64,000 nt of DNA. Origin: Clavelina lepadiformis. Its lineage: Eukaryota > Chordata > Ascidiacea > Aplousobranchia > Clavelinidae. The notes below the pieces were generated by a model. That model was not told the origin of the DNA. It ran no database searches and worked only from the letters and a program-made list of their open reading frames with translations. Shown one piece after another: positions 1 through 64,000 of this stretch (the stretch's first letter is position 1; each line of letters opens with the position of its first letter). The DNA lies in assembly GCF_947623445.1 (NCBI RefSeq), contig NC_135247.1, positions 2,296,501-2,360,500 on the forward strand. Reading direction: 5' to 3'. The position numbers were made by a program, and so were the translations under genes.

Positions 1-907
1 TCATTGTTGACATCGTTTATAGTTACATTGTTAGTTTCATGCAGATATTCTAAAGGTACAGTTCGGTCGATTCCGTACGGTACAAACCAGAATAGGATAA
101 CTTTTTCCGTCGAATCTTCGAGTCTAATAAAAGAAAACTTCTTTCAAGTTCAATCGTGTTTCTGTCAAAGGTTTGTGGCAAAAAGATACAGAAAGCATAT
201 ACATTAGAAGAGTTAAATAAGTTTTTTTTTTCTAAACCACAGGATTTTGTTGAACGTTTGCAAGAAAATAGGGCAATAGTTTTACTGGAAATAAAAATTT
301 AAATATTTGTTGTAAATTTTTGCTACTGATAGCTCAATGCGTCAGCTCGGTTCTTGCTTTTTGCTTTTCTTTGCATATTCTTGGTTTCGGAGGAATTTCC
401 GTGAAAAATTCGCAAGAGATAACCTTGAACGCTGAAATCCCTTCTTCAAAAATTTGTTGCTGAATAAAGAAAACGTATAAATTAAGTTCAATCGTTTGCT
501 GTCGATGTGTTACTAAAACATAAACAGGACGCACAAAGTGCAATTAATTAATTATACTTCTACTAACTTGTATCTTAAGGTATTTTAACATGTCTACAAG
601 AGAGCTGGTTAAATATTATTTTGTTGGGACTGAAAGTTTAAGCTCTAAATCTTTATTGTAAGTTTGTGCTATTAGAAGTACAACAGCGCTCTTACTTTTT
701 ATCTTCTGAATAAATTCGGTTTTCAAGGATTTTCGTTTATTCATACTCAGTGGAGAGACTAGAACGAGGATATTGTTGATTTTTTCTTTAAGCTTGCGCG
801 ACATATGGACTAGTTTTGCCTCCATTTTTTAAATAGATGGTGAAGGTGTAATAAATTGTCGCTAGGCATAATACTGCCAGTAACTTCCACAACATATTTT
901 TTTGCAT
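1..907 (-). pseudogene. 5' part of GT10 alpha-1,3-fucosyltransferase copy A (type 2), broken in exon 1
   Basis: Exon 1 is 696-907 (ATG at 905-907, donor AAAAA|GTAAGA) and exon 2 is 1-123 (acceptor TTATTAG|A). The remaining exons lie left of the window. Exon 1 encodes a type II signal anchor (MQKNMLWKLLAVLCLATIYY) and a short stem. Exon 2 encodes the start of the GT10 N-terminal domain (ILFWFVPYG). Read from this ATG, exon 1 has in-frame TAA at codons 40 and 57; copy B has CAA (Gln) at both places. Exon 2 is open. The whole stretch matches copy C at 55820-56726. A longer ORF with an upstream in-frame ATG (to 976) does not avoid the stops. Known: GT10 enzymes move fucose from GDP-fucose to GlcNAc on glycans in the Golgi. 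Inferred: not translated as a full enzyme from this start. Confidence 0.8.
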
Positions 908-2722
908 GATGCCCTCTTTGCTACAGCACAGTACTAAGTAGCGTGTCAAGACGATTGCCCAAACATTCCACAGCAAAACTTAGTTTGAAAAGGAAATTTA
1001 ATATTTTACTTCAGCACTTTACCAACTTGCAACTGAATATGGATACTGAATATGCAAATGTGAAATAAAAAAATATGCCAACTCTACAGTTACTTACGCA
1101 CTTTATTGATGAATGAACGTTACACTCTCGATTAAACGTATAAAGAGAGTGACATGTTTTTGCGTAACTCACATGTCATAAATACCATACGATATCTCAT
1201 ATTTCGCTATATAGAGAAAAACTTGTAATATCGTAATTTATTGTTTGCAAATTAAGAAATGAAAATCAGATGCAGTGCTTTAAAATCAGATGCAAAGTTT
1301 ATAAGAGTTTTGAAATTCGATATAGTGTATACTGTAGTAGTAACGCACAACATTTGAAAACATCTTAAACTAACAAACAACTAACAAAATCTAAACACTA
1401 TGTTTCTGCTAACCTCTACACTCGCTCAAATAACGCAATGTTTTTCTTCAGCAACTCAAATTGAAATTGCAATAACCTATAGCTTCCAGCAACGTTTTTT
1501 ATAAAATAACCAACTGCTAACAAAACTGTTTCAAACAGTTTGAAACAAACCTTTCAGTTTTGTCCAACCTATTCGAATTCTAAGTTTTCAGAAGTCTATT
1601 CGTGGAATAGATTCAATATTTATTTCCTTCTGTAGCTTCCTTCGTTAAACCATGTCTATCTATTGATGTAAGTAATTCTATACTTTTGTCTGTGACACGA
1701 ATAAAATATCAAGCTATCTTTTTTAATTGTTCACCAGATTCGACTATATCTGGTAACTTTCTCTGTCACAACAAACCTCTGAATGAATTTACGAATAACT
1801 TTTCAATAAACAGCAGTGTCAGTTCTTCAGTTATTGGTCAATGCAAGTAAGTTTGAGCTGTTTGACAGAGATAAAAAGCTTATAGCAGTGGACAAGTCCG
1901 ATTTTGTTTGTGATGTAAATTCCGGAATGCAGCAGTAAGAAAAATTATAACGTGCTTCTTGTAATGGGTTATTGCGAGTACGTGTATGTGTGACTTATTT
2001 TATTCTTTTCATCTGTTGTAGTACTTGTATTATTTACTCCACAGACTGTTAGTTCCTCTGAGACGTTATAGGGTCTCACTTCTATATGCTTTGTAGTTTG
2101 TACTGAGGAAAGCAGTTGGGTTTATTCTGTTTTTACACCATTTTGATTCAAAAATTATTTTGGCAGAATGTTTCTAGAAGAAAAAACAAAATTTTTCTTT
2201 AAGGTAGAAGATTTATACGTATGATAAAGAATTGCGTTTCATTATCCTATTCTCTTGTTACAATACAAAGAGGTAATTTACTTTACGTCCGCTTACGTTT
2301 GCAACACTTAAAGCAAAAAGCGGATACTGGGGCAGATACATCACGACATGTTCGCGTACAAAAGTATTACTAGTTGCCTAACCGGAGCTTACTATTCAAA
2401 ATTGTCGAAAATTTATATTCTAAACAAGCTTGCTCAGCATAACACTTCGCTGAACAACTCCAACAGTTCCCTGTACCTAAAAGTCGTTCAGCAATTTTGA
2501 TCCCATCTACACAACCTCGCCAAACCATACTGGGCAGTTTAATTAAAAAGTGGTTGCGTCGGACAACACTAATTTATCGCAACTATACACTCGTAAACAT
2601 GTTGAGTCTGACCACGCCACTTTGCCGTTCGTAGTCATTACTCATTCTGCAACCAAATTAAATCGGTAGTTACGGCCTAAATCGTCATTTTGCGCATTGT
2701 GGCAATGACCTGAGGCGCTACC
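908..2722. other. 5' flank of FUT copy A, no gene seen
   Basis: I see no convincing exon here. The stretch is paralogous to the flank of copy B (22945-24776) at a few percent divergence, and its part up to 2311 matches the flank of copy C (56727-58130). It holds the uninterrupted TTAA at 2308-2311 that is the empty-site counterpart of array 2, and it ends at the TTAA where array 1 is inserted. The short ORFs in it are not conserved as coding. Confidence 0.7.
1088..1178. repeat. Nested short inverted repeats
   Basis: CACTCTC (1123-1129) pairs with GAGAGTG (1145-1151). TGACATGT (1150-1157) pairs with ACATGTCA (1171-1178). The outer arm AGTTAC..GCA pairs with TGCGTAACT. The group recurs upstream of copies B (about 23130-23220) and C (about 56907-56997), about 0.2 kb upstream of the start codon. 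It could be a small decayed hairpin element or a transcribed stem; nothing in the sequence decides. Confidence 0.45.
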
Positions 2723-2726
2723 TTAA

Positions 2727-3177
2727 GGGGTCATGACCCATTTCAACGAGATAGGCTTTTCAATGCAAAGTACATTAAATCAAGACGCTACTGTCGCAAA
2801 TTCACATCATAAACCTACACTGAATTTTGGCTTGCAACGACATCTAGGTTATGACTGTCTACAGTCTTAATTTGGACAAAATCCATGTACTCAGTTTTCC
2901 ATAACAGCTACCTAAACTTTACAGCAAGTTTTGAACTTAAAAATTTAGCACAAATACTCCTAAAAACCGAAAAATCAAACCCTCAAAAAATGTACAATTT
3001 AGCCTAAACCTGGAACCAGCTGTCGCCAAAACAACAACAAAACTAGTTCACATCGACGTCACATGCGCGTTGGACCGGAAAATTTCTTACTTTTTTTAAT
3101 ATGACGCATTGAGTACGAACACGTAATAATCACTGTGTTGCCGGCTCAAAATTGTCTTTATGTAGGGTAGTGAGCCC
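2727..3177. repeat. 451-bp terminal repeat (MITE-like), first of seven in array 1
   Basis: It begins GGGGTCATGACCC, which contains the perfect 12-bp palindrome GGGTCATGACCC, and ends GTGAGCCC. It has its own 13-bp imperfect inverted ends, TTAA on the left and TTAT on the right, so it looks like a complete short nonautonomous element. Further copies start at 5211, 7695, 10179, 12663, 15147 and 17631. Only the last has TTAA on both sides. Confidence 0.85.
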
Positions 3178-3323
3178 TTATAGGGAATTTTTTAATCCGA
3201 CTGTCTAAGGTTAAAGACGCTTGCATTAGAACATACCAACTGAAAGTCCAACGTGCGCGAAAGATTGGCCATCTCTATCGAAAAGAGCTTGAATGTTTAT
3301 CAAATAGATCAAATTTACACTAT

Positions 3324-3337
3324 CCGCTAGATGGCGA
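3324..3337 (+). promoter_or_regulatory. CTCF-like motif, one per array unit
   Basis: CCGCTAGATGGCGA matches the consensus CCASYAGRKGGCRS at 12 of 14 positions. It repeats in the same orientation every 2484 bp through array 1, and in array 2 (first at 58728-58741). A motif match only; factor and binding are not shown. Confidence 0.25.
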
Positions 3338-3352
3338 TTAGAGCACAGACAT

Positions 3353-3382
3353 CCTTAATTGGTCAAAAGACATCAATTAAGG
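3353..3382. repeat. 30-bp inverted repeat in the array unit
   Basis: CCTTAATTG at the left pairs with CAATTAAGG at the right, with an inner GTC/GAC pairing around an AAAA loop. It occurs once in every unit of both arrays. Confidence 0.6.
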
Positions 3383-4290
3383 TTAAAATTCTGAACCAGC
3401 CACAAGTAATTTAGTCCCATTGAAAATCTATGCGCTGTGTACGACATGGCGAAACGCAGGAAGCCTGGAACAAGATTATAATTCAACAATACGCTAGCAG
3501 GATCTGGCAAAAAGGCGATTTTATGTGTTGCCAGATTATCTTAGGAGCGCTCGCAGGAAAGTCGTAGGAAGACGACGTCTAGCAGTAATATAGACAAGAC
3601 ACACCTACTGATAACATAAAAACTGCGATCGTATTTATTTCCGTTTTGTAAATCAACATGGAGCGCGACCTATGCCCTAGGGGAGAAGCTTGCCAAAGAT
3701 ATGCAAGGGATGGCTTGGTCGTTAACGTTCTGACAACGATTTAAAGGTTTTTAACGAATTTTCCAAGCAAATGCAATCAACTCAAGAACAACCAGTAACA
3801 CGTGAGACAAGCTGTGTCCATACCTTTCAATTCCTTGGTCGGCGTTTTCGAAAGCTTTGCATAGGTAAGTTCTTTACAAAAGAAGACACTAGCAGCGCGA
3901 TGAAAGCACGTTCGCGAAAAAAGTTTGCCATCCATTTTCATTCGAGGTTGTTTGCTCAGTACGAAGCCTGCATCGAAAATCACTTGAAAAGGATCTTCAA
4001 ACTGTGACAAGTCTGCTAAACAACGCAACAGAAGCTGTTTTAGCCGGCCTGCAAGATGATCACAGCGAATGAATGTCGACGGTTTTCTTTCGTTCGCCGT
4101 GGTAAACCGCGACCACTGTTATGGAACAACAACAAAATACGTCTTGTACTAAATGACAAATCATAATTGCTTTGCAAACAGACCGTTGCCAAATACTTCA
4201 ATCAATGAATTTTGGGTGTAATATGTTGAGGTAAAACCACCAAAAAATGCAAAAGTGTAAACGATACATTTTCGAAAACGCTGCCGACAG

Positions 4291-4301
4291 GCAGCCATTT
4301 T
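4291..4301 (-). promoter_or_regulatory. YY1-like motif, one per array unit
   Basis: On the minus strand AAAATGGCTGC fits AANATGGCNGC fully. It recurs in each unit of both arrays. Short motif, so chance occurrence is possible. Confidence 0.2.
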
Positions 4302-5210
4302 GAAAACACAATACCTGGTCGATTGCAGCTTGCAGCTTTATGTCGAAACAATGGTTTTGGTAGCGCCATCAGCAGTACCAATGGCTTGCGATGCATAGGG
4401 CTTTCGTTTACAGTCAGGCTTCCCAGCAACAAAATGGATGCAGTCGCTCGTCGAAGACGGAAATTCTGAAATAAAGGGCCATTGAAATAGCATGATTTAG
4501 GCGGAACAGTAGTAGAAACTTACAAAAATAACCATAGCAACTATTTTAGTACCTAATGCTCAGAGCCTGTAAAGGCAATTTTTAAAACATCATGGCCAAA
4601 ACAGTATTGATGATGGTTGCATCACTAACTTGAAATGTTCACGTCGGCTGGCTCTAAAATGAGGCGATATGGATCGACACAAAGCCGGAAATGACTTACT
4701 TGCAAATCACATGCAAGCGGTAAAATTGATTTATGTACTACTAGCATATATGTCAGTCAATGATCGCCCAGCCCCTGGCCGTCAAAGTTGATGCTACCAT
4801 TCCGTTATCGGTCATTGTGCTAATCCAGAGAGACAAGACTCGTTAGAAGCCAGCCGAACCATGTCCTTTCACTCCTTTGTTAAATTTTCTATCAGCTTTT
4901 TCATCGTTTGTCTGCGTACATTTTAATAAAATATTAGTGCTTTATGCTTTTATTAACTTAAAACGCATCCATTCTGTCAGAAAAATACGTACACTTCATT
5001 ATAGCACGAAAACAATAACTGTCCTACCAGTTTTGCAAATAAAATGAATAAACAAAGAACTAAACGCCGTTAAATACAAAAAAGCCAGCCAAAAGTATTT
5101 CTGGAAAGAGTGCAATCAAATTTTAGTTAATAGCCTAGCCCAAAGACAAGCTAGCAAGTTAAGTAAGCCTAAAAACTGAGTTTTACATTCATAATAAGTT
5201 TTTGGCTTAA

Positions 5211-7694
5211 GGGGTCATGACCCATTTCAACGAGATAGGCTTTTCAATGCAAAGTACATTAAATCAAGACGCTACTGTCGCAAATTCACATCATAAACCT
5301 ACACTGAATTTTGGCTTGCAACGACATCTAGGTTATGACTGTCTACAGTCTTAATTTGGACAAAATCCATGTACTCAGTTTTCCATAACAGCTACCTAAA
5401 CTTTACAGCAAGTTTTGAACTTAAAAATTTAGCACAAATACTCCTAAAAACCGAAAAATCAAACCCTCAAAAAATGTACAATTTAGCCTAAACCTGGAAC
5501 CAGCTGTCGCCAAAACAACAACAAAACTAGTTCACATCGACGTCACATGCGCGTTGGACCGGAAAATTTCTTACTTTTTTTAATATGACGCATTGAGTAC
5601 GAACACGTAATAATCACTGTGTTGCCGGCTCAAAATTGTCTTTATGTAGGGTAGTGAGCCCTTATAGGGAATTTTTTAATCCGACTGTCTAAGGTTAAAG
5701 ACGCTTGCATTAGAACATACCAACTGAAAGTCCAACGTGCGCGAAAGATTGGCCATCTCTATCGAAAAGAGCTTGAATGTTTATCAAATAGATCAAATTT
5801 ACACTATCCGCTAGATGGCGATTAGAGCACAGACATCCTTAATTGGTCAAAAGACATCAATTAAGGTTAAAATTCTGAACCAGCCACAAGTAATTTAGTC
5901 CCATTGAAAATCTATGCGCTGTGTACGACATGGCGAAACGCAGGAAGCCTGGAACAAGATTATAATTCAACAATACGCTAGCAGGATCTGGCAAAAAGGC
6001 GATTTTATGTGTTGCCAGATTATCTTAGGAGCGCTCGCAGGAAAGTCGTAGGAAGACGACGTCTAGCAGTAATATAGACAAGACACACCTACTGATAACA
6101 TAAAAACTGCGATCGTATTTATTTCCGTTTTGTAAATCAACATGGAGCGCGACCTATGCCCTAGGGGAGAAGCTTGCCAAAGATATGCAAGGGATGGCTT
6201 GGTCGTTAACGTTCTGACAACGATTTAAAGGTTTTTAACGAATTTTCCAAGCAAATGCAATCAACTCAAGAACAACCAGTAACACGTGAGACAAGCTGTG
6301 TCCATACCTTTCAATTCCTTGGTCGGCGTTTTCGAAAGCTTTGCATAGGTAAGTTCTTTACAAAAGAAGACACTAGCAGCGCGATGAAAGCACGTTCGCG
6401 AAAAAAGTTTGCCATCCATTTTCATTCGAGGTTGTTTGCTCAGTACGAAGCCTGCATCGAAAATCACTTGAAAAGGATCTTCAAACTGTGACAAGTCTGC
6501 TAAACAACGCAACAGAAGCTGTTTTAGCCGGCCTGCAAGATGATCACAGCGAATGAATGTCGACGGTTTTCTTTCGTTCGCCGTGGTAAACCGCGACCAC
6601 TGTTATGGAACAACAACAAAATACGTCTTGTACTAAATGACAAATCATAATTGCTTTGCAAACAGACCGTTGCCAAATACTTCAATCAATGAATTTTGGG
6701 TGTAATATGTTGAGGTAAAACCACCAAAAAATGCAAAAGTGTAAACGATACATTTTCGAAAACGCTGCCGACAGGCAGCCATTTTGAAAACACAATACCT
6801 GGTCGATTGCAGCTTGCAGCTTTATGTCGAAACAATGGTTTTGGTAGCGCCATCAGCAGTACCAATGGCTTGCGATGCATAGGGCTTTCGTTTACAGTCA
6901 GGCTTCCCAGCAACAAAATGGATGCAGTCGCTCGTCGAAGACGGAAATTCTGAAATAAAGGGCCATTGAAATAGCATGATTTAGGCGGAACAGTAGTAGA
7001 AACTTACAAAAATAACCATAGCAACTATTTTAGTACCTAATGCTCAGAGCCTGTAAAGGCAATTTTTAAAACATCATGGCCAAAACAGTATTGATGATGG
7101 TTGCATCACTAACTTGAAATGTTCACGTCGGCTGGCTCTAAAATGAGGCGATATGGATCGACACAAAGCCGGAAATGACTTACTTGCAAATCACATGCAA
7201 GCGGTAAAATTGATTTATGTACTACTAGCATATATGTCAGTCAATGATCGCCCAGCCCCTGGCCGTCAAAGTTGATGCTACCATTCCGTTATCGGTCATT
7301 GTGCTAATCCAGAGAGACAAGACTCGTTAGAAGCCAGCCGAACCATGTCCTTTCACTCCTTTGTTAAATTTTCTATCAGCTTTTTCATCGTTTGTCTGCG
7401 TACATTTTAATAAAATATTAGTGCTTTATGCTTTTATTAACTTAAAACGCATCCATTCTGTCAGAAAAATACGTACACTTCATTATAGCACGAAAACAAT
7501 AACTGTCCTACCAGTTTTGCAAATAAAATGAATAAACAAAGAACTAAACGCCGTTAAATACAAAAAAGCCAGCCAAAAGTATTTCTGGAAAGAGTGCAAT
7601 CAAATTTTAGTTAATAGCCTAGCCCAAAGACAAGCTAGCAAGTTAAGTAAGCCTAAAAACTGAGTTTTACATTCATAATAAGTTTTTGGCTTAA
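5211..7694. repeat. Array 1 unit 2
   Basis: Second 2484-bp unit, starting GGGGTCATGACCC after TTAA. Near-identical to unit 1. It carries G at 7274, as do units 1 and 4. Confidence 0.85.
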
Positions 7695-10178
7695 GGGGTC
7701 ATGACCCATTTCAACGAGATAGGCTTTTCAATGCAAAGTACATTAAATCAAGACGCTACTGTCGCAAATTCACATCATAAACCTACACTGAATTTTGGCT
7801 TGCAACGACATCTAGGTTATGACTGTCTACAGTCTTAATTTGGACAAAATCCATGTACTCAGTTTTCCATAACAGCTACCTAAACTTTACAGCAAGTTTT
7901 GAACTTAAAAATTTAGCACAAATACTCCTAAAAACCGAAAAATCAAACCCTCAAAAAATGTACAATTTAGCCTAAACCTGGAACCAGCTGTCGCCAAAAC
8001 AACAACAAAACTAGTTCACATCGACGTCACATGCGCGTTGGACCGGAAAATTTCTTACTTTTTTTAATATGACGCATTGAGTACGAACACGTAATAATCA
8101 CTGTGTTGCCGGCTCAAAATTGTCTTTATGTAGGGTAGTGAGCCCTTATAGGGAATTTTTTAATCCGACTGTCTAAGGTTAAAGACGCTTGCATTAGAAC
8201 ATACCAACTGAAAGTCCAACGTGCGCGAAAGATTGGCCATCTCTATCGAAAAGAGCTTGAATGTTTATCAAATAGATCAAATTTACACTATCCGCTAGAT
8301 GGCGATTAGAGCACAGACATCCTTAATTGGTCAAAAGACATCAATTAAGGTTAAAATTCTGAACCAGCCACAAGTAATTTAGTCCCATTGAAAATCTATG
8401 CGCTGTGTACGACATGGCGAAACGCAGGAAGCCTGGAACAAGATTATAATTCAACAATACGCTAGCAGGATCTGGCAAAAAGGCGATTTTATGTGTTGCC
8501 AGATTATCTTAGGAGCGCTCGCAGGAAAGTCGTAGGAAGACGACGTCTAGCAGTAATATAGACAAGACACACCTACTGATAACATAAAAACTGCGATCGT
8601 ATTTATTTCCGTTTTGTAAATCAACATGGAGCGCGACCTATGCCCTAGGGGAGAAGCTTGCCAAAGATATGCAAGGGATGGCTTGGTCGTTAACGTTCTG
8701 ACAACGATTTAAAGGTTTTTAACGAATTTTCCAAGCAAATGCAATCAACTCAAGAACAACCAGTAACACGTGAGACAAGCTGTGTCCATACCTTTCAATT
8801 CCTTGGTCGGCGTTTTCGAAAGCTTTGCATAGGTAAGTTCTTTACAAAAGAAGACACTAGCAGCGCGATGAAAGCACGTTCGCGAAAAAAGTTTGCCATC
8901 CATTTTCATTCGAGGTTGTTTGCTCAGTACGAAGCCTGCATCGAAAATCACTTGAAAAGGATCTTCAAACTGTGACAAGTCTGCTAAACAACGCAACAGA
9001 AGCTGTTTTAGCCGGCCTGCAAGATGATCACAGCGAATGAATGTCGACGGTTTTCTTTCGTTCGCCGTGGTAAACCGCGACCACTGTTATGGAACAACAA
9101 CAAAATACGTCTTGTACTAAATGACAAATCATAATTGCTTTGCAAACAGACCGTTGCCAAATACTTCAATCAATGAATTTTGGGTGTAATATGTTGAGGT
9201 AAAACCACCAAAAAATGCAAAAGTGTAAACGATACATTTTCGAAAACGCTGCCGACAGGCAGCCATTTTGAAAACACAATACCTGGTCGATTGCAGCTTG
9301 CAGCTTTATGTCGAAACAATGGTTTTGGTAGCGCCATCAGCAGTACCAATGGCTTGCGATGCATAGGGCTTTCGTTTACAGTCAGGCTTCCCAGCAACAA
9401 AATGGATGCAGTCGCTCGTCGAAGACGGAAATTCTGAAATAAAGGGCCATTGAAATAGCATGATTTAGGCGGAACAGTAGTAGAAACTTACAAAAATAAC
9501 CATAGCAACTATTTTAGTACCTAATGCTCAGAGCCTGTAAAGGCAATTTTTAAAACATCATGGCCAAAACAGTATTGATGATGGTTGCATCACTAACTTG
9601 AAATGTTCACGTCGGCTGGCTCTAAAATGAGGCGATATGGATCGACACAAAGCCGGAAATGACTTACTTGCAAATCACATGCAAGCGGTAAAATTGATTT
9701 ATGTACTACTAGCATATATGTCAGTCAATGATCGCCCAGCCCCTGGCCGTCAAAGTTAATGCTACCATTCCGTTATCGGTCATTGTGCTAATCCAGAGAG
9801 ACAAGACTCGTTAGAAGCCAGCCGAACCATGTCCTTTCACTCCTTTGTTAAATTTTCTATCAGCTTTTTCATCGTTTGTCTGCGTACATTTTAATAAAAT
9901 ATTAGTGCTTTATGCTTTTATTAACTTAAAACGCATCCATTCTGTCAGAAAAATACGTACACTTCATTATAGCACGAAAACAATAACTGTCCTACCAGTT
10001 TTGCAAATAAAATGAATAAACAAAGAACTAAACGCCGTTAAATACAAAAAAGCCAGCCAAAAGTATTTCTGGAAAGAGTGCAATCAAATTTTAGTTAATA
10101 GCCTAGCCCAAAGACAAGCTAGCAAGTTAAGTAAGCCTAAAAACTGAGTTTTACATTCATAATAAGTTTTTGGCTTAA
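7695..10178. repeat. Array 1 unit 3
   Basis: Third unit. It carries A at 9758 (AAAGTTAATG) where units 1, 2 and 4 carry G, so the units are not exact copies. Confidence 0.85.
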
Positions 10179-12662
10179 GGGGTCATGACCCATTTCAACG
10201 AGATAGGCTTTTCAATGCAAAGTACATTAAATCAAGACGCTACTGTCGCAAATTCACATCATAAACCTACACTGAATTTTGGCTTGCAACGACATCTAGG
10301 TTATGACTGTCTACAGTCTTAATTTGGACAAAATCCATGTACTCAGTTTTCCATAACAGCTACCTAAACTTTACAGCAAGTTTTGAACTTAAAAATTTAG
10401 CACAAATACTCCTAAAAACCGAAAAATCAAACCCTCAAAAAATGTACAATTTAGCCTAAACCTGGAACCAGCTGTCGCCAAAACAACAACAAAACTAGTT
10501 CACATCGACGTCACATGCGCGTTGGACCGGAAAATTTCTTACTTTTTTTAATATGACGCATTGAGTACGAACACGTAATAATCACTGTGTTGCCGGCTCA
10601 AAATTGTCTTTATGTAGGGTAGTGAGCCCTTATAGGGAATTTTTTAATCCGACTGTCTAAGGTTAAAGACGCTTGCATTAGAACATACCAACTGAAAGTC
10701 CAACGTGCGCGAAAGATTGGCCATCTCTATCGAAAAGAGCTTGAATGTTTATCAAATAGATCAAATTTACACTATCCGCTAGATGGCGATTAGAGCACAG
10801 ACATCCTTAATTGGTCAAAAGACATCAATTAAGGTTAAAATTCTGAACCAGCCACAAGTAATTTAGTCCCATTGAAAATCTATGCGCTGTGTACGACATG
10901 GCGAAACGCAGGAAGCCTGGAACAAGATTATAATTCAACAATACGCTAGCAGGATCTGGCAAAAAGGCGATTTTATGTGTTGCCAGATTATCTTAGGAGC
11001 GCTCGCAGGAAAGTCGTAGGAAGACGACGTCTAGCAGTAATATAGACAAGACACACCTACTGATAACATAAAAACTGCGATCGTATTTATTTCCGTTTTG
11101 TAAATCAACATGGAGCGCGACCTATGCCCTAGGGGAGAAGCTTGCCAAAGATATGCAAGGGATGGCTTGGTCGTTAACGTTCTGACAACGATTTAAAGGT
11201 TTTTAACGAATTTTCCAAGCAAATGCAATCAACTCAAGAACAACCAGTAACACGTGAGACAAGCTGTGTCCATACCTTTCAATTCCTTGGTCGGCGTTTT
11301 CGAAAGCTTTGCATAGGTAAGTTCTTTACAAAAGAAGACACTAGCAGCGCGATGAAAGCACGTTCGCGAAAAAAGTTTGCCATCCATTTTCATTCGAGGT
11401 TGTTTGCTCAGTACGAAGCCTGCATCGAAAATCACTTGAAAAGGATCTTCAAACTGTGACAAGTCTGCTAAACAACGCAACAGAAGCTGTTTTAGCCGGC
11501 CTGCAAGATGATCACAGCGAATGAATGTCGACGGTTTTCTTTCGTTCGCCGTGGTAAACCGCGACCACTGTTATGGAACAACAACAAAATACGTCTTGTA
11601 CTAAATGACAAATCATAATTGCTTTGCAAACAGACCGTTGCCAAATACTTCAATCAATGAATTTTGGGTGTAATATGTTGAGGTAAAACCACCAAAAAAT
11701 GCAAAAGTGTAAACGATACATTTTCGAAAACGCTGCCGACAGGCAGCCATTTTGAAAACACAATACCTGGTCGATTGCAGCTTGCAGCTTTATGTCGAAA
11801 CAATGGTTTTGGTAGCGCCATCAGCAGTACCAATGGCTTGCGATGCATAGGGCTTTCGTTTACAGTCAGGCTTCCCAGCAACAAAATGGATGCAGTCGCT
11901 CGTCGAAGACGGAAATTCTGAAATAAAGGGCCATTGAAATAGCATGATTTAGGCGGAACAGTAGTAGAAACTTACAAAAATAACCATAGCAACTATTTTA
12001 GTACCTAATGCTCAGAGCCTGTAAAGGCAATTTTTAAAACATCATGGCCAAAACAGTATTGATGATGGTTGCATCACTAACTTGAAATGTTCACGTCGGC
12101 TGGCTCTAAAATGAGGCGATATGGATCGACACAAAGCCGGAAATGACTTACTTGCAAATCACATGCAAGCGGTAAAATTGATTTATGTACTACTAGCATA
12201 TATGTCAGTCAATGATCGCCCAGCCCCTGGCCGTCAAAGTTGATGCTACCATTCCGTTATCGGTCATTGTGCTAATCCAGAGAGACAAGACTCGTTAGAA
12301 GCCAGCCGAACCATGTCCTTTCACTCCTTTGTTAAATTTTCTATCAGCTTTTTCATCGTTTGTCTGCGTACATTTTAATAAAATATTAGTGCTTTATGCT
12401 TTTATTAACTTAAAACGCATCCATTCTGTCAGAAAAATACGTACACTTCATTATAGCACGAAAACAATAACTGTCCTACCAGTTTTGCAAATAAAATGAA
12501 TAAACAAAGAACTAAACGCCGTTAAATACAAAAAAGCCAGCCAAAAGTATTTCTGGAAAGAGTGCAATCAAATTTTAGTTAATAGCCTAGCCCAAAGACA
12601 AGCTAGCAAGTTAAGTAAGCCTAAAAACTGAGTTTTACATTCATAATAAGTTTTTGGCTTAA
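10179..12662. repeat. Array 1 unit 4
   Basis: Fourth unit, with G at 12242. It lies between two units with A at that place, so variant order along the array is G,G,A,G,A,A. Confidence 0.85.
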
Positions 12663-15146
12663 GGGGTCATGACCCATTTCAACGAGATAGGCTTTTCAAT
12701 GCAAAGTACATTAAATCAAGACGCTACTGTCGCAAATTCACATCATAAACCTACACTGAATTTTGGCTTGCAACGACATCTAGGTTATGACTGTCTACAG
12801 TCTTAATTTGGACAAAATCCATGTACTCAGTTTTCCATAACAGCTACCTAAACTTTACAGCAAGTTTTGAACTTAAAAATTTAGCACAAATACTCCTAAA
12901 AACCGAAAAATCAAACCCTCAAAAAATGTACAATTTAGCCTAAACCTGGAACCAGCTGTCGCCAAAACAACAACAAAACTAGTTCACATCGACGTCACAT
13001 GCGCGTTGGACCGGAAAATTTCTTACTTTTTTTAATATGACGCATTGAGTACGAACACGTAATAATCACTGTGTTGCCGGCTCAAAATTGTCTTTATGTA
13101 GGGTAGTGAGCCCTTATAGGGAATTTTTTAATCCGACTGTCTAAGGTTAAAGACGCTTGCATTAGAACATACCAACTGAAAGTCCAACGTGCGCGAAAGA
13201 TTGGCCATCTCTATCGAAAAGAGCTTGAATGTTTATCAAATAGATCAAATTTACACTATCCGCTAGATGGCGATTAGAGCACAGACATCCTTAATTGGTC
13301 AAAAGACATCAATTAAGGTTAAAATTCTGAACCAGCCACAAGTAATTTAGTCCCATTGAAAATCTATGCGCTGTGTACGACATGGCGAAACGCAGGAAGC
13401 CTGGAACAAGATTATAATTCAACAATACGCTAGCAGGATCTGGCAAAAAGGCGATTTTATGTGTTGCCAGATTATCTTAGGAGCGCTCGCAGGAAAGTCG
13501 TAGGAAGACGACGTCTAGCAGTAATATAGACAAGACACACCTACTGATAACATAAAAACTGCGATCGTATTTATTTCCGTTTTGTAAATCAACATGGAGC
13601 GCGACCTATGCCCTAGGGGAGAAGCTTGCCAAAGATATGCAAGGGATGGCTTGGTCGTTAACGTTCTGACAACGATTTAAAGGTTTTTAACGAATTTTCC
13701 AAGCAAATGCAATCAACTCAAGAACAACCAGTAACACGTGAGACAAGCTGTGTCCATACCTTTCAATTCCTTGGTCGGCGTTTTCGAAAGCTTTGCATAG
13801 GTAAGTTCTTTACAAAAGAAGACACTAGCAGCGCGATGAAAGCACGTTCGCGAAAAAAGTTTGCCATCCATTTTCATTCGAGGTTGTTTGCTCAGTACGA
13901 AGCCTGCATCGAAAATCACTTGAAAAGGATCTTCAAACTGTGACAAGTCTGCTAAACAACGCAACAGAAGCTGTTTTAGCCGGCCTGCAAGATGATCACA
14001 GCGAATGAATGTCGACGGTTTTCTTTCGTTCGCCGTGGTAAACCGCGACCACTGTTATGGAACAACAACAAAATACGTCTTGTACTAAATGACAAATCAT
14101 AATTGCTTTGCAAACAGACCGTTGCCAAATACTTCAATCAATGAATTTTGGGTGTAATATGTTGAGGTAAAACCACCAAAAAATGCAAAAGTGTAAACGA
14201 TACATTTTCGAAAACGCTGCCGACAGGCAGCCATTTTGAAAACACAATACCTGGTCGATTGCAGCTTGCAGCTTTATGTCGAAACAATGGTTTTGGTAGC
14301 GCCATCAGCAGTACCAATGGCTTGCGATGCATAGGGCTTTCGTTTACAGTCAGGCTTCCCAGCAACAAAATGGATGCAGTCGCTCGTCGAAGACGGAAAT
14401 TCTGAAATAAAGGGCCATTGAAATAGCATGATTTAGGCGGAACAGTAGTAGAAACTTACAAAAATAACCATAGCAACTATTTTAGTACCTAATGCTCAGA
14501 GCCTGTAAAGGCAATTTTTAAAACATCATGGCCAAAACAGTATTGATGATGGTTGCATCACTAACTTGAAATGTTCACGTCGGCTGGCTCTAAAATGAGG
14601 CGATATGGATCGACACAAAGCCGGAAATGACTTACTTGCAAATCACATGCAAGCGGTAAAATTGATTTATGTACTACTAGCATATATGTCAGTCAATGAT
14701 CGCCCAGCCCCTGGCCGTCAAAGTTAATGCTACCATTCCGTTATCGGTCATTGTGCTAATCCAGAGAGACAAGACTCGTTAGAAGCCAGCCGAACCATGT
14801 CCTTTCACTCCTTTGTTAAATTTTCTATCAGCTTTTTCATCGTTTGTCTGCGTACATTTTAATAAAATATTAGTGCTTTATGCTTTTATTAACTTAAAAC
14901 GCATCCATTCTGTCAGAAAAATACGTACACTTCATTATAGCACGAAAACAATAACTGTCCTACCAGTTTTGCAAATAAAATGAATAAACAAAGAACTAAA
15001 CGCCGTTAAATACAAAAAAGCCAGCCAAAAGTATTTCTGGAAAGAGTGCAATCAAATTTTAGTTAATAGCCTAGCCCAAAGACAAGCTAGCAAGTTAAGT
15101 AAGCCTAAAAACTGAGTTTTACATTCATAATAAGTTTTTGGCTTAA
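12663..15146. repeat. Array 1 unit 5
   Basis: Fifth unit, with A at 14726. Otherwise near-identical to its neighbours. Confidence 0.85.
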
Positions 15147-17630
15147 GGGGTCATGACCCATTTCAACGAGATAGGCTTTTCAATGCAAAGTACATTAAAT
15201 CAAGACGCTACTGTCGCAAATTCACATCATAAACCTACACTGAATTTTGGCTTGCAACGACATCTAGGTTATGACTGTCTACAGTCTTAATTTGGACAAA
15301 ATCCATGTACTCAGTTTTCCATAACAGCTACCTAAACTTTACAGCAAGTTTTGAACTTAAAAATTTAGCACAAATACTCCTAAAAACCGAAAAATCAAAC
15401 CCTCAAAAAATGTACAATTTAGCCTAAACCTGGAACCAGCTGTCGCCAAAACAACAACAAAACTAGTTCACATCGACGTCACATGCGCGTTGGACCGGAA
15501 AATTTCTTACTTTTTTTAATATGACGCATTGAGTACGAACACGTAATAATCACTGTGTTGCCGGCTCAAAATTGTCTTTATGTAGGGTAGTGAGCCCTTA
15601 TAGGGAATTTTTTAATCCGACTGTCTAAGGTTAAAGACGCTTGCATTAGAACATACCAACTGAAAGTCCAACGTGCGCGAAAGATTGGCCATCTCTATCG
15701 AAAAGAGCTTGAATGTTTATCAAATAGATCAAATTTACACTATCCGCTAGATGGCGATTAGAGCACAGACATCCTTAATTGGTCAAAAGACATCAATTAA
15801 GGTTAAAATTCTGAACCAGCCACAAGTAATTTAGTCCCATTGAAAATCTATGCGCTGTGTACGACATGGCGAAACGCAGGAAGCCTGGAACAAGATTATA
15901 ATTCAACAATACGCTAGCAGGATCTGGCAAAAAGGCGATTTTATGTGTTGCCAGATTATCTTAGGAGCGCTCGCAGGAAAGTCGTAGGAAGACGACGTCT
16001 AGCAGTAATATAGACAAGACACACCTACTGATAACATAAAAACTGCGATCGTATTTATTTCCGTTTTGTAAATCAACATGGAGCGCGACCTATGCCCTAG
16101 GGGAGAAGCTTGCCAAAGATATGCAAGGGATGGCTTGGTCGTTAACGTTCTGACAACGATTTAAAGGTTTTTAACGAATTTTCCAAGCAAATGCAATCAA
16201 CTCAAGAACAACCAGTAACACGTGAGACAAGCTGTGTCCATACCTTTCAATTCCTTGGTCGGCGTTTTCGAAAGCTTTGCATAGGTAAGTTCTTTACAAA
16301 AGAAGACACTAGCAGCGCGATGAAAGCACGTTCGCGAAAAAAGTTTGCCATCCATTTTCATTCGAGGTTGTTTGCTCAGTACGAAGCCTGCATCGAAAAT
16401 CACTTGAAAAGGATCTTCAAACTGTGACAAGTCTGCTAAACAACGCAACAGAAGCTGTTTTAGCCGGCCTGCAAGATGATCACAGCGAATGAATGTCGAC
16501 GGTTTTCTTTCGTTCGCCGTGGTAAACCGCGACCACTGTTATGGAACAACAACAAAATACGTCTTGTACTAAATGACAAATCATAATTGCTTTGCAAACA
16601 GACCGTTGCCAAATACTTCAATCAATGAATTTTGGGTGTAATATGTTGAGGTAAAACCACCAAAAAATGCAAAAGTGTAAACGATACATTTTCGAAAACG
16701 CTGCCGACAGGCAGCCATTTTGAAAACACAATACCTGGTCGATTGCAGCTTGCAGCTTTATGTCGAAACAATGGTTTTGGTAGCGCCATCAGCAGTACCA
16801 ATGGCTTGCGATGCATAGGGCTTTCGTTTACAGTCAGGCTTCCCAGCAACAAAATGGATGCAGTCGCTCGTCGAAGACGGAAATTCTGAAATAAAGGGCC
16901 ATTGAAATAGCATGATTTAGGCGGAACAGTAGTAGAAACTTACAAAAATAACCATAGCAACTATTTTAGTACCTAATGCTCAGAGCCTGTAAAGGCAATT
17001 TTTAAAACATCATGGCCAAAACAGTATTGATGATGGTTGCATCACTAACTTGAAATGTTCACGTCGGCTGGCTCTAAAATGAGGCGATATGGATCGACAC
17101 AAAGCCGGAAATGACTTACTTGCAAATCACATGCAAGCGGTAAAATTGATTTATGTACTACTAGCATATATGTCAGTCAATGATCGCCCAGCCCCTGGCC
17201 GTCAAAGTTAATGCTACCATTCCGTTATCGGTCATTGTGCTAATCCAGAGAGACAAGACTCGTTAGAAGCCAGCCGAACCATGTCCTTTCACTCCTTTGT
17301 TAAATTTTCTATCAGCTTTTTCATCGTTTGTCTGCGTACATTTTAATAAAATATTAGTGCTTTATGCTTTTATTAACTTAAAACGCATCCATTCTGTCAG
17401 AAAAATACGTACACTTCATTATAGCACGAAAACAATAACTGTCCTACCAGTTTTGCAAATAAAATGAATAAACAAAGAACTAAACGCCGTTAAATACAAA
17501 AAAGCCAGCCAAAAGTATTTCTGGAAAGAGTGCAATCAAATTTTAGTTAATAGCCTAGCCCAAAGACAAGCTAGCAAGTTAAGTAAGCCTAAAAACTGAG
17601 TTTTACATTCATAATAAGTTTTTGGCTTAA
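15147..17630. repeat. Array 1 unit 6
   Basis: Sixth and last full unit, with A at 17210, followed by the lone closing terminal repeat. Confidence 0.85.
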
Positions 17631-18081
17631 GGGGTCATGACCCATTTCAACGAGATAGGCTTTTCAATGCAAAGTACATTAAATCAAGACGCTACTGTCG
17701 CAAATTCACATCATAAACCTACACTGAATTTTGGCTTGCAACGACATCTAGGTTATGACTGTCTACAGTCTTAATTTGGACAAAATCCATGTACTCAGTT
17801 TTCCATAACAGCTACCTAAACTTTACAGCAAGTTTTGAACTTAAAAATTTAGCACAAATACTCCTAAAAACCGAAAAATCAAACCCTCAAAAAATGTACA
17901 ATTTAGCCTAAACCTGGAACCAGCTGTCGCCAAAACAACAACAAAACTAGTTCACATCGACGTCACATGCGCGTTGGACCGGAAAATTTCTTACTTTTTT
18001 TAATATGACGCATTGAGTACGAACACGTAATAATCACTGTGTTGCCGGCTCAAAATTGTCTTTATGTAGGGTAGTGAGCCC
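17631..18081. repeat. Closing 451-bp terminal repeat of array 1
   Basis: Seventh terminal repeat. Unlike the six before it, its right side is TTAA (18082-18085), which is the target duplication, and the sequence then continues into flank shared with 24780 onward. Confidence 0.85.
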
Positions 18082-18115
18082 TTAACCACATTCTAATTGT
18101 GGAGCTTACAGTAGT

Positions 18116-18289
18116 TTACGCCTGCGTTAGCAGTCGTCTCAACGCATCACTGCAATCGTGACAGCTGCGAAACACTGGTTCAAGCAACCGCCGCAAACAA
18201 AACTCCCCCGCCATAATTGTTGCAGCAATTCTTACACAACTGGAAAATACACAGAGAAATACACAAATACTCGAGACAAGATACGACAT
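18116..18289 (-). CDS. Possible small secreted Cys peptide or first exon
   Basis: The 57-codon ORF starts at the ATG ending at 18289. It has a signal-peptide-like start (MSYLVSSICVFLCVF), then a short chain with FC-x11-C (EFCLRRLLEPVFRSC) and a third Cys. The C-x11-C spacing is that of an insulin/relaxin B chain, but the usual Gly after the first Cys is missing. Its last codons overlap GC|GTAAAC, a possible splice donor, so it could be a first exon; I found no A-chain-like CC-x3-C-x8-C in the stretch downstream that I scanned by eye. The paralogue at 24808-24981 keeps the frame but differs at several residues and lacks the third Cys. No selection signal is evident. Array 1 begins 30 bp past its stop. 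Confidence 0.25.
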   Translation of the reverse strand: MSYLVSSICVFLCVFSSCVRIAATIMAGEFCLRRLLEPVFRSCHDCSDALRRLLTQA

Positions 18290-19373
18290 GAACAATTCCA
18301 CTCGTTTTATATCAGCTCAAAAATATGAAGCACAACCATTTAGCACGATTGTTATTAGGTTGCTTTAATTGGACATTTACCTGACTTGGTTGAGACTAAG
18401 AAAAATCTTAAATTACTAGGTAATTCATGACTTTGCAAATTGACACCGAATTTTTTGGAAATATTTGATTGTATGAACTGTGAATTTTATCACGATGTAT
18501 TGCTTTTAATAATTTTCTGTCCTTCTCGTTTAAAACAGTACGTAATGTTTTCTCTTTAAGCTTAGCCGTTTTAGTTAGTTAGTCATCTAACTAAGGAAAA
18601 GTCTCAGTACACATTATGCTACACACCCTTGAGCCTTTTGGTAGTGTACTTTGGCCAAGAGACTGGTAGAATGTAGGTTATTATGGAAAGGTATGTTTAT
18701 TGCAATCGGATTTTTAATTATAGAAATTGGAAAAAAACGGTTTGAGTTTAGGCTACTTTAAGCCTCTTGTAGGTGTAGGGGCGTGAGCAGTCAGTTTAAA
18801 AGTATGTAAAAACAACTGGAACAAAGAAGTTTCATTCTTTTTGTCGCATGATCTAAAATTCTAAATATTGTTTAGCGTTGTGTTGGTTAGATAGCAAAGT
18901 GTTCGATAGCATTCATATGTTGCTCTTCAAGCCTCCATAACCTCACGCAATGTTCGTGTTCCAATCATTACCACAACTCGGGAAAAGCTGGAAATGAAAT
19001 GTTAGCAACACATCTAAATTAACCAATCCATTGCAAAATGATTTTCCTTAAATTTAATTAATATATCTAGAAATAAAGAAAAAGTCTCGTTTGGAAGCTC
19101 GCTTTTATCAGGCGCTATGTGTGCTTATATAGATAACTAGTCGAGTCGGAATGTCAGCCAGGTCGTTATATGACTAAAATTGTTTTGGCATCATTGATAT
19201 CTTAGACTTTTCATTACACTTGAATGGTTCACTATCTACTCATGATTCATACATAGTGCATATATGTGCATGACTGGTGTTTCCAGACTCTGCGGTCTAG
19301 TTAATAAAATAATTCATGAAACGCCGTGAACATCTTGGCCCGATTGCCATTTTGAGGGCATCCAGGCAGGATA

Positions 19374-19501
19374 GCGACTGTCAAAACAGCGACTGTCATA
19401 ATGGCGACTTCATAATAGCGACGTAATCAAGTGAGCGACATTCCAAAAAGCGATTGTCTAAATGCCGACCGCATTTAAACAGCGACTGTTATGATAGCGA
19501 C
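19374..19501. repeat. Degenerate 15-bp minisatellite (AGCGACTGTCATAAT-like)
   Basis: Nine imperfect units each carry GCGAC or a close variant, starting at 19374, 19389, 19404, 19418, 19435, 19450, 19465, 19482 and 19497; spacing is 14-17, mostly 15. It is present only in this block and absent from the paralogous place near 26049. Confidence 0.65.
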
Positions 19502-19726
19502 TTAACTAGGCTTACCATATTTTTTTGATTGAAAAGCGGGACGCTTCAGAACAACAAGCCCTATCAGATAAATGTGGTTTACATTTTACTAGAAGTATGA
19601 GACTATTTTGGATTCCTATCGTCAGGGACAACTGAAGTAGTAAGACACCAAGAAAAACTAAAATAATGGATTTTACTAGGAAACAAAACAATGTTCAAGC
19701 ATTTGTAAATTTACATAATCGTCCAA

Positions 19727-19952
19727 TCATACTTTTCTGTAGACAATACTTTCTTCCAGAAGTCTATATTCAACTTTATTTTCAGAGACCTGACTCAGCG
19801 TATGAAAAGATACGTGATCTGTAATCTGTGTGTTGGGGTCACCAATTAATTTTCGTTTAACAAATTTCACAAGTATCTTTGGGGCAACATCACTATGATT
19901 GCGTCTTTGGAAAACAACGCTCACATGTATCTGTGCTATAGGTACGTTCTGG
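19727..19952 (-). other. Exon-like open frame, unrecognised
   Basis: A minus-strand frame opens after a possible acceptor (CTACCAG|AACGTACC, about 19952) and stays open to 19727. It reads VPIAQIHVSVVFQRR..PKILVKFVKRKLIGDP. In the other block (about 26200-26305) the first third is kept with mostly conservative changes and the rest is replaced. I do not recognise the family; it may be a remnant exon or chance. Confidence 0.2.
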
Positions 19953-20290
19953 TAGTTTTACTTCATTAAACAATATAAAGAGATATCATTGTGTTTACTA
20001 AGTCCGTTTAGCCGGTGTGTGCATTAGTCATAAGTGTATGACTTGCTTGTTGGGTTTGGGGCCCATTCATAATTTATTTATTTGATTTACACTGGCTTGA
20101 CATGATCTTTGCTTTTTGGAACAAACAAAATCATCTTTGACTACAGGGAGGTCTTGGAGATAGTGTATACAACTATACATGTTAGTGTACAGCCAATGAA
20201 ATGATCCAGCTTCACAGACGTTAAACCATTGTCAAGGCACCTCATGATGTCATTTGCAAACAACTGTGAAAAAAATAAGATGAGTACAAA

Positions 20291-22944
20291 TCAGTAAATG
20301 ATTTTTTTTGAAGCAAGTTGCTTTCGAGCAAGGTGTATGTCCATACATTCTCTTCTGACTGTGCCTTCCCACCAGTCATTTACCGACTTCATCGTATAGA
20401 TGTCGCTGTTGTGCCGGTCATGCAGTTTTCGGCACAAACCACAAAATCCACTTGGAGTTGGATTCAAATATTTCAAGATTGTTTTGCGCTGCTCTTTGCT
20501 TAATTGTTCGAAATTTTCATCCGATTCAACATTTGATAAAAGTTCGCCATTTTGGTCCAGAAATTTGACCCAAGTTCTCCATTCTAAATACTCGGCGTAT
20601 GCTGTGACGTTTTTATCCAGGTAATAAATATATTTCACCAAATCTGCCGGAGTTTTAAAATCCTCTGCGTGAATATAAGATTTCGGTGGCAAGGCAGCAC
20701 TGACGTCATCTTTGTGCGGACCAAATAAGATTGGAACGGCTCCGCTGTATAAAGCGTTGTACCAAAGCTTCTCTGTCATGTATCCATTACAATGATATGC
20801 GTTTTCGAAAACAAGATAAAACTTGTATCTACACAAATAAAACTTTGAGAAAAAATGTAAAATAAATTAAAATATCACTTCCATAAAAGAAATAAAGACC
20901 TAAATGAAGTCATTATACAAATCGGCAACTTAACATCACACCAGGGACCACCTTGGCTTGAGCTACAATAACTCACTTGCTTAAAACTTCATTAAACGAA
21001 GGGTCCCATCGGCTTGCTATTGGAAAGGGTACTCCTGAACATCCACCAAACTGATCGATTTTTAAACCATATTTTCGGAGGAGATCAGCGTATTCAAAAC
21101 GCAAACGTGCCGATGGAATGTTTCCACAATTACTAACTATCCATGCGACTAACCTGCCGCAGAAATCTTATTAACATGCAATTTGCTTTTTTTCTTAGAA
21201 GTTATTTTACCCTTTTTTATAGTCAAGCAACGTCTTAAGCTCGGCGTTAGTTTGGTGGAGATCGGTATTGGCAGCACCAAAAGAGTTTACAGGAACTGAG
21301 TGGATGGCTTTATTCAGGCGTTCAGGATCAGTCAGTATCACGTTTTTCTCTCTCGCTATAAAGTGCATGATATCGCGGCCATGTTTCTTGTTCCTGCGTA
21401 TAAAAAATTTATTGCTTAGACAGATATGAATGCAAATGTTTTTTTTCTATTTCTGTTTGTACCACAGCATCTTGAGAATCCAAGGTAAAGTTGAATACGG
21501 AGAATGCACTCCGGATGATCTTCGGACGCTCATTGTCAAGTTGAAGAAGAAATCTGGAACAGCTTTAGTTCGAAAGGGAACTCCCGCAGTGCTTTCCTGC
21601 AGCCACCAGATGTAGAGTTGCTTTTGTTGTCTGCGTTGTTAAACGAAAAAACCTGTGTTGCATTTATTGTTCATGGCAATGACAATAATTGATTACAACA
21701 GCACAAAAGATGAGTAGCTTTCACTATGTGTACTCATAGCTTAGCTCTGGTATAACCTATTTTGGGCAACCAAAATACTGTACATAAAATAGAGTTTCGT
21801 CAACCTGAGGGATTTTTCTGGAAGGTCGTATGACCGCTTGTTGACATCGGGTACATAAAAGACGACAGCATCACTTTTACTTATCAATGTTCTGTCAAAT
21901 GTGAGTCGGCACTTTCCGCAGATCTTTGAATCGACGGTTATCCTGATGGAAAGCTTCTACGATTAACTATTGGAAATAAAGCTTGACAAAGTTGTACATA
22001 ATAAGCATACGGTTCATGAAATCAATTGCACACTTACTCATTGTTGACATCGTTTATAGTTACATTGTTAGTTTCATGCAGATATTCTAAAGGTACAGTT
22101 CGGTCGCTTCCGTACGGTACAAACCAGAATAGGATAACTTTTTCCTTCGAATCTTTGAGTCTAATAAAAGAAAACATCTTTCAAGTCGAAATCGTGTTTC
22201 TGTCAAAGGTTTGGGGCAAAAAGATACAGAAAGCATATACAGTAGTGGAGTTAAATAAGTTTTTTTACTTAACCACAGGATTTTGTTGAACGTTTGCAAG
22301 AAAATAGGGCAATGGTTTTACTGGAAATAAAAATTTAAATCTTTTTTGTAAATTTTTGCTACTGATAGCTCAATGCGTCAGCTCGGTTCTTGCTTTTTGT
22401 TTTTCTTTGCATATTCTTGGTTTCGGAGGAATTTCCGTGAAAAATTCGCAAGAAATAAACTTGAATGCTGAAATTCTTTCTTCAAAAATTTGTTGCTAAA
22501 TAAAAAAAACGTATATATTAAGTTCAATCGTGTGCTGTAAAAGTGTTACTAAAACATAAACATGACGCATAGAGTGCAATTAATTAATTATGCTTCTACT
22601 AACTTGTATCTTAAGGTATTTTAAAATGTCTACAAGATAGCTGGATAATTATTATTTTGTTGGGGCTGAAAGTTTAAACTCTAAATCTTTATTGTAGGGT
22701 TTGTGCTATTAGAAGTACAACTGCACTCTTACTTTTTATCTTCTTAATAAATTCGGTTTTCAAGGATTTTCGTTTGTTCATACTCATTGGAGAGACTAGA
22801 ACGAGGATATTGTTGACCTTTTCTTTGAGCTTGCGCGACATATGGACTAGTTTTGTCTCCATTTTTTAAATAGATGGTGAAGGTGTAATAAATTGTAGCT
22901 AGGCATAATACTGCCAGTAACTTCCACAACATATTTTTTTGCAT
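20291..22944 (-). pseudogene. GT10 alpha-1,3-fucosyltransferase copy B (type 2), one stop in exon 1
   Basis: Seven coding exons: 22733-22944, 22038-22160, 21805-21942, 21463-21630, 21211-21393, 20977-21153 and 20291-20828, all with GT/AG borders and matching phases (each internal exon is 1 + 3n + 2 nt). Exon 1 gives the type II anchor (WKLLAVLCLATIYYTFTIYL) and stem. Exons 2-4 give the GT10 N-terminal domain (ILFWFVPYG, C-x2-C, DFFFNLTMSVRRSSG). Exons 5-7 give the catalytic domain (AWIVSNCG, FGGCSG, FENAYHCNGYMTEKLW with the GDP-fucose-binding Glu and Lys). Without the stop the chain would be 512 residues. TAA at codon 67, where A and C read TCA, ends the frame three codons and two bases before the exon-1 donor; exons 2-7 are open. 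So it is either freshly dead or used with another first exon. Confidence 0.85.
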
Positions 22945-24775
22945 GATGCTCTCTTTGCTACAGCACAGTACTAAGTAGCGTGTCAACTGTCAAGACGATT
23001 GCCCAAGCATTCCACAGCAAAACTTAGTCTAAAAAGGAAATTTGATATTTTACTTCAGCACTTTACCAACTTGCAACTGAATATGAATACTGAATATGCA
23101 AATATGAAATAAAAAAATATGCCAACTCTACAGTTACTTACGCGCTTTATTGATGAATGAACGTTACACTCTCGATTAAACGTATAAAGAGAGTGACATG
23201 TTTTTGCGTAACTCACATGTCATAAATACCATACGATATCTCATATTTCGCTATATGGAGAAAAACTTGTAATATCGTAATTTACTGTTTGCAAATTAAG
23301 AAATGAAAATCAGATGCAGTGTTTTAAAAATAAATGCAAAATTTATAAGAGTTTTGAAATTCGATATATACTGTAGTAGTAACACACAACATTTGAAAAC
23401 ATCTTAAACTAACAAACAACTAACAAAATCTAAACACTATGTTTCTGCTAACCTCTACACTCGCTCAAATAACGCAATGTTTTTCTTCAGCAACTCAAAT
23501 TGAAATTGCAATAAACCTATAGCTTCCAGCAACGTTTTTTTTATAAAATAACCAACTGCTAACAAAACTGTTTCAAACAGTTTCAAACAAACCTTTCAGT
23601 TTTGTCCAACCTATTCGAATTCTAAGTTTTCAGAAGTCTATTCGTTGAATAGATTCAATATTTATTTCCTTCTGTAGCTTCCTTCGTTAAACCATGTCTA
23701 TCTATTTATGTAAGTAATTCTATACTTTTGTCTGTGACACGAATAAAATGTCAAGCTATCTTTTTTAATTGTTCACCAGATTCGACTATATCTGGTAACT
23801 TTCTCTGTCACAACAAACCTCTGAATGAATTTACGAATAACTTTTCTATAAACAGCAGTGTCAGTTCTTCAGTTATTGGTCAATGCAAGTAAGTTTGAGC
23901 TGTTTGACAAAGATAAAAGCTTATAGCAGTGGACACGTCCGATTTTGTTTGTGATGTAATTTCCGGAATGCAGCGGTAAGAAAAATTATAACGTGCTTCT
24001 TGTAATGGGTTATTGCGATTACGTGTACGTGTGACTTATTTTATTCTTTTCATCTGTATTTGTATTTATCTGTATTCTAGTATTTGTATTATTTACTCCA
24101 CAGACTGTTAGTTCCTCTGAGACGTTATAGGATCTCACTTCTATGCTTAGTACTGAAGAAAGCAGTTGGGTTTATTCTGTTTTTATACCATTTTGATTCA
24201 AAAATTATTTTGGCAGAATGTTTCTAGAAGAAAAAACAAAATTTTTTCTTTAACGTAGAAGATTTATACGAACGATAAAGAATTGCGTTTCATTATCCTA
24301 TTCTCTTGTTACAATACAAAGAGGTGATTTACTTTGCGTCCGCTTACGTTTGCAACACTTACGGCAAAAAGCGGACATTGGGGCAGATACATCACGACAT
24401 GTTCGCGTACAAAAGTATTACTAGTTTCCTAACCGGAGCTTACTATTCAAAATTGTCGAAAATTTATGTTCTAAGCAAGCTTGCTCAGCATAACACTTCG
24501 CTGAACAACTCTAACAGTTCCCTGTACCTAAAAGTCGTTCAGCAATTCTGATCCCATCTACACAACCTCGCCAAACCGTGCTGGGCAGTTTAATTAAGCA
24601 GCGGCAGCGTCGGACAACAATAATTTATCGCTACTATATACTCATAAACATGTTGAGTCTGACCACGCCACTTTGCCGTTCGTAGTCATTACTCATTCTG
24701 CAACCAAATTAAATCGGTAGTTACGGCCTAAATCGTCATTTTGCGCATTGTGGCAATGACCTGAGGCGCTATCTT
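22945..24775. other. 5' flank of FUT copy B, no gene seen
   Basis: Paralogous to 908-2722 (A) and 56727-58126 (C). It lacks both array insertions: the array 2 site reads TTAC here (about 24358-24361), and the array 1 site is an intact TTAA (24776-24779). The ORFs in it are not supported as coding. Confidence 0.7.
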
Positions 24776-24779
24776 AACC
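24776..24779. other. Empty target site matching array 1
   Basis: GCGCTATC-TTAA-CCACATTC is uninterrupted here. At 2715-2726 and 18082-18093 the same flanks are split by array 1, with TTAA on both sides. This pair proves target choice and duplication for array 1. Confidence 0.9.
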
Positions 24780-24807
24780 ACATTCTAATTGTGGAGCTTA
24801 CAGTAGT

Positions 24808-24981
24808 TTACGCCTGCGTTAGCAGTCGTCTCAACGCATCACTGGAATGGTGACAGCTGTGAAACACTGGTTCAAGCAACCGACGCAAACAAAACTCCCC
24901 CGCCACAATTGTTGCAGCAGTTCTTACACAACCGGAAAATACACACAAAAATACACAAATTCTCAAGACAAGATACGACAT
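24808..24981 (-). CDS. Paralogue of the possible small secreted Cys peptide
   Basis: Same frame and length (57 codons) as 18116-18289: signal-like start (MSYLVLRICVFLCVF), then EFCLRRLLEPVFHSC and an identical end (DALRRLLTQA). It differs at eight residues, including Cys to Ser after the second Cys. It lies 1.86 kb upstream of copy B's ATG on the same strand. The kept frame is suggestive, but the change pattern looks neutral. Confidence 0.22.
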   Translation of the reverse strand: MSYLVLRICVFLCVFSGCVRTAATIVAGEFCLRRLLEPVFHSCHHSSDALRRLLTQA

Positions 24982-26456
24982 AAACAGCTCCACTCGTTTT
25001 ATATCAGCTCAAAAATATAAAGCACAACCATTTAGCACGATTGTTATTAGGTTGCTTTTAATTAGACATTTACCTGACTTGGTTGAGACTAAGAAAAATC
25101 TTAAATTACTAGGTAATTCATGACTTTGCAAATTGACACCGAATTTTTTGGAAGTATTTGATTGTATGAACTGTGGTTTTTATCACGATGTATTACTTTT
25201 TATAATTTTCCGTTCGTCTCGTTTAAAACAGTACGTAATGTTTTTTCTTTGAGTTTAGCCGTTTTAGTTCGTTAGTCACCTAACTAAGGAAAACGTCTCA
25301 GTACACATTATGCTACACACATTGAGCCTTTTGATAGTGTACTTTGGCCAAGAGATTGGTAGAATGTAGGTTATTATGGAAAGGTATGTTTATTGCAATC
25401 GGATTTTTAATTATAGAAATTGGAAGAAAACGGTTTGAGTTTAGGCTACTTTAAACCTCTGGTGGGTGTAGGGGCGTGAGCAGTCAGTTTAAAAGTATGT
25501 AACAACAACTGGAACAAAGAAGTTTCATTCTTTTTGTCGCATGATCTAATCTTCTAAATATTGTTTAGCGTTGTGTTGGTTAGATAGCAAAGTGTTAGAT
25601 AGCATTCATATGTTGCTCTTCAAGCCTCCATAAGCTCACGCAATGTTCAGTGTTCCAATCATTATCTCAACTCGGGTAAAGCTGGAAATGAAATGTTAGC
25701 AACACATCTAAATTAACCAATCCATTGCAAAATGATTTTCCTTAAATTTAATTAATATATCTAGAAATAAAGAAAAAATCTCGTTTGGATGCTCACTTTT
25801 ATCAGGCGCTATGTGTGCTTATATAGATAACTAACCGAGACGGAATGTCAGCCAGGTCGTTATATGACTAAAATTGTTTTGGCATCATTGATATCTTAGA
25901 CTTTTCATTATACTTGAATGGTTCACTATCTACTCATGATTCATACATAATGCATATATGTGCATGACTGGTGTTTCCAGACCCTGTGGTCTAGTTAATA
26001 AAATAATTCATGAAACGCCGTGAACATCTTGGCGCGATTGCCATTTTGAGATAGTTTCTATGTGCTCAAGATTTAAGCATTGTGTTAAGAGCTAACATAT
26101 AGTTAACATTGGATATGATTTAGCGAATATTAACTTCACAGTGGTAGGAAAAGTAAAGGATTTTTTTTCCAGTAGTTCGTGTGTTGGGGTCACCAAGTAA
26201 TTTTCGTTTAACAAATTTCACAAGCATCTTTGGTGCAATATCACTATGATTAAGTCTTTGGAAAACAACGTTCACATGTATCCGTGCTATAAGTACGTTC
26301 TGGTAGTATTAATTCATTAAACAATATAAAGAGTTATCATTGTGTTTACTAAGTCCGTTTAGCCGGTGTGTGCATAAGTCATAAGTGTATGACTTGCTTG
26401 TTGGTTTTGGGGCTCATTCATAAGTTATTTATCTTATTTACACTGACTTGACATGG
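24982..26456. other. Flank between copy B and the D array, no gene seen
   Basis: Paralogous to 18290-20100, with the minisatellite-bearing stretch replaced by about 130 unrelated bases (about 26049-26178). It includes part of the exon-like frame noted at 19727-19952. No other gene recognised. Confidence 0.6.
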
Positions 26457-26628
26457 TCTTTGCTTTTTGGAACAAACAGAACCATCTTTGACTACAGGGA
26501 GGTCTTGGAGATACTGTATATATGTTAGTGTACAGCCAACGAAATGATCCAGCTTCACAGACGTTAAACCGCTGTCAATACACCTCATGATGTCATTTGT
26601 AAACAACTGAACGAAAACCGAGAAAAAA

Positions 26629-29170
26629 CTAAGGTGAGTACAAATCAGTAAATGTTTTTTTTGAAGCAAGTTGCTTTCGAGCAAGGTCTATGTCCATACA
26701 TTCTCTTCTGACTGTGCCTTCCCACCAGTCATTTACTGACTTAATCGTATAGATGTCGCTGTTGTGCCGGTCATGCAGTTTTCGGCACAAACCACAAAAT
26801 CCACTTGGAGTTGGATTCAAGTATTTCAAGATTGTTTTGCGCTGCTCTTTGTTTAATTGTTCGAAATTTTCATCCGATTCCACATTTGATAAAAGTTCGC
26901 CATTTTGGTCCAGAAATTTGACCCAAGTTCTCCATTCTAAATACTCGGCGTATGCTGTGACGTTTTTGTCCAGGTAATAAATATATTTCACCAAATCTGC
27001 CGGAGTTTTGAAATCTTCTGCGTGAATATAAGATTTCGGTGGCAAGACAGCACTGACGTCATCTTTGTGCGGACCAAATAAGATTGGAACGGCTCCGCTG
27101 TATAAAGCGTTGTACCAAAGCTTCTCTGTCATGTATCCATTACAATGATATGCGTTTTCGAAAACAAGATAAAACTTGTATCTACACAAATAAAACTTTG
27201 ATAAAAAATTTAAAATAAATTAAAATATCACTTCCATAAAAGAAATAAATACCTAAATGAAGTCATTATACAAATCGGCAACTTAACATCACACCAGGGA
27301 CCAACTTGGCTATAGCTACAATAACTCACGTGCTTAAAACTTCATTAAATGAAGGGTCCCATCTGCTTGCTACTGGAAATGGTACCCCTGAACATCGACC
27401 AAACTGATCGATTTTTAAACCATATTTTCGGAGGAGATCAGCGTATTCAAAACGCAAATACGAAGATGGAATGTTTCCACAATTTCCAACTATCCATGCG
27501 ACTAACCTGTCGTAGAAATCTTATTAACAAGCAAAATGCTTTTTTTCTTAGAAGTTATTTTACCCTTTTTTATAGTTAAGCAACGTCTTAAGCTCGGCGT
27601 TAGTTTGGTGAAGTTCAGTATTGGCTGCACCAAACGAGTTTACAGGAACTGAGTGGATGGCTTTATTCAGGCGTTCAGGATCAGTCAGTGTCACGTCTTT
27701 CTCTTTGGCTATAAAGTGCATGATATCGCGGCCATGTTTCTTGTTCCTGTGTATAAAAAAATTATTGCTTAGACAGACATGAATGCAAATGTTTTATTTC
27801 TATTTCTGTTTGTACCACAACATCTTGAGAATCCAAGGTAAAGTTGAATACGGAGAATGCACTCCGGATGATCTTCGGACGCTCATTGTCAAGTTGAAGA
27901 AGAAATCTGGAACAGCTTTAATTCGAAAGGGAACTCCCGCAGTGCTTTCCTGCACCCACCAGATGTAGAGTTGCTTTTTCTGTCTACGTTATTAAAGAAA
28001 ACCACCTGTTGTGTAGCATGCCTTATAATGGCAATGATAATAGTTGATTGCAACGCCACAAAAGATGAGTGCACCACACTATGTAGGCCTGTCTGGCATA
28101 TGTATAGTGCTAACAAAACAGTGTATGAAATAGATTTTCTTTAACCTGAGTGAATTTTGTGGAAGATCTTGTGGCTGCCTCTTTACATCATGGGCATAAA
28201 AGACGACAGCATCACTTTTACTAATCAATTTTCTGTCAAACGCCAGTCGGCAATTTCCGCAAATCTTTGAATCAACGAATATCCTGGAAAGCTTCTACGA
28301 TTAAATATTGACGAAAACCAAACTTGACAAAGTTGCATTTAAGCACCACACGGTACAGAACAAAAAAAATGCAAACTTACTCTTTGTCGTTATTGTTTAC
28401 AGTCACGTTGTTAATTTCATGCAGATATTCCAATGGTACAGTTCGGTCGCTTCCGTACGGCACAAACCAGAACAGGATCATTTTCTCTTCAGAATCTTGG
28501 TGTCTAATAAAAGTAATTATTTTAACCTGACATTTAAATGTTATTTGTTAATTGCCAGAGACTGAAAGCAAACAGCGCAATTAAATAAGTTAAATTTGGG
28601 TAGGAGCGAAGTTCATTTTACCAAGCATAGTTGCTAATAGCACAAATAATGTAGAAAGTCTTATGACGCATTTATTTGGAGGAAAAACACCTTTGGCCAA
28701 GTTTGGCGTGGCAAGATCTCTTCTCTCTTCAGAGTAATAATATAGTAGAACGTAGTAGTAGTAGTAGTAGTGTTAATAGCAACAACTTGTTACTTAAAAC
28801 TATTTGTTTGTTTCTACACCAACGTGTTGTTAAACATTTACAAGACAACAGGCTAGTAAGTTAGTCGTATTGAAATGGGAAACTTAAATTTACATTTTTG
28901 TTGTTAATCATTAGAATTGATCGAGCAGTGCTCTATCCGGTCTCCTGCTTTTTATTTAATTATCCTTGCGTACCTTTGGTTTCCAGGAGCTTGCGATAGG
29001 ACGTTTTCATCTGACAGACTTGCACGCTGTAGTTGTTGGTCTTCTATTTGATCTTGAATGGCGAATAAACTACCACGACCACCATGTTTTAAATACGAGA
29101 CAGACAACGTTAAATAAACTATTATTTCACAAATCGCCGTCAGTAAACCCCACCGCATTAATTTCCGCAT
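26629..29170 (-). CDS. GT10 alpha-1,3-fucosyltransferase D1 (type 1)
   Basis: Seven exons: 28974-29170, 28381-28503, 28146-28283, 27816-27983, 27564-27746, 27330-27506 and 26629-27181. The frame is open throughout, 512 residues. A type II anchor lies at about residues 8-27 (GLLTAICEIIVYLTLSVSYL), then a Gln-rich stem, the GT10 N-terminal domain (FWFVPYGSDRTVPL), and the catalytic domain with FENAYHCNGYMTEKLW and ALYSGAVPILFG. Known: Golgi enzyme, GDP-fucose donor, inverting transfer to GlcNAc. The exon-1 donor is AAAG|GTACGC, 15 nt short of the type-2 donor. Odd: a one-base deletion near the T run by the stop, relative to B and D2, gives its own short end (KKTFTDLYSP), and it reads FGRC where the other copies read FGGC. 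Linkage type and acceptor cannot be told from sequence. Confidence 0.85.
28752..28771 (+). repeat. (GTA)n trinucleotide repeat in FUT intron 1
   Basis: About six GTA units in intron 1 of D1. The same run is in D2-D5 and a shortened one is in D6 (about 51570). Confidence 0.8.
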
Positions 29171-29844
29171 GATATTTTTGCTACAAATTTGCGTTTTCAG
29201 TCAAGGTGTCAGGATGAACGCTGGAATATGTCAAAGCAGAATCATACCGCCATGTTACCAATGAGCAAAAACAGTGAAACAAACTACGGAAAGAAAAGTA
29301 ACTGCCGGTAAACCAAGTAATATCGATTTTTTGCTGATGGTACTGCAACTGCTACACTGGTTTTTAAGCGGGTATTTAGCCGGGCGCTAAATCCAACAAA
29401 ACTTAATCAGAAAAACACTCTAGGCTAAACCTGATAGGTCTACTTTTTATTTCAGCTCACGCTTTGTCACGTTTCCTTCTGCAATGAGCTGATGTCGTAA
29501 AACTCTCTAATCAATCGCTAGAAACGCAACTCGTAACATCAGCAGCCCTTGAAAAGGGGAAAAATACAAGGTCTTGCTAGTTTACGCAGAACACAGCAAC
29601 GATCCCTGCTATAGGCTCACCTTGCTGTTAAGGTGGTGTATTGTCTAATGAAGCTCAGAACTTCTTCTTTAGGCACTTTTATAGACACAAAGTTTTTCTG
29701 GGTATAAAGGTTTTACGGCTCCAAACAGTTGCTTTATAAAACATTACAAAACTTAACGACCCAGGGAATATGTTAGATTAACGTTGTTATTTGGTACATT
29801 GAACAGCATGCCTGGACAAAACTGTACTTATATCGTTACTTAAT
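29171..29844. other. 5' flank of FUT D1, no gene seen
   Basis: Presumed promoter region of D1, repeated upstream of D2-D5 and, diverged, upstream of D6 to 52677. No further SLC6 exon (the expected continuation after YGGG) is visible here. Confidence 0.6.
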
Positions 29845-29956
29845 GAATCGTAGCCTACTTAAGCTCCAGTTAAGCACATTATGATCTTATTGTCGTAAAC
29901 TCTTGTTGTGCAGACAGTTTGCCAAACAACAATAGTTTCATTTGCATATTTCTTAC

Positions 29957-30128
29957 CTCCTCCATACTTAAAACACATATAAGGGAACCTCCAAATATTT
30001 CCAAGGCCAATACTGACACCAACGCTTGACATGTAAAAATCCCACGGTCTACTCCACGTCTGTCGCTTTTTCTCCTTCGAGTTCGTTAATATCGAATCAT
30101 CCTCTTGACTATTTGTATTTTGCTCCAT
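29957..30128 (-). pseudogene. Orphan first coding exon of an SLC6 transporter (unit D1)
   Basis: The ATG at 30126-30128 opens 57 codons plus one base, ending at donor GGAG|GTAAGA. The peptide has a charged N-terminal tail, then [20 protein letters not shown] and RFPYMC, the hallmark TM1 of SLC6 sodium/chloride-coupled transporters, ending at the family's usual YxxGGG exon border. No later SLC6 exon lies in the window, so it cannot make a transporter. It sits about 0.8 kb upstream of D1 on the same strand. Its donor is phase 1 while FUT internal exons need phase 2, so a direct splice into FUT would shift frame. It could act as a leader or upstream ORF. Confidence 0.8.
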
Positions 30129-31020
30129 CAGTTATTATACAGTTTACACACGCTGCACAAATCTCATCACTACTTCGAACACTGCATTATAGAATTGAAA
30201 TCATGACCTACGTAGTCAAGTATATATCTACTTGCCATTCTTTTTGCGGTGCAGTGTACAATAGAAAAAGGTAAATTGCGTAACTGCAACAATGCTCGGA
30301 AACAAGAAGCTACCAAAACATTCACGAAATTGGTACAACGTTAAATTAAGTTTGACTTATCATATCAGCATATCATTTGCTGGATAAAGGCTCCACCATT
30401 CTTAACGCGCATTAGTTTAATGCCATCTGCATTTACGGAATTAACGGTGTCGTTCTCATGAAACCTACACTATTTCCGGTGTTCAGCTGAATTCCTAGCA
30501 ATTTCCTTCACAATTCTAGCTAAGCTAGTAGATGATATAAAGAGTACTAACATTTACGTCATATCATAACGTATAAGTACGAACTTGTCGAACTGTATAG
30601 TCTACGTACTAAGTACAGTAGCGGATTAAGGCGTACGGGGCTGCATGATGGGGCTGCAGCTTTATGCCCACTGTCAAAAATAGACCCACCTGAATGCAAA
30701 CGTCTTTATAAAAAGTAACCGTGTTTACTACAAAAGTCCGCCGGTACGTGGCTCTTTTGTCAAATCGTTACTTGATTGAAATACTGTCAGTCAAGTCCTG
30801 TATACCGAAATGCAAATAAACATGAATTGTACAGTAGGCCCACTAATAGGTATTATTACGGTATAAAAGCAATAGTTGAATAAGGTAGAACCTCAAATGT
30901 TAACATTTGTTTATTTCTATTAACTTTTGGAAGCTTGATCTTGCTTGTTTATGTGTTATTTTACGAAATATCAAAATATGTAGCTGTGTGAAACTTTCGC
31001 ATTCCTTAGTCATATATTTG
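30129..31020. other. Upstream part of the SLC6 fragment, unit D1
   Basis: Presumed 5' region of the lost SLC6 gene, repeated in D2-D5. It contains a perfect 16-bp palindrome (30894-30909). It ends at the unit junction 31020/31021 and supplies the downstream sequence of D2, including a minus-strand AATAAA near 30910-30915. No gene seen. Confidence 0.55.
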
Positions 31021-31148
31021 TCTTTGCTTTTTGGAACAAACAGAACCATCTTTGACTACAGGGAAGTCTTGAAGATAATGTATATATGTTAGTGTACAGC
31101 CAATGAAATGATCCATATTCACAGACGTTAAACCGCTGTCAATGCACC

Positions 31149-33735
31149 TCATGATGTCATATGCAAACAACCGAACAAAAACTGAGAAAAAACTAAGATG
31201 AGTAAAAATAAGTAAATGGTTTTTTTTGAAGCAAGTTGCTTTCGAGCAAGGTGTATGTCCATACATTCTCTTCTGACTGTGCCTTCCCACCAGTCATTTA
31301 CCGACTTAATCGTATAGATGTCGCTGTTGTGCCGGTCATGCAGTTTTCGGCACAAACCACAAAATCCACTTGGAGTTGGATTCAAATATTTCAAGATTGT
31401 TTTGCGCTGTTCTTTGCTTAATTGTTCGAAATTTTCATCCGATTCCACATTTGATAAAAGTTCGCCATTTTGGTCCAGAAATTTGACCCAAGTTCTCCAT
31501 TCTAAATACTCGGCGTATGCTGTGACGTTTTTATCCAGGTAATAAATATATTTCACCAAATCTGCCGGAGTTTTGAAATCTTCTGCGTGAATATAAGATT
31601 TCGGTGGCAAGACAGCACTGACGTCGTCTTTGTGCGGACCAAATAAGATTGGAACGGCTCCGCTGTATAAAGCGTTGTACCAAAGTTTCTCTGTCATGTA
31701 TCCATTACAATGATATGCGTTTTCGAAAACAAGATAAAACTTGTATCTACACAAATAAAACTTTGAGTAAAAATGTAAAATAAATTAAAATATCACTTCC
31801 ATAAAAGAAATAAAGACCTAAATGAAGTCATTATACAAATCGGCAACTTAACATCACACCAGGGACCACCTTGGCTATAGCTACAATAACTCACGTGCTT
31901 AAAACTTCATTAAATGAAGGGTCCCATCTGCTTGCTACTGGAAATGGTACCCCTGAACATCCACCAAACTGATCGATTTTTAAACCATATTTTCGGAGGA
32001 GATCAGCGTATTCAAAACGCAAATACGAAGATGGAATGTTTCCACAATTTCCAACTATCCATGCGACTAACCTGTCGTCGAAATCTTATTAACAAGCAAA
32101 ATGCTTTTTTTCTTAGAAGTTATTTTACCCTTTTTTATAGTTAAGCAACGTCTTAAGCTCGGCGTTCATTTGGTGAAGTTCAGTATTGGCAGCACCAAAC
32201 GAGTTTACAGGAACTGAGTGGATGGCTTTATTCAGGCTTTCTGGGTCAGTCAGTGTCACGTCTTTCTCTTTCGCTATAAAGTGCATGATATCGCGGCCAT
32301 GTTTCTTGTTCCTGTGTATAAAAAAATTATTGCTTAGACAGACATGAATGCAAATGTTTTATTTCTATTTCTGTTTGTACCACAACATCTTCAGAATCCA
32401 AGGTAAAGTTGAATACGGAGAATGCACTCCGGATGATCTTCGGACGCTCATTGTCAAGTTGAAGAAGAAATCTGGAACAGCTTTAGTTCGAAAGGGAACT
32501 CCCGCAGTGCTTTCCTGCACCCACCAGATGTAGAGTTGCTTTTTCTGTCTACGTTATTAAAGGAAACCACCTGTTGTGTAGCATGCCTTATAATGGCAAT
32601 GATAATAGTTGATTGCAACGCCACAGAAGATGAGTACACCACACTATGTAGGCCTGTCTGGCATATGTATAGTGCTAACAAAACAGTGTATGAAATAGAT
32701 TTTCTTTAACCTGAGTGAGTTTTGTGGAAGATCTTGTGGCCGCCTCTTGACATCATGGGCATAAAAGACGACAGCATCACTTTTACTAATCAATTTTCTG
32801 TCAAACGCCAGTCGGCAATTTCCGCAGATCTTTGAATCGACGAATATCCTGGAAAGCTTCTACGATTAAATATTGACGAAAACCAAACTTGACAAAGTTG
32901 CATTTAAGCACCACACGGTACAGAACAAAAAAAATGCAAACTTACTCTTTGTCGTTATTGTTTACAGTCACGTTGTTAATTTCATGCAGATATTCCAATG
33001 GTACAGTTCGGTCGCTTCCGTACGGCACAAACCAGAACAGGATCATTTTCTCTTCAGAATCTTGGTGTCTAATAAAAGTAATTATTTTAACCTGACATTT
33101 AAATGTTATTTGTTAATTGCCAGAGACTGAAAGCAAACAGCGCAATTAAATAAGTTAAATTTGGGTAGGAGCGAAGTTCATTTTACCAAGCATAGTTGCT
33201 AATAGCACAAATAATGTAGAAAGTCTTATGACGCATTTATTTGGAGGAAAAACACCTTTGGCCAAGTTTGGCGTGGCAAGATCTCTTCTCTCTTCAGAGT
33301 AATAATATAGTAGAACGTAGTAGTAGTAGTAGTAGTGTTAATAGCAACAACTTGTTACTTAAAACTATTTGTTTGTTTCTACACCAACGTGTTGTTAAAC
33401 ATTTACAAGACAACAGGCTAGTAAGTTAGTCGTATTGAAATGGGAAACTTAAATTTACATTTTTGTTGTTAATCATTAGAATTGATCGAGCAGTGCTCTA
33501 TCCGGTCTCCTGCTTTTTATTTAATTATCCTTGCGTACCTTTGGTTTCCAGGAGCTTGCGATAGGACGTTTTCATCTGACAGACTTGCACGCTGTAGTTG
33601 TTGGTCTTCTATTTGATCTTGAACGGCGAATAAACTACCACGACCACCATGTTTTAAATACGAGACAGACAACGTTAAATAAACTATTATTTCACAAATC
33701 GCCGTCAGTAAACCCCACCGCATTAATTTCCGCAT
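31149..33735 (-). CDS. GT10 alpha-1,3-fucosyltransferase D2 (type 1, long tail)
   Basis: Exons 33539-33735, 32946-33068, 32711-32848, 32381-32548, 32129-32311, 31895-32071 and 31149-31746 make 527 residues, all open. Exon borders by residue are about 66, 107, 153, 209, 270 and 329. FENAYHCNGYMTEKLW is at about 336-351 with Glu337, Glu348 and Lys349 as the expected donor-site residues. NLT in the FFFNLTMS motif and NVT in DKNVTAY are possible N-glycosylation sites. Odd: the stop used in B (TGA after IIY) is TTA here, adding a hydrophobic end (TIYLFLLILVFSQFLFGCL then HMTS, about 505-527), which could be a second membrane segment or a GPI-signal-like tail. The closest relatives are D3-D6. Confidence 0.87.
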
Positions 33736-34521
33736 GATATTTTTGCTACAAATTTGCGTTTTCAGTCAAGGTGTCAGGATGAACGCTGGAATATGTCAAA
33801 GCAGAATCATACCGCCATGTTACCAATGAGCAAAAACAGTGAAACAAACTACGGAAAGAAAAGTAACTGCCGGTAAACCAAGTAATATCGATTTTTTGCT
33901 GATGGTACTGCAACTGCTACACTGGTTTTTAAGCGGGTATTTAGCCGGGCGCTAAATCCAACAAAACTTAATCAGAAAAACACTCTAGGCTAAACCTGAT
34001 AGGTCTACTTTTTATTTCAGCTCACGCTTTGTCACGTTTCCTTCTGCAATGAGCTGATGTCGTAAAACTCTCTAATCAATCGCTAGAAACGCAACTCGTA
34101 ACATCAGCAGCCCTTGAAAAGGGGAAAAATACAAGGTCTTGCTAGTTTACGCAGAACACAGCAACGATCCCTGCTATAGGCTCACCTTGCTGTTAAGGTG
34201 GTGTATTGTCTAATGAAGCTCAGAACTTCTTCTTTAGGCACTTTTATAGACACAAAGTTTTTCTGGGTATAAAGGTTTTACGGCTCCAAACAGTTGCTTT
34301 ATAAAACATTACAAAACTTAACGACCCAGGGAATATGTTAGATTAACGTTGTTATTTGGTACATTGAACAGCATGCCTGGACAAAACTGTACTTATATCG
34401 TTACTTAATGAATCGTAGCCTACTTAAGCTCCAGTTAAGCACATTATGATCTTATTGTCGTAAACTCTTGTTGTGCAGACAGTTTGCCAAACAACAATAG
34501 TTTCATTTGCATATTTCTTAC

Positions 34522-34693
34522 CTCCTCCATACTTAAAACACATATAAGGGAACCTCCAAATATTTCCAAGGCCAATACTGACACCAACGCTTGACATGTA
34601 AAAATCCCACGGTCTACTCCACGTCTGTCGCTTTTTCTCCTTCGAGTTCGTTAATATCGAATCATCCTCTTGACTATTTGTATTTTGCTCCAT
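34522..34693 (-). pseudogene. Orphan SLC6 first exon (unit D2)
   Basis: Same peptide and donor as in D1, with the ATG at 34691-34693. The frame and donor are intact and no further SLC6 exons follow. Confidence 0.8.
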
Positions 34694-35713
34694 CAGTTAT
34701 TATACAGTTTACACACGCTGCACAAATCTCATCACTACTTCGAACACTGCATTATAGAATTGAAATCATGACCTACGTTGTCAAGTATATATCTACTTGC
34801 CACTCTTTTTGCGGTGCAGTGTACAATAGAAAAAGGTAAATTGCGTAACTGCAACAATGCTCGGAAACAAGAAGCTACCAAAACATTCACGAAATTGGTA
34901 CAACGTTAAATTAAGTTTGACTTATCATATCAGCATATCATTTGCTGGATAAAGGCTCCACCATTCTTAACGCGCATTAGTTTAATGCCATCTGCATTTA
35001 CGGAATTAACGGTGTCGTTCTCATGAAACCTACACTATTTCCGGTGTTCAGCTGAATTCCTAGCAATTTCCTTCACAATTCTAGCTAAGCTAGTAGATGA
35101 TATAAAGAGTACTAACATTTACGTCATATCATAACGTATAAGTACGAACTTGTCGAACTGTATAGTCTACGTACTAAGTACAGTAGCGGATTAAGGCGTA
35201 CGGGGCTGCATGATGGGGCTGCAGCTTTATGCCCACTGTCAAAAATAGACCCACCTGAATGCAAACGTCTTTATAAAAAGTAACCGTGTTTACTACAAAA
35301 GTCCGCCGGTACGTGGCTCTTTTGTCAAATCGTTACTTGATTGAAATACTGTCAGTCAAGTCCTGTATACCGAAATGCAAATAAACATGAATTGTACAGT
35401 AGGCCCACTAATAGGTATTATTACGGTATAAAAGCAATAGTTGAATAAGGTAGAACCTCAAATGTTAACATTTGTTTATTTCTATTAACTTTTGGAAGCT
35501 TGATCTTGCTTGTTTATGTGTTATTTTACGAAATATCAAAATATGTAGCTGTGTGAAACTTTCGCATTCCTTAGTCATATATTTGTCTTTGCTTTTTGGA
35601 ACAAACAGAACCATCTTTGACTACAGGGAAGTCTTGAAGATAATGTATATATGTTAGTGTACAGCCAATGAAATGATCCATATTCACAGACGTTAAACCG
35701 CTGTCAATGCACC

Positions 35714-38300
35714 TCATGATGTCATATGCAAACAACCGAACAAAAACTGAGAAAAAACTAAGATGAGTAAAAATAAGTAAATGGTTTTTTTTGAAGCAAG
35801 TTGCTTTCGAGCAAGGTGTATGTCCATACATTCTCTTCTGACTGTGCCTTCCCACCAGTCATTTACCGACTTAATCGTATAGATGTCGCTGTTGTGCCGG
35901 TCATGCAGTTTTCGGCACAAACCACAAAATCCACTTGGAGTTGGATTCAAATATTTCAAGATTGTTTTGCGCTGTTCTTTGCTTAATTGTTCGAAATTTT
36001 CATCCGATTCCACATTTGATAAAAGTTCGCCATTTTGGTCCAGAAATTTGACCCAAGTTCTCCATTCTAAATACTCGGCGTATGCTGTGACGTTTTTATC
36101 CAGGTAATAAATATATTTCACCAAATCTGCCGGAGTTTTGAAATCTTCTGCGTGAATATAAGATTTCGGTGGCAAGACAGCACTGACGTCGTCTTTGTGC
36201 GGACCAAATAAGATTGGAACGGCTCCGCTGTATAAAGCGTTGTACCAAAGTTTCTCTGTCATGTATCCATTACAATGATATGCGTTTTCGAAAACAAGAT
36301 AAAACTTGTATCTACACAAATAAAACTTTGAGTAAAAATGTAAAATAAATTAAAATATCACTTCCATAAAAGAAATAAAGACCTAAATGAAGTCATTATA
36401 CAAATCGGCAACTTAACATCACACCAGGGACCACCTTGGCTATAGCTACAATAACTCACGTGCTTAAAACTTCATTAAATGAAGGGTCCCATCTGCTTGC
36501 TACTGGAAATGGTACCCCTGAACATCCACCAAACTGATCGATTTTTAAACCATATTTTCGGAGGAGATCAGCGTATTCAAAACGCAAATACGAAGATGGA
36601 ATGTTTCCACAATTTCCAACTATCCATGCGACTAACCTGTCGTCGAAATCTTATTAACAAGCAAAATGCTTTTTTTCTTAGAAGTTATTTTACCCTTTTT
36701 TATAGTTAAGCAACGTCTTAAGCTCGGCGTTCATTTGGTGAAGTTCAGTATTGGCAGCACCAAACGAGTTTACAGGAACTGAGTGGATGGCTTTATTCAG
36801 GCTTTCTGGGTCAGTCAGTGTCACGTCTTTCTCTTTCGCTATAAAGTGCATGATATCGCGGCCATGTTTCTTGTTCCTGTGTATAAAAAAATTATTGCTT
36901 AGACAGACATGAATGCAAATGTTTTATTTCTATTTCTGTTTGTACCACAACATCTTCAGAATCCAAGGTAAAGTTGAATACGGAGAATGCACTCCGGATG
37001 ATCTTCGGACGCTCATTGTCAAGTTGAAGAAGAAATCTGGAACAGCTTTAGTTCGAAAGGGAACTCCCGCAGTGCTTTCCTGCACCCACCAGATGTAGAG
37101 TTGCTTTTTCTGTCTACGTTATTAAAGGAAACCACCTGTTGTGTAGCATGCCTTATAATGGCAATGATAATAGTTGATTGCAACGCCACAGAAGATGAGT
37201 ACACCACACTATGTAGGCCTGTCTGGCATATGTATAGTGCTAACAAAACAGTGTATGAAATAGATTTTCTTTAACCTGAGTGAGTTTTGTGGAAGATCTT
37301 GTGGCCGCCTCTTGACATCATGGGCATAAAAGACGACAGCATCACTTTTACTAATCAATTTTCTGTCAAACGCCAGTCGGCAATTTCCGCAGATCTTTGA
37401 ATCGACGAATATCCTGGAAAGCTTCTACGATTAAATATTGACGAAAACCAAACTTGACAAAGTTGCATTTAAGCACCACACGGTACAGAACAAAAAAAAT
37501 GCAAACTTACTCTTTGTCGTTATTGTTTACAGTCACGTTGTTAATTTCATGCAGATATTCCAATGGTACAGTTCGGTCGCTTCCGTACGGCACAAACCAG
37601 AACAGGATCATTTTCTCTTCAGAATCTTGGTGTCTAATAAAAGTAATTATTTTAACCTGACATTTAAATGTTATTTGTTAATTGCCAGAGACTGAAAGCA
37701 AACAGCGCAATTAAATAAGTTAAATTTGGGTAGGAGCGAAGTTCATTTTACCAAGCATAGTTGCTAATAGCACAAATAATGTAGAAAGTCTTATGACGCA
37801 TTTATTTGGAGGAAAAACACCTTTGGCCAAGTTTGGCGTGGCAAGATCTCTTCTCTCTTCAGAGTAATAATATAGTAGAACGTAGTAGTAGTAGTAGTAG
37901 TGTTAATAGCAACAACTTGTTACTTAAAACTATTTGTTTGTTTCTACACCAACGTGTTGTTAAACATTTACAAGACAACAGGCTAGTAAGTTAGTCGTAT
38001 TGAAATGGGAAACTTAAATTTACATTTTTGTTGTTAATCATTAGAATTGATCGAGCAGTGCTCTATCCGGTCTCCTGCTTTTTATTTAATTATCCTTGCG
38101 TACCTTTGGTTTCCAGGAGCTTGCGATAGGACGTTTTCATCTGACAGACTTGCACGCTGTAGTTGTTGGTCTTCTATTTGATCTTGAACGGCGAATAAAC
38201 TACCACGACCACCATGTTTTAAATACGAGACAGACAACGTTAAATAAACTATTATTTCACAAATCGCCGTCAGTAAACCCCACCGCATTAATTTCCGCAT
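35714..38300 (-). CDS. GT10 alpha-1,3-fucosyltransferase D3 (type 1, long tail)
   Basis: Exons 38104-38300, 37511-37633, 37276-37413, 36946-37113, 36694-36876, 36460-36636 and 35714-36311. The predicted 527-residue protein appears identical to D2, including the anchor, the FENAYHCNGYMTEKLW motif and the hydrophobic end. Its upstream neighbour on the same strand is the D3 SLC6 exon, and D2's unit begins just past its 3' end. Confidence 0.87.
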
Positions 38301-39086
38301 GATATTTTTGCTACAAATTTGCGTTTTCAGTCAAGGTGTCAGGATGAACGCTGGAATATGTCAAAGCAGAATCATACCGCCATGTTACCAATGAGCAAAA
38401 ACAGTGAAACAAACTACGGAAAGAAAAGTAACTGCCGGTAAACCAAGTAATATCGATTTTTTGCTGATGGTACTGCAACTGCTACACTGGTTTTTAAGCG
38501 GGTATTTAGCCGGGCGCTAAATCCAACAAAACTTAATCAGAAAAACACTCTAGGCTAAACCTGATAGGTCTACTTTTTATTTCAGCTCACGCTTTGTCAC
38601 GTTTCCTTCTGCAATGAGCTGATGTCGTAAAACTCTCTAATCAATCGCTAGAAACGCAACTCGTAACATCAGCAGCCCTTGAAAAGGGGAAAAATACAAG
38701 GTCTTGCTAGTTTACGCAGAACACAGCAACGATCCCTGCTATAGGCTCACCTTGCTGTTAAGGTGGTGTATTGTCTAATGAAGCTCAGAACTTCTTCTTT
38801 AGGCACTTTTATAGACACAAAGTTTTTCTGGGTATAAAGGTTTTACGGCTCCAAACAGTTGCTTTATAAAACATTACAAAACTTAACGACCCAGGGAATA
38901 TGTTAGATTAACGTTGTTATTTGGTACATTGAACAGCATGCCCGGACAAAACTGTACTTATATCGTTACTTAATGAATCGTAGCCTACTTAAGCTCCAGT
39001 TAAGCACATTATGATCTTATTGTCGTAAACTCTTGTTGTGCAGACAGTTTGCCAAACAACAATAGTTTCATTTGCATATTTCTTAC

Positions 39087-39258
39087 CTCCTCCATACTTA
39101 AAACACATATAAGGGAACCTCCAAATATTTCCAAGGCCAATACTGACACCAACGCTTGACATGTAAAAATCCCACGGTCTACTCCACGTCTGTCGCTTTT
39201 TCTCCTTCGAGTTCGTTAATATCGAATCATCCTCTTGACTATTTGTATTTTGCTCCAT
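39087..39258 (-). pseudogene. Orphan SLC6 first exon (unit D3)
   Basis: Identical peptide and intact donor to the other units, with the ATG at 39256-39258. No later SLC6 exons. Confidence 0.8.
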
Positions 39259-40278
39259 CAGTTATTATACAGTTTACACACGCTGCACAAATCTCATCAC
39301 TACTTCGAACACTGCATTATAGAATTGAAATCATGACCTACGTTGTCAAGTATATATCTACTTGCCACTCTTTTTGCGGTGCAGTGTACAATAGAAAAAG
39401 GTAAATTGCGTAACTGCAACAATGCTCGGAAACAAGAAGCTACCAAAACATTCACGAAATTGGTACAACGTTAAATTAAGTTTGACTTATCATATCAGCA
39501 TATCATTTGCTGGATAAAGGCTCCACCATTCTTAACGCGCATTAGTTTAATGCCATCTGCATTTACGGAATTAACGGTGTCGTTCTCATGAAACCTACAC
39601 TATTTCCGGTGTTCAGCTGAATTCCTAGCAATTTCCTTCACAATTCTAGCTAAGCTAGTAGATGATATAAAGAGTACTAACATTTACGTCATATCATAAC
39701 GTATAAGTACGAACTTGTCGAACTGTATAGTCTACGTACTAAGTACAGTAGCGGATTAAGGCGTACGGGGCTGCATGATGGGGCTGCAGCTTTATGCCCA
39801 CTGTCAAAAATAGACCCACCTGAATGCAAACGTCTTTATAAAAAGTAACCGTGTTTACTACAAAAGTCCGCCGGTACGTGGCTCTTTTGTCAAATCGTTA
39901 CTTGATTGAAATACTGTCAGTCAAGTCCTGTATACCGAAATGCAAATAAACATGAATTGTACAGTAGGCCCACTAATAGGTATTATTACGGTATAAAAGC
40001 AATAGTTGAATAAGGTAGAACCTCAAATGTTAACATTTGTTTATTTCTATTAACTTTTGGAAGCTTGATCTTGCTTGTTTATGTGTTATTTTACGAAATA
40101 TCAAAATATGTAGCTGTGTGAAACTTTCGCATTCCTTAGTCATATATTTGTCTTTGCTTTTTGGAACAAACAGAACCATCTTTGACTACAGGGAAGTCTT
40201 GAAGATAATGTATATATGTTAGTGTACAGCCAATGAAATGATCCATATTCACAGACGTTAAACCGCTGTCAATGCACC

Positions 40279-42865
40279 TCATGATGTCATATGCAAACAA
40301 CCGAACAAAAACTGAGAAAAAACTAAGATGAGTAAAAATAAGTAAATGGTTTTTTTTGAAGCAAGTTGCTTTCGAGCAAGGTGTATGTCCATACATTCTC
40401 TTCTGACTGTGCCTTCCCACCAGTCATTTACCGACTTAATCGTATAGATGTCGCTGTTGTGCCGGTCATGCAGTTTTCGGCACAAACCACAAAATCCACT
40501 TGGAGTTGGATTCAAATATTTCAAGATTGTTTTGCGCTGTTCTTTGCTTAATTGTTCGAAATTTTCATCCGATTCCACATTTGATAAAAGTTCGCCATTT
40601 TGGTCCAGAAATTTGACCCAAGTTCTCCATTCTAAATACTCGGCGTATGCTGTGACGTTTTTATCCAGGTAATAAATATATTTCACCAAATCTGCCGGAG
40701 TTTTGAAATCTTCTGCGTGAATATAAGATTTCGGTGGCAAGACAGCACTGACGTCGTCTTTGTGCGGACCAAATAAGATTGGAACGGCTCCGCTGTATAA
40801 AGCGTTGTACCAAAGTTTCTCTGTCATGTATCCATTACAATGATATGCGTTTTCGAAAACAAGATAAAACTTGTATCTACACAAATAAAACTTTGAGTAA
40901 AAATGTAAAATAAATTAAAATATCACTTCCATAAAAGAAATAAAGACCTAAATGAAGTCATTATACAAATCGGCAACTTAACATCACACCAGGGACCACC
41001 TTGGCTATAGCTACAATAACTCACGTGCTTAAAACTTCATTAAATGAAGGGTCCCATCTGCTTGCTACTGGAAATGGTACCCCTGAACATCCACCAAACT
41101 GATCGATTTTTAAACCATATTTTCGGAGGAGATCAGCGTATTCAAAACGCAAATACGAAGATGGAATGTTTCCACAATTTCCAACTATCCATGCGACTAA
41201 CCTGTCGTCGAAATCTTATTAACAAGCAAAATGCTTTTTTTCTTAGAAGTTATTTTACCCTTTTTTATAGTTAAGCAACGTCTTAAGCTCGGCGTTCATT
41301 TGGTGAAGTTCAGTATTGGCAGCACCAAACGAGTTTACAGGAACTGAGTGGATGGCTTTATTCAGGCTTTCTGGGTCAGTCAGTGTCACGTCTTTCTCTT
41401 TCGCTATAAAGTGCATGATATCGCGGCCATGTTTCTTGTTCCTGTGTATAAAAAAATTATTGCTTAGACAGACATGAATGCAAATGTTTTATTTCTATTT
41501 CTGTTTGTACCACAACATCTTCAGAATCCAAGGTAAAGTTGAATACGGAGAATGCACTCCGGATGATCTTCGGACGCTCATTGTCAAGTTGAAGAAGAAA
41601 TCTGGAACAGCTTTAGTTCGAAAGGGAACTCCCGCAGTGCTTTCCTGCACCCACCAGATGTAGAGTTGCTTTTTCTGTCTACGTTATTAAAGGAAACCAC
41701 CTGTTGTGTAGCATGCCTTATAATGGCAATGATAATAGTTGATTGCAACGCCACAGAAGATGAGTACACCACACTATGTAGGCCTGTCTGGCATATGTAT
41801 AGTGCTAACAAAACAGTGTATGAAATAGATTTTCTTTAACCTGAGTGAGTTTTGTGGAAGATCTTGTGGCCGCCTCTTGACATCATGGGCATAAAAGACG
41901 ACAGCATCACTTTTACTAATCAATTTTCTGTCAAACGCCAGTCGGCAATTTCCGCAGATCTTTGAATCGACGAATATCCTGGAAAGCTTCTACGATTAAA
42001 TATTGACGAAAACCAAACTTGACAAAGTTGCATTTAAGCACCACACGGTACAGAACAAAAAAAATGCAAACTTACTCTTTGTCGTTATTGTTTACAGTCA
42101 CGTTGTTAATTTCATGCAGATATTCCAATGGTACAGTTCGGTCGCTTCCGTACGGCACAAACCAGAACAGGATCATTTTCTCTTCAGAATCTTGGTGTCT
42201 AATAAAAGTAATTATTTTAACCTGACATTTAAATGTTATTTGTTAATTGCCAGAGACTGAAAGCAAACAGCGCAATTAAATAAGTTAAATTTGGGTAGGA
42301 GCGAAGTTCATTTTACCAAGCATAGTTGCTAATAGCACAAATAATGTAGAAAGTCTTATGACGCATTTATTTGGAGGAAAAACACCTTTGGCCAAGTTTG
42401 GCGTGGCAAGATCTCTTCTCTCTTCAGAGTAATAATATAGTAGAACGTAGTAGTAGTAGTAGTAGTGTTAATAGCAACAACTTGTTACTTAAAACTATTT
42501 GTTTGTTTCTACACCAACGTGTTGTTAAACATTTACAAGACAACAGGCTAGTAAGTTAGTCGTATTGAAATGGGAAACTTAAATTTACATTTTTGTTGTT
42601 AATCATTAGAATTGATCGAGCAGTGCTCTATCCGGTCTCCTGCTTTTTATTTAATTATCCTTGCGTACCTTTGGTTTCCAGGAGCTTGCGATAGGACGTT
42701 TTCATCTGACAGACTTGCACGCTGTAGTTGTTGGTCTTCTATTTGATCTTGAACGGCGAATAAACTACCACGACCACCATGTTTTAAATACGAGACAGAC
42801 AACGTTAAATAAACTATTATTTCACAAATCGCCGTCAGTAAACCCCACCGCATTAATTTCCGCAT
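40279..42865 (-). CDS. GT10 alpha-1,3-fucosyltransferase D4 (type 1, long tail)
   Basis: Exons 42669-42865, 42076-42198, 41841-41978, 41511-41678, 41259-41441, 41025-41201 and 40279-40876. The reading frame is open for 527 residues and appears identical in protein to D2 and D3. Splice borders and phases are the same. Confidence 0.87.
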
Positions 42866-43651
42866 GATATTTTTGCTACAAATTTGCGTTTTCAGTCAAG
42901 GTGTCAGGATGAACGCTGGAATATGTCAAAGCAGAATCATACCGCCATGTTACCAATGAGCAAAAACAGTGAAACAAACTACGGAAAGAAAAGTAACTGC
43001 CGGTAAACCAAGTAATATCGATTTTTTGCTGATGGTACTGCAACTGCTACACTGGTTTTTAAGCGGGTATTTAGCCGGGCGCTAAATCCAACAAAACTTA
43101 ATCAGAAAAACACTCTAGGCTAAACCTGATAGGTCTACTTTTTATTTCAGCTCACGCTTTGTCACGTTTCCTTCTGCAATGAGCTGATGTCGTAAAACTC
43201 TCTAATCAATCGCTAGAAACGCAACTCGTAACATCAGCAGCCCTTGAAAAGGGGAAAAATACAAGGTCTTGCTAGTTTACGCAGAACACAGCAACGATCC
43301 CTGCTATAGGCTCACCTTGCTGTTAAGGTGGTGTATTGTCTAATGAAGCTCAGAACTTCTTCTTTAGGCACTTTTATAGACACAAAGTTTTTCTGGGTAT
43401 AAAGGTTTTACGGCTCCAAACAGTTGCTTTATAAAACATTACAAAACTTAACGACCCAGGGAATATGTTAGATTAACGTTGTTATTTGGTACATTGAACA
43501 GCATGCCTGGACAAAACTGTACTTATATCGTTACTTAATGAATCGTAGCCTACTTAAGCTCCAGTTAAGCACATTATGATCTTATTGTCGTAAACTCTTG
43601 TTGTGCAGACAGTTTGCCAAACAACAATAGTTTCATTTGCATATTTCTTAC

Positions 43652-43823
43652 CTCCTCCATACTTAAAACACATATAAGGGAACCTCCAAATATTTCCAAG
43701 GCCAATACTGACACCAACGCTTGACATGTAAAAATCCCACGGTCTACTCCACGTCTGTCGCTTTTTCTCCTTCGAGTTCGTTAATATCGAATCATCCTCT
43801 TGACTATTTGTATTTTGCTCCAT
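43652..43823 (-). pseudogene. Orphan SLC6 first exon (unit D4)
   Basis: Same as in D1, with the ATG at 43821-43823 and intact donor. No later exons. Confidence 0.8.
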
Positions 43824-44843
43824 CAGTTATTATACAGTTTACACACGCTGCACAAATCTCATCACTACTTCGAACACTGCATTATAGAATTGAAATCATG
43901 ACCTACGTAGTCAAGTATATATCTACTTGCCATTCTTTTTGCGGTGCAGTGTACAATAGAAAAAGGTAAATTGCGTAACTGCAACAATGCTCGGAAACAA
44001 GAAGCTACCAAAACATTCACGAAATTGGTACAACGTTAAATTAAGTTTGACTTATCATATCAGCATATCATTTGCTGGATAAAGGCTCCACCATTCTTAA
44101 CGCGCATTAGTTTAATGCCATCTGCATTTACGGAATTAACGGTGTCGTTCTCATGAAACCTACACTATTTCCGGTGTTCAGCTGAATTCCTAGCAATTTC
44201 CTTCACAATTCTAGCTAAGCTAGTAGATGATATAAAGAGTACTAACATTTACGTCATATCATAACGTATAAGTACGAACTTGTCGAACTGTATAGTCTAC
44301 GTACTAAGTACAGTAGCGGATTAAGGCGTACGGGGCTGCATGATGGGGCTGCAGCTTTATGCCCACTGTCAAAAATAGACCCACCTGAATGCAAACGTCT
44401 TTATAAAAAGTAACCGTGTTTACTACAAAAGTCCGCCGGTACGTGGCTCTTTTGTCAAATCGTTACTTGATTGAAATACTGTCAGTCAAGTCCTGTATAC
44501 CGAAATGCAAATAAACATGAATTGTACAGTAGGCCCACTAATAGGTATTATTACGGTATAAAAGCAATAGTTGAATAAGGTAGAACCTCAAATGTTAACA
44601 TTTGTTTATTTCTATTAACTTTTGGAAGCTTGATCTTGCTTGTTTATGTGTTATTTTACGAAATATCAAAATATGTAGCTGTGTGAAACTTTCGCATTCC
44701 TTAGTCATATATTTGTCTTTGCTTTTTGGAACAAACAGAACCATCTTTGACTACAGGGAAGTCTTGAAGATAATGTATATATGTTAGTGTACAGCCAATG
44801 AAATGATCCATATTCACAGACGTTAAACCGCTGTCAATGCACC

Positions 44844-47430
44844 TCATGATGTCATATGCAAACAACCGAACAAAAACTGAGAAAAAACTAAGATGAGTAA
44901 AAATAAGTAAATGGTTTTTTTTGAAGCAAGTTGCTTTCGAGCAAGGTGTATGTCCATACATTCTCTTCTGACTGTGCCTTCCCACCAGTCATTTACCGAC
45001 TTAATCGTATAGATGTCGCTGTTGTGCCGGTCATGCAGTTTTCGGCACAAACCACAAAATCCACTTGGAGTTGGATTCAAATATTTCAAGATTGTTTTGC
45101 GCTGTTCTTTGCTTAATTGTTCGAAATTTTCATCCGATTCCACATTTGATAAAAGTTCGCCATTTTGGTCCAGAAATTTGACCCAAGTTCTCCATTCTAA
45201 ATACTCGGCGTATGCTGTGACGTTTTTATCCAGGTAATAAATATATTTCACCAAATCTGCCGGAGTTTTGAAATCTTCTGCGTGAATATAAGATTTCGGT
45301 GGCAAGACAGCACTGACGTCGTCTTTGTGCGGACCAAATAAGATTGGAACGGCTCCGCTGTATAAAGCGTTGTACCAAAGTTTCTCTGTCATGTATCCAT
45401 TACAATGATATGCGTTTTCGAAAACAAGATAAAACTTGTATCTACACAAATAAAACTTTGAGTAAAAATGTAAAATAAATTAAAATATCACTTCCATAAA
45501 AGAAATAAAGACCTAAATGAAGTCATTATACAAATCGGCAACTTAACATCACACCAGGGACCACCTTGGCTATAGCTACAATAACTCACGTGCTTAAAAC
45601 TTCATTAAATGAAGGGTCCCATCTGCTTGCTACTGGAAATGGTACCCCTGAACATCCACCAAACTGATCGATTTTTAAACCATATTTTCGGAGGAGATCA
45701 GCGTATTCAAAACGCAAATACGAAGATGGAATGTTTCCACAATTTCCAACTATCCATGCGACTAACCTGTCGTCGAAATCTTATTAACAAGCAAAATGCT
45801 TTTTTTCTTAGAAGTTATTTTACCCTTTTTTATAGTTAAGCAACGTCTTAAGCTCGGCGTTCATTTGGTGAAGTTCAGTATTGGCAGCACCAAACGAGTT
45901 TACAGGAACTGAGTGGATGGCTTTATTCAGGCTTTCTGGGTCAGTCAGTGTCACGTCTTTCTCTTTCGCTATAAAGTGCATGATATCGCGGCCATGTTTC
46001 TTGTTCCTGTGTATAAAAAAATTATTGCTTAGACAGACATGAATGCAAATGTTTTATTTCTATTTCTGTTTGTACCACAACATCTTCAGAATCCAAGGTA
46101 AAGTTGAATACGGAGAATGCACTCCGGATGATCTTCGGACGCTCATTGTCAAGTTGAAGAAGAAATCTGGAACAGCTTTAGTTCGAAAGGGAACTCCCGC
46201 AGTGCTTTCCTGCACCCACCAGATGTAGAGTTGCTTTTTCTGTCTACGTTATTAAAGGAAACCACCTGTTGTGTAGCATGCCTTATAATGGCAATGATAA
46301 TAGTTGATTGCAACGCCACAGAAGATGAGTACACCACACTATGTAGGCCTGTCTGGCATATGTATAGTGCTAACAAAACAGTGTATGAAATAGATTTTCT
46401 TTAACCTGAGTGAGTTTTGTGGAAGATCTTGTGGCCGCCTCTTGACATCATGGGCATAAAAGACGACAGCATCACTTTTACTAATCAATTTTCTGTCAAA
46501 CGCCAGTCGGCAATTTCCGCAGATCTTTGAATCGACGAATATCCTGGAAAGCTTCTACGATTAAATATTGACGAAAACCAAACTTGACAAAGTTGCATTT
46601 AAGCACCACACGGTACAGAACAAAAAAAATGCAAACTTACTCTTTGTCGTTATTGTTTACAGTCACGTTGTTAATTTCATGCAGATATTCCAATGGTACA
46701 GTTCGGTCGCTTCCGTACGGCACAAACCAGAACAGGATCATTTTCTCTTCAGAATCTTGGTGTCTAATAAAAGTAATTATTTTAACCTGACATTTAAATG
46801 TTATTTGTTAATTGCCAGAGACTGAAAGCAAACAGCGCAATTAAATAAGTTAAATTTGGGTAGGAGCGAAGTTCATTTTACCAAGCATAGTTGCTAATAG
46901 CACAAATAATGTAGAAAGTCTTATGACGCATTTATTTGGAGGAAAAACACCTTTGGCCAAGTTTGGCGTGGCAAGATCTCTTCTCTCTTCAGAGTAATAA
47001 TATAGTAGAACGTAGTAGTAGTAGTAGTAGTGTTAATAGCAACAACTTGTTACTTAAAACTATTTGTTTGTTTCTACACCAACGTGTTGTTAAACATTTA
47101 CAAGACAACAGGCTAGTAAGTTAGTCGTATTGAAATGGGAAACTTAAATTTACATTTTTGTTGTTAATCATTAGAATTGATCGAGCAGTGCTCTATCCGG
47201 TCTCCTGCTTTTTATTTAATTATCCTTGCGTACCTTTGGTTTCCAGGAGCTTGCGATAGGACGTTTTCATCTGACAGACTTGCACGCTGTAGTTGTTGGT
47301 CTTCTATTTGATCTTGAACGGCGAATAAACTACCACGACCACCATGTTTTAAATACGAGACAGACAACGTTAAATAAACTATTATTTCACAAATCGCCGT
47401 CAGTAAACCCCACCGCATTAATTTCCGCAT
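44844..47430 (-). CDS. GT10 alpha-1,3-fucosyltransferase D5 (type 1, long tail)
   Basis: Exons 47234-47430, 46641-46763, 46406-46543, 46076-46243, 45824-46006, 45590-45766 and 44844-45441. Open 527-residue frame that appears identical in protein to D2-D4. Confidence 0.87.
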
Positions 47431-48216
47431 GATATTTTTGCTACAAATTTGCGTTTTCAGTCAAGGTGTCAGGATGAACGCTGGAATATGTCAAAGCAGA
47501 ATCATACCGCCATGTTACCAATGAGCAAAAACAGTGAAACAAACTACGGAAAGAAAAGTAACTGCCGGTAAACCAAGTAATATCGATTTTTTGCTGATGG
47601 TACTGCAACTGCTACACTGGTTTTTAAGCGGGTATTTAGCCGGGCGCTAAATCCAACAAAACTTAATCAGAAAAACACTCTAGGCTAAACCTGATAGGTC
47701 TACTTTTTATTTCAGCTCACGCTTTGTCACGTTTCCTTCTGCAATGAGCTGATGTCGTAAAACTCTCTAATCAATCGCTAGAAACGCAACTCGTAACATC
47801 AGCAGCCCTTGAAAAGGGGAAAAATACAAGGTCTTGCTAGTTTACGCAGAACACAGCAACGATCCCTGCTATAGGCTCACCTTGCTGTTAAGGTGGTGTA
47901 TTGTCTAATGAAGCTCAGAACTTCTTCTTTAGGCACTTTTATAGACACAAAGTTTTTCTGGGTATAAAGGTTTTACGGCTCCAAACAGTTGCTTTATAAA
48001 ACATTACAAAACTTAACGACCCAGGGAATATGTTAGATTAACGTTGTTATTTGGTACATTGAACAGCATGCCTGGACAAAACTGTACTTATATCGTTACT
48101 TAATGAATCGTAGCCTACTTAAGCTCCAGTTAAGCACATTATGATCTTATTGTCGTAAACTCTTGTTGTGCAGACAGTTTGCCAAACAACAATAGTTTCA
48201 TTTGCATATTTCTTAC

Positions 48217-48388
48217 CTCCTCCATACTTAAAACACATATAAGGGAACCTCCAAATATTTCCAAGGCCAATACTGACACCAACGCTTGACATGTAAAAAT
48301 CCCACGGTCTACTCCACGTCTGTCGCTTTTTCTCCTTCGAGTTCGTTAATATCGAATCATCCTCTTGACTATTTGTATTTTGCTCCAT
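48217..48388 (-). pseudogene. Orphan SLC6 first exon (unit D5)
   Basis: Last of the five copies, with the ATG at 48386-48388 and donor intact. The next gene upstream, D6, has no such exon. Confidence 0.8.
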
Positions 48389-49407
48389 CAGTTATTATAC
48401 AGTTTACACACGCTGCACAAATCTCATCACTACTTCGAACACTGCATTATAGAATTGAAATCATGACCTACGTTGTCAAGTATATATCTACTTGCCATTC
48501 TTTTTGCGGTGCAGTGTACAATAGAAAAAGGTAAATTGCGTAACTGCAACAATGCTCGGAAACAAGAAGCTACCAAAACATTCACGAAATTGGTACAACG
48601 TTAAATTAAGTTTGACTTATCATATCAGCATATCATTTGCTGGATAAAGGCTCCACCATTCTTAACGCGCATTAGTTTAATGCCATCTGCATTTACGGAA
48701 TTAACGGTGTCGTTCTCATGAAACCTACACTATTTCCGGTGTTCAGCTGAATTCCTAGCAATTTCCTTCACAATTCTAGCTAAGCTAGTAGATGATATAA
48801 AGAGTACTAACATTTACGTCATATCATAACGTATAAGTACGAACTTGTCGAACTGTATAGTCTACGTACTAAGTACAGTAGCGGATTAAGGCGTACGGGG
48901 CTGCATGATGGGGCTGCAGCTTTATGCCCACTGTCAAAAATAGACCCACCTGAATGCAAACGTCTTATAAAAAGTAACCGTGTTTACTACAAAAGTCCGC
49001 CGGTACGTGGCTCTTTTGTCAAATCGTTACTTGATTGAAATACTGTCAGTCAAGTCCTGTATACCGAAATGCAAATAAACATGAATTGTACAGTAGGCCC
49101 ACTAATAGGTATTATTACGGTATAAAAGCAATAGTTGAATAAGGTAGAACCTCAAATGTTAACATTTGTTTATTTCTATTAACTTTTGGAAGCTTGATCT
49201 TGCTTGTTTATGTGTTATTTTACGAAATATCAAAATATGTAGCTGTGTGAAACTTTCGCATTCCTTAGTCATATATTTGTCTTTGCTTTTTGGAACAAAC
49301 AGAACCATCTTTGACTACAGGGAAGTCTTGAAGATAATGTATATATGTTAGTGTACAGCCAATGAAATGATCCATATTCACAGACGTTAAACCGCTGTCA
49401 ATGCACC

Positions 49408-51973
49408 TCATGATGTCATATGCAAACAACCGAACAAAAACTGAGAAAAAACTAAGATGAGTAAAAATAAGTAAATGGTTTTTTTTGAAGCAAGTTGCTT
49501 TCGAGCAAGGTGTATGTCCATACATTCTCTTCTGACTGTACCTTCCCACCAGTCATTTACCGACTTAATCGTATAGATGTCGCTGTTGTGCCGGTCATGC
49601 AGTTTTCGGCACAAACCACAAAATCCACTTGGAGTTGGATTCAAATATTTCAAGATTGTTTTGCGCTGTTCTTTGCTTAATTGTTCGAAATTTTCATCCG
49701 ATTCCACATTTGATAAAAGTTCGCCATTTTGGTCCAGAAATTTGACCCAAGTTCTCCATTCTAAATACTCGGCGTATGCTGTGACGTTTTTATCCAGGTA
49801 ATAAATATATTTCACCAAATCTGCCGGAGTTTTGAAATCTTCTGCGTGAATATAAGATTTCGGTGGCAAGACAGCACTGACGTCGTCTTTGTGCGGACCA
49901 AATAAGATTGGAACGGCTCCGCTGTATAAAGCGTTGTACCAAAGTTTCTCTGTCATGTATCCATTACAATGATATGCGTTTTCGAAAACAAGATAAAACT
50001 TGTATCTACACAAATAAAACTTTGAGTAAAAATGTAAAATAAATTAAAATATCACTTCCATAAAAGAAATAAAGACCTAAATGAAGTCATTATACAAATC
50101 GGCAACTTAACATCACACCAGGGACCACCTTGGCTATAGCTACAATAACTCACGTGCTTAAAACTTCATTAAATGAAGGGTCCCATCTGCTTGCTACTGG
50201 AAATGGTACCCCTGAACATCCACCAAACTGATCGATTTTTAAACCATATTTTCGGAGGAGATCAGCGTATTCAAAACGCAAATACGAAGATGGAATGTTT
50301 CCACAATTTCCAACTATCCATGCGACTAACCTGTCGTCGAAATCTTATTAACAAGCAAAATGCTTTTTTTCTTAGAAGTTATTTTACCCTTTTTTATAGT
50401 TAAGCAACGTCTTAAGCTCGGCGTTCATTTGGTGAAGTTCAGTATTGGCAGCACCAAACGAGTTTACAGGAACTGAGTGGATGGCTTTATTCAGGCTTTC
50501 TGGGTCAGTCAGTGTCACGTCTTTCTCTTTCGCTATAAAGTGCATGATATCGCGGCCATGTTTCTTGTTCCTGTGTATAAAAAAATTATTGCTTAGACAG
50601 ACATGAATGCAAATGTTTTATTTCTATTTCTGTTTGTACCACAGCATTTTGAGAATCCAAGGTAAAGTTGAATACGGAGAATGCACTCCGGATGATCTTC
50701 GGACGCTCATTGTCAAGTTGAAGAAGAAATCTGGAACAGCTTTAGTTCGAAAGGGAACTCCCGCAGTGCTTTCCTGCACCCACCAGATGTAGAGTTGCTT
50801 TTTCTGTCTACGTTATTAAAGGAAACCACCTGTTGTGTAGCATGCCTTATAATGGCAATGATAATAGTTGATTGCAACGCCACAGAAGATGAGTACACCA
50901 CACTATGTAGGCCTGTCTGGCATATGTATAGTGCTAACAAAACAGTGTATGAAATAGATTTTCTTTAACCTGAGTGAGTTTTGTGGAAGATCTTGTGGCC
51001 GCCTCTTGACATCATGGGCATAAAAGACGACAGCATCACTTTTACTAATCAATTTTCTGTCAAACGCCAGTCGGCAATTTCCGCAGATCTTTGAATCAAC
51101 GAATATCCTGGAAAGCTTCTACGATTAGCCTAAATATTGACGAAAACCAAACTTGACAAAGTTGCATTTAAGCACTACACGTTTGGGAACAAAGCAATTG
51201 CAAACTTACTCTTTGTCGCTATTGTTTACAGTCACGTTGTTAATTTCATGCATATATTCCAATGGTACAGTTCGGTCGCTTCCGTACGGCACAAACCAAA
51301 ACAGGATAATTTTCTCTTCAGAATCTTGGTGTCTAATAAAAGTAATCACTTTTAACTGCTATTTTTTAAATGCCAGAGACTGAAAGCAAACAGGGCAATT
51401 AAGTAAGTTAAATTTGTTTAGAAACCAAATTCATTTTACTAAGCATAGTTGCTAATTGCACAAATATTGTAGAAAGTCTCATAACCCATTTATTTGGAGG
51501 AAAACACCTTTGGCCAAGTTTGGAGTGGCAAGATCTCTTCTCTCTTCAGAGTAATAATAGAATAGAACGTAGTAGTAGTATTATTAGCAAAAACTTGTTA
51601 CTTAAAACTATTTGTTTGTTTCTACACCAACATGTTGTTAAACATTTGCAAGGCAACAGGCTAGTAGTCGTATTGAAATGGGAGACTTAAATTTACATTT
51701 TTGTTGTTAATCATTAGAATTGATCGAGCAGTGCGCTATCTGGTCTCCTGCTTTTTATTTAATTATCTTTTCGTACCTTTGGTTTCCAAGAGCTTGCGAT
51801 AGGACGTTTTCAACTGAAAGACTTTCACGCTGTAGTTGTTGGTCTTCTGTTTGAACTTGCACGGCGAATAAACTACCACGACCACCATGTTTTAAATAGG
51901 AGACAGACAAGGTGAAATAAACTATTGTTACACAAATCGCCGCCAGTAAAGCCCACCACATAAATTTCTGCAT
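49408..51973 (-). CDS. GT10 alpha-1,3-fucosyltransferase D6 (type 1, long tail, diverged 5' half)
   Basis: Exons 51777-51973, 51210-51332, 50970-51107, 50640-50807, 50388-50570, 50154-50330 and 49408-50005. Open, 527 residues. The last exons, including the long hydrophobic tail, are near-identical to D2-D5. From about exon 3 upstream it diverges: the anchor reads MQKFMWWALLAAICVTIVYF and the stem has several changes, while the exon-1 donor place (AAAG|GTACGA) is the same as in D1. So it is the right-hand end of the unequal-exchange series and keeps an older 5' half. Its flank matches the D units only to 52677. Confidence 0.87.
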
Positions 51974-52677
51974 GATATTTTTGCTACAGATTTGCGTTTC
52001 CAGTCAAGGTGTTAGGATGGGCGCTGGAATATGTCAAAGCAGAATCATACCACCATGTACATACGTACATACCGCCATGTTACAAATGAGCAAAGACAGT
52101 GAAACAAATTATGGAAAGAAAAATAACTGCCAGTAAACCACGCAATATCGATTTTTTTTGCTGCTGCAACTGCTACACTGGTTTATAAGCGGGTAATAAG
52201 TTGGGCGCTAAAGCCAAAGCAACATCGGATAAAACTTAATCAGAAAAACACTTTTGGCTAAACCTGATACTTTTTATTTCAGCACTCGCTTTTTCACGTT
52301 TCCTTCTGCAATGAGCTGATGTCGTAAAACTCTCTAATCAATCGCTAGAAACGCAATCACTCGTAACAAAATCAGCAGCCCTTGAAAAGGGGAAAAATAC
52401 AAGGTCTTGCTAGTTTACGCAGAACACAGCAACGATCCCTGTTATAGGCTCACCTTGCTGTTAGGGTGGTGTATTGTCTAATAAAGCCCAGAACTTCTTC
52501 TTTAGGCACTTTTATAGACACAAAGTTTTTCTGGGTATAGAAGTTTTACGGCTCCAAACAGTTGCTTTATAAAACATTACAAAACTTAACGACCTAGGGA
52601 ATATTTTAGATTAACGTTGTTATTTGGCACATTGAACAGCATGCCCGGCCAAAACTGTACTTATATCGTTACTTAAT
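51974..52677. other. 5' flank of FUT D6, no gene seen
   Basis: Diverged version of the D1-D5 flank, with a small local expansion of ACATAC/GTACAT near 52056-52071. Similarity ends at ACTTAAT (52671-52677), where the D units instead enter the SLC6 fragment. Confidence 0.65.
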
Positions 52678-53109
52678 ATTTCCTATTTCTTTATTACTCT
52701 AAACTTCTCATAATAATTTGCATATTTATTCTACTATCAGTAACAATGTTGTTGTATGTCGAAACGAAGCTTCGAGAATGTCTATATTATTTTAGACATA
52801 CATGATGAATTTTATAAAAACATAATAATCTAAGAAAATCTAAGAAAACGCTTCCTCTAATGGAAGAAAACGGCACTATTTTTCTGAAAGCGTAATTGGA
52901 AATAGGCATCTGCCAGTTATTTGGGCATACAGGGGCAGTTGCTTTTATGTTATAACTATTTAAAATTACAGCTGCGGCCAGTATTTTTAGTCAACTATTT
53001 TCATGGATTTCATTCTCTTTCATTCTTGATTGCCAGACTTATTTCCTTCCAACAAATATCCGATATTGGACCGTGCTATTGTCCGCTAACAAGACTGAGC
53101 TCAAGGTGA
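52678..53109. other. Single-copy stretch between D6 and the FUT relic
   Basis: No match elsewhere in the window and no gene recognised. The one ORF here (52921-53109) has no features of a known protein and runs opposite to all the genes. Confidence 0.5.
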
Positions 53110-53235
53110 ACTAAGCTATTGTTACACAAATTGCCGCCAGTAAACCCCACCATATAAATTTGTACATGATGTCTTTCCTACAAATTCGCATTTCCGTATG
53201 TCAGAACGGACACTGGAGGTTGCCAAAGCAAAATC
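53110..53235 (-). pseudogene. Relic of a FUT exon 1 and its 5' flank
   Basis: From the ATG at 53165-53167 the frame reads MYKFIWWGLLAAICVTIA and then stops. This matches the start of D6's anchor (MQKFMWWALLAAICVTIV), and about 70 bp of flank above it also match. Downstream of 53110 the similarity ends, so the rest of the gene is gone. It marks a tenth FUT locus in the window. Confidence 0.7.
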
Positions 53236-54049
53236 AAACACACGTTAAACAGAACTCTGATATGCTCACTTCATCGCTGGAGACAGCACATTTGCTTTAC
53301 TTAATCTGTTTCTTCCTCTAAAGCTAAACTCTCGACAAAAAAGCCAAAGAAAATTAGCTTAAATAGAAACGTCTCCAACTACTGCTTAGTGCTTATGAAT
53401 TAAGAAAAGTGTTGAAAACGGATACGTCTATCCCATAGAATTACTTGTCGACCTCAGTAGCAGAATACTGAAACAACCGAAAAGAAAAAAAAGAATTTTG
53501 CTATCTTGTTCTCATGTTTCAACGTGTACTATGGTGTTATAAAAGTACACAACCATAGCATACAAAACACACAAAGCTTTTGTATCCAGGAAACAGCTAG
53601 CTCGAAAACTGTTCGAATCTCTGCTTAATTAAACTAAACTGCTCAGATTAAACTGCTTAACTTTGTTTTGTATTCTGCTTGAAAAGTTGTATGAATACAT
53701 TTGTTCTGAAGAAGTTGTCAGATAAATTTGGCAGTGCATAGAGTTTCATCAAACAAAGCACTGAATCGCATCATATGTGCGGGACGACAATAGTGTGTGG
53801 TAGCGAAAGTAAAACACAATCATTTGAAAGAAACTTTCACTAGTTTGAAAGCTAAATACAATGTGTTTTATTCCTCAGCTGGACAAACTTGTGCTCGTAT
53901 AGCATAAGCGCAATGGAGCGTAAACAATTCATAAAGCATGGTTCGAAAGCCTGTTCTAATACTATCAGCAATTACGATTGTTTTTAAAAAAAAAACATGG
54001 TTTTAAGTGAAAACCATTAGTGGGATAGTTTTAATAAGTGTATCCATTT
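53236..54049. other. Spacer between the FUT relic and copy C, no gene seen
   Basis: I see no repeat or exon here beyond a short A run near 53985. It would hold the 3' end region of copy C. Confidence 0.5.
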
Positions 54050-56726
54050 CTATCTTGTCGGTAAAGATTTTATCAAACCAGTCATGCTTCGAGCAAGGTT
54101 TACGTCCATACATTCTCTTCTGACAGTGCCTTCCCACCAGTCATTTACCGACTTCATCGTGTAGGTGTCGCTGCTGTGCCGGTCATGCAGTTTTCGGCAC
54201 AAACCACAAAATCCACTTGGAATTGGATTCAAATATTTCAAGATTGTTTTGCGCTGCTCTTTGCTTAGTAGATTAAATTCTGCATTCGTTTCCACATTTG
54301 ATGAAAGTTCGCCATTTTTGTCAAGAAATTTGACCCAAGTTCTCCATTCTAAATACTCGGCGTATGCTGTGACGTTTTTATCCAGGTAATAAATATATTT
54401 CACCAAATCTGCTGGATTTTTAAAATCCTCTGTATGAATATAAGATTTCGGTGGCAAGACAGCACTGATGTCATCTTTGTGCGGTCCGAATATGATTGGA
54501 ACGGCTCCGCTGTATAAAGCGTTGTACCAAAGCTTCTCTGACATGTATCCATTACAATGATATGCGTTTTCGAAAGCAAGATAAAACTTGTATCTAGACA
54601 TAAAACTGATTACAACTTTGCAAAATATCTTAAACTGCATTATACGCCAAATAAAATTCAATTAACTTGGTTATTTAAATCGACAACAATTCATCAGTAT
54701 ACAGTTGACGCCATCTTAATTTAACAGTTAAATTCAAATTTTCAGTGACTTACAAGCTTAAAACTTTTCTAAACGAAGGGTCCCATCTGCTTGCTATTGG
54801 AAAAGGTACTCCTGAACATCCACCAAACTGATCGATTTTTAAACCATGTTTTCGGAGGAGATCAGCGTATTCGAAACGCAAATACGAAGATGGAATGTTT
54901 CCACAATTACTAACTATCCATGCGATTAACCTGTCGTAGAAAATCTTGTTAAATGGTTAAATTGTCAGTTTTCTCAGCAGTTTTTCTTACCCTTTTTTAT
55001 TGCTAAGCAACGGTTTAATATCGACGTTAGTTTGGTGAAGATCGGTATTGGTTGCACCAAACGAATTTATAGGAACTGAGTGGATGGCTTTATTCAGACG
55101 TTCAGGATCAGTCAGTGTCACATTTTTCTCTTTCGCTATAAAGTGCATGATATCGCGGCCATGTTTCTTGTTCCTGCATGTTAGAAAGTAAATTATGAAG
55201 ATGACTTATTACGTTTTACAAAACGTTATCTTGTTCTTTAAATGTACCACAACATCTTGAGAATCCAAGGTAAAGTTGAATACGGAGAATGCACTCCGGA
55301 TGATCTTCGGACGCTCATTGTCAAGTTGAAGAAGAAATCTGGAACAGCTTTAGTTCGAAAGGGAACTCCCGCAGTGCTTTCCTGTAGCCACCAGATGTAG
55401 AGTTGCTTTTTCTGTCTGCGTTGTTAAACGAAAAAACCTGTGTTGCTTTTATTGTTCATGGCAATGACAATAATTGATTACAACAGCACACAAGATGAGT
55501 AGCTTACACTACGTGTACTCACAGCTTAGCTCTGGTATAACCTATTTTGGGCAACCAAAATACTGTACATAAAATAGAGTTTCGTCAACCTGAGGGATTT
55601 TTCTGGAAGGTCGTATGACCGCTTGTTGACATCGGGTACATAAAAGACGACAGAATCACTTTTACTTATCAATGTTCTATCAAATGTGAGTCGGCACTTT
55701 CCGCAGATCTTTGAATCGACGGTTATCCTGGAAAGCTTCTACGATTAACTATTGGAAATAAAGCTTGACAAAGTTTTACATAATAAGCATACGGTTCATG
55801 AACTCAATTGCACACTTACTCATTGTTGACATCGTTTATAGTTACATTGTTAGTTTCATGCAGATATTCTAAAGGTACAGTTCGGTCGATTCCGTACGGT
55901 ACAAACCAGAATAGGATAACTTTTTCCGTCGAATCTTCGAGTCTAATAAAAGAAAACTTCTTTCAAGTTCAATCGTGTTTCTGTCAAAGGTTTGTGGCAA
56001 AAAGATACAGAAAGCATATACATTAGAAGAGTTAAATAAGTTTTTTTTTTCTAAACCACAGGATTTTGTTGAACGTTTGCAAGAAAATAGGGCAATAGTT
56101 TTACTGGAAATAAAAATTTAAATATTTGTTGTAAATTTTTGCTACTGATAGCTCAATGCGTCAGCTCGGTTCTTGCTTTTTGCTTTTCTTTGCATATTCT
56201 TGGTTTCGGAGGAATTTCCGTGAAAAATTCGCAAGAGATAACCTTGAACGCTGAAATCCCTTCTTCAAAAATTTGTTGCTGAATAAAGAAAACGTATAAA
56301 TTAAGTTCAATCGTTTGCTGTCGATGTGTTACTAAAACATAAACAGGACGCACAAAGTGCAATTAATTAATTATACTTCTACTAACTTGTATCTTAAGGT
56401 ATTTTAACATGTCTACAAGAGAGCTGGTTAAATATTATTTTGTTGGGACTGAAAGTTTAAGCTCTAAATCTTTATTGTAAGTTTGTGCTATTAGAAGTAC
56501 AACAGCGCTCTTACTTTTTATCTTCTGAATAAATTCGGTTTTCAAGGATTTTCGTTTATTCATACTCAGTGGAGAGACTAGAACGAGGATATTGTTGATT
56601 TTTTCTTTAAGCTTGCGCGACATATGGACTAGTTTTGCCTCCATTTTTTAAATAGATGGTGAAGGTGTAATAAATTGTCGCTAGGCATAATACTGCCAGT
56701 AACTTCCACAACATATTTTTTTGCAT
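54050..56726 (-). pseudogene. GT10 alpha-1,3-fucosyltransferase copy C (type 2), two stops in exon 1
   Basis: Exons 56515-56726, 55820-55942, 55590-55727, 55248-55415, 54991-55173, 54754-54930 and 54050-54593. Phases all match, and the length would be 514 residues. Exons 2-7 are open and keep the GT10 motifs (FWFVPYG, FNLTMSVRRSSG, AWIVSNCG, FGGCSG, FENAYHCNGYMSEKLW; Ser for the usual Thr). Exon 1 has TAA at codons 40 and 57, as in copy A. It has its own C-terminal end (LARSMTGLIKSLPTR). Exons 1-2 and the flank match copy A over the whole 2311 bp. Either a recent pseudogene or a gene using another first exon. Confidence 0.85.
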
Positions 56727-58126
56727 GATGCCCTCTTTGCTACAGCACAGTACTAAGTAGCGTGTCAAGACGATTGCCCAAACATTCCACAGCAAAACTT
56801 AGTTTGAAAAGGAAATTTAATATTTTACTTCAGCACTTTACCAACTTGCAACTGAATATGGATACTGAATATGCAAATGTGAAATAAAAAAATATGCCAA
56901 CTCTACAGTTACTTACGCACTTTATTGATGAATGAACGTTACACTCTCGATTAAACGTATAAAGAGAGTGACATGTTTTTGCGTAACTCACATGTCATAA
57001 ATACCATACGATATCTCATATTTCGCTATATAGAGAAAAACTTGTAATATCGTAATTTATTGTTTGCAAATTAAGAAATGAAAATCAGATGCAGTGCTTT
57101 AAAATCAGATGCAAAGTTTATAAGAGTTTTGAAATTCGATATAGTGTATACTGTAGTAGTAACGCACAACATTTGAAAACATCTTAAACTAACAAACAAC
57201 TAACAAAATCTAAACACTATGTTTCTGCTAACCTCTACACTCGCTCAAATAACGCAATGTTTTTCTTCAGCAACTCAAATTGAAATTGCAATAACCTATA
57301 GCTTCCAGCAACGTTTTTTATAAAATAACCAACTGCTAACAAAACTGTTTCAAACAGTTTGAAACAAACCTTTCAGTTTTGTCCAACCTATTCGAATTCT
57401 AAGTTTTCAGAAGTCTATTCGTGGAATAGATTCAATATTTATTTCCTTCTGTAGCTTCCTTCGTTAAACCATGTCTATCTATTGATGTAAGTAATTCTAT
57501 ACTTTTGTCTGTGACACGAATAAAATATCAAGCTATCTTTTTTAATTGTTCACCAGATTCGACTATATCTGGTAACTTTCTCTGTCACAACAAACCTCTG
57601 AATGAATTTACGAATAACTTTTCAATAAACAGCAGTGTCAGTTCTTCAGTTATTGGTCAATGCAAGTAAGTTTGAGCTGTTTGACAGAGATAAAAAGCTT
57701 ATAGCAGTGGACAAGTCCGATTTTGTTTGTGATGTAAATTCCGGAATGCAGCAGTAAGAAAAATTATAACGTGCTTCTTGTAATGGGTTATTGCGAGTAC
57801 GTGTATGTGTGACTTATTTTATTCTTTTCATCTGTTGTAGTACTTGTATTATTTACTCCACAGACTGTTAGTTCCTCTGAGACGTTATAGGGTCTCACTT
57901 CTATATGCTTTGTAGTTTGTACTGAGGAAAGCAGTTGGGTTTATTCTGTTTTTACACCATTTTGATTCAAAAATTATTTTGGCAGAATGTTTCTAGAAGA
58001 AAAAACAAAATTTTTCTTTAAGGTAGAAGATTTATACGTATGATAAAGAATTGCGTTTCATTATCCTATTCTCTTGTTACAATACAAAGAGGTAATTTAC
58101 TTTACGTCCGCTTACGTTTGCAACAC
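56727..58126. other. 5' flank of copy C, no gene seen
   Basis: Matches 908-2307 without visible differences. It ends at the TTAA (58127-58130) into which array 2 is inserted. Confidence 0.75.
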
Positions 58127-61100
58127 TTAAGGGGTCCCTACCCTTTTCAAAGAGATAGGCTTTTCAATGCAAAGTACATTAAATCAAGACGCTACTGTCG
58201 CAAATTCACATCATAAACCTACACTGAATTTTGGCTTGCAATGTCATCTAGGTCAGGCCTGTCTGCAGTCTTAATTTGGACAAAATCCATGTACTCAGTT
58301 TTCTATAACAGCTACCTAAACTTTACAGCAAGTTTTGAACTTAAAAATTTAGCACAAATACTCCTAAAAACCGAAAAATCAAACCCTCAAAAAATGTACA
58401 ATTTAGCCTAAACCTGGAACCAGCTGTCGCCAAAACAACAACAAAACTAGTTCACATCGACGTCACATGCGCATTGGACCGGAAATTTTCTTACTTTTTT
58501 TAATATGACGCATTGAGTACGAACACGTAATAATCACTGTGTTGCCGGCTCAAAATTGTCTTTATATTGGGAAGTGAGCCCTTATAGGGAATTTTTTAAT
58601 CCGACTGTCTAAGGTTGAAGACGCTTGCATTAGAACATACCAACTGAAAGTCCAACGTGCGCGAAAGATTGGCCATCTCTATCGAAAAGAGCTTGAATGT
58701 TTATCAAATAGATCAAATTTACACTATCCGCTAGATGGCGATTAGAGCACAGACATCCTTAATTGGTCAAAAGACATCAATTAAGGTTAAAATTCTGAAC
58801 CAGCCACAAGTAATTTAGTCCCATTGAAAATCTATGCGTTGTGTACGACATGGCGAAACGCAGGAAGCCTGGAACAAGATTATAATTCAACAATACGCTA
58901 GCAGGATCTGGCAAAAAGGCGATTTTATGTGTTGCCAGATTATCTTAGGAGCGCTCGCAGGAAAGTCGTAGGAAGACGACGTCTAGCAGTAATATAGACA
59001 AGACACACCTACTGATAACATAAAAACTGCAATCGTATTTATTTCCGTTTTGTAAATCAACATGGAGCGCGACCTATGCCCTAGGGGAGAAGCTTGCCAA
59101 AGATATGCAAGGGATGGCTTGGTCGTTAACGTTCTGACAACGATTTAAAGGTTTTTAACGAATTTTCCAAGCAAATGCAATCAACTCAAGAACAACCAGT
59201 AACACGTGAGACAAGCTGTGTCCATACCTTTCAATTCCTTGGTCGGCGTTTTCGAAAGCTTTGCATAGGTAAGTTCTTTACAAAAGAAGACACTAGCAGC
59301 GCGATGAAAGCACGTTCGCGAAAAAAGTTTGCCATCCATTTTCAGTCGAGGTTGTTTGCTCAGTACGAAGCCTGCATCGAAAATCACTTGAAAAGGATCT
59401 TCAAACTGTGACAAGTCTGCTAAACAACACAACAGAAGCTGTTTTAGCCGGCCTGCAAGATGATCACAGCGAATGAATGTCGACGGTTTTCTTTCGTTCG
59501 CCGTGGTAAACCGCGACCACTGTTATGGAACAACAACAAAATACGTCTTGTACTAAATGACAAATCATAATTGCTTTGCAAACAGACCGTTGCCAAATAC
59601 TTCAATCAATGAATTTTGGGTGTAATATGTTGAGGTAAAACCACCAAAAAATGCAAAAGTGTAAACGATACATTTTCGAAAACGCTGCCGACAGGCAGCC
59701 ATTTTGAAAACACAATACCTGGTCGATTGCAGCTTGCAGCTTTATGTCGAAACAATGGTTTTGGTAGCGCCATCAGCAGTGCCAATGGCTTGCGATGCAT
59801 AGGGCTTTCGTTTACAGTCAGGCTTCCCAGCAACAAAATGGATGCAGTCGCTCGTCGAAGACGGAAATTCTGAAATAAAGGGCCATTGAAATAGCATGAT
59901 TTAGGCGGAACAGTAGTAGAAACTTACAAAAATAACCATAGCAACTATTTTAGTACCTAATGCTCAGAGTCTGTAAAGGCAATTTTTAAAACATCATGGC
60001 CAAAACAGTATTGATGATGGTTGCATCACTAACTTGAAATGTTCACGTCGGCTGGCTCTAAAATGAGGCGATATGGATCGACGCAAAGCCGGAAATGACT
60101 TACTTGCAAATCACATGCAAGCGGTAAAATTGATTTATGTACTACTAGCATATATGTCAGTCAATGATCGCCCAGCCCCTGGCCGTCAAAGTTGATGCTA
60201 CCATTCCGTTATCGGTCATTGTGCTAATCCAGAGAGACAAGACTCGTTAGAAGCCAGCCGAACCATGTCCTTTCACTCCTTTGTTAAATTTTCTATCAGC
60301 TTTTTCATCGTTTGTCTGCGTACATTTTAATAAAATATTAGTGCTTTATGCTTTTATTAACTTAAAACGCATCCATTCTGTCAGAAAAATACGTACACTT
60401 CATTATAGCACGAAAACTATAACTGTCCTACCAGTTTTGTAAATAAAATGAATAAACAAAGAACTAAACGCCGTTAAATACAAAAAAAGCCAGCCAAAAG
60501 TATTTCTGGAAAGTGTGCAATCAAATTTTAGTTAATAGCGTAGCCCAAAGACAAGCTAGCAAGTTAAGTAAGCCTAAAAACTGAGTTTTACATTCATAAT
60601 AAATTTTTGGCTTAAGGGGTCCCTACCCTTTTCAAAGAGATAGGCTTTTCAATGCAAAGTACATTAAATCAAGACGCTACTGTCGCAAATTCACATCATA
60701 AACCTACACTGAATTTTGGCTTGCAATGTCATCTAGGTCAGGCCTGTCTGCAGTCTTAATTTGGACAAAATCCATGTACTCAGTTTTCTATAACAGCTAC
60801 CTAAACTTTACAGCAAGTTTTGAACTTAAAAATTTAGCACAAATACTCCTAAAAACCGAAAAATCAAACCCTCAAAAAATGTACAATTTAGCCTAAACCT
60901 GGAACCAGCTGTCGCCAAAACAACAACAAAACTAGTTCACATCGACGTCACATGCGCATTGGACCGGAAATTTTCTTACTTTTTTTAATATGACGCATTG
61001 AGTACGAACACGTAATAATCACTGTGTTGCCGGCTCAAAATTGTCTTTATATTGGGAAGTGAGCCCTTATAGGGAATTTTTTAATCCGACTGTCTAAGGT

Positions 61101-64000
61101 TGAAGACGCTTGCATTAGAACATACCAACTGAAAGTCCAACGTGCGCGAAAGATTGGCCATCTCTATCGAAAAGAGCTTGAATGTTTATCAAATAGATCA
61201 AATTTACACTATCCGCTAGATGGCGATTAGAGCACAGACATCCTTAATTGGTCAAAAGACATCAATTAAGGTTAAAATTCTGAACCAGCCACAAGTAATT
61301 TAGTCCCATTGAAAATCTATGCGTTGTGTACGACATGGCGAAACGCAGGAAGCCTGGAACAAGATTATAATTCAACAATACGCTAGCAGGATCTGGCAAA
61401 AAGGCGATTTTATGTGTTGCCAGATTATCTTAGGAGCGCTCGCAGGAAAGTCGTAGGAAGACGACGTCTAGCAGTAATATAGACAAGACACACCTACTGA
61501 TAACATAAAAACTGCAATCGTATTTATTTCCGTTTTGTAAATCAACATGGAGCGCGACCTATGCCCTAGGGGAGAAGCTTGCCAAAGATATGCAAGGGAT
61601 GGCTTGGTCGTTAACGTTCTGACAACGATTTAAAGGTTTTTAACGAATTTTCCAAGCAAATGCAATCAACTCAAGAACAACCAGTAACACGTGAGACAAG
61701 CTGTGTCCATACCTTTCAATTCCTTGGTCGGCGTTTTCGAAAGCTTTGCATAGGTAAGTTCTTTACAAAAGAAGACACTAGCAGCGCGATGAAAGCACGT
61801 TCGCGAAAAAAGTTTGCCATCCATTTTCAGTCGAGGTTGTTTGCTCAGTACGAAGCCTGCATCGAAAATCACTTGAAAAGGATCTTCAAACTGTGACAAG
61901 TCTGCTAAACAACACAACAGAAGCTGTTTTAGCCGGCCTGCAAGATGATCACAGCGAATGAATGTCGACGGTTTTCTTTCGTTCGCCGTGGTAAACCGCG
62001 ACCACTGTTATGGAACAACAACAAAATACGTCTTGTACTAAATGACAAATCATAATTGCTTTGCAAACAGACCGTTGCCAAATACTTCAATCAATGAATT
62101 TTGGGTGTAATATGTTGAGGTAAAACCACCAAAAAATGCAAAAGTGTAAACGATACATTTTCGAAAACGCTGCCGACAGGCAGCCATTTTGAAAACACAA
62201 TACCTGGTCGATTGCAGCTTGCAGCTTTATGTCGAAACAATGGTTTTGGTAGCGCCATCAGCAGTGCCAATGGCTTGCGATGCATAGGGCTTTCGTTTAC
62301 AGTCAGGCTTCCCAGCAACAAAATGGATGCAGTCGCTCGTCGAAGACGGAAATTCTGAAATAAAGGGCCATTGAAATAGCATGATTTAGGCGGAACAGTA
62401 GTAGAAACTTACAAAAATAACCATAGCAACTATTTTAGTACCTAATGCTCAGAGTCTGTAAAGGCAATTTTTAAAACATCATGGCCAAAACAGTATTGAT
62501 GATGGTTGCATCACTAACTTGAAATGTTCACGTCGGCTGGCTCTAAAATGAGGCGATATGGATCGACGCAAAGCCGGAAATGACTTACTTGCAAATCACA
62601 TGCAAGCGGTAAAATTGATTTATGTACTACTAGCATATATGTCAGTCAATGATCGCCCAGCCCCTGGCCGTCAAAGTTGATGCTACCATTCCGTTATCGG
62701 TCATTGTGCTAATCCAGAGAGACAAGACTCGTTAGAAGCCAGCCGAACCATGTCCTTTCACTCCTTTGTTAAATTTTCTATCAGCTTTTTCATCGTTTGT
62801 CTGCGTACATTTTAATAAAATATTAGTGCTTTATGCTTTTATTAACTTAAAACGCATCCATTCTGTCAGAAAAATACGTACACTTCATTATAGCACGAAA
62901 ACTATAACTGTCCTACCAGTTTTGTAAATAAAATGAATAAACAAAGAACTAAACGCCGTTAAATACAAAAAAAGCCAGCCAAAAGTATTTCTGGAAAGTG
63001 TGCAATCAAATTTTAGTTAATAGCGTAGCCCAAAGACAAGCTAGCAAGTTAAGTAAGCCTAAAAACTGAGTTTTACATTCATAATAAATTTTTGGCTTAA
63101 GGGGTCCCTACCCTTTTCAAAGAGATAGGCTTTTCAATGCAAAGTACATTAAATCAAGACGCTACTGTCGCAAATTCACATCATAAACCTACACTGAATT
63201 TTGGCTTGCAATGTCATCTAGGTCAGGCCTGTCTGCAGTCTTAATTTGGACAAAATCCATGTACTCAGTTTTCTATAACAGCTACCTAAACTTTACAGCA
63301 AGTTTTGAACTTAAAAATTTAGCACAAATACTCCTAAAAACCGAAAAATCAAACCCTCAAAAAATGTACAATTTAGCCTAAACCTGGAACCAGCTGTCGC
63401 CAAAACAACAACAAAACTAGTTCACATCGACGTCACATGCGCATTGGACCGGAAATTTTCTTACTTTTTTTAATATGACGCATTGAGTACGAACACGTAA
63501 TAATCACTGTGTTGCCGGCTCAAAATTGTCTTTATATTGGGAAGTGAGCCCTTATAGGGAATTTTTTAATCCGACTGTCTAAGGTTGAAGACGCTTGCAT
63601 TAGAACATACCAACTGAAAGTCCAACGTGCGCGAAAGATTGGCCATCTCTATCGAAAAGAGCTTGAATGTTTATCAAATAGATCAAATTTACACTATCCG
63701 CTAGATGGCGATTAGAGCACAGACATCCTTAATTGGTCAAAAGACATCAATTAAGGTTAAAATTCTGAACCAGCCACAAGTAATTTAGTCCCATTGAAAA
63801 TCTATGCGTTGTGTACGACATGGCGAAACGCAGGAAGCCTGGAACAAGATTATAATTCAACAATACGCTAGCAGGATCTGGCAAAAAGGCGATTTTATGT
63901 GTTGCCAGATTATCTTAGGAGCGCTCGCAGGAAAGTCGTAGGAAGACGACGTCTAGCAGTAATATAGACAAGACACACCTACTGATAACATAAAAACTGC
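58127..64000. mobile_element. Array 2: second TTAA-flanked tandem composite element, cut by the window end
   Basis: It starts right after TTAA 58127-58130. Copy A has the same flank uninterrupted across TTAA at 2308-2311, so this is a separate insertion, 415 bp from the site used by array 1. Two full 2485-bp units (58131-60615, 60616-63100) and part of a third (63101-64000) are visible. Ends: GGGGTCCCTACCC at the left, and GGGCTCACTTCCC inward from each repeat's right edge. Units within this array are near-identical; against array 1 they show scattered changes, strongest in the terminal repeat. The right border and target duplication are outside the window. Confidence 0.82.
58131..58581. repeat. 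451-bp terminal repeat, first of array 2
   Basis: Same length as in array 1, but with a different subfamily end (GGGGTCCCTACCC; ATATTGGGAAGTGAGCCC at the right). It is followed by TTAT, as in array 1. Further copies start at 60616 and 63101. Confidence 0.85.

Follow-up and report, generated by a model that had tools for sequence, protein, structure and literature searches.

The tandem array at positions 2723 to 18085 of the window (the whole stretch of 64,000 nucleotides analyzed from the tunicate Clavelina lepadiformis) is almost certainly a non-autonomous KolobokP multimer, (LTDR-INT)6-LTDR, in which long terminal direct repeats (LTDRs) alternate with internal segments (INTs). This array, designated array A, goes back to a single insertion that duplicated its TTAA target. 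It is probable that a single unit was inserted and that LTDR-to-LTDR recombination subsequently expanded it in place, a process likely to have been started by a nuclease. Arrays of this kind are already known from KolobokP, described in 2022 by Kojima and Bao (Mob DNA 13:24, PMC9587614); relative to the main text of that paper, the tunicate host group is new.

Structure and borders of array A

The alternation of seven 451-bp repeats and six 2033-bp segments that the original prediction had placed at 2723-18085 was confirmed there exactly. The array consists of six 2484-bp units followed by a seventh 451-bp repeat, which is identical in sequence to the first (Table 1). The sole variable site among the six units lies at window position 4790 (coordinate of unit 1) and is G in units 1, 2, and 4 and A in units 3, 5, and 6. 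A search of this genome (209,060,895 bases in 95 contigs) gave at least 40 full-length matches to the 451-bp repeat and one 46-bp match among the matches listed, and chance was therefore excluded as the source of the array A repeats. The array escaped Tandem Repeats Finder, for which the longest period is 500.

The precise borders and TTAA duplication that had been proposed are supported by the matching flanks of array A and by a clean empty site in a paralogous flank, which reads GGCGCTATCTTAACCACATT with one TTAA. Past array B lies an additional copy of the flank, likewise empty at this site. Array B belongs to the same family and has a total of 3 INTs and 4 LTDRs, the INTs being mutually identical and the LTDRs likewise, with TTAA at its right flank. 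Window positions 1-2311 and 55820-58130 are identical 2311-bp segments, and arrays A and B occupy TTAA sites 416 bp apart in these two copies. Since the sites differ between the copies, both insertions look younger than the 2311-bp duplication, unless later homogenization has made the copies alike. The duplicated flanks that host the two arrays are those of a fucosyltransferase gene cluster: window positions 26456-52677 form a tandem array with a period of about 4565 bp, with units that contain an exon for a glycosyltransferase of family 10 (fucosyltransferase; one copy matched PF00852 at 3.1e-34).

Table 1. Coordinates of arrays A and B, their parts and empty sites (window positions), and of related insertions elsewhere in the genome. 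Each INT number was obtained by counting matches to the INT, the transposase, or the nuclease.
Feature	Position	Strand	Description
Left TTAA target-site copy, array A	2723..2726	.	
LTDR 1	2727..3177	+	451 bp; GGGG start, CCC end; short imperfect inverted ends
LTDRs 2-7, array A (starts)	5211, 7695, 10179, 12663, 15147, 17631		
INT 1	3178..5210	+	2033 bp; TTAT at start, TTAA at end
INTs 2-6, array A (starts)	5662, 8146, 10630, 13114, 15598		
Transposase remnant, INT 1	3726..4553	+	59% identity to C4 exon residues 57-344; 8 stops
LTDR 7, right end of array A	17631..18081	+	Identical to LTDR 1
Right TTAA target-site copy, array A	18082..18085	.	
Empty site of array A	24774..24777	.	Single TTAA in paralogous flank
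Array B	58127..64000	+	Same family as array A; left TTAA 58127-58130; continues past the window to C8:2362536
Empty site of array B	2308..2311	.	Single TTAA in array A flank, identical over 2311 bp
Window-family multimers, both ends	A, B, C2:17.85 Mb, C1:3.99 Mb, C4:23.96 Mb, C1:27.72 Mb		6, 3, 12, 4, 9, and 27 INTs, respectively
Second-family multimers, both ends	C5:14.56 Mb, C6:15.93 Mb, C2:2.19 Mb, C4:2.58 Mb		84, 21, 19, and 7 INTs, respectively
Inverted-LTDR insertion, two copies	L024 1866-4792; L025 1690-4616		Duplicated segment on C4 and C5

Assignment to KolobokP and coding relatives

According to PMC9587614, KolobokP elements are bounded by two direct LTDRs about 450 or 660 bp long, each with its own short terminal inverted repeats, have 5'-RR and YY-3' termini, and duplicate mostly TTAA. 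Their INT encodes a DDE transposase and, downstream and antisense, an I-PpoI-like His-Me nuclease, and they are described there as solo LTDRs, as (LTDR-INT)n-LTDR multimers, and with LTDR-less INT-INT junctions. In this genome, direct LTDRs of 451 bp were found in arrays A and B and at further loci. The LTDRs start with GG and end with CC, and their inverted ends are imperfect in the window family and match over 10 bp in the C5 family. The original prediction of Kolobok-type ends was accordingly borne out, and the right superfamily had been named.

A transposase gene with matching ends, which had been listed as something to look for, was located at C4:6.08 Mb. The unit there has a period of 4112, and its LTDR is 98% identical to that of the window family. 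Two exons match PF20700 (Mutator-like) at 2e-18 and 2.5e-16, with the D, CxxH, and E positions of the transposase placed by eye. On the opposite strand, downstream of the transposase, lies the nuclease P0003, which matches PF05551 above the cut-off (1.9e-8) and I-PpoI with an E value of 0.0029, the alignment running through the SH..H..E..N positions. From these matches, the coding INT on C4 is predicted to encode a transposase of DDE type along with, in antisense, an I-PpoI-type His-Me nuclease. PiggyBac was rejected as an assignment, as the transposase exons match PF20700 and there was no piggyBac model among the listed hits. A second coding family was observed at C1:2951300-2952300 (L049), with units 3598 bp apart, INT-INT joins without LTDR, and open transposase and nuclease frames.

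The window INT aligns with the 344-residue exon P0002 at C4:6.08 Mb with 59% identity and 8 in-frame stops, while the exon has no stops in any of the three C4 copies. The remnant recurs in every INT of array A. Judged by this alignment, the window INT represents a decayed version of a coding INT present elsewhere in the genome. The 2 kb had been taken for passenger DNA; this was not borne out, and the homology of the INT to the transposase exon of a coding relative rules out a composite of two elements around host DNA. The form had also been called unusual for a DNA transposon, and so it is, but it was already described in 2022 as KolobokP (PMC9587614).

Multimers, monomers, and solo LTDRs in the genome

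The ends of 12 multimers were examined. Matching 4-bp flanks were present at both ends in 10 of the 12, nine with TTAA and one, the C1:27.72 Mb array, with TAAA on both sides; the latter duplication is informative in itself. A single end was found for the other two, an array of at least 8 INTs at C4:22.19 Mb (the L062 piece did not reach the second end) and the array at C4:6.08 Mb, the last unit of which is truncated. The largest multimer, at C5:14557683-14722158 (ends L052 and L053), has 84 INTs, measures 164,468 bp from LTDR to LTDR, and is bounded by TTAA. Its relatives lie at C6:15.93, C2:2.19, and C4:2.58 Mb.

One-unit composites and single repeats at TTAA, both of which the original prediction had suggested looking for, were recovered. 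A monomer at C1:0.33 Mb, inside a segment present three times at 62,675-bp steps, has TTAA on both sides in the two copies read. Seven of nine solo LTDRs have TTAA on both sides, and the remaining two have TTAA/TAAT and TTTA/TTAA; this count omits LTDRs that are truncated or lie at the edge of an array (L042, L044, and L046) and those in tRNA arrays. One insertion has inverted LTDRs, with arms identical over 451 bp and TTAA on either side. Its two copies were deduced to be one event, since they lie in a shared duplicated segment that is 99.85% identical over 6825 bp.

Many transposase fragments of the KolobokP group are crowded into the first part of C1 (0.2-4.2 Mb). Tandem tRNA-Ser clusters (L035 and L036 at C2:2.05-2.11 Mb, L037 at C2:22.42 Mb, and L040 at C8:3.07 Mb), in which tRNA-Ser genes make up most of the 63 tRNA calls of the four loci, have a KolobokP-type LTDR built into their repeat unit, in the same position at each of the three sites. 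These arrays were considered as KolobokP cargo and rejected: among the LTDRs read at C2:2.05-2.11 Mb, the first and the last share their flanks with the inner ones, and the LTDR therefore sits inside the tRNA repeat. L014 and L032 were likewise rejected as LTDR-bounded arrays, being LTDRs within larger tandem duplications.

Tests for recombination in the LTDR and the INT

Units within one array are nearly identical, and arrays differ from each other. Arrays B and C4:23.96 are distinguished by one INT site, although the 3 and the 9 INTs score alike within their own array; on this evidence, each array probably descends from one unit. Across eight loci, which include two identical or near-identical pairs and so represent fewer than eight independent lineages, divergence was 0-9.1% for the LTDR and 0-3.2% for the INT. 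Further arrays were left out, their INT having been partly fetched or being too different. LTDR divergence exceeded INT divergence in 26/26 tested pairs, by a ratio of 1.7-6.4 (median, 3.4), these being the pairs out of 28 with at least four INT differences, with two near-identical pairs left out. Part of the LTDR excess could stem from older LTDR lineages that were brought together rather than from recent exchange.

The four-gamete test, applied to the eight loci, gave 129 incompatible pairs out of 703 informative ones in the LTDR, versus 3 out of 1485 in the INT. In 2000 random sets of 38 INT sites, there were never more than 3 incompatible pairs. Nine 451-bp INT windows were also examined, and no incompatible pair fell within any of them. 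For LTDR sites near each other, the incompatible fraction was 0.086, compared to 0.183 on permutation, and 0 of 2000 permutations were as low. Recombination predicts such an effect of distance and repeated mutation does not, and the former was therefore deduced for the LTDR; no distance effect on compatibility was present in the INT of the same eight loci. At least three exchanges are required for the eight LTDRs and at least eight for sixteen LTDRs. Between loci, the LTDRs are recombination mosaics, while the INTs look clonal.

Two candidates for the nuclease site were set aside. A conserved LTDR core was not significant, as 654 of 2000 permutations were as high. The I-PpoI site has a TTAA core, and the assignment of the INT-LTDR junction, with its TTAA, as the site is speculation; a C precedes the TTAA at the junctions read and also at some outer flanks, those of arrays A and B included.

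The LTDR as a module at unit junctions

The 83 spacings of the 84-INT array were 2110 (48 times), 1657 (31 times), and 2109, 2108, 2563, and 2482 (once each). One junction of each major class was read in this array, the 1657 junction being INT-TTAA-INT, without LTDR, and the 2110 junction being INT-TTAA-LTDR-TTCA-INT. One 2563 junction, read in the C4:2.58 Mb array, was INT-TTAA-LTDR-TTCA-LTDR-TTCA-INT. The junctions read in the second family therefore have 0, 1, or 2 copies of a module of LTDR plus TTCA (453 bp), and the composition of the remaining junctions was deduced from the spacing. A scan of the genome for LTDR-less junctions of the window family, made with one exact-match pattern that allowed a variable gap, gave 0 matches. 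In the 27-INT array, a 44-bp stretch exactly at the LTDR 3' end is missing from some INTs, which are mixed irregularly with full ones, the array length corresponding by arithmetic to 16 short and 11 full INTs.

The LTDR-less junctions of the 84-INT array are clustered, as if spread by copying between neighbors, with 27 runs versus 42.3 expected from shuffles (1 of 2000 as low). Clustering of variant junctions was absent from the 27-, 21-, and 19-INT arrays, and in the four arrays tested there were no repeated blocks of unit-type order beyond chance.

Origin of the array

The course that we favor for array A begins with the transposase of a coding copy, which would move one LTDR-INT-LTDR unit into a TTAA site. 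The array would then grow in place via recombination between LTDRs. The putative start is a cut by the nuclease in or at an LTDR, probably with repair from a sister or ectopic LTDR, and recombination focused on the LTDR would shuffle the array as well as expand it.

Growth in place is considered likelier than the insertion of a concatemer, in which an LTDR-INT circle would be copied head to tail and the product inserted by the transposase at TTAA through its outermost LTDR ends. We regard this second route as unlikely. It fits most of the facts on mechanism too: the arrays are uniform and LTDR-bounded, as copies of one circle would be, the gain or loss of LTDR plus 4 bp would be in keeping with circles that have a 4-bp spacer, and circular intermediates are discussed in PMC9587614. 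However, the irregular order of mixed unit types needs later exchange in place, with which a concatemer start is still compatible. Array A and the C2:17.85 Mb array show no differences in the unit compared and so cannot separate the two routes. Growth in place is also weakened by the result of 0 excised-LTDR junctions for the window family and by the confinement of neighbor clustering to the 84-INT array among those compared.

The identical units of these two arrays at unrelated sites, together with the precision of both borders, could also be explained if an existing genomic array had transposed as a block, the insertion as one unit that the original prediction had stated, but the borders fit the insertion of one unit with later expansion equally well. 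Furthermore, sister arrays are unequal in length (6 versus 12 and 3 versus 9 INTs) and share no multi-unit variant pattern, array A having both G and A where all 12 C2 INTs score G. Block transposition was deemed very improbable. An assembly artefact, with an inflated unit number or a misplaced array, is hardly credible in view of the irregular order of variant units, the QV of 67.4 reported for the published assembly (PMC10884593), and the ends predicted from the 84-INT array, which fell on LTDR plus TTAA at 6/6 places at three loci; exact unit numbers may be off.

An extension of the growth of array A in place is put forward tentatively. The element's own nuclease, of homing type, may make the LTDR an active hotspot of recombination. 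This would swap LTDR sequence between insertions at different loci, turn a single insertion into an array of satellite scale (84 units, 164 kb), and make LTDR plus 4 bp a mobile module at junctions. The LTDR signal itself is silent on what cuts, because solo LTDR copies provide more templates for exchange with or without a nuclease.

Relation to known systems and significance

The element shares with KolobokP as described in PMC9587614 an LTDR of about 450 bp with short inverted ends of its own, the INT, the termini, the TTAA target, a predicted DDE-type transposase and antisense I-PpoI-like nuclease in the coding relative, and the occurrence of solo LTDRs, multimers, and INT-INT junctions that lack an LTDR. 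It differs from the main text of that paper in its tunicate host (the hosts given there span seven phyla, with only Branchiostoma, the lancelets, among chordates) and in its 84-INT, 164-kb multimer, for which no such size is given there. LTDR mosaicism against a clonal INT, the double-LTDR junction, and the inverted-LTDR insertion also go beyond that main text. Other Kolobok lineages, by the description in PMC9587614, are alike in TTAA target and transposase superfamily, whereas long terminal direct repeats and a His-Me nuclease are unreported for them in that text. No second report of KolobokP was found among the literature matches listed.

Compared by description, Tetris of Drosophila virilis (PMC4079207) is, like array A, a DNA transposon linked with tandem repeats but is described as a foldback element. 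TRIM retrotransposon arrays, as cited in PMC9587614, are alike in having tandem units that share terminal repeats; they are retrotransposons, whereas the coding relative here has a predicted DDE-type transposase.

These data extend the range of KolobokP to tunicates and show a route from a DNA transposon to arrays of satellite size. Array growth through nuclease cutting at the LTDR was proposed, and called speculative, in PMC9587614. The marks of recombination, which lie in the LTDR and scarcely occur in the INT at these loci, constitute a pattern test of that proposal, and the genome makes it testable by offering coding copies, arrays of 1 to 84 units, and arrays in flanks free of differences. 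If the hotspot reading is true, KolobokP would amount to a DNA transposon equipped with a homing enzyme for its own multiplication in place.
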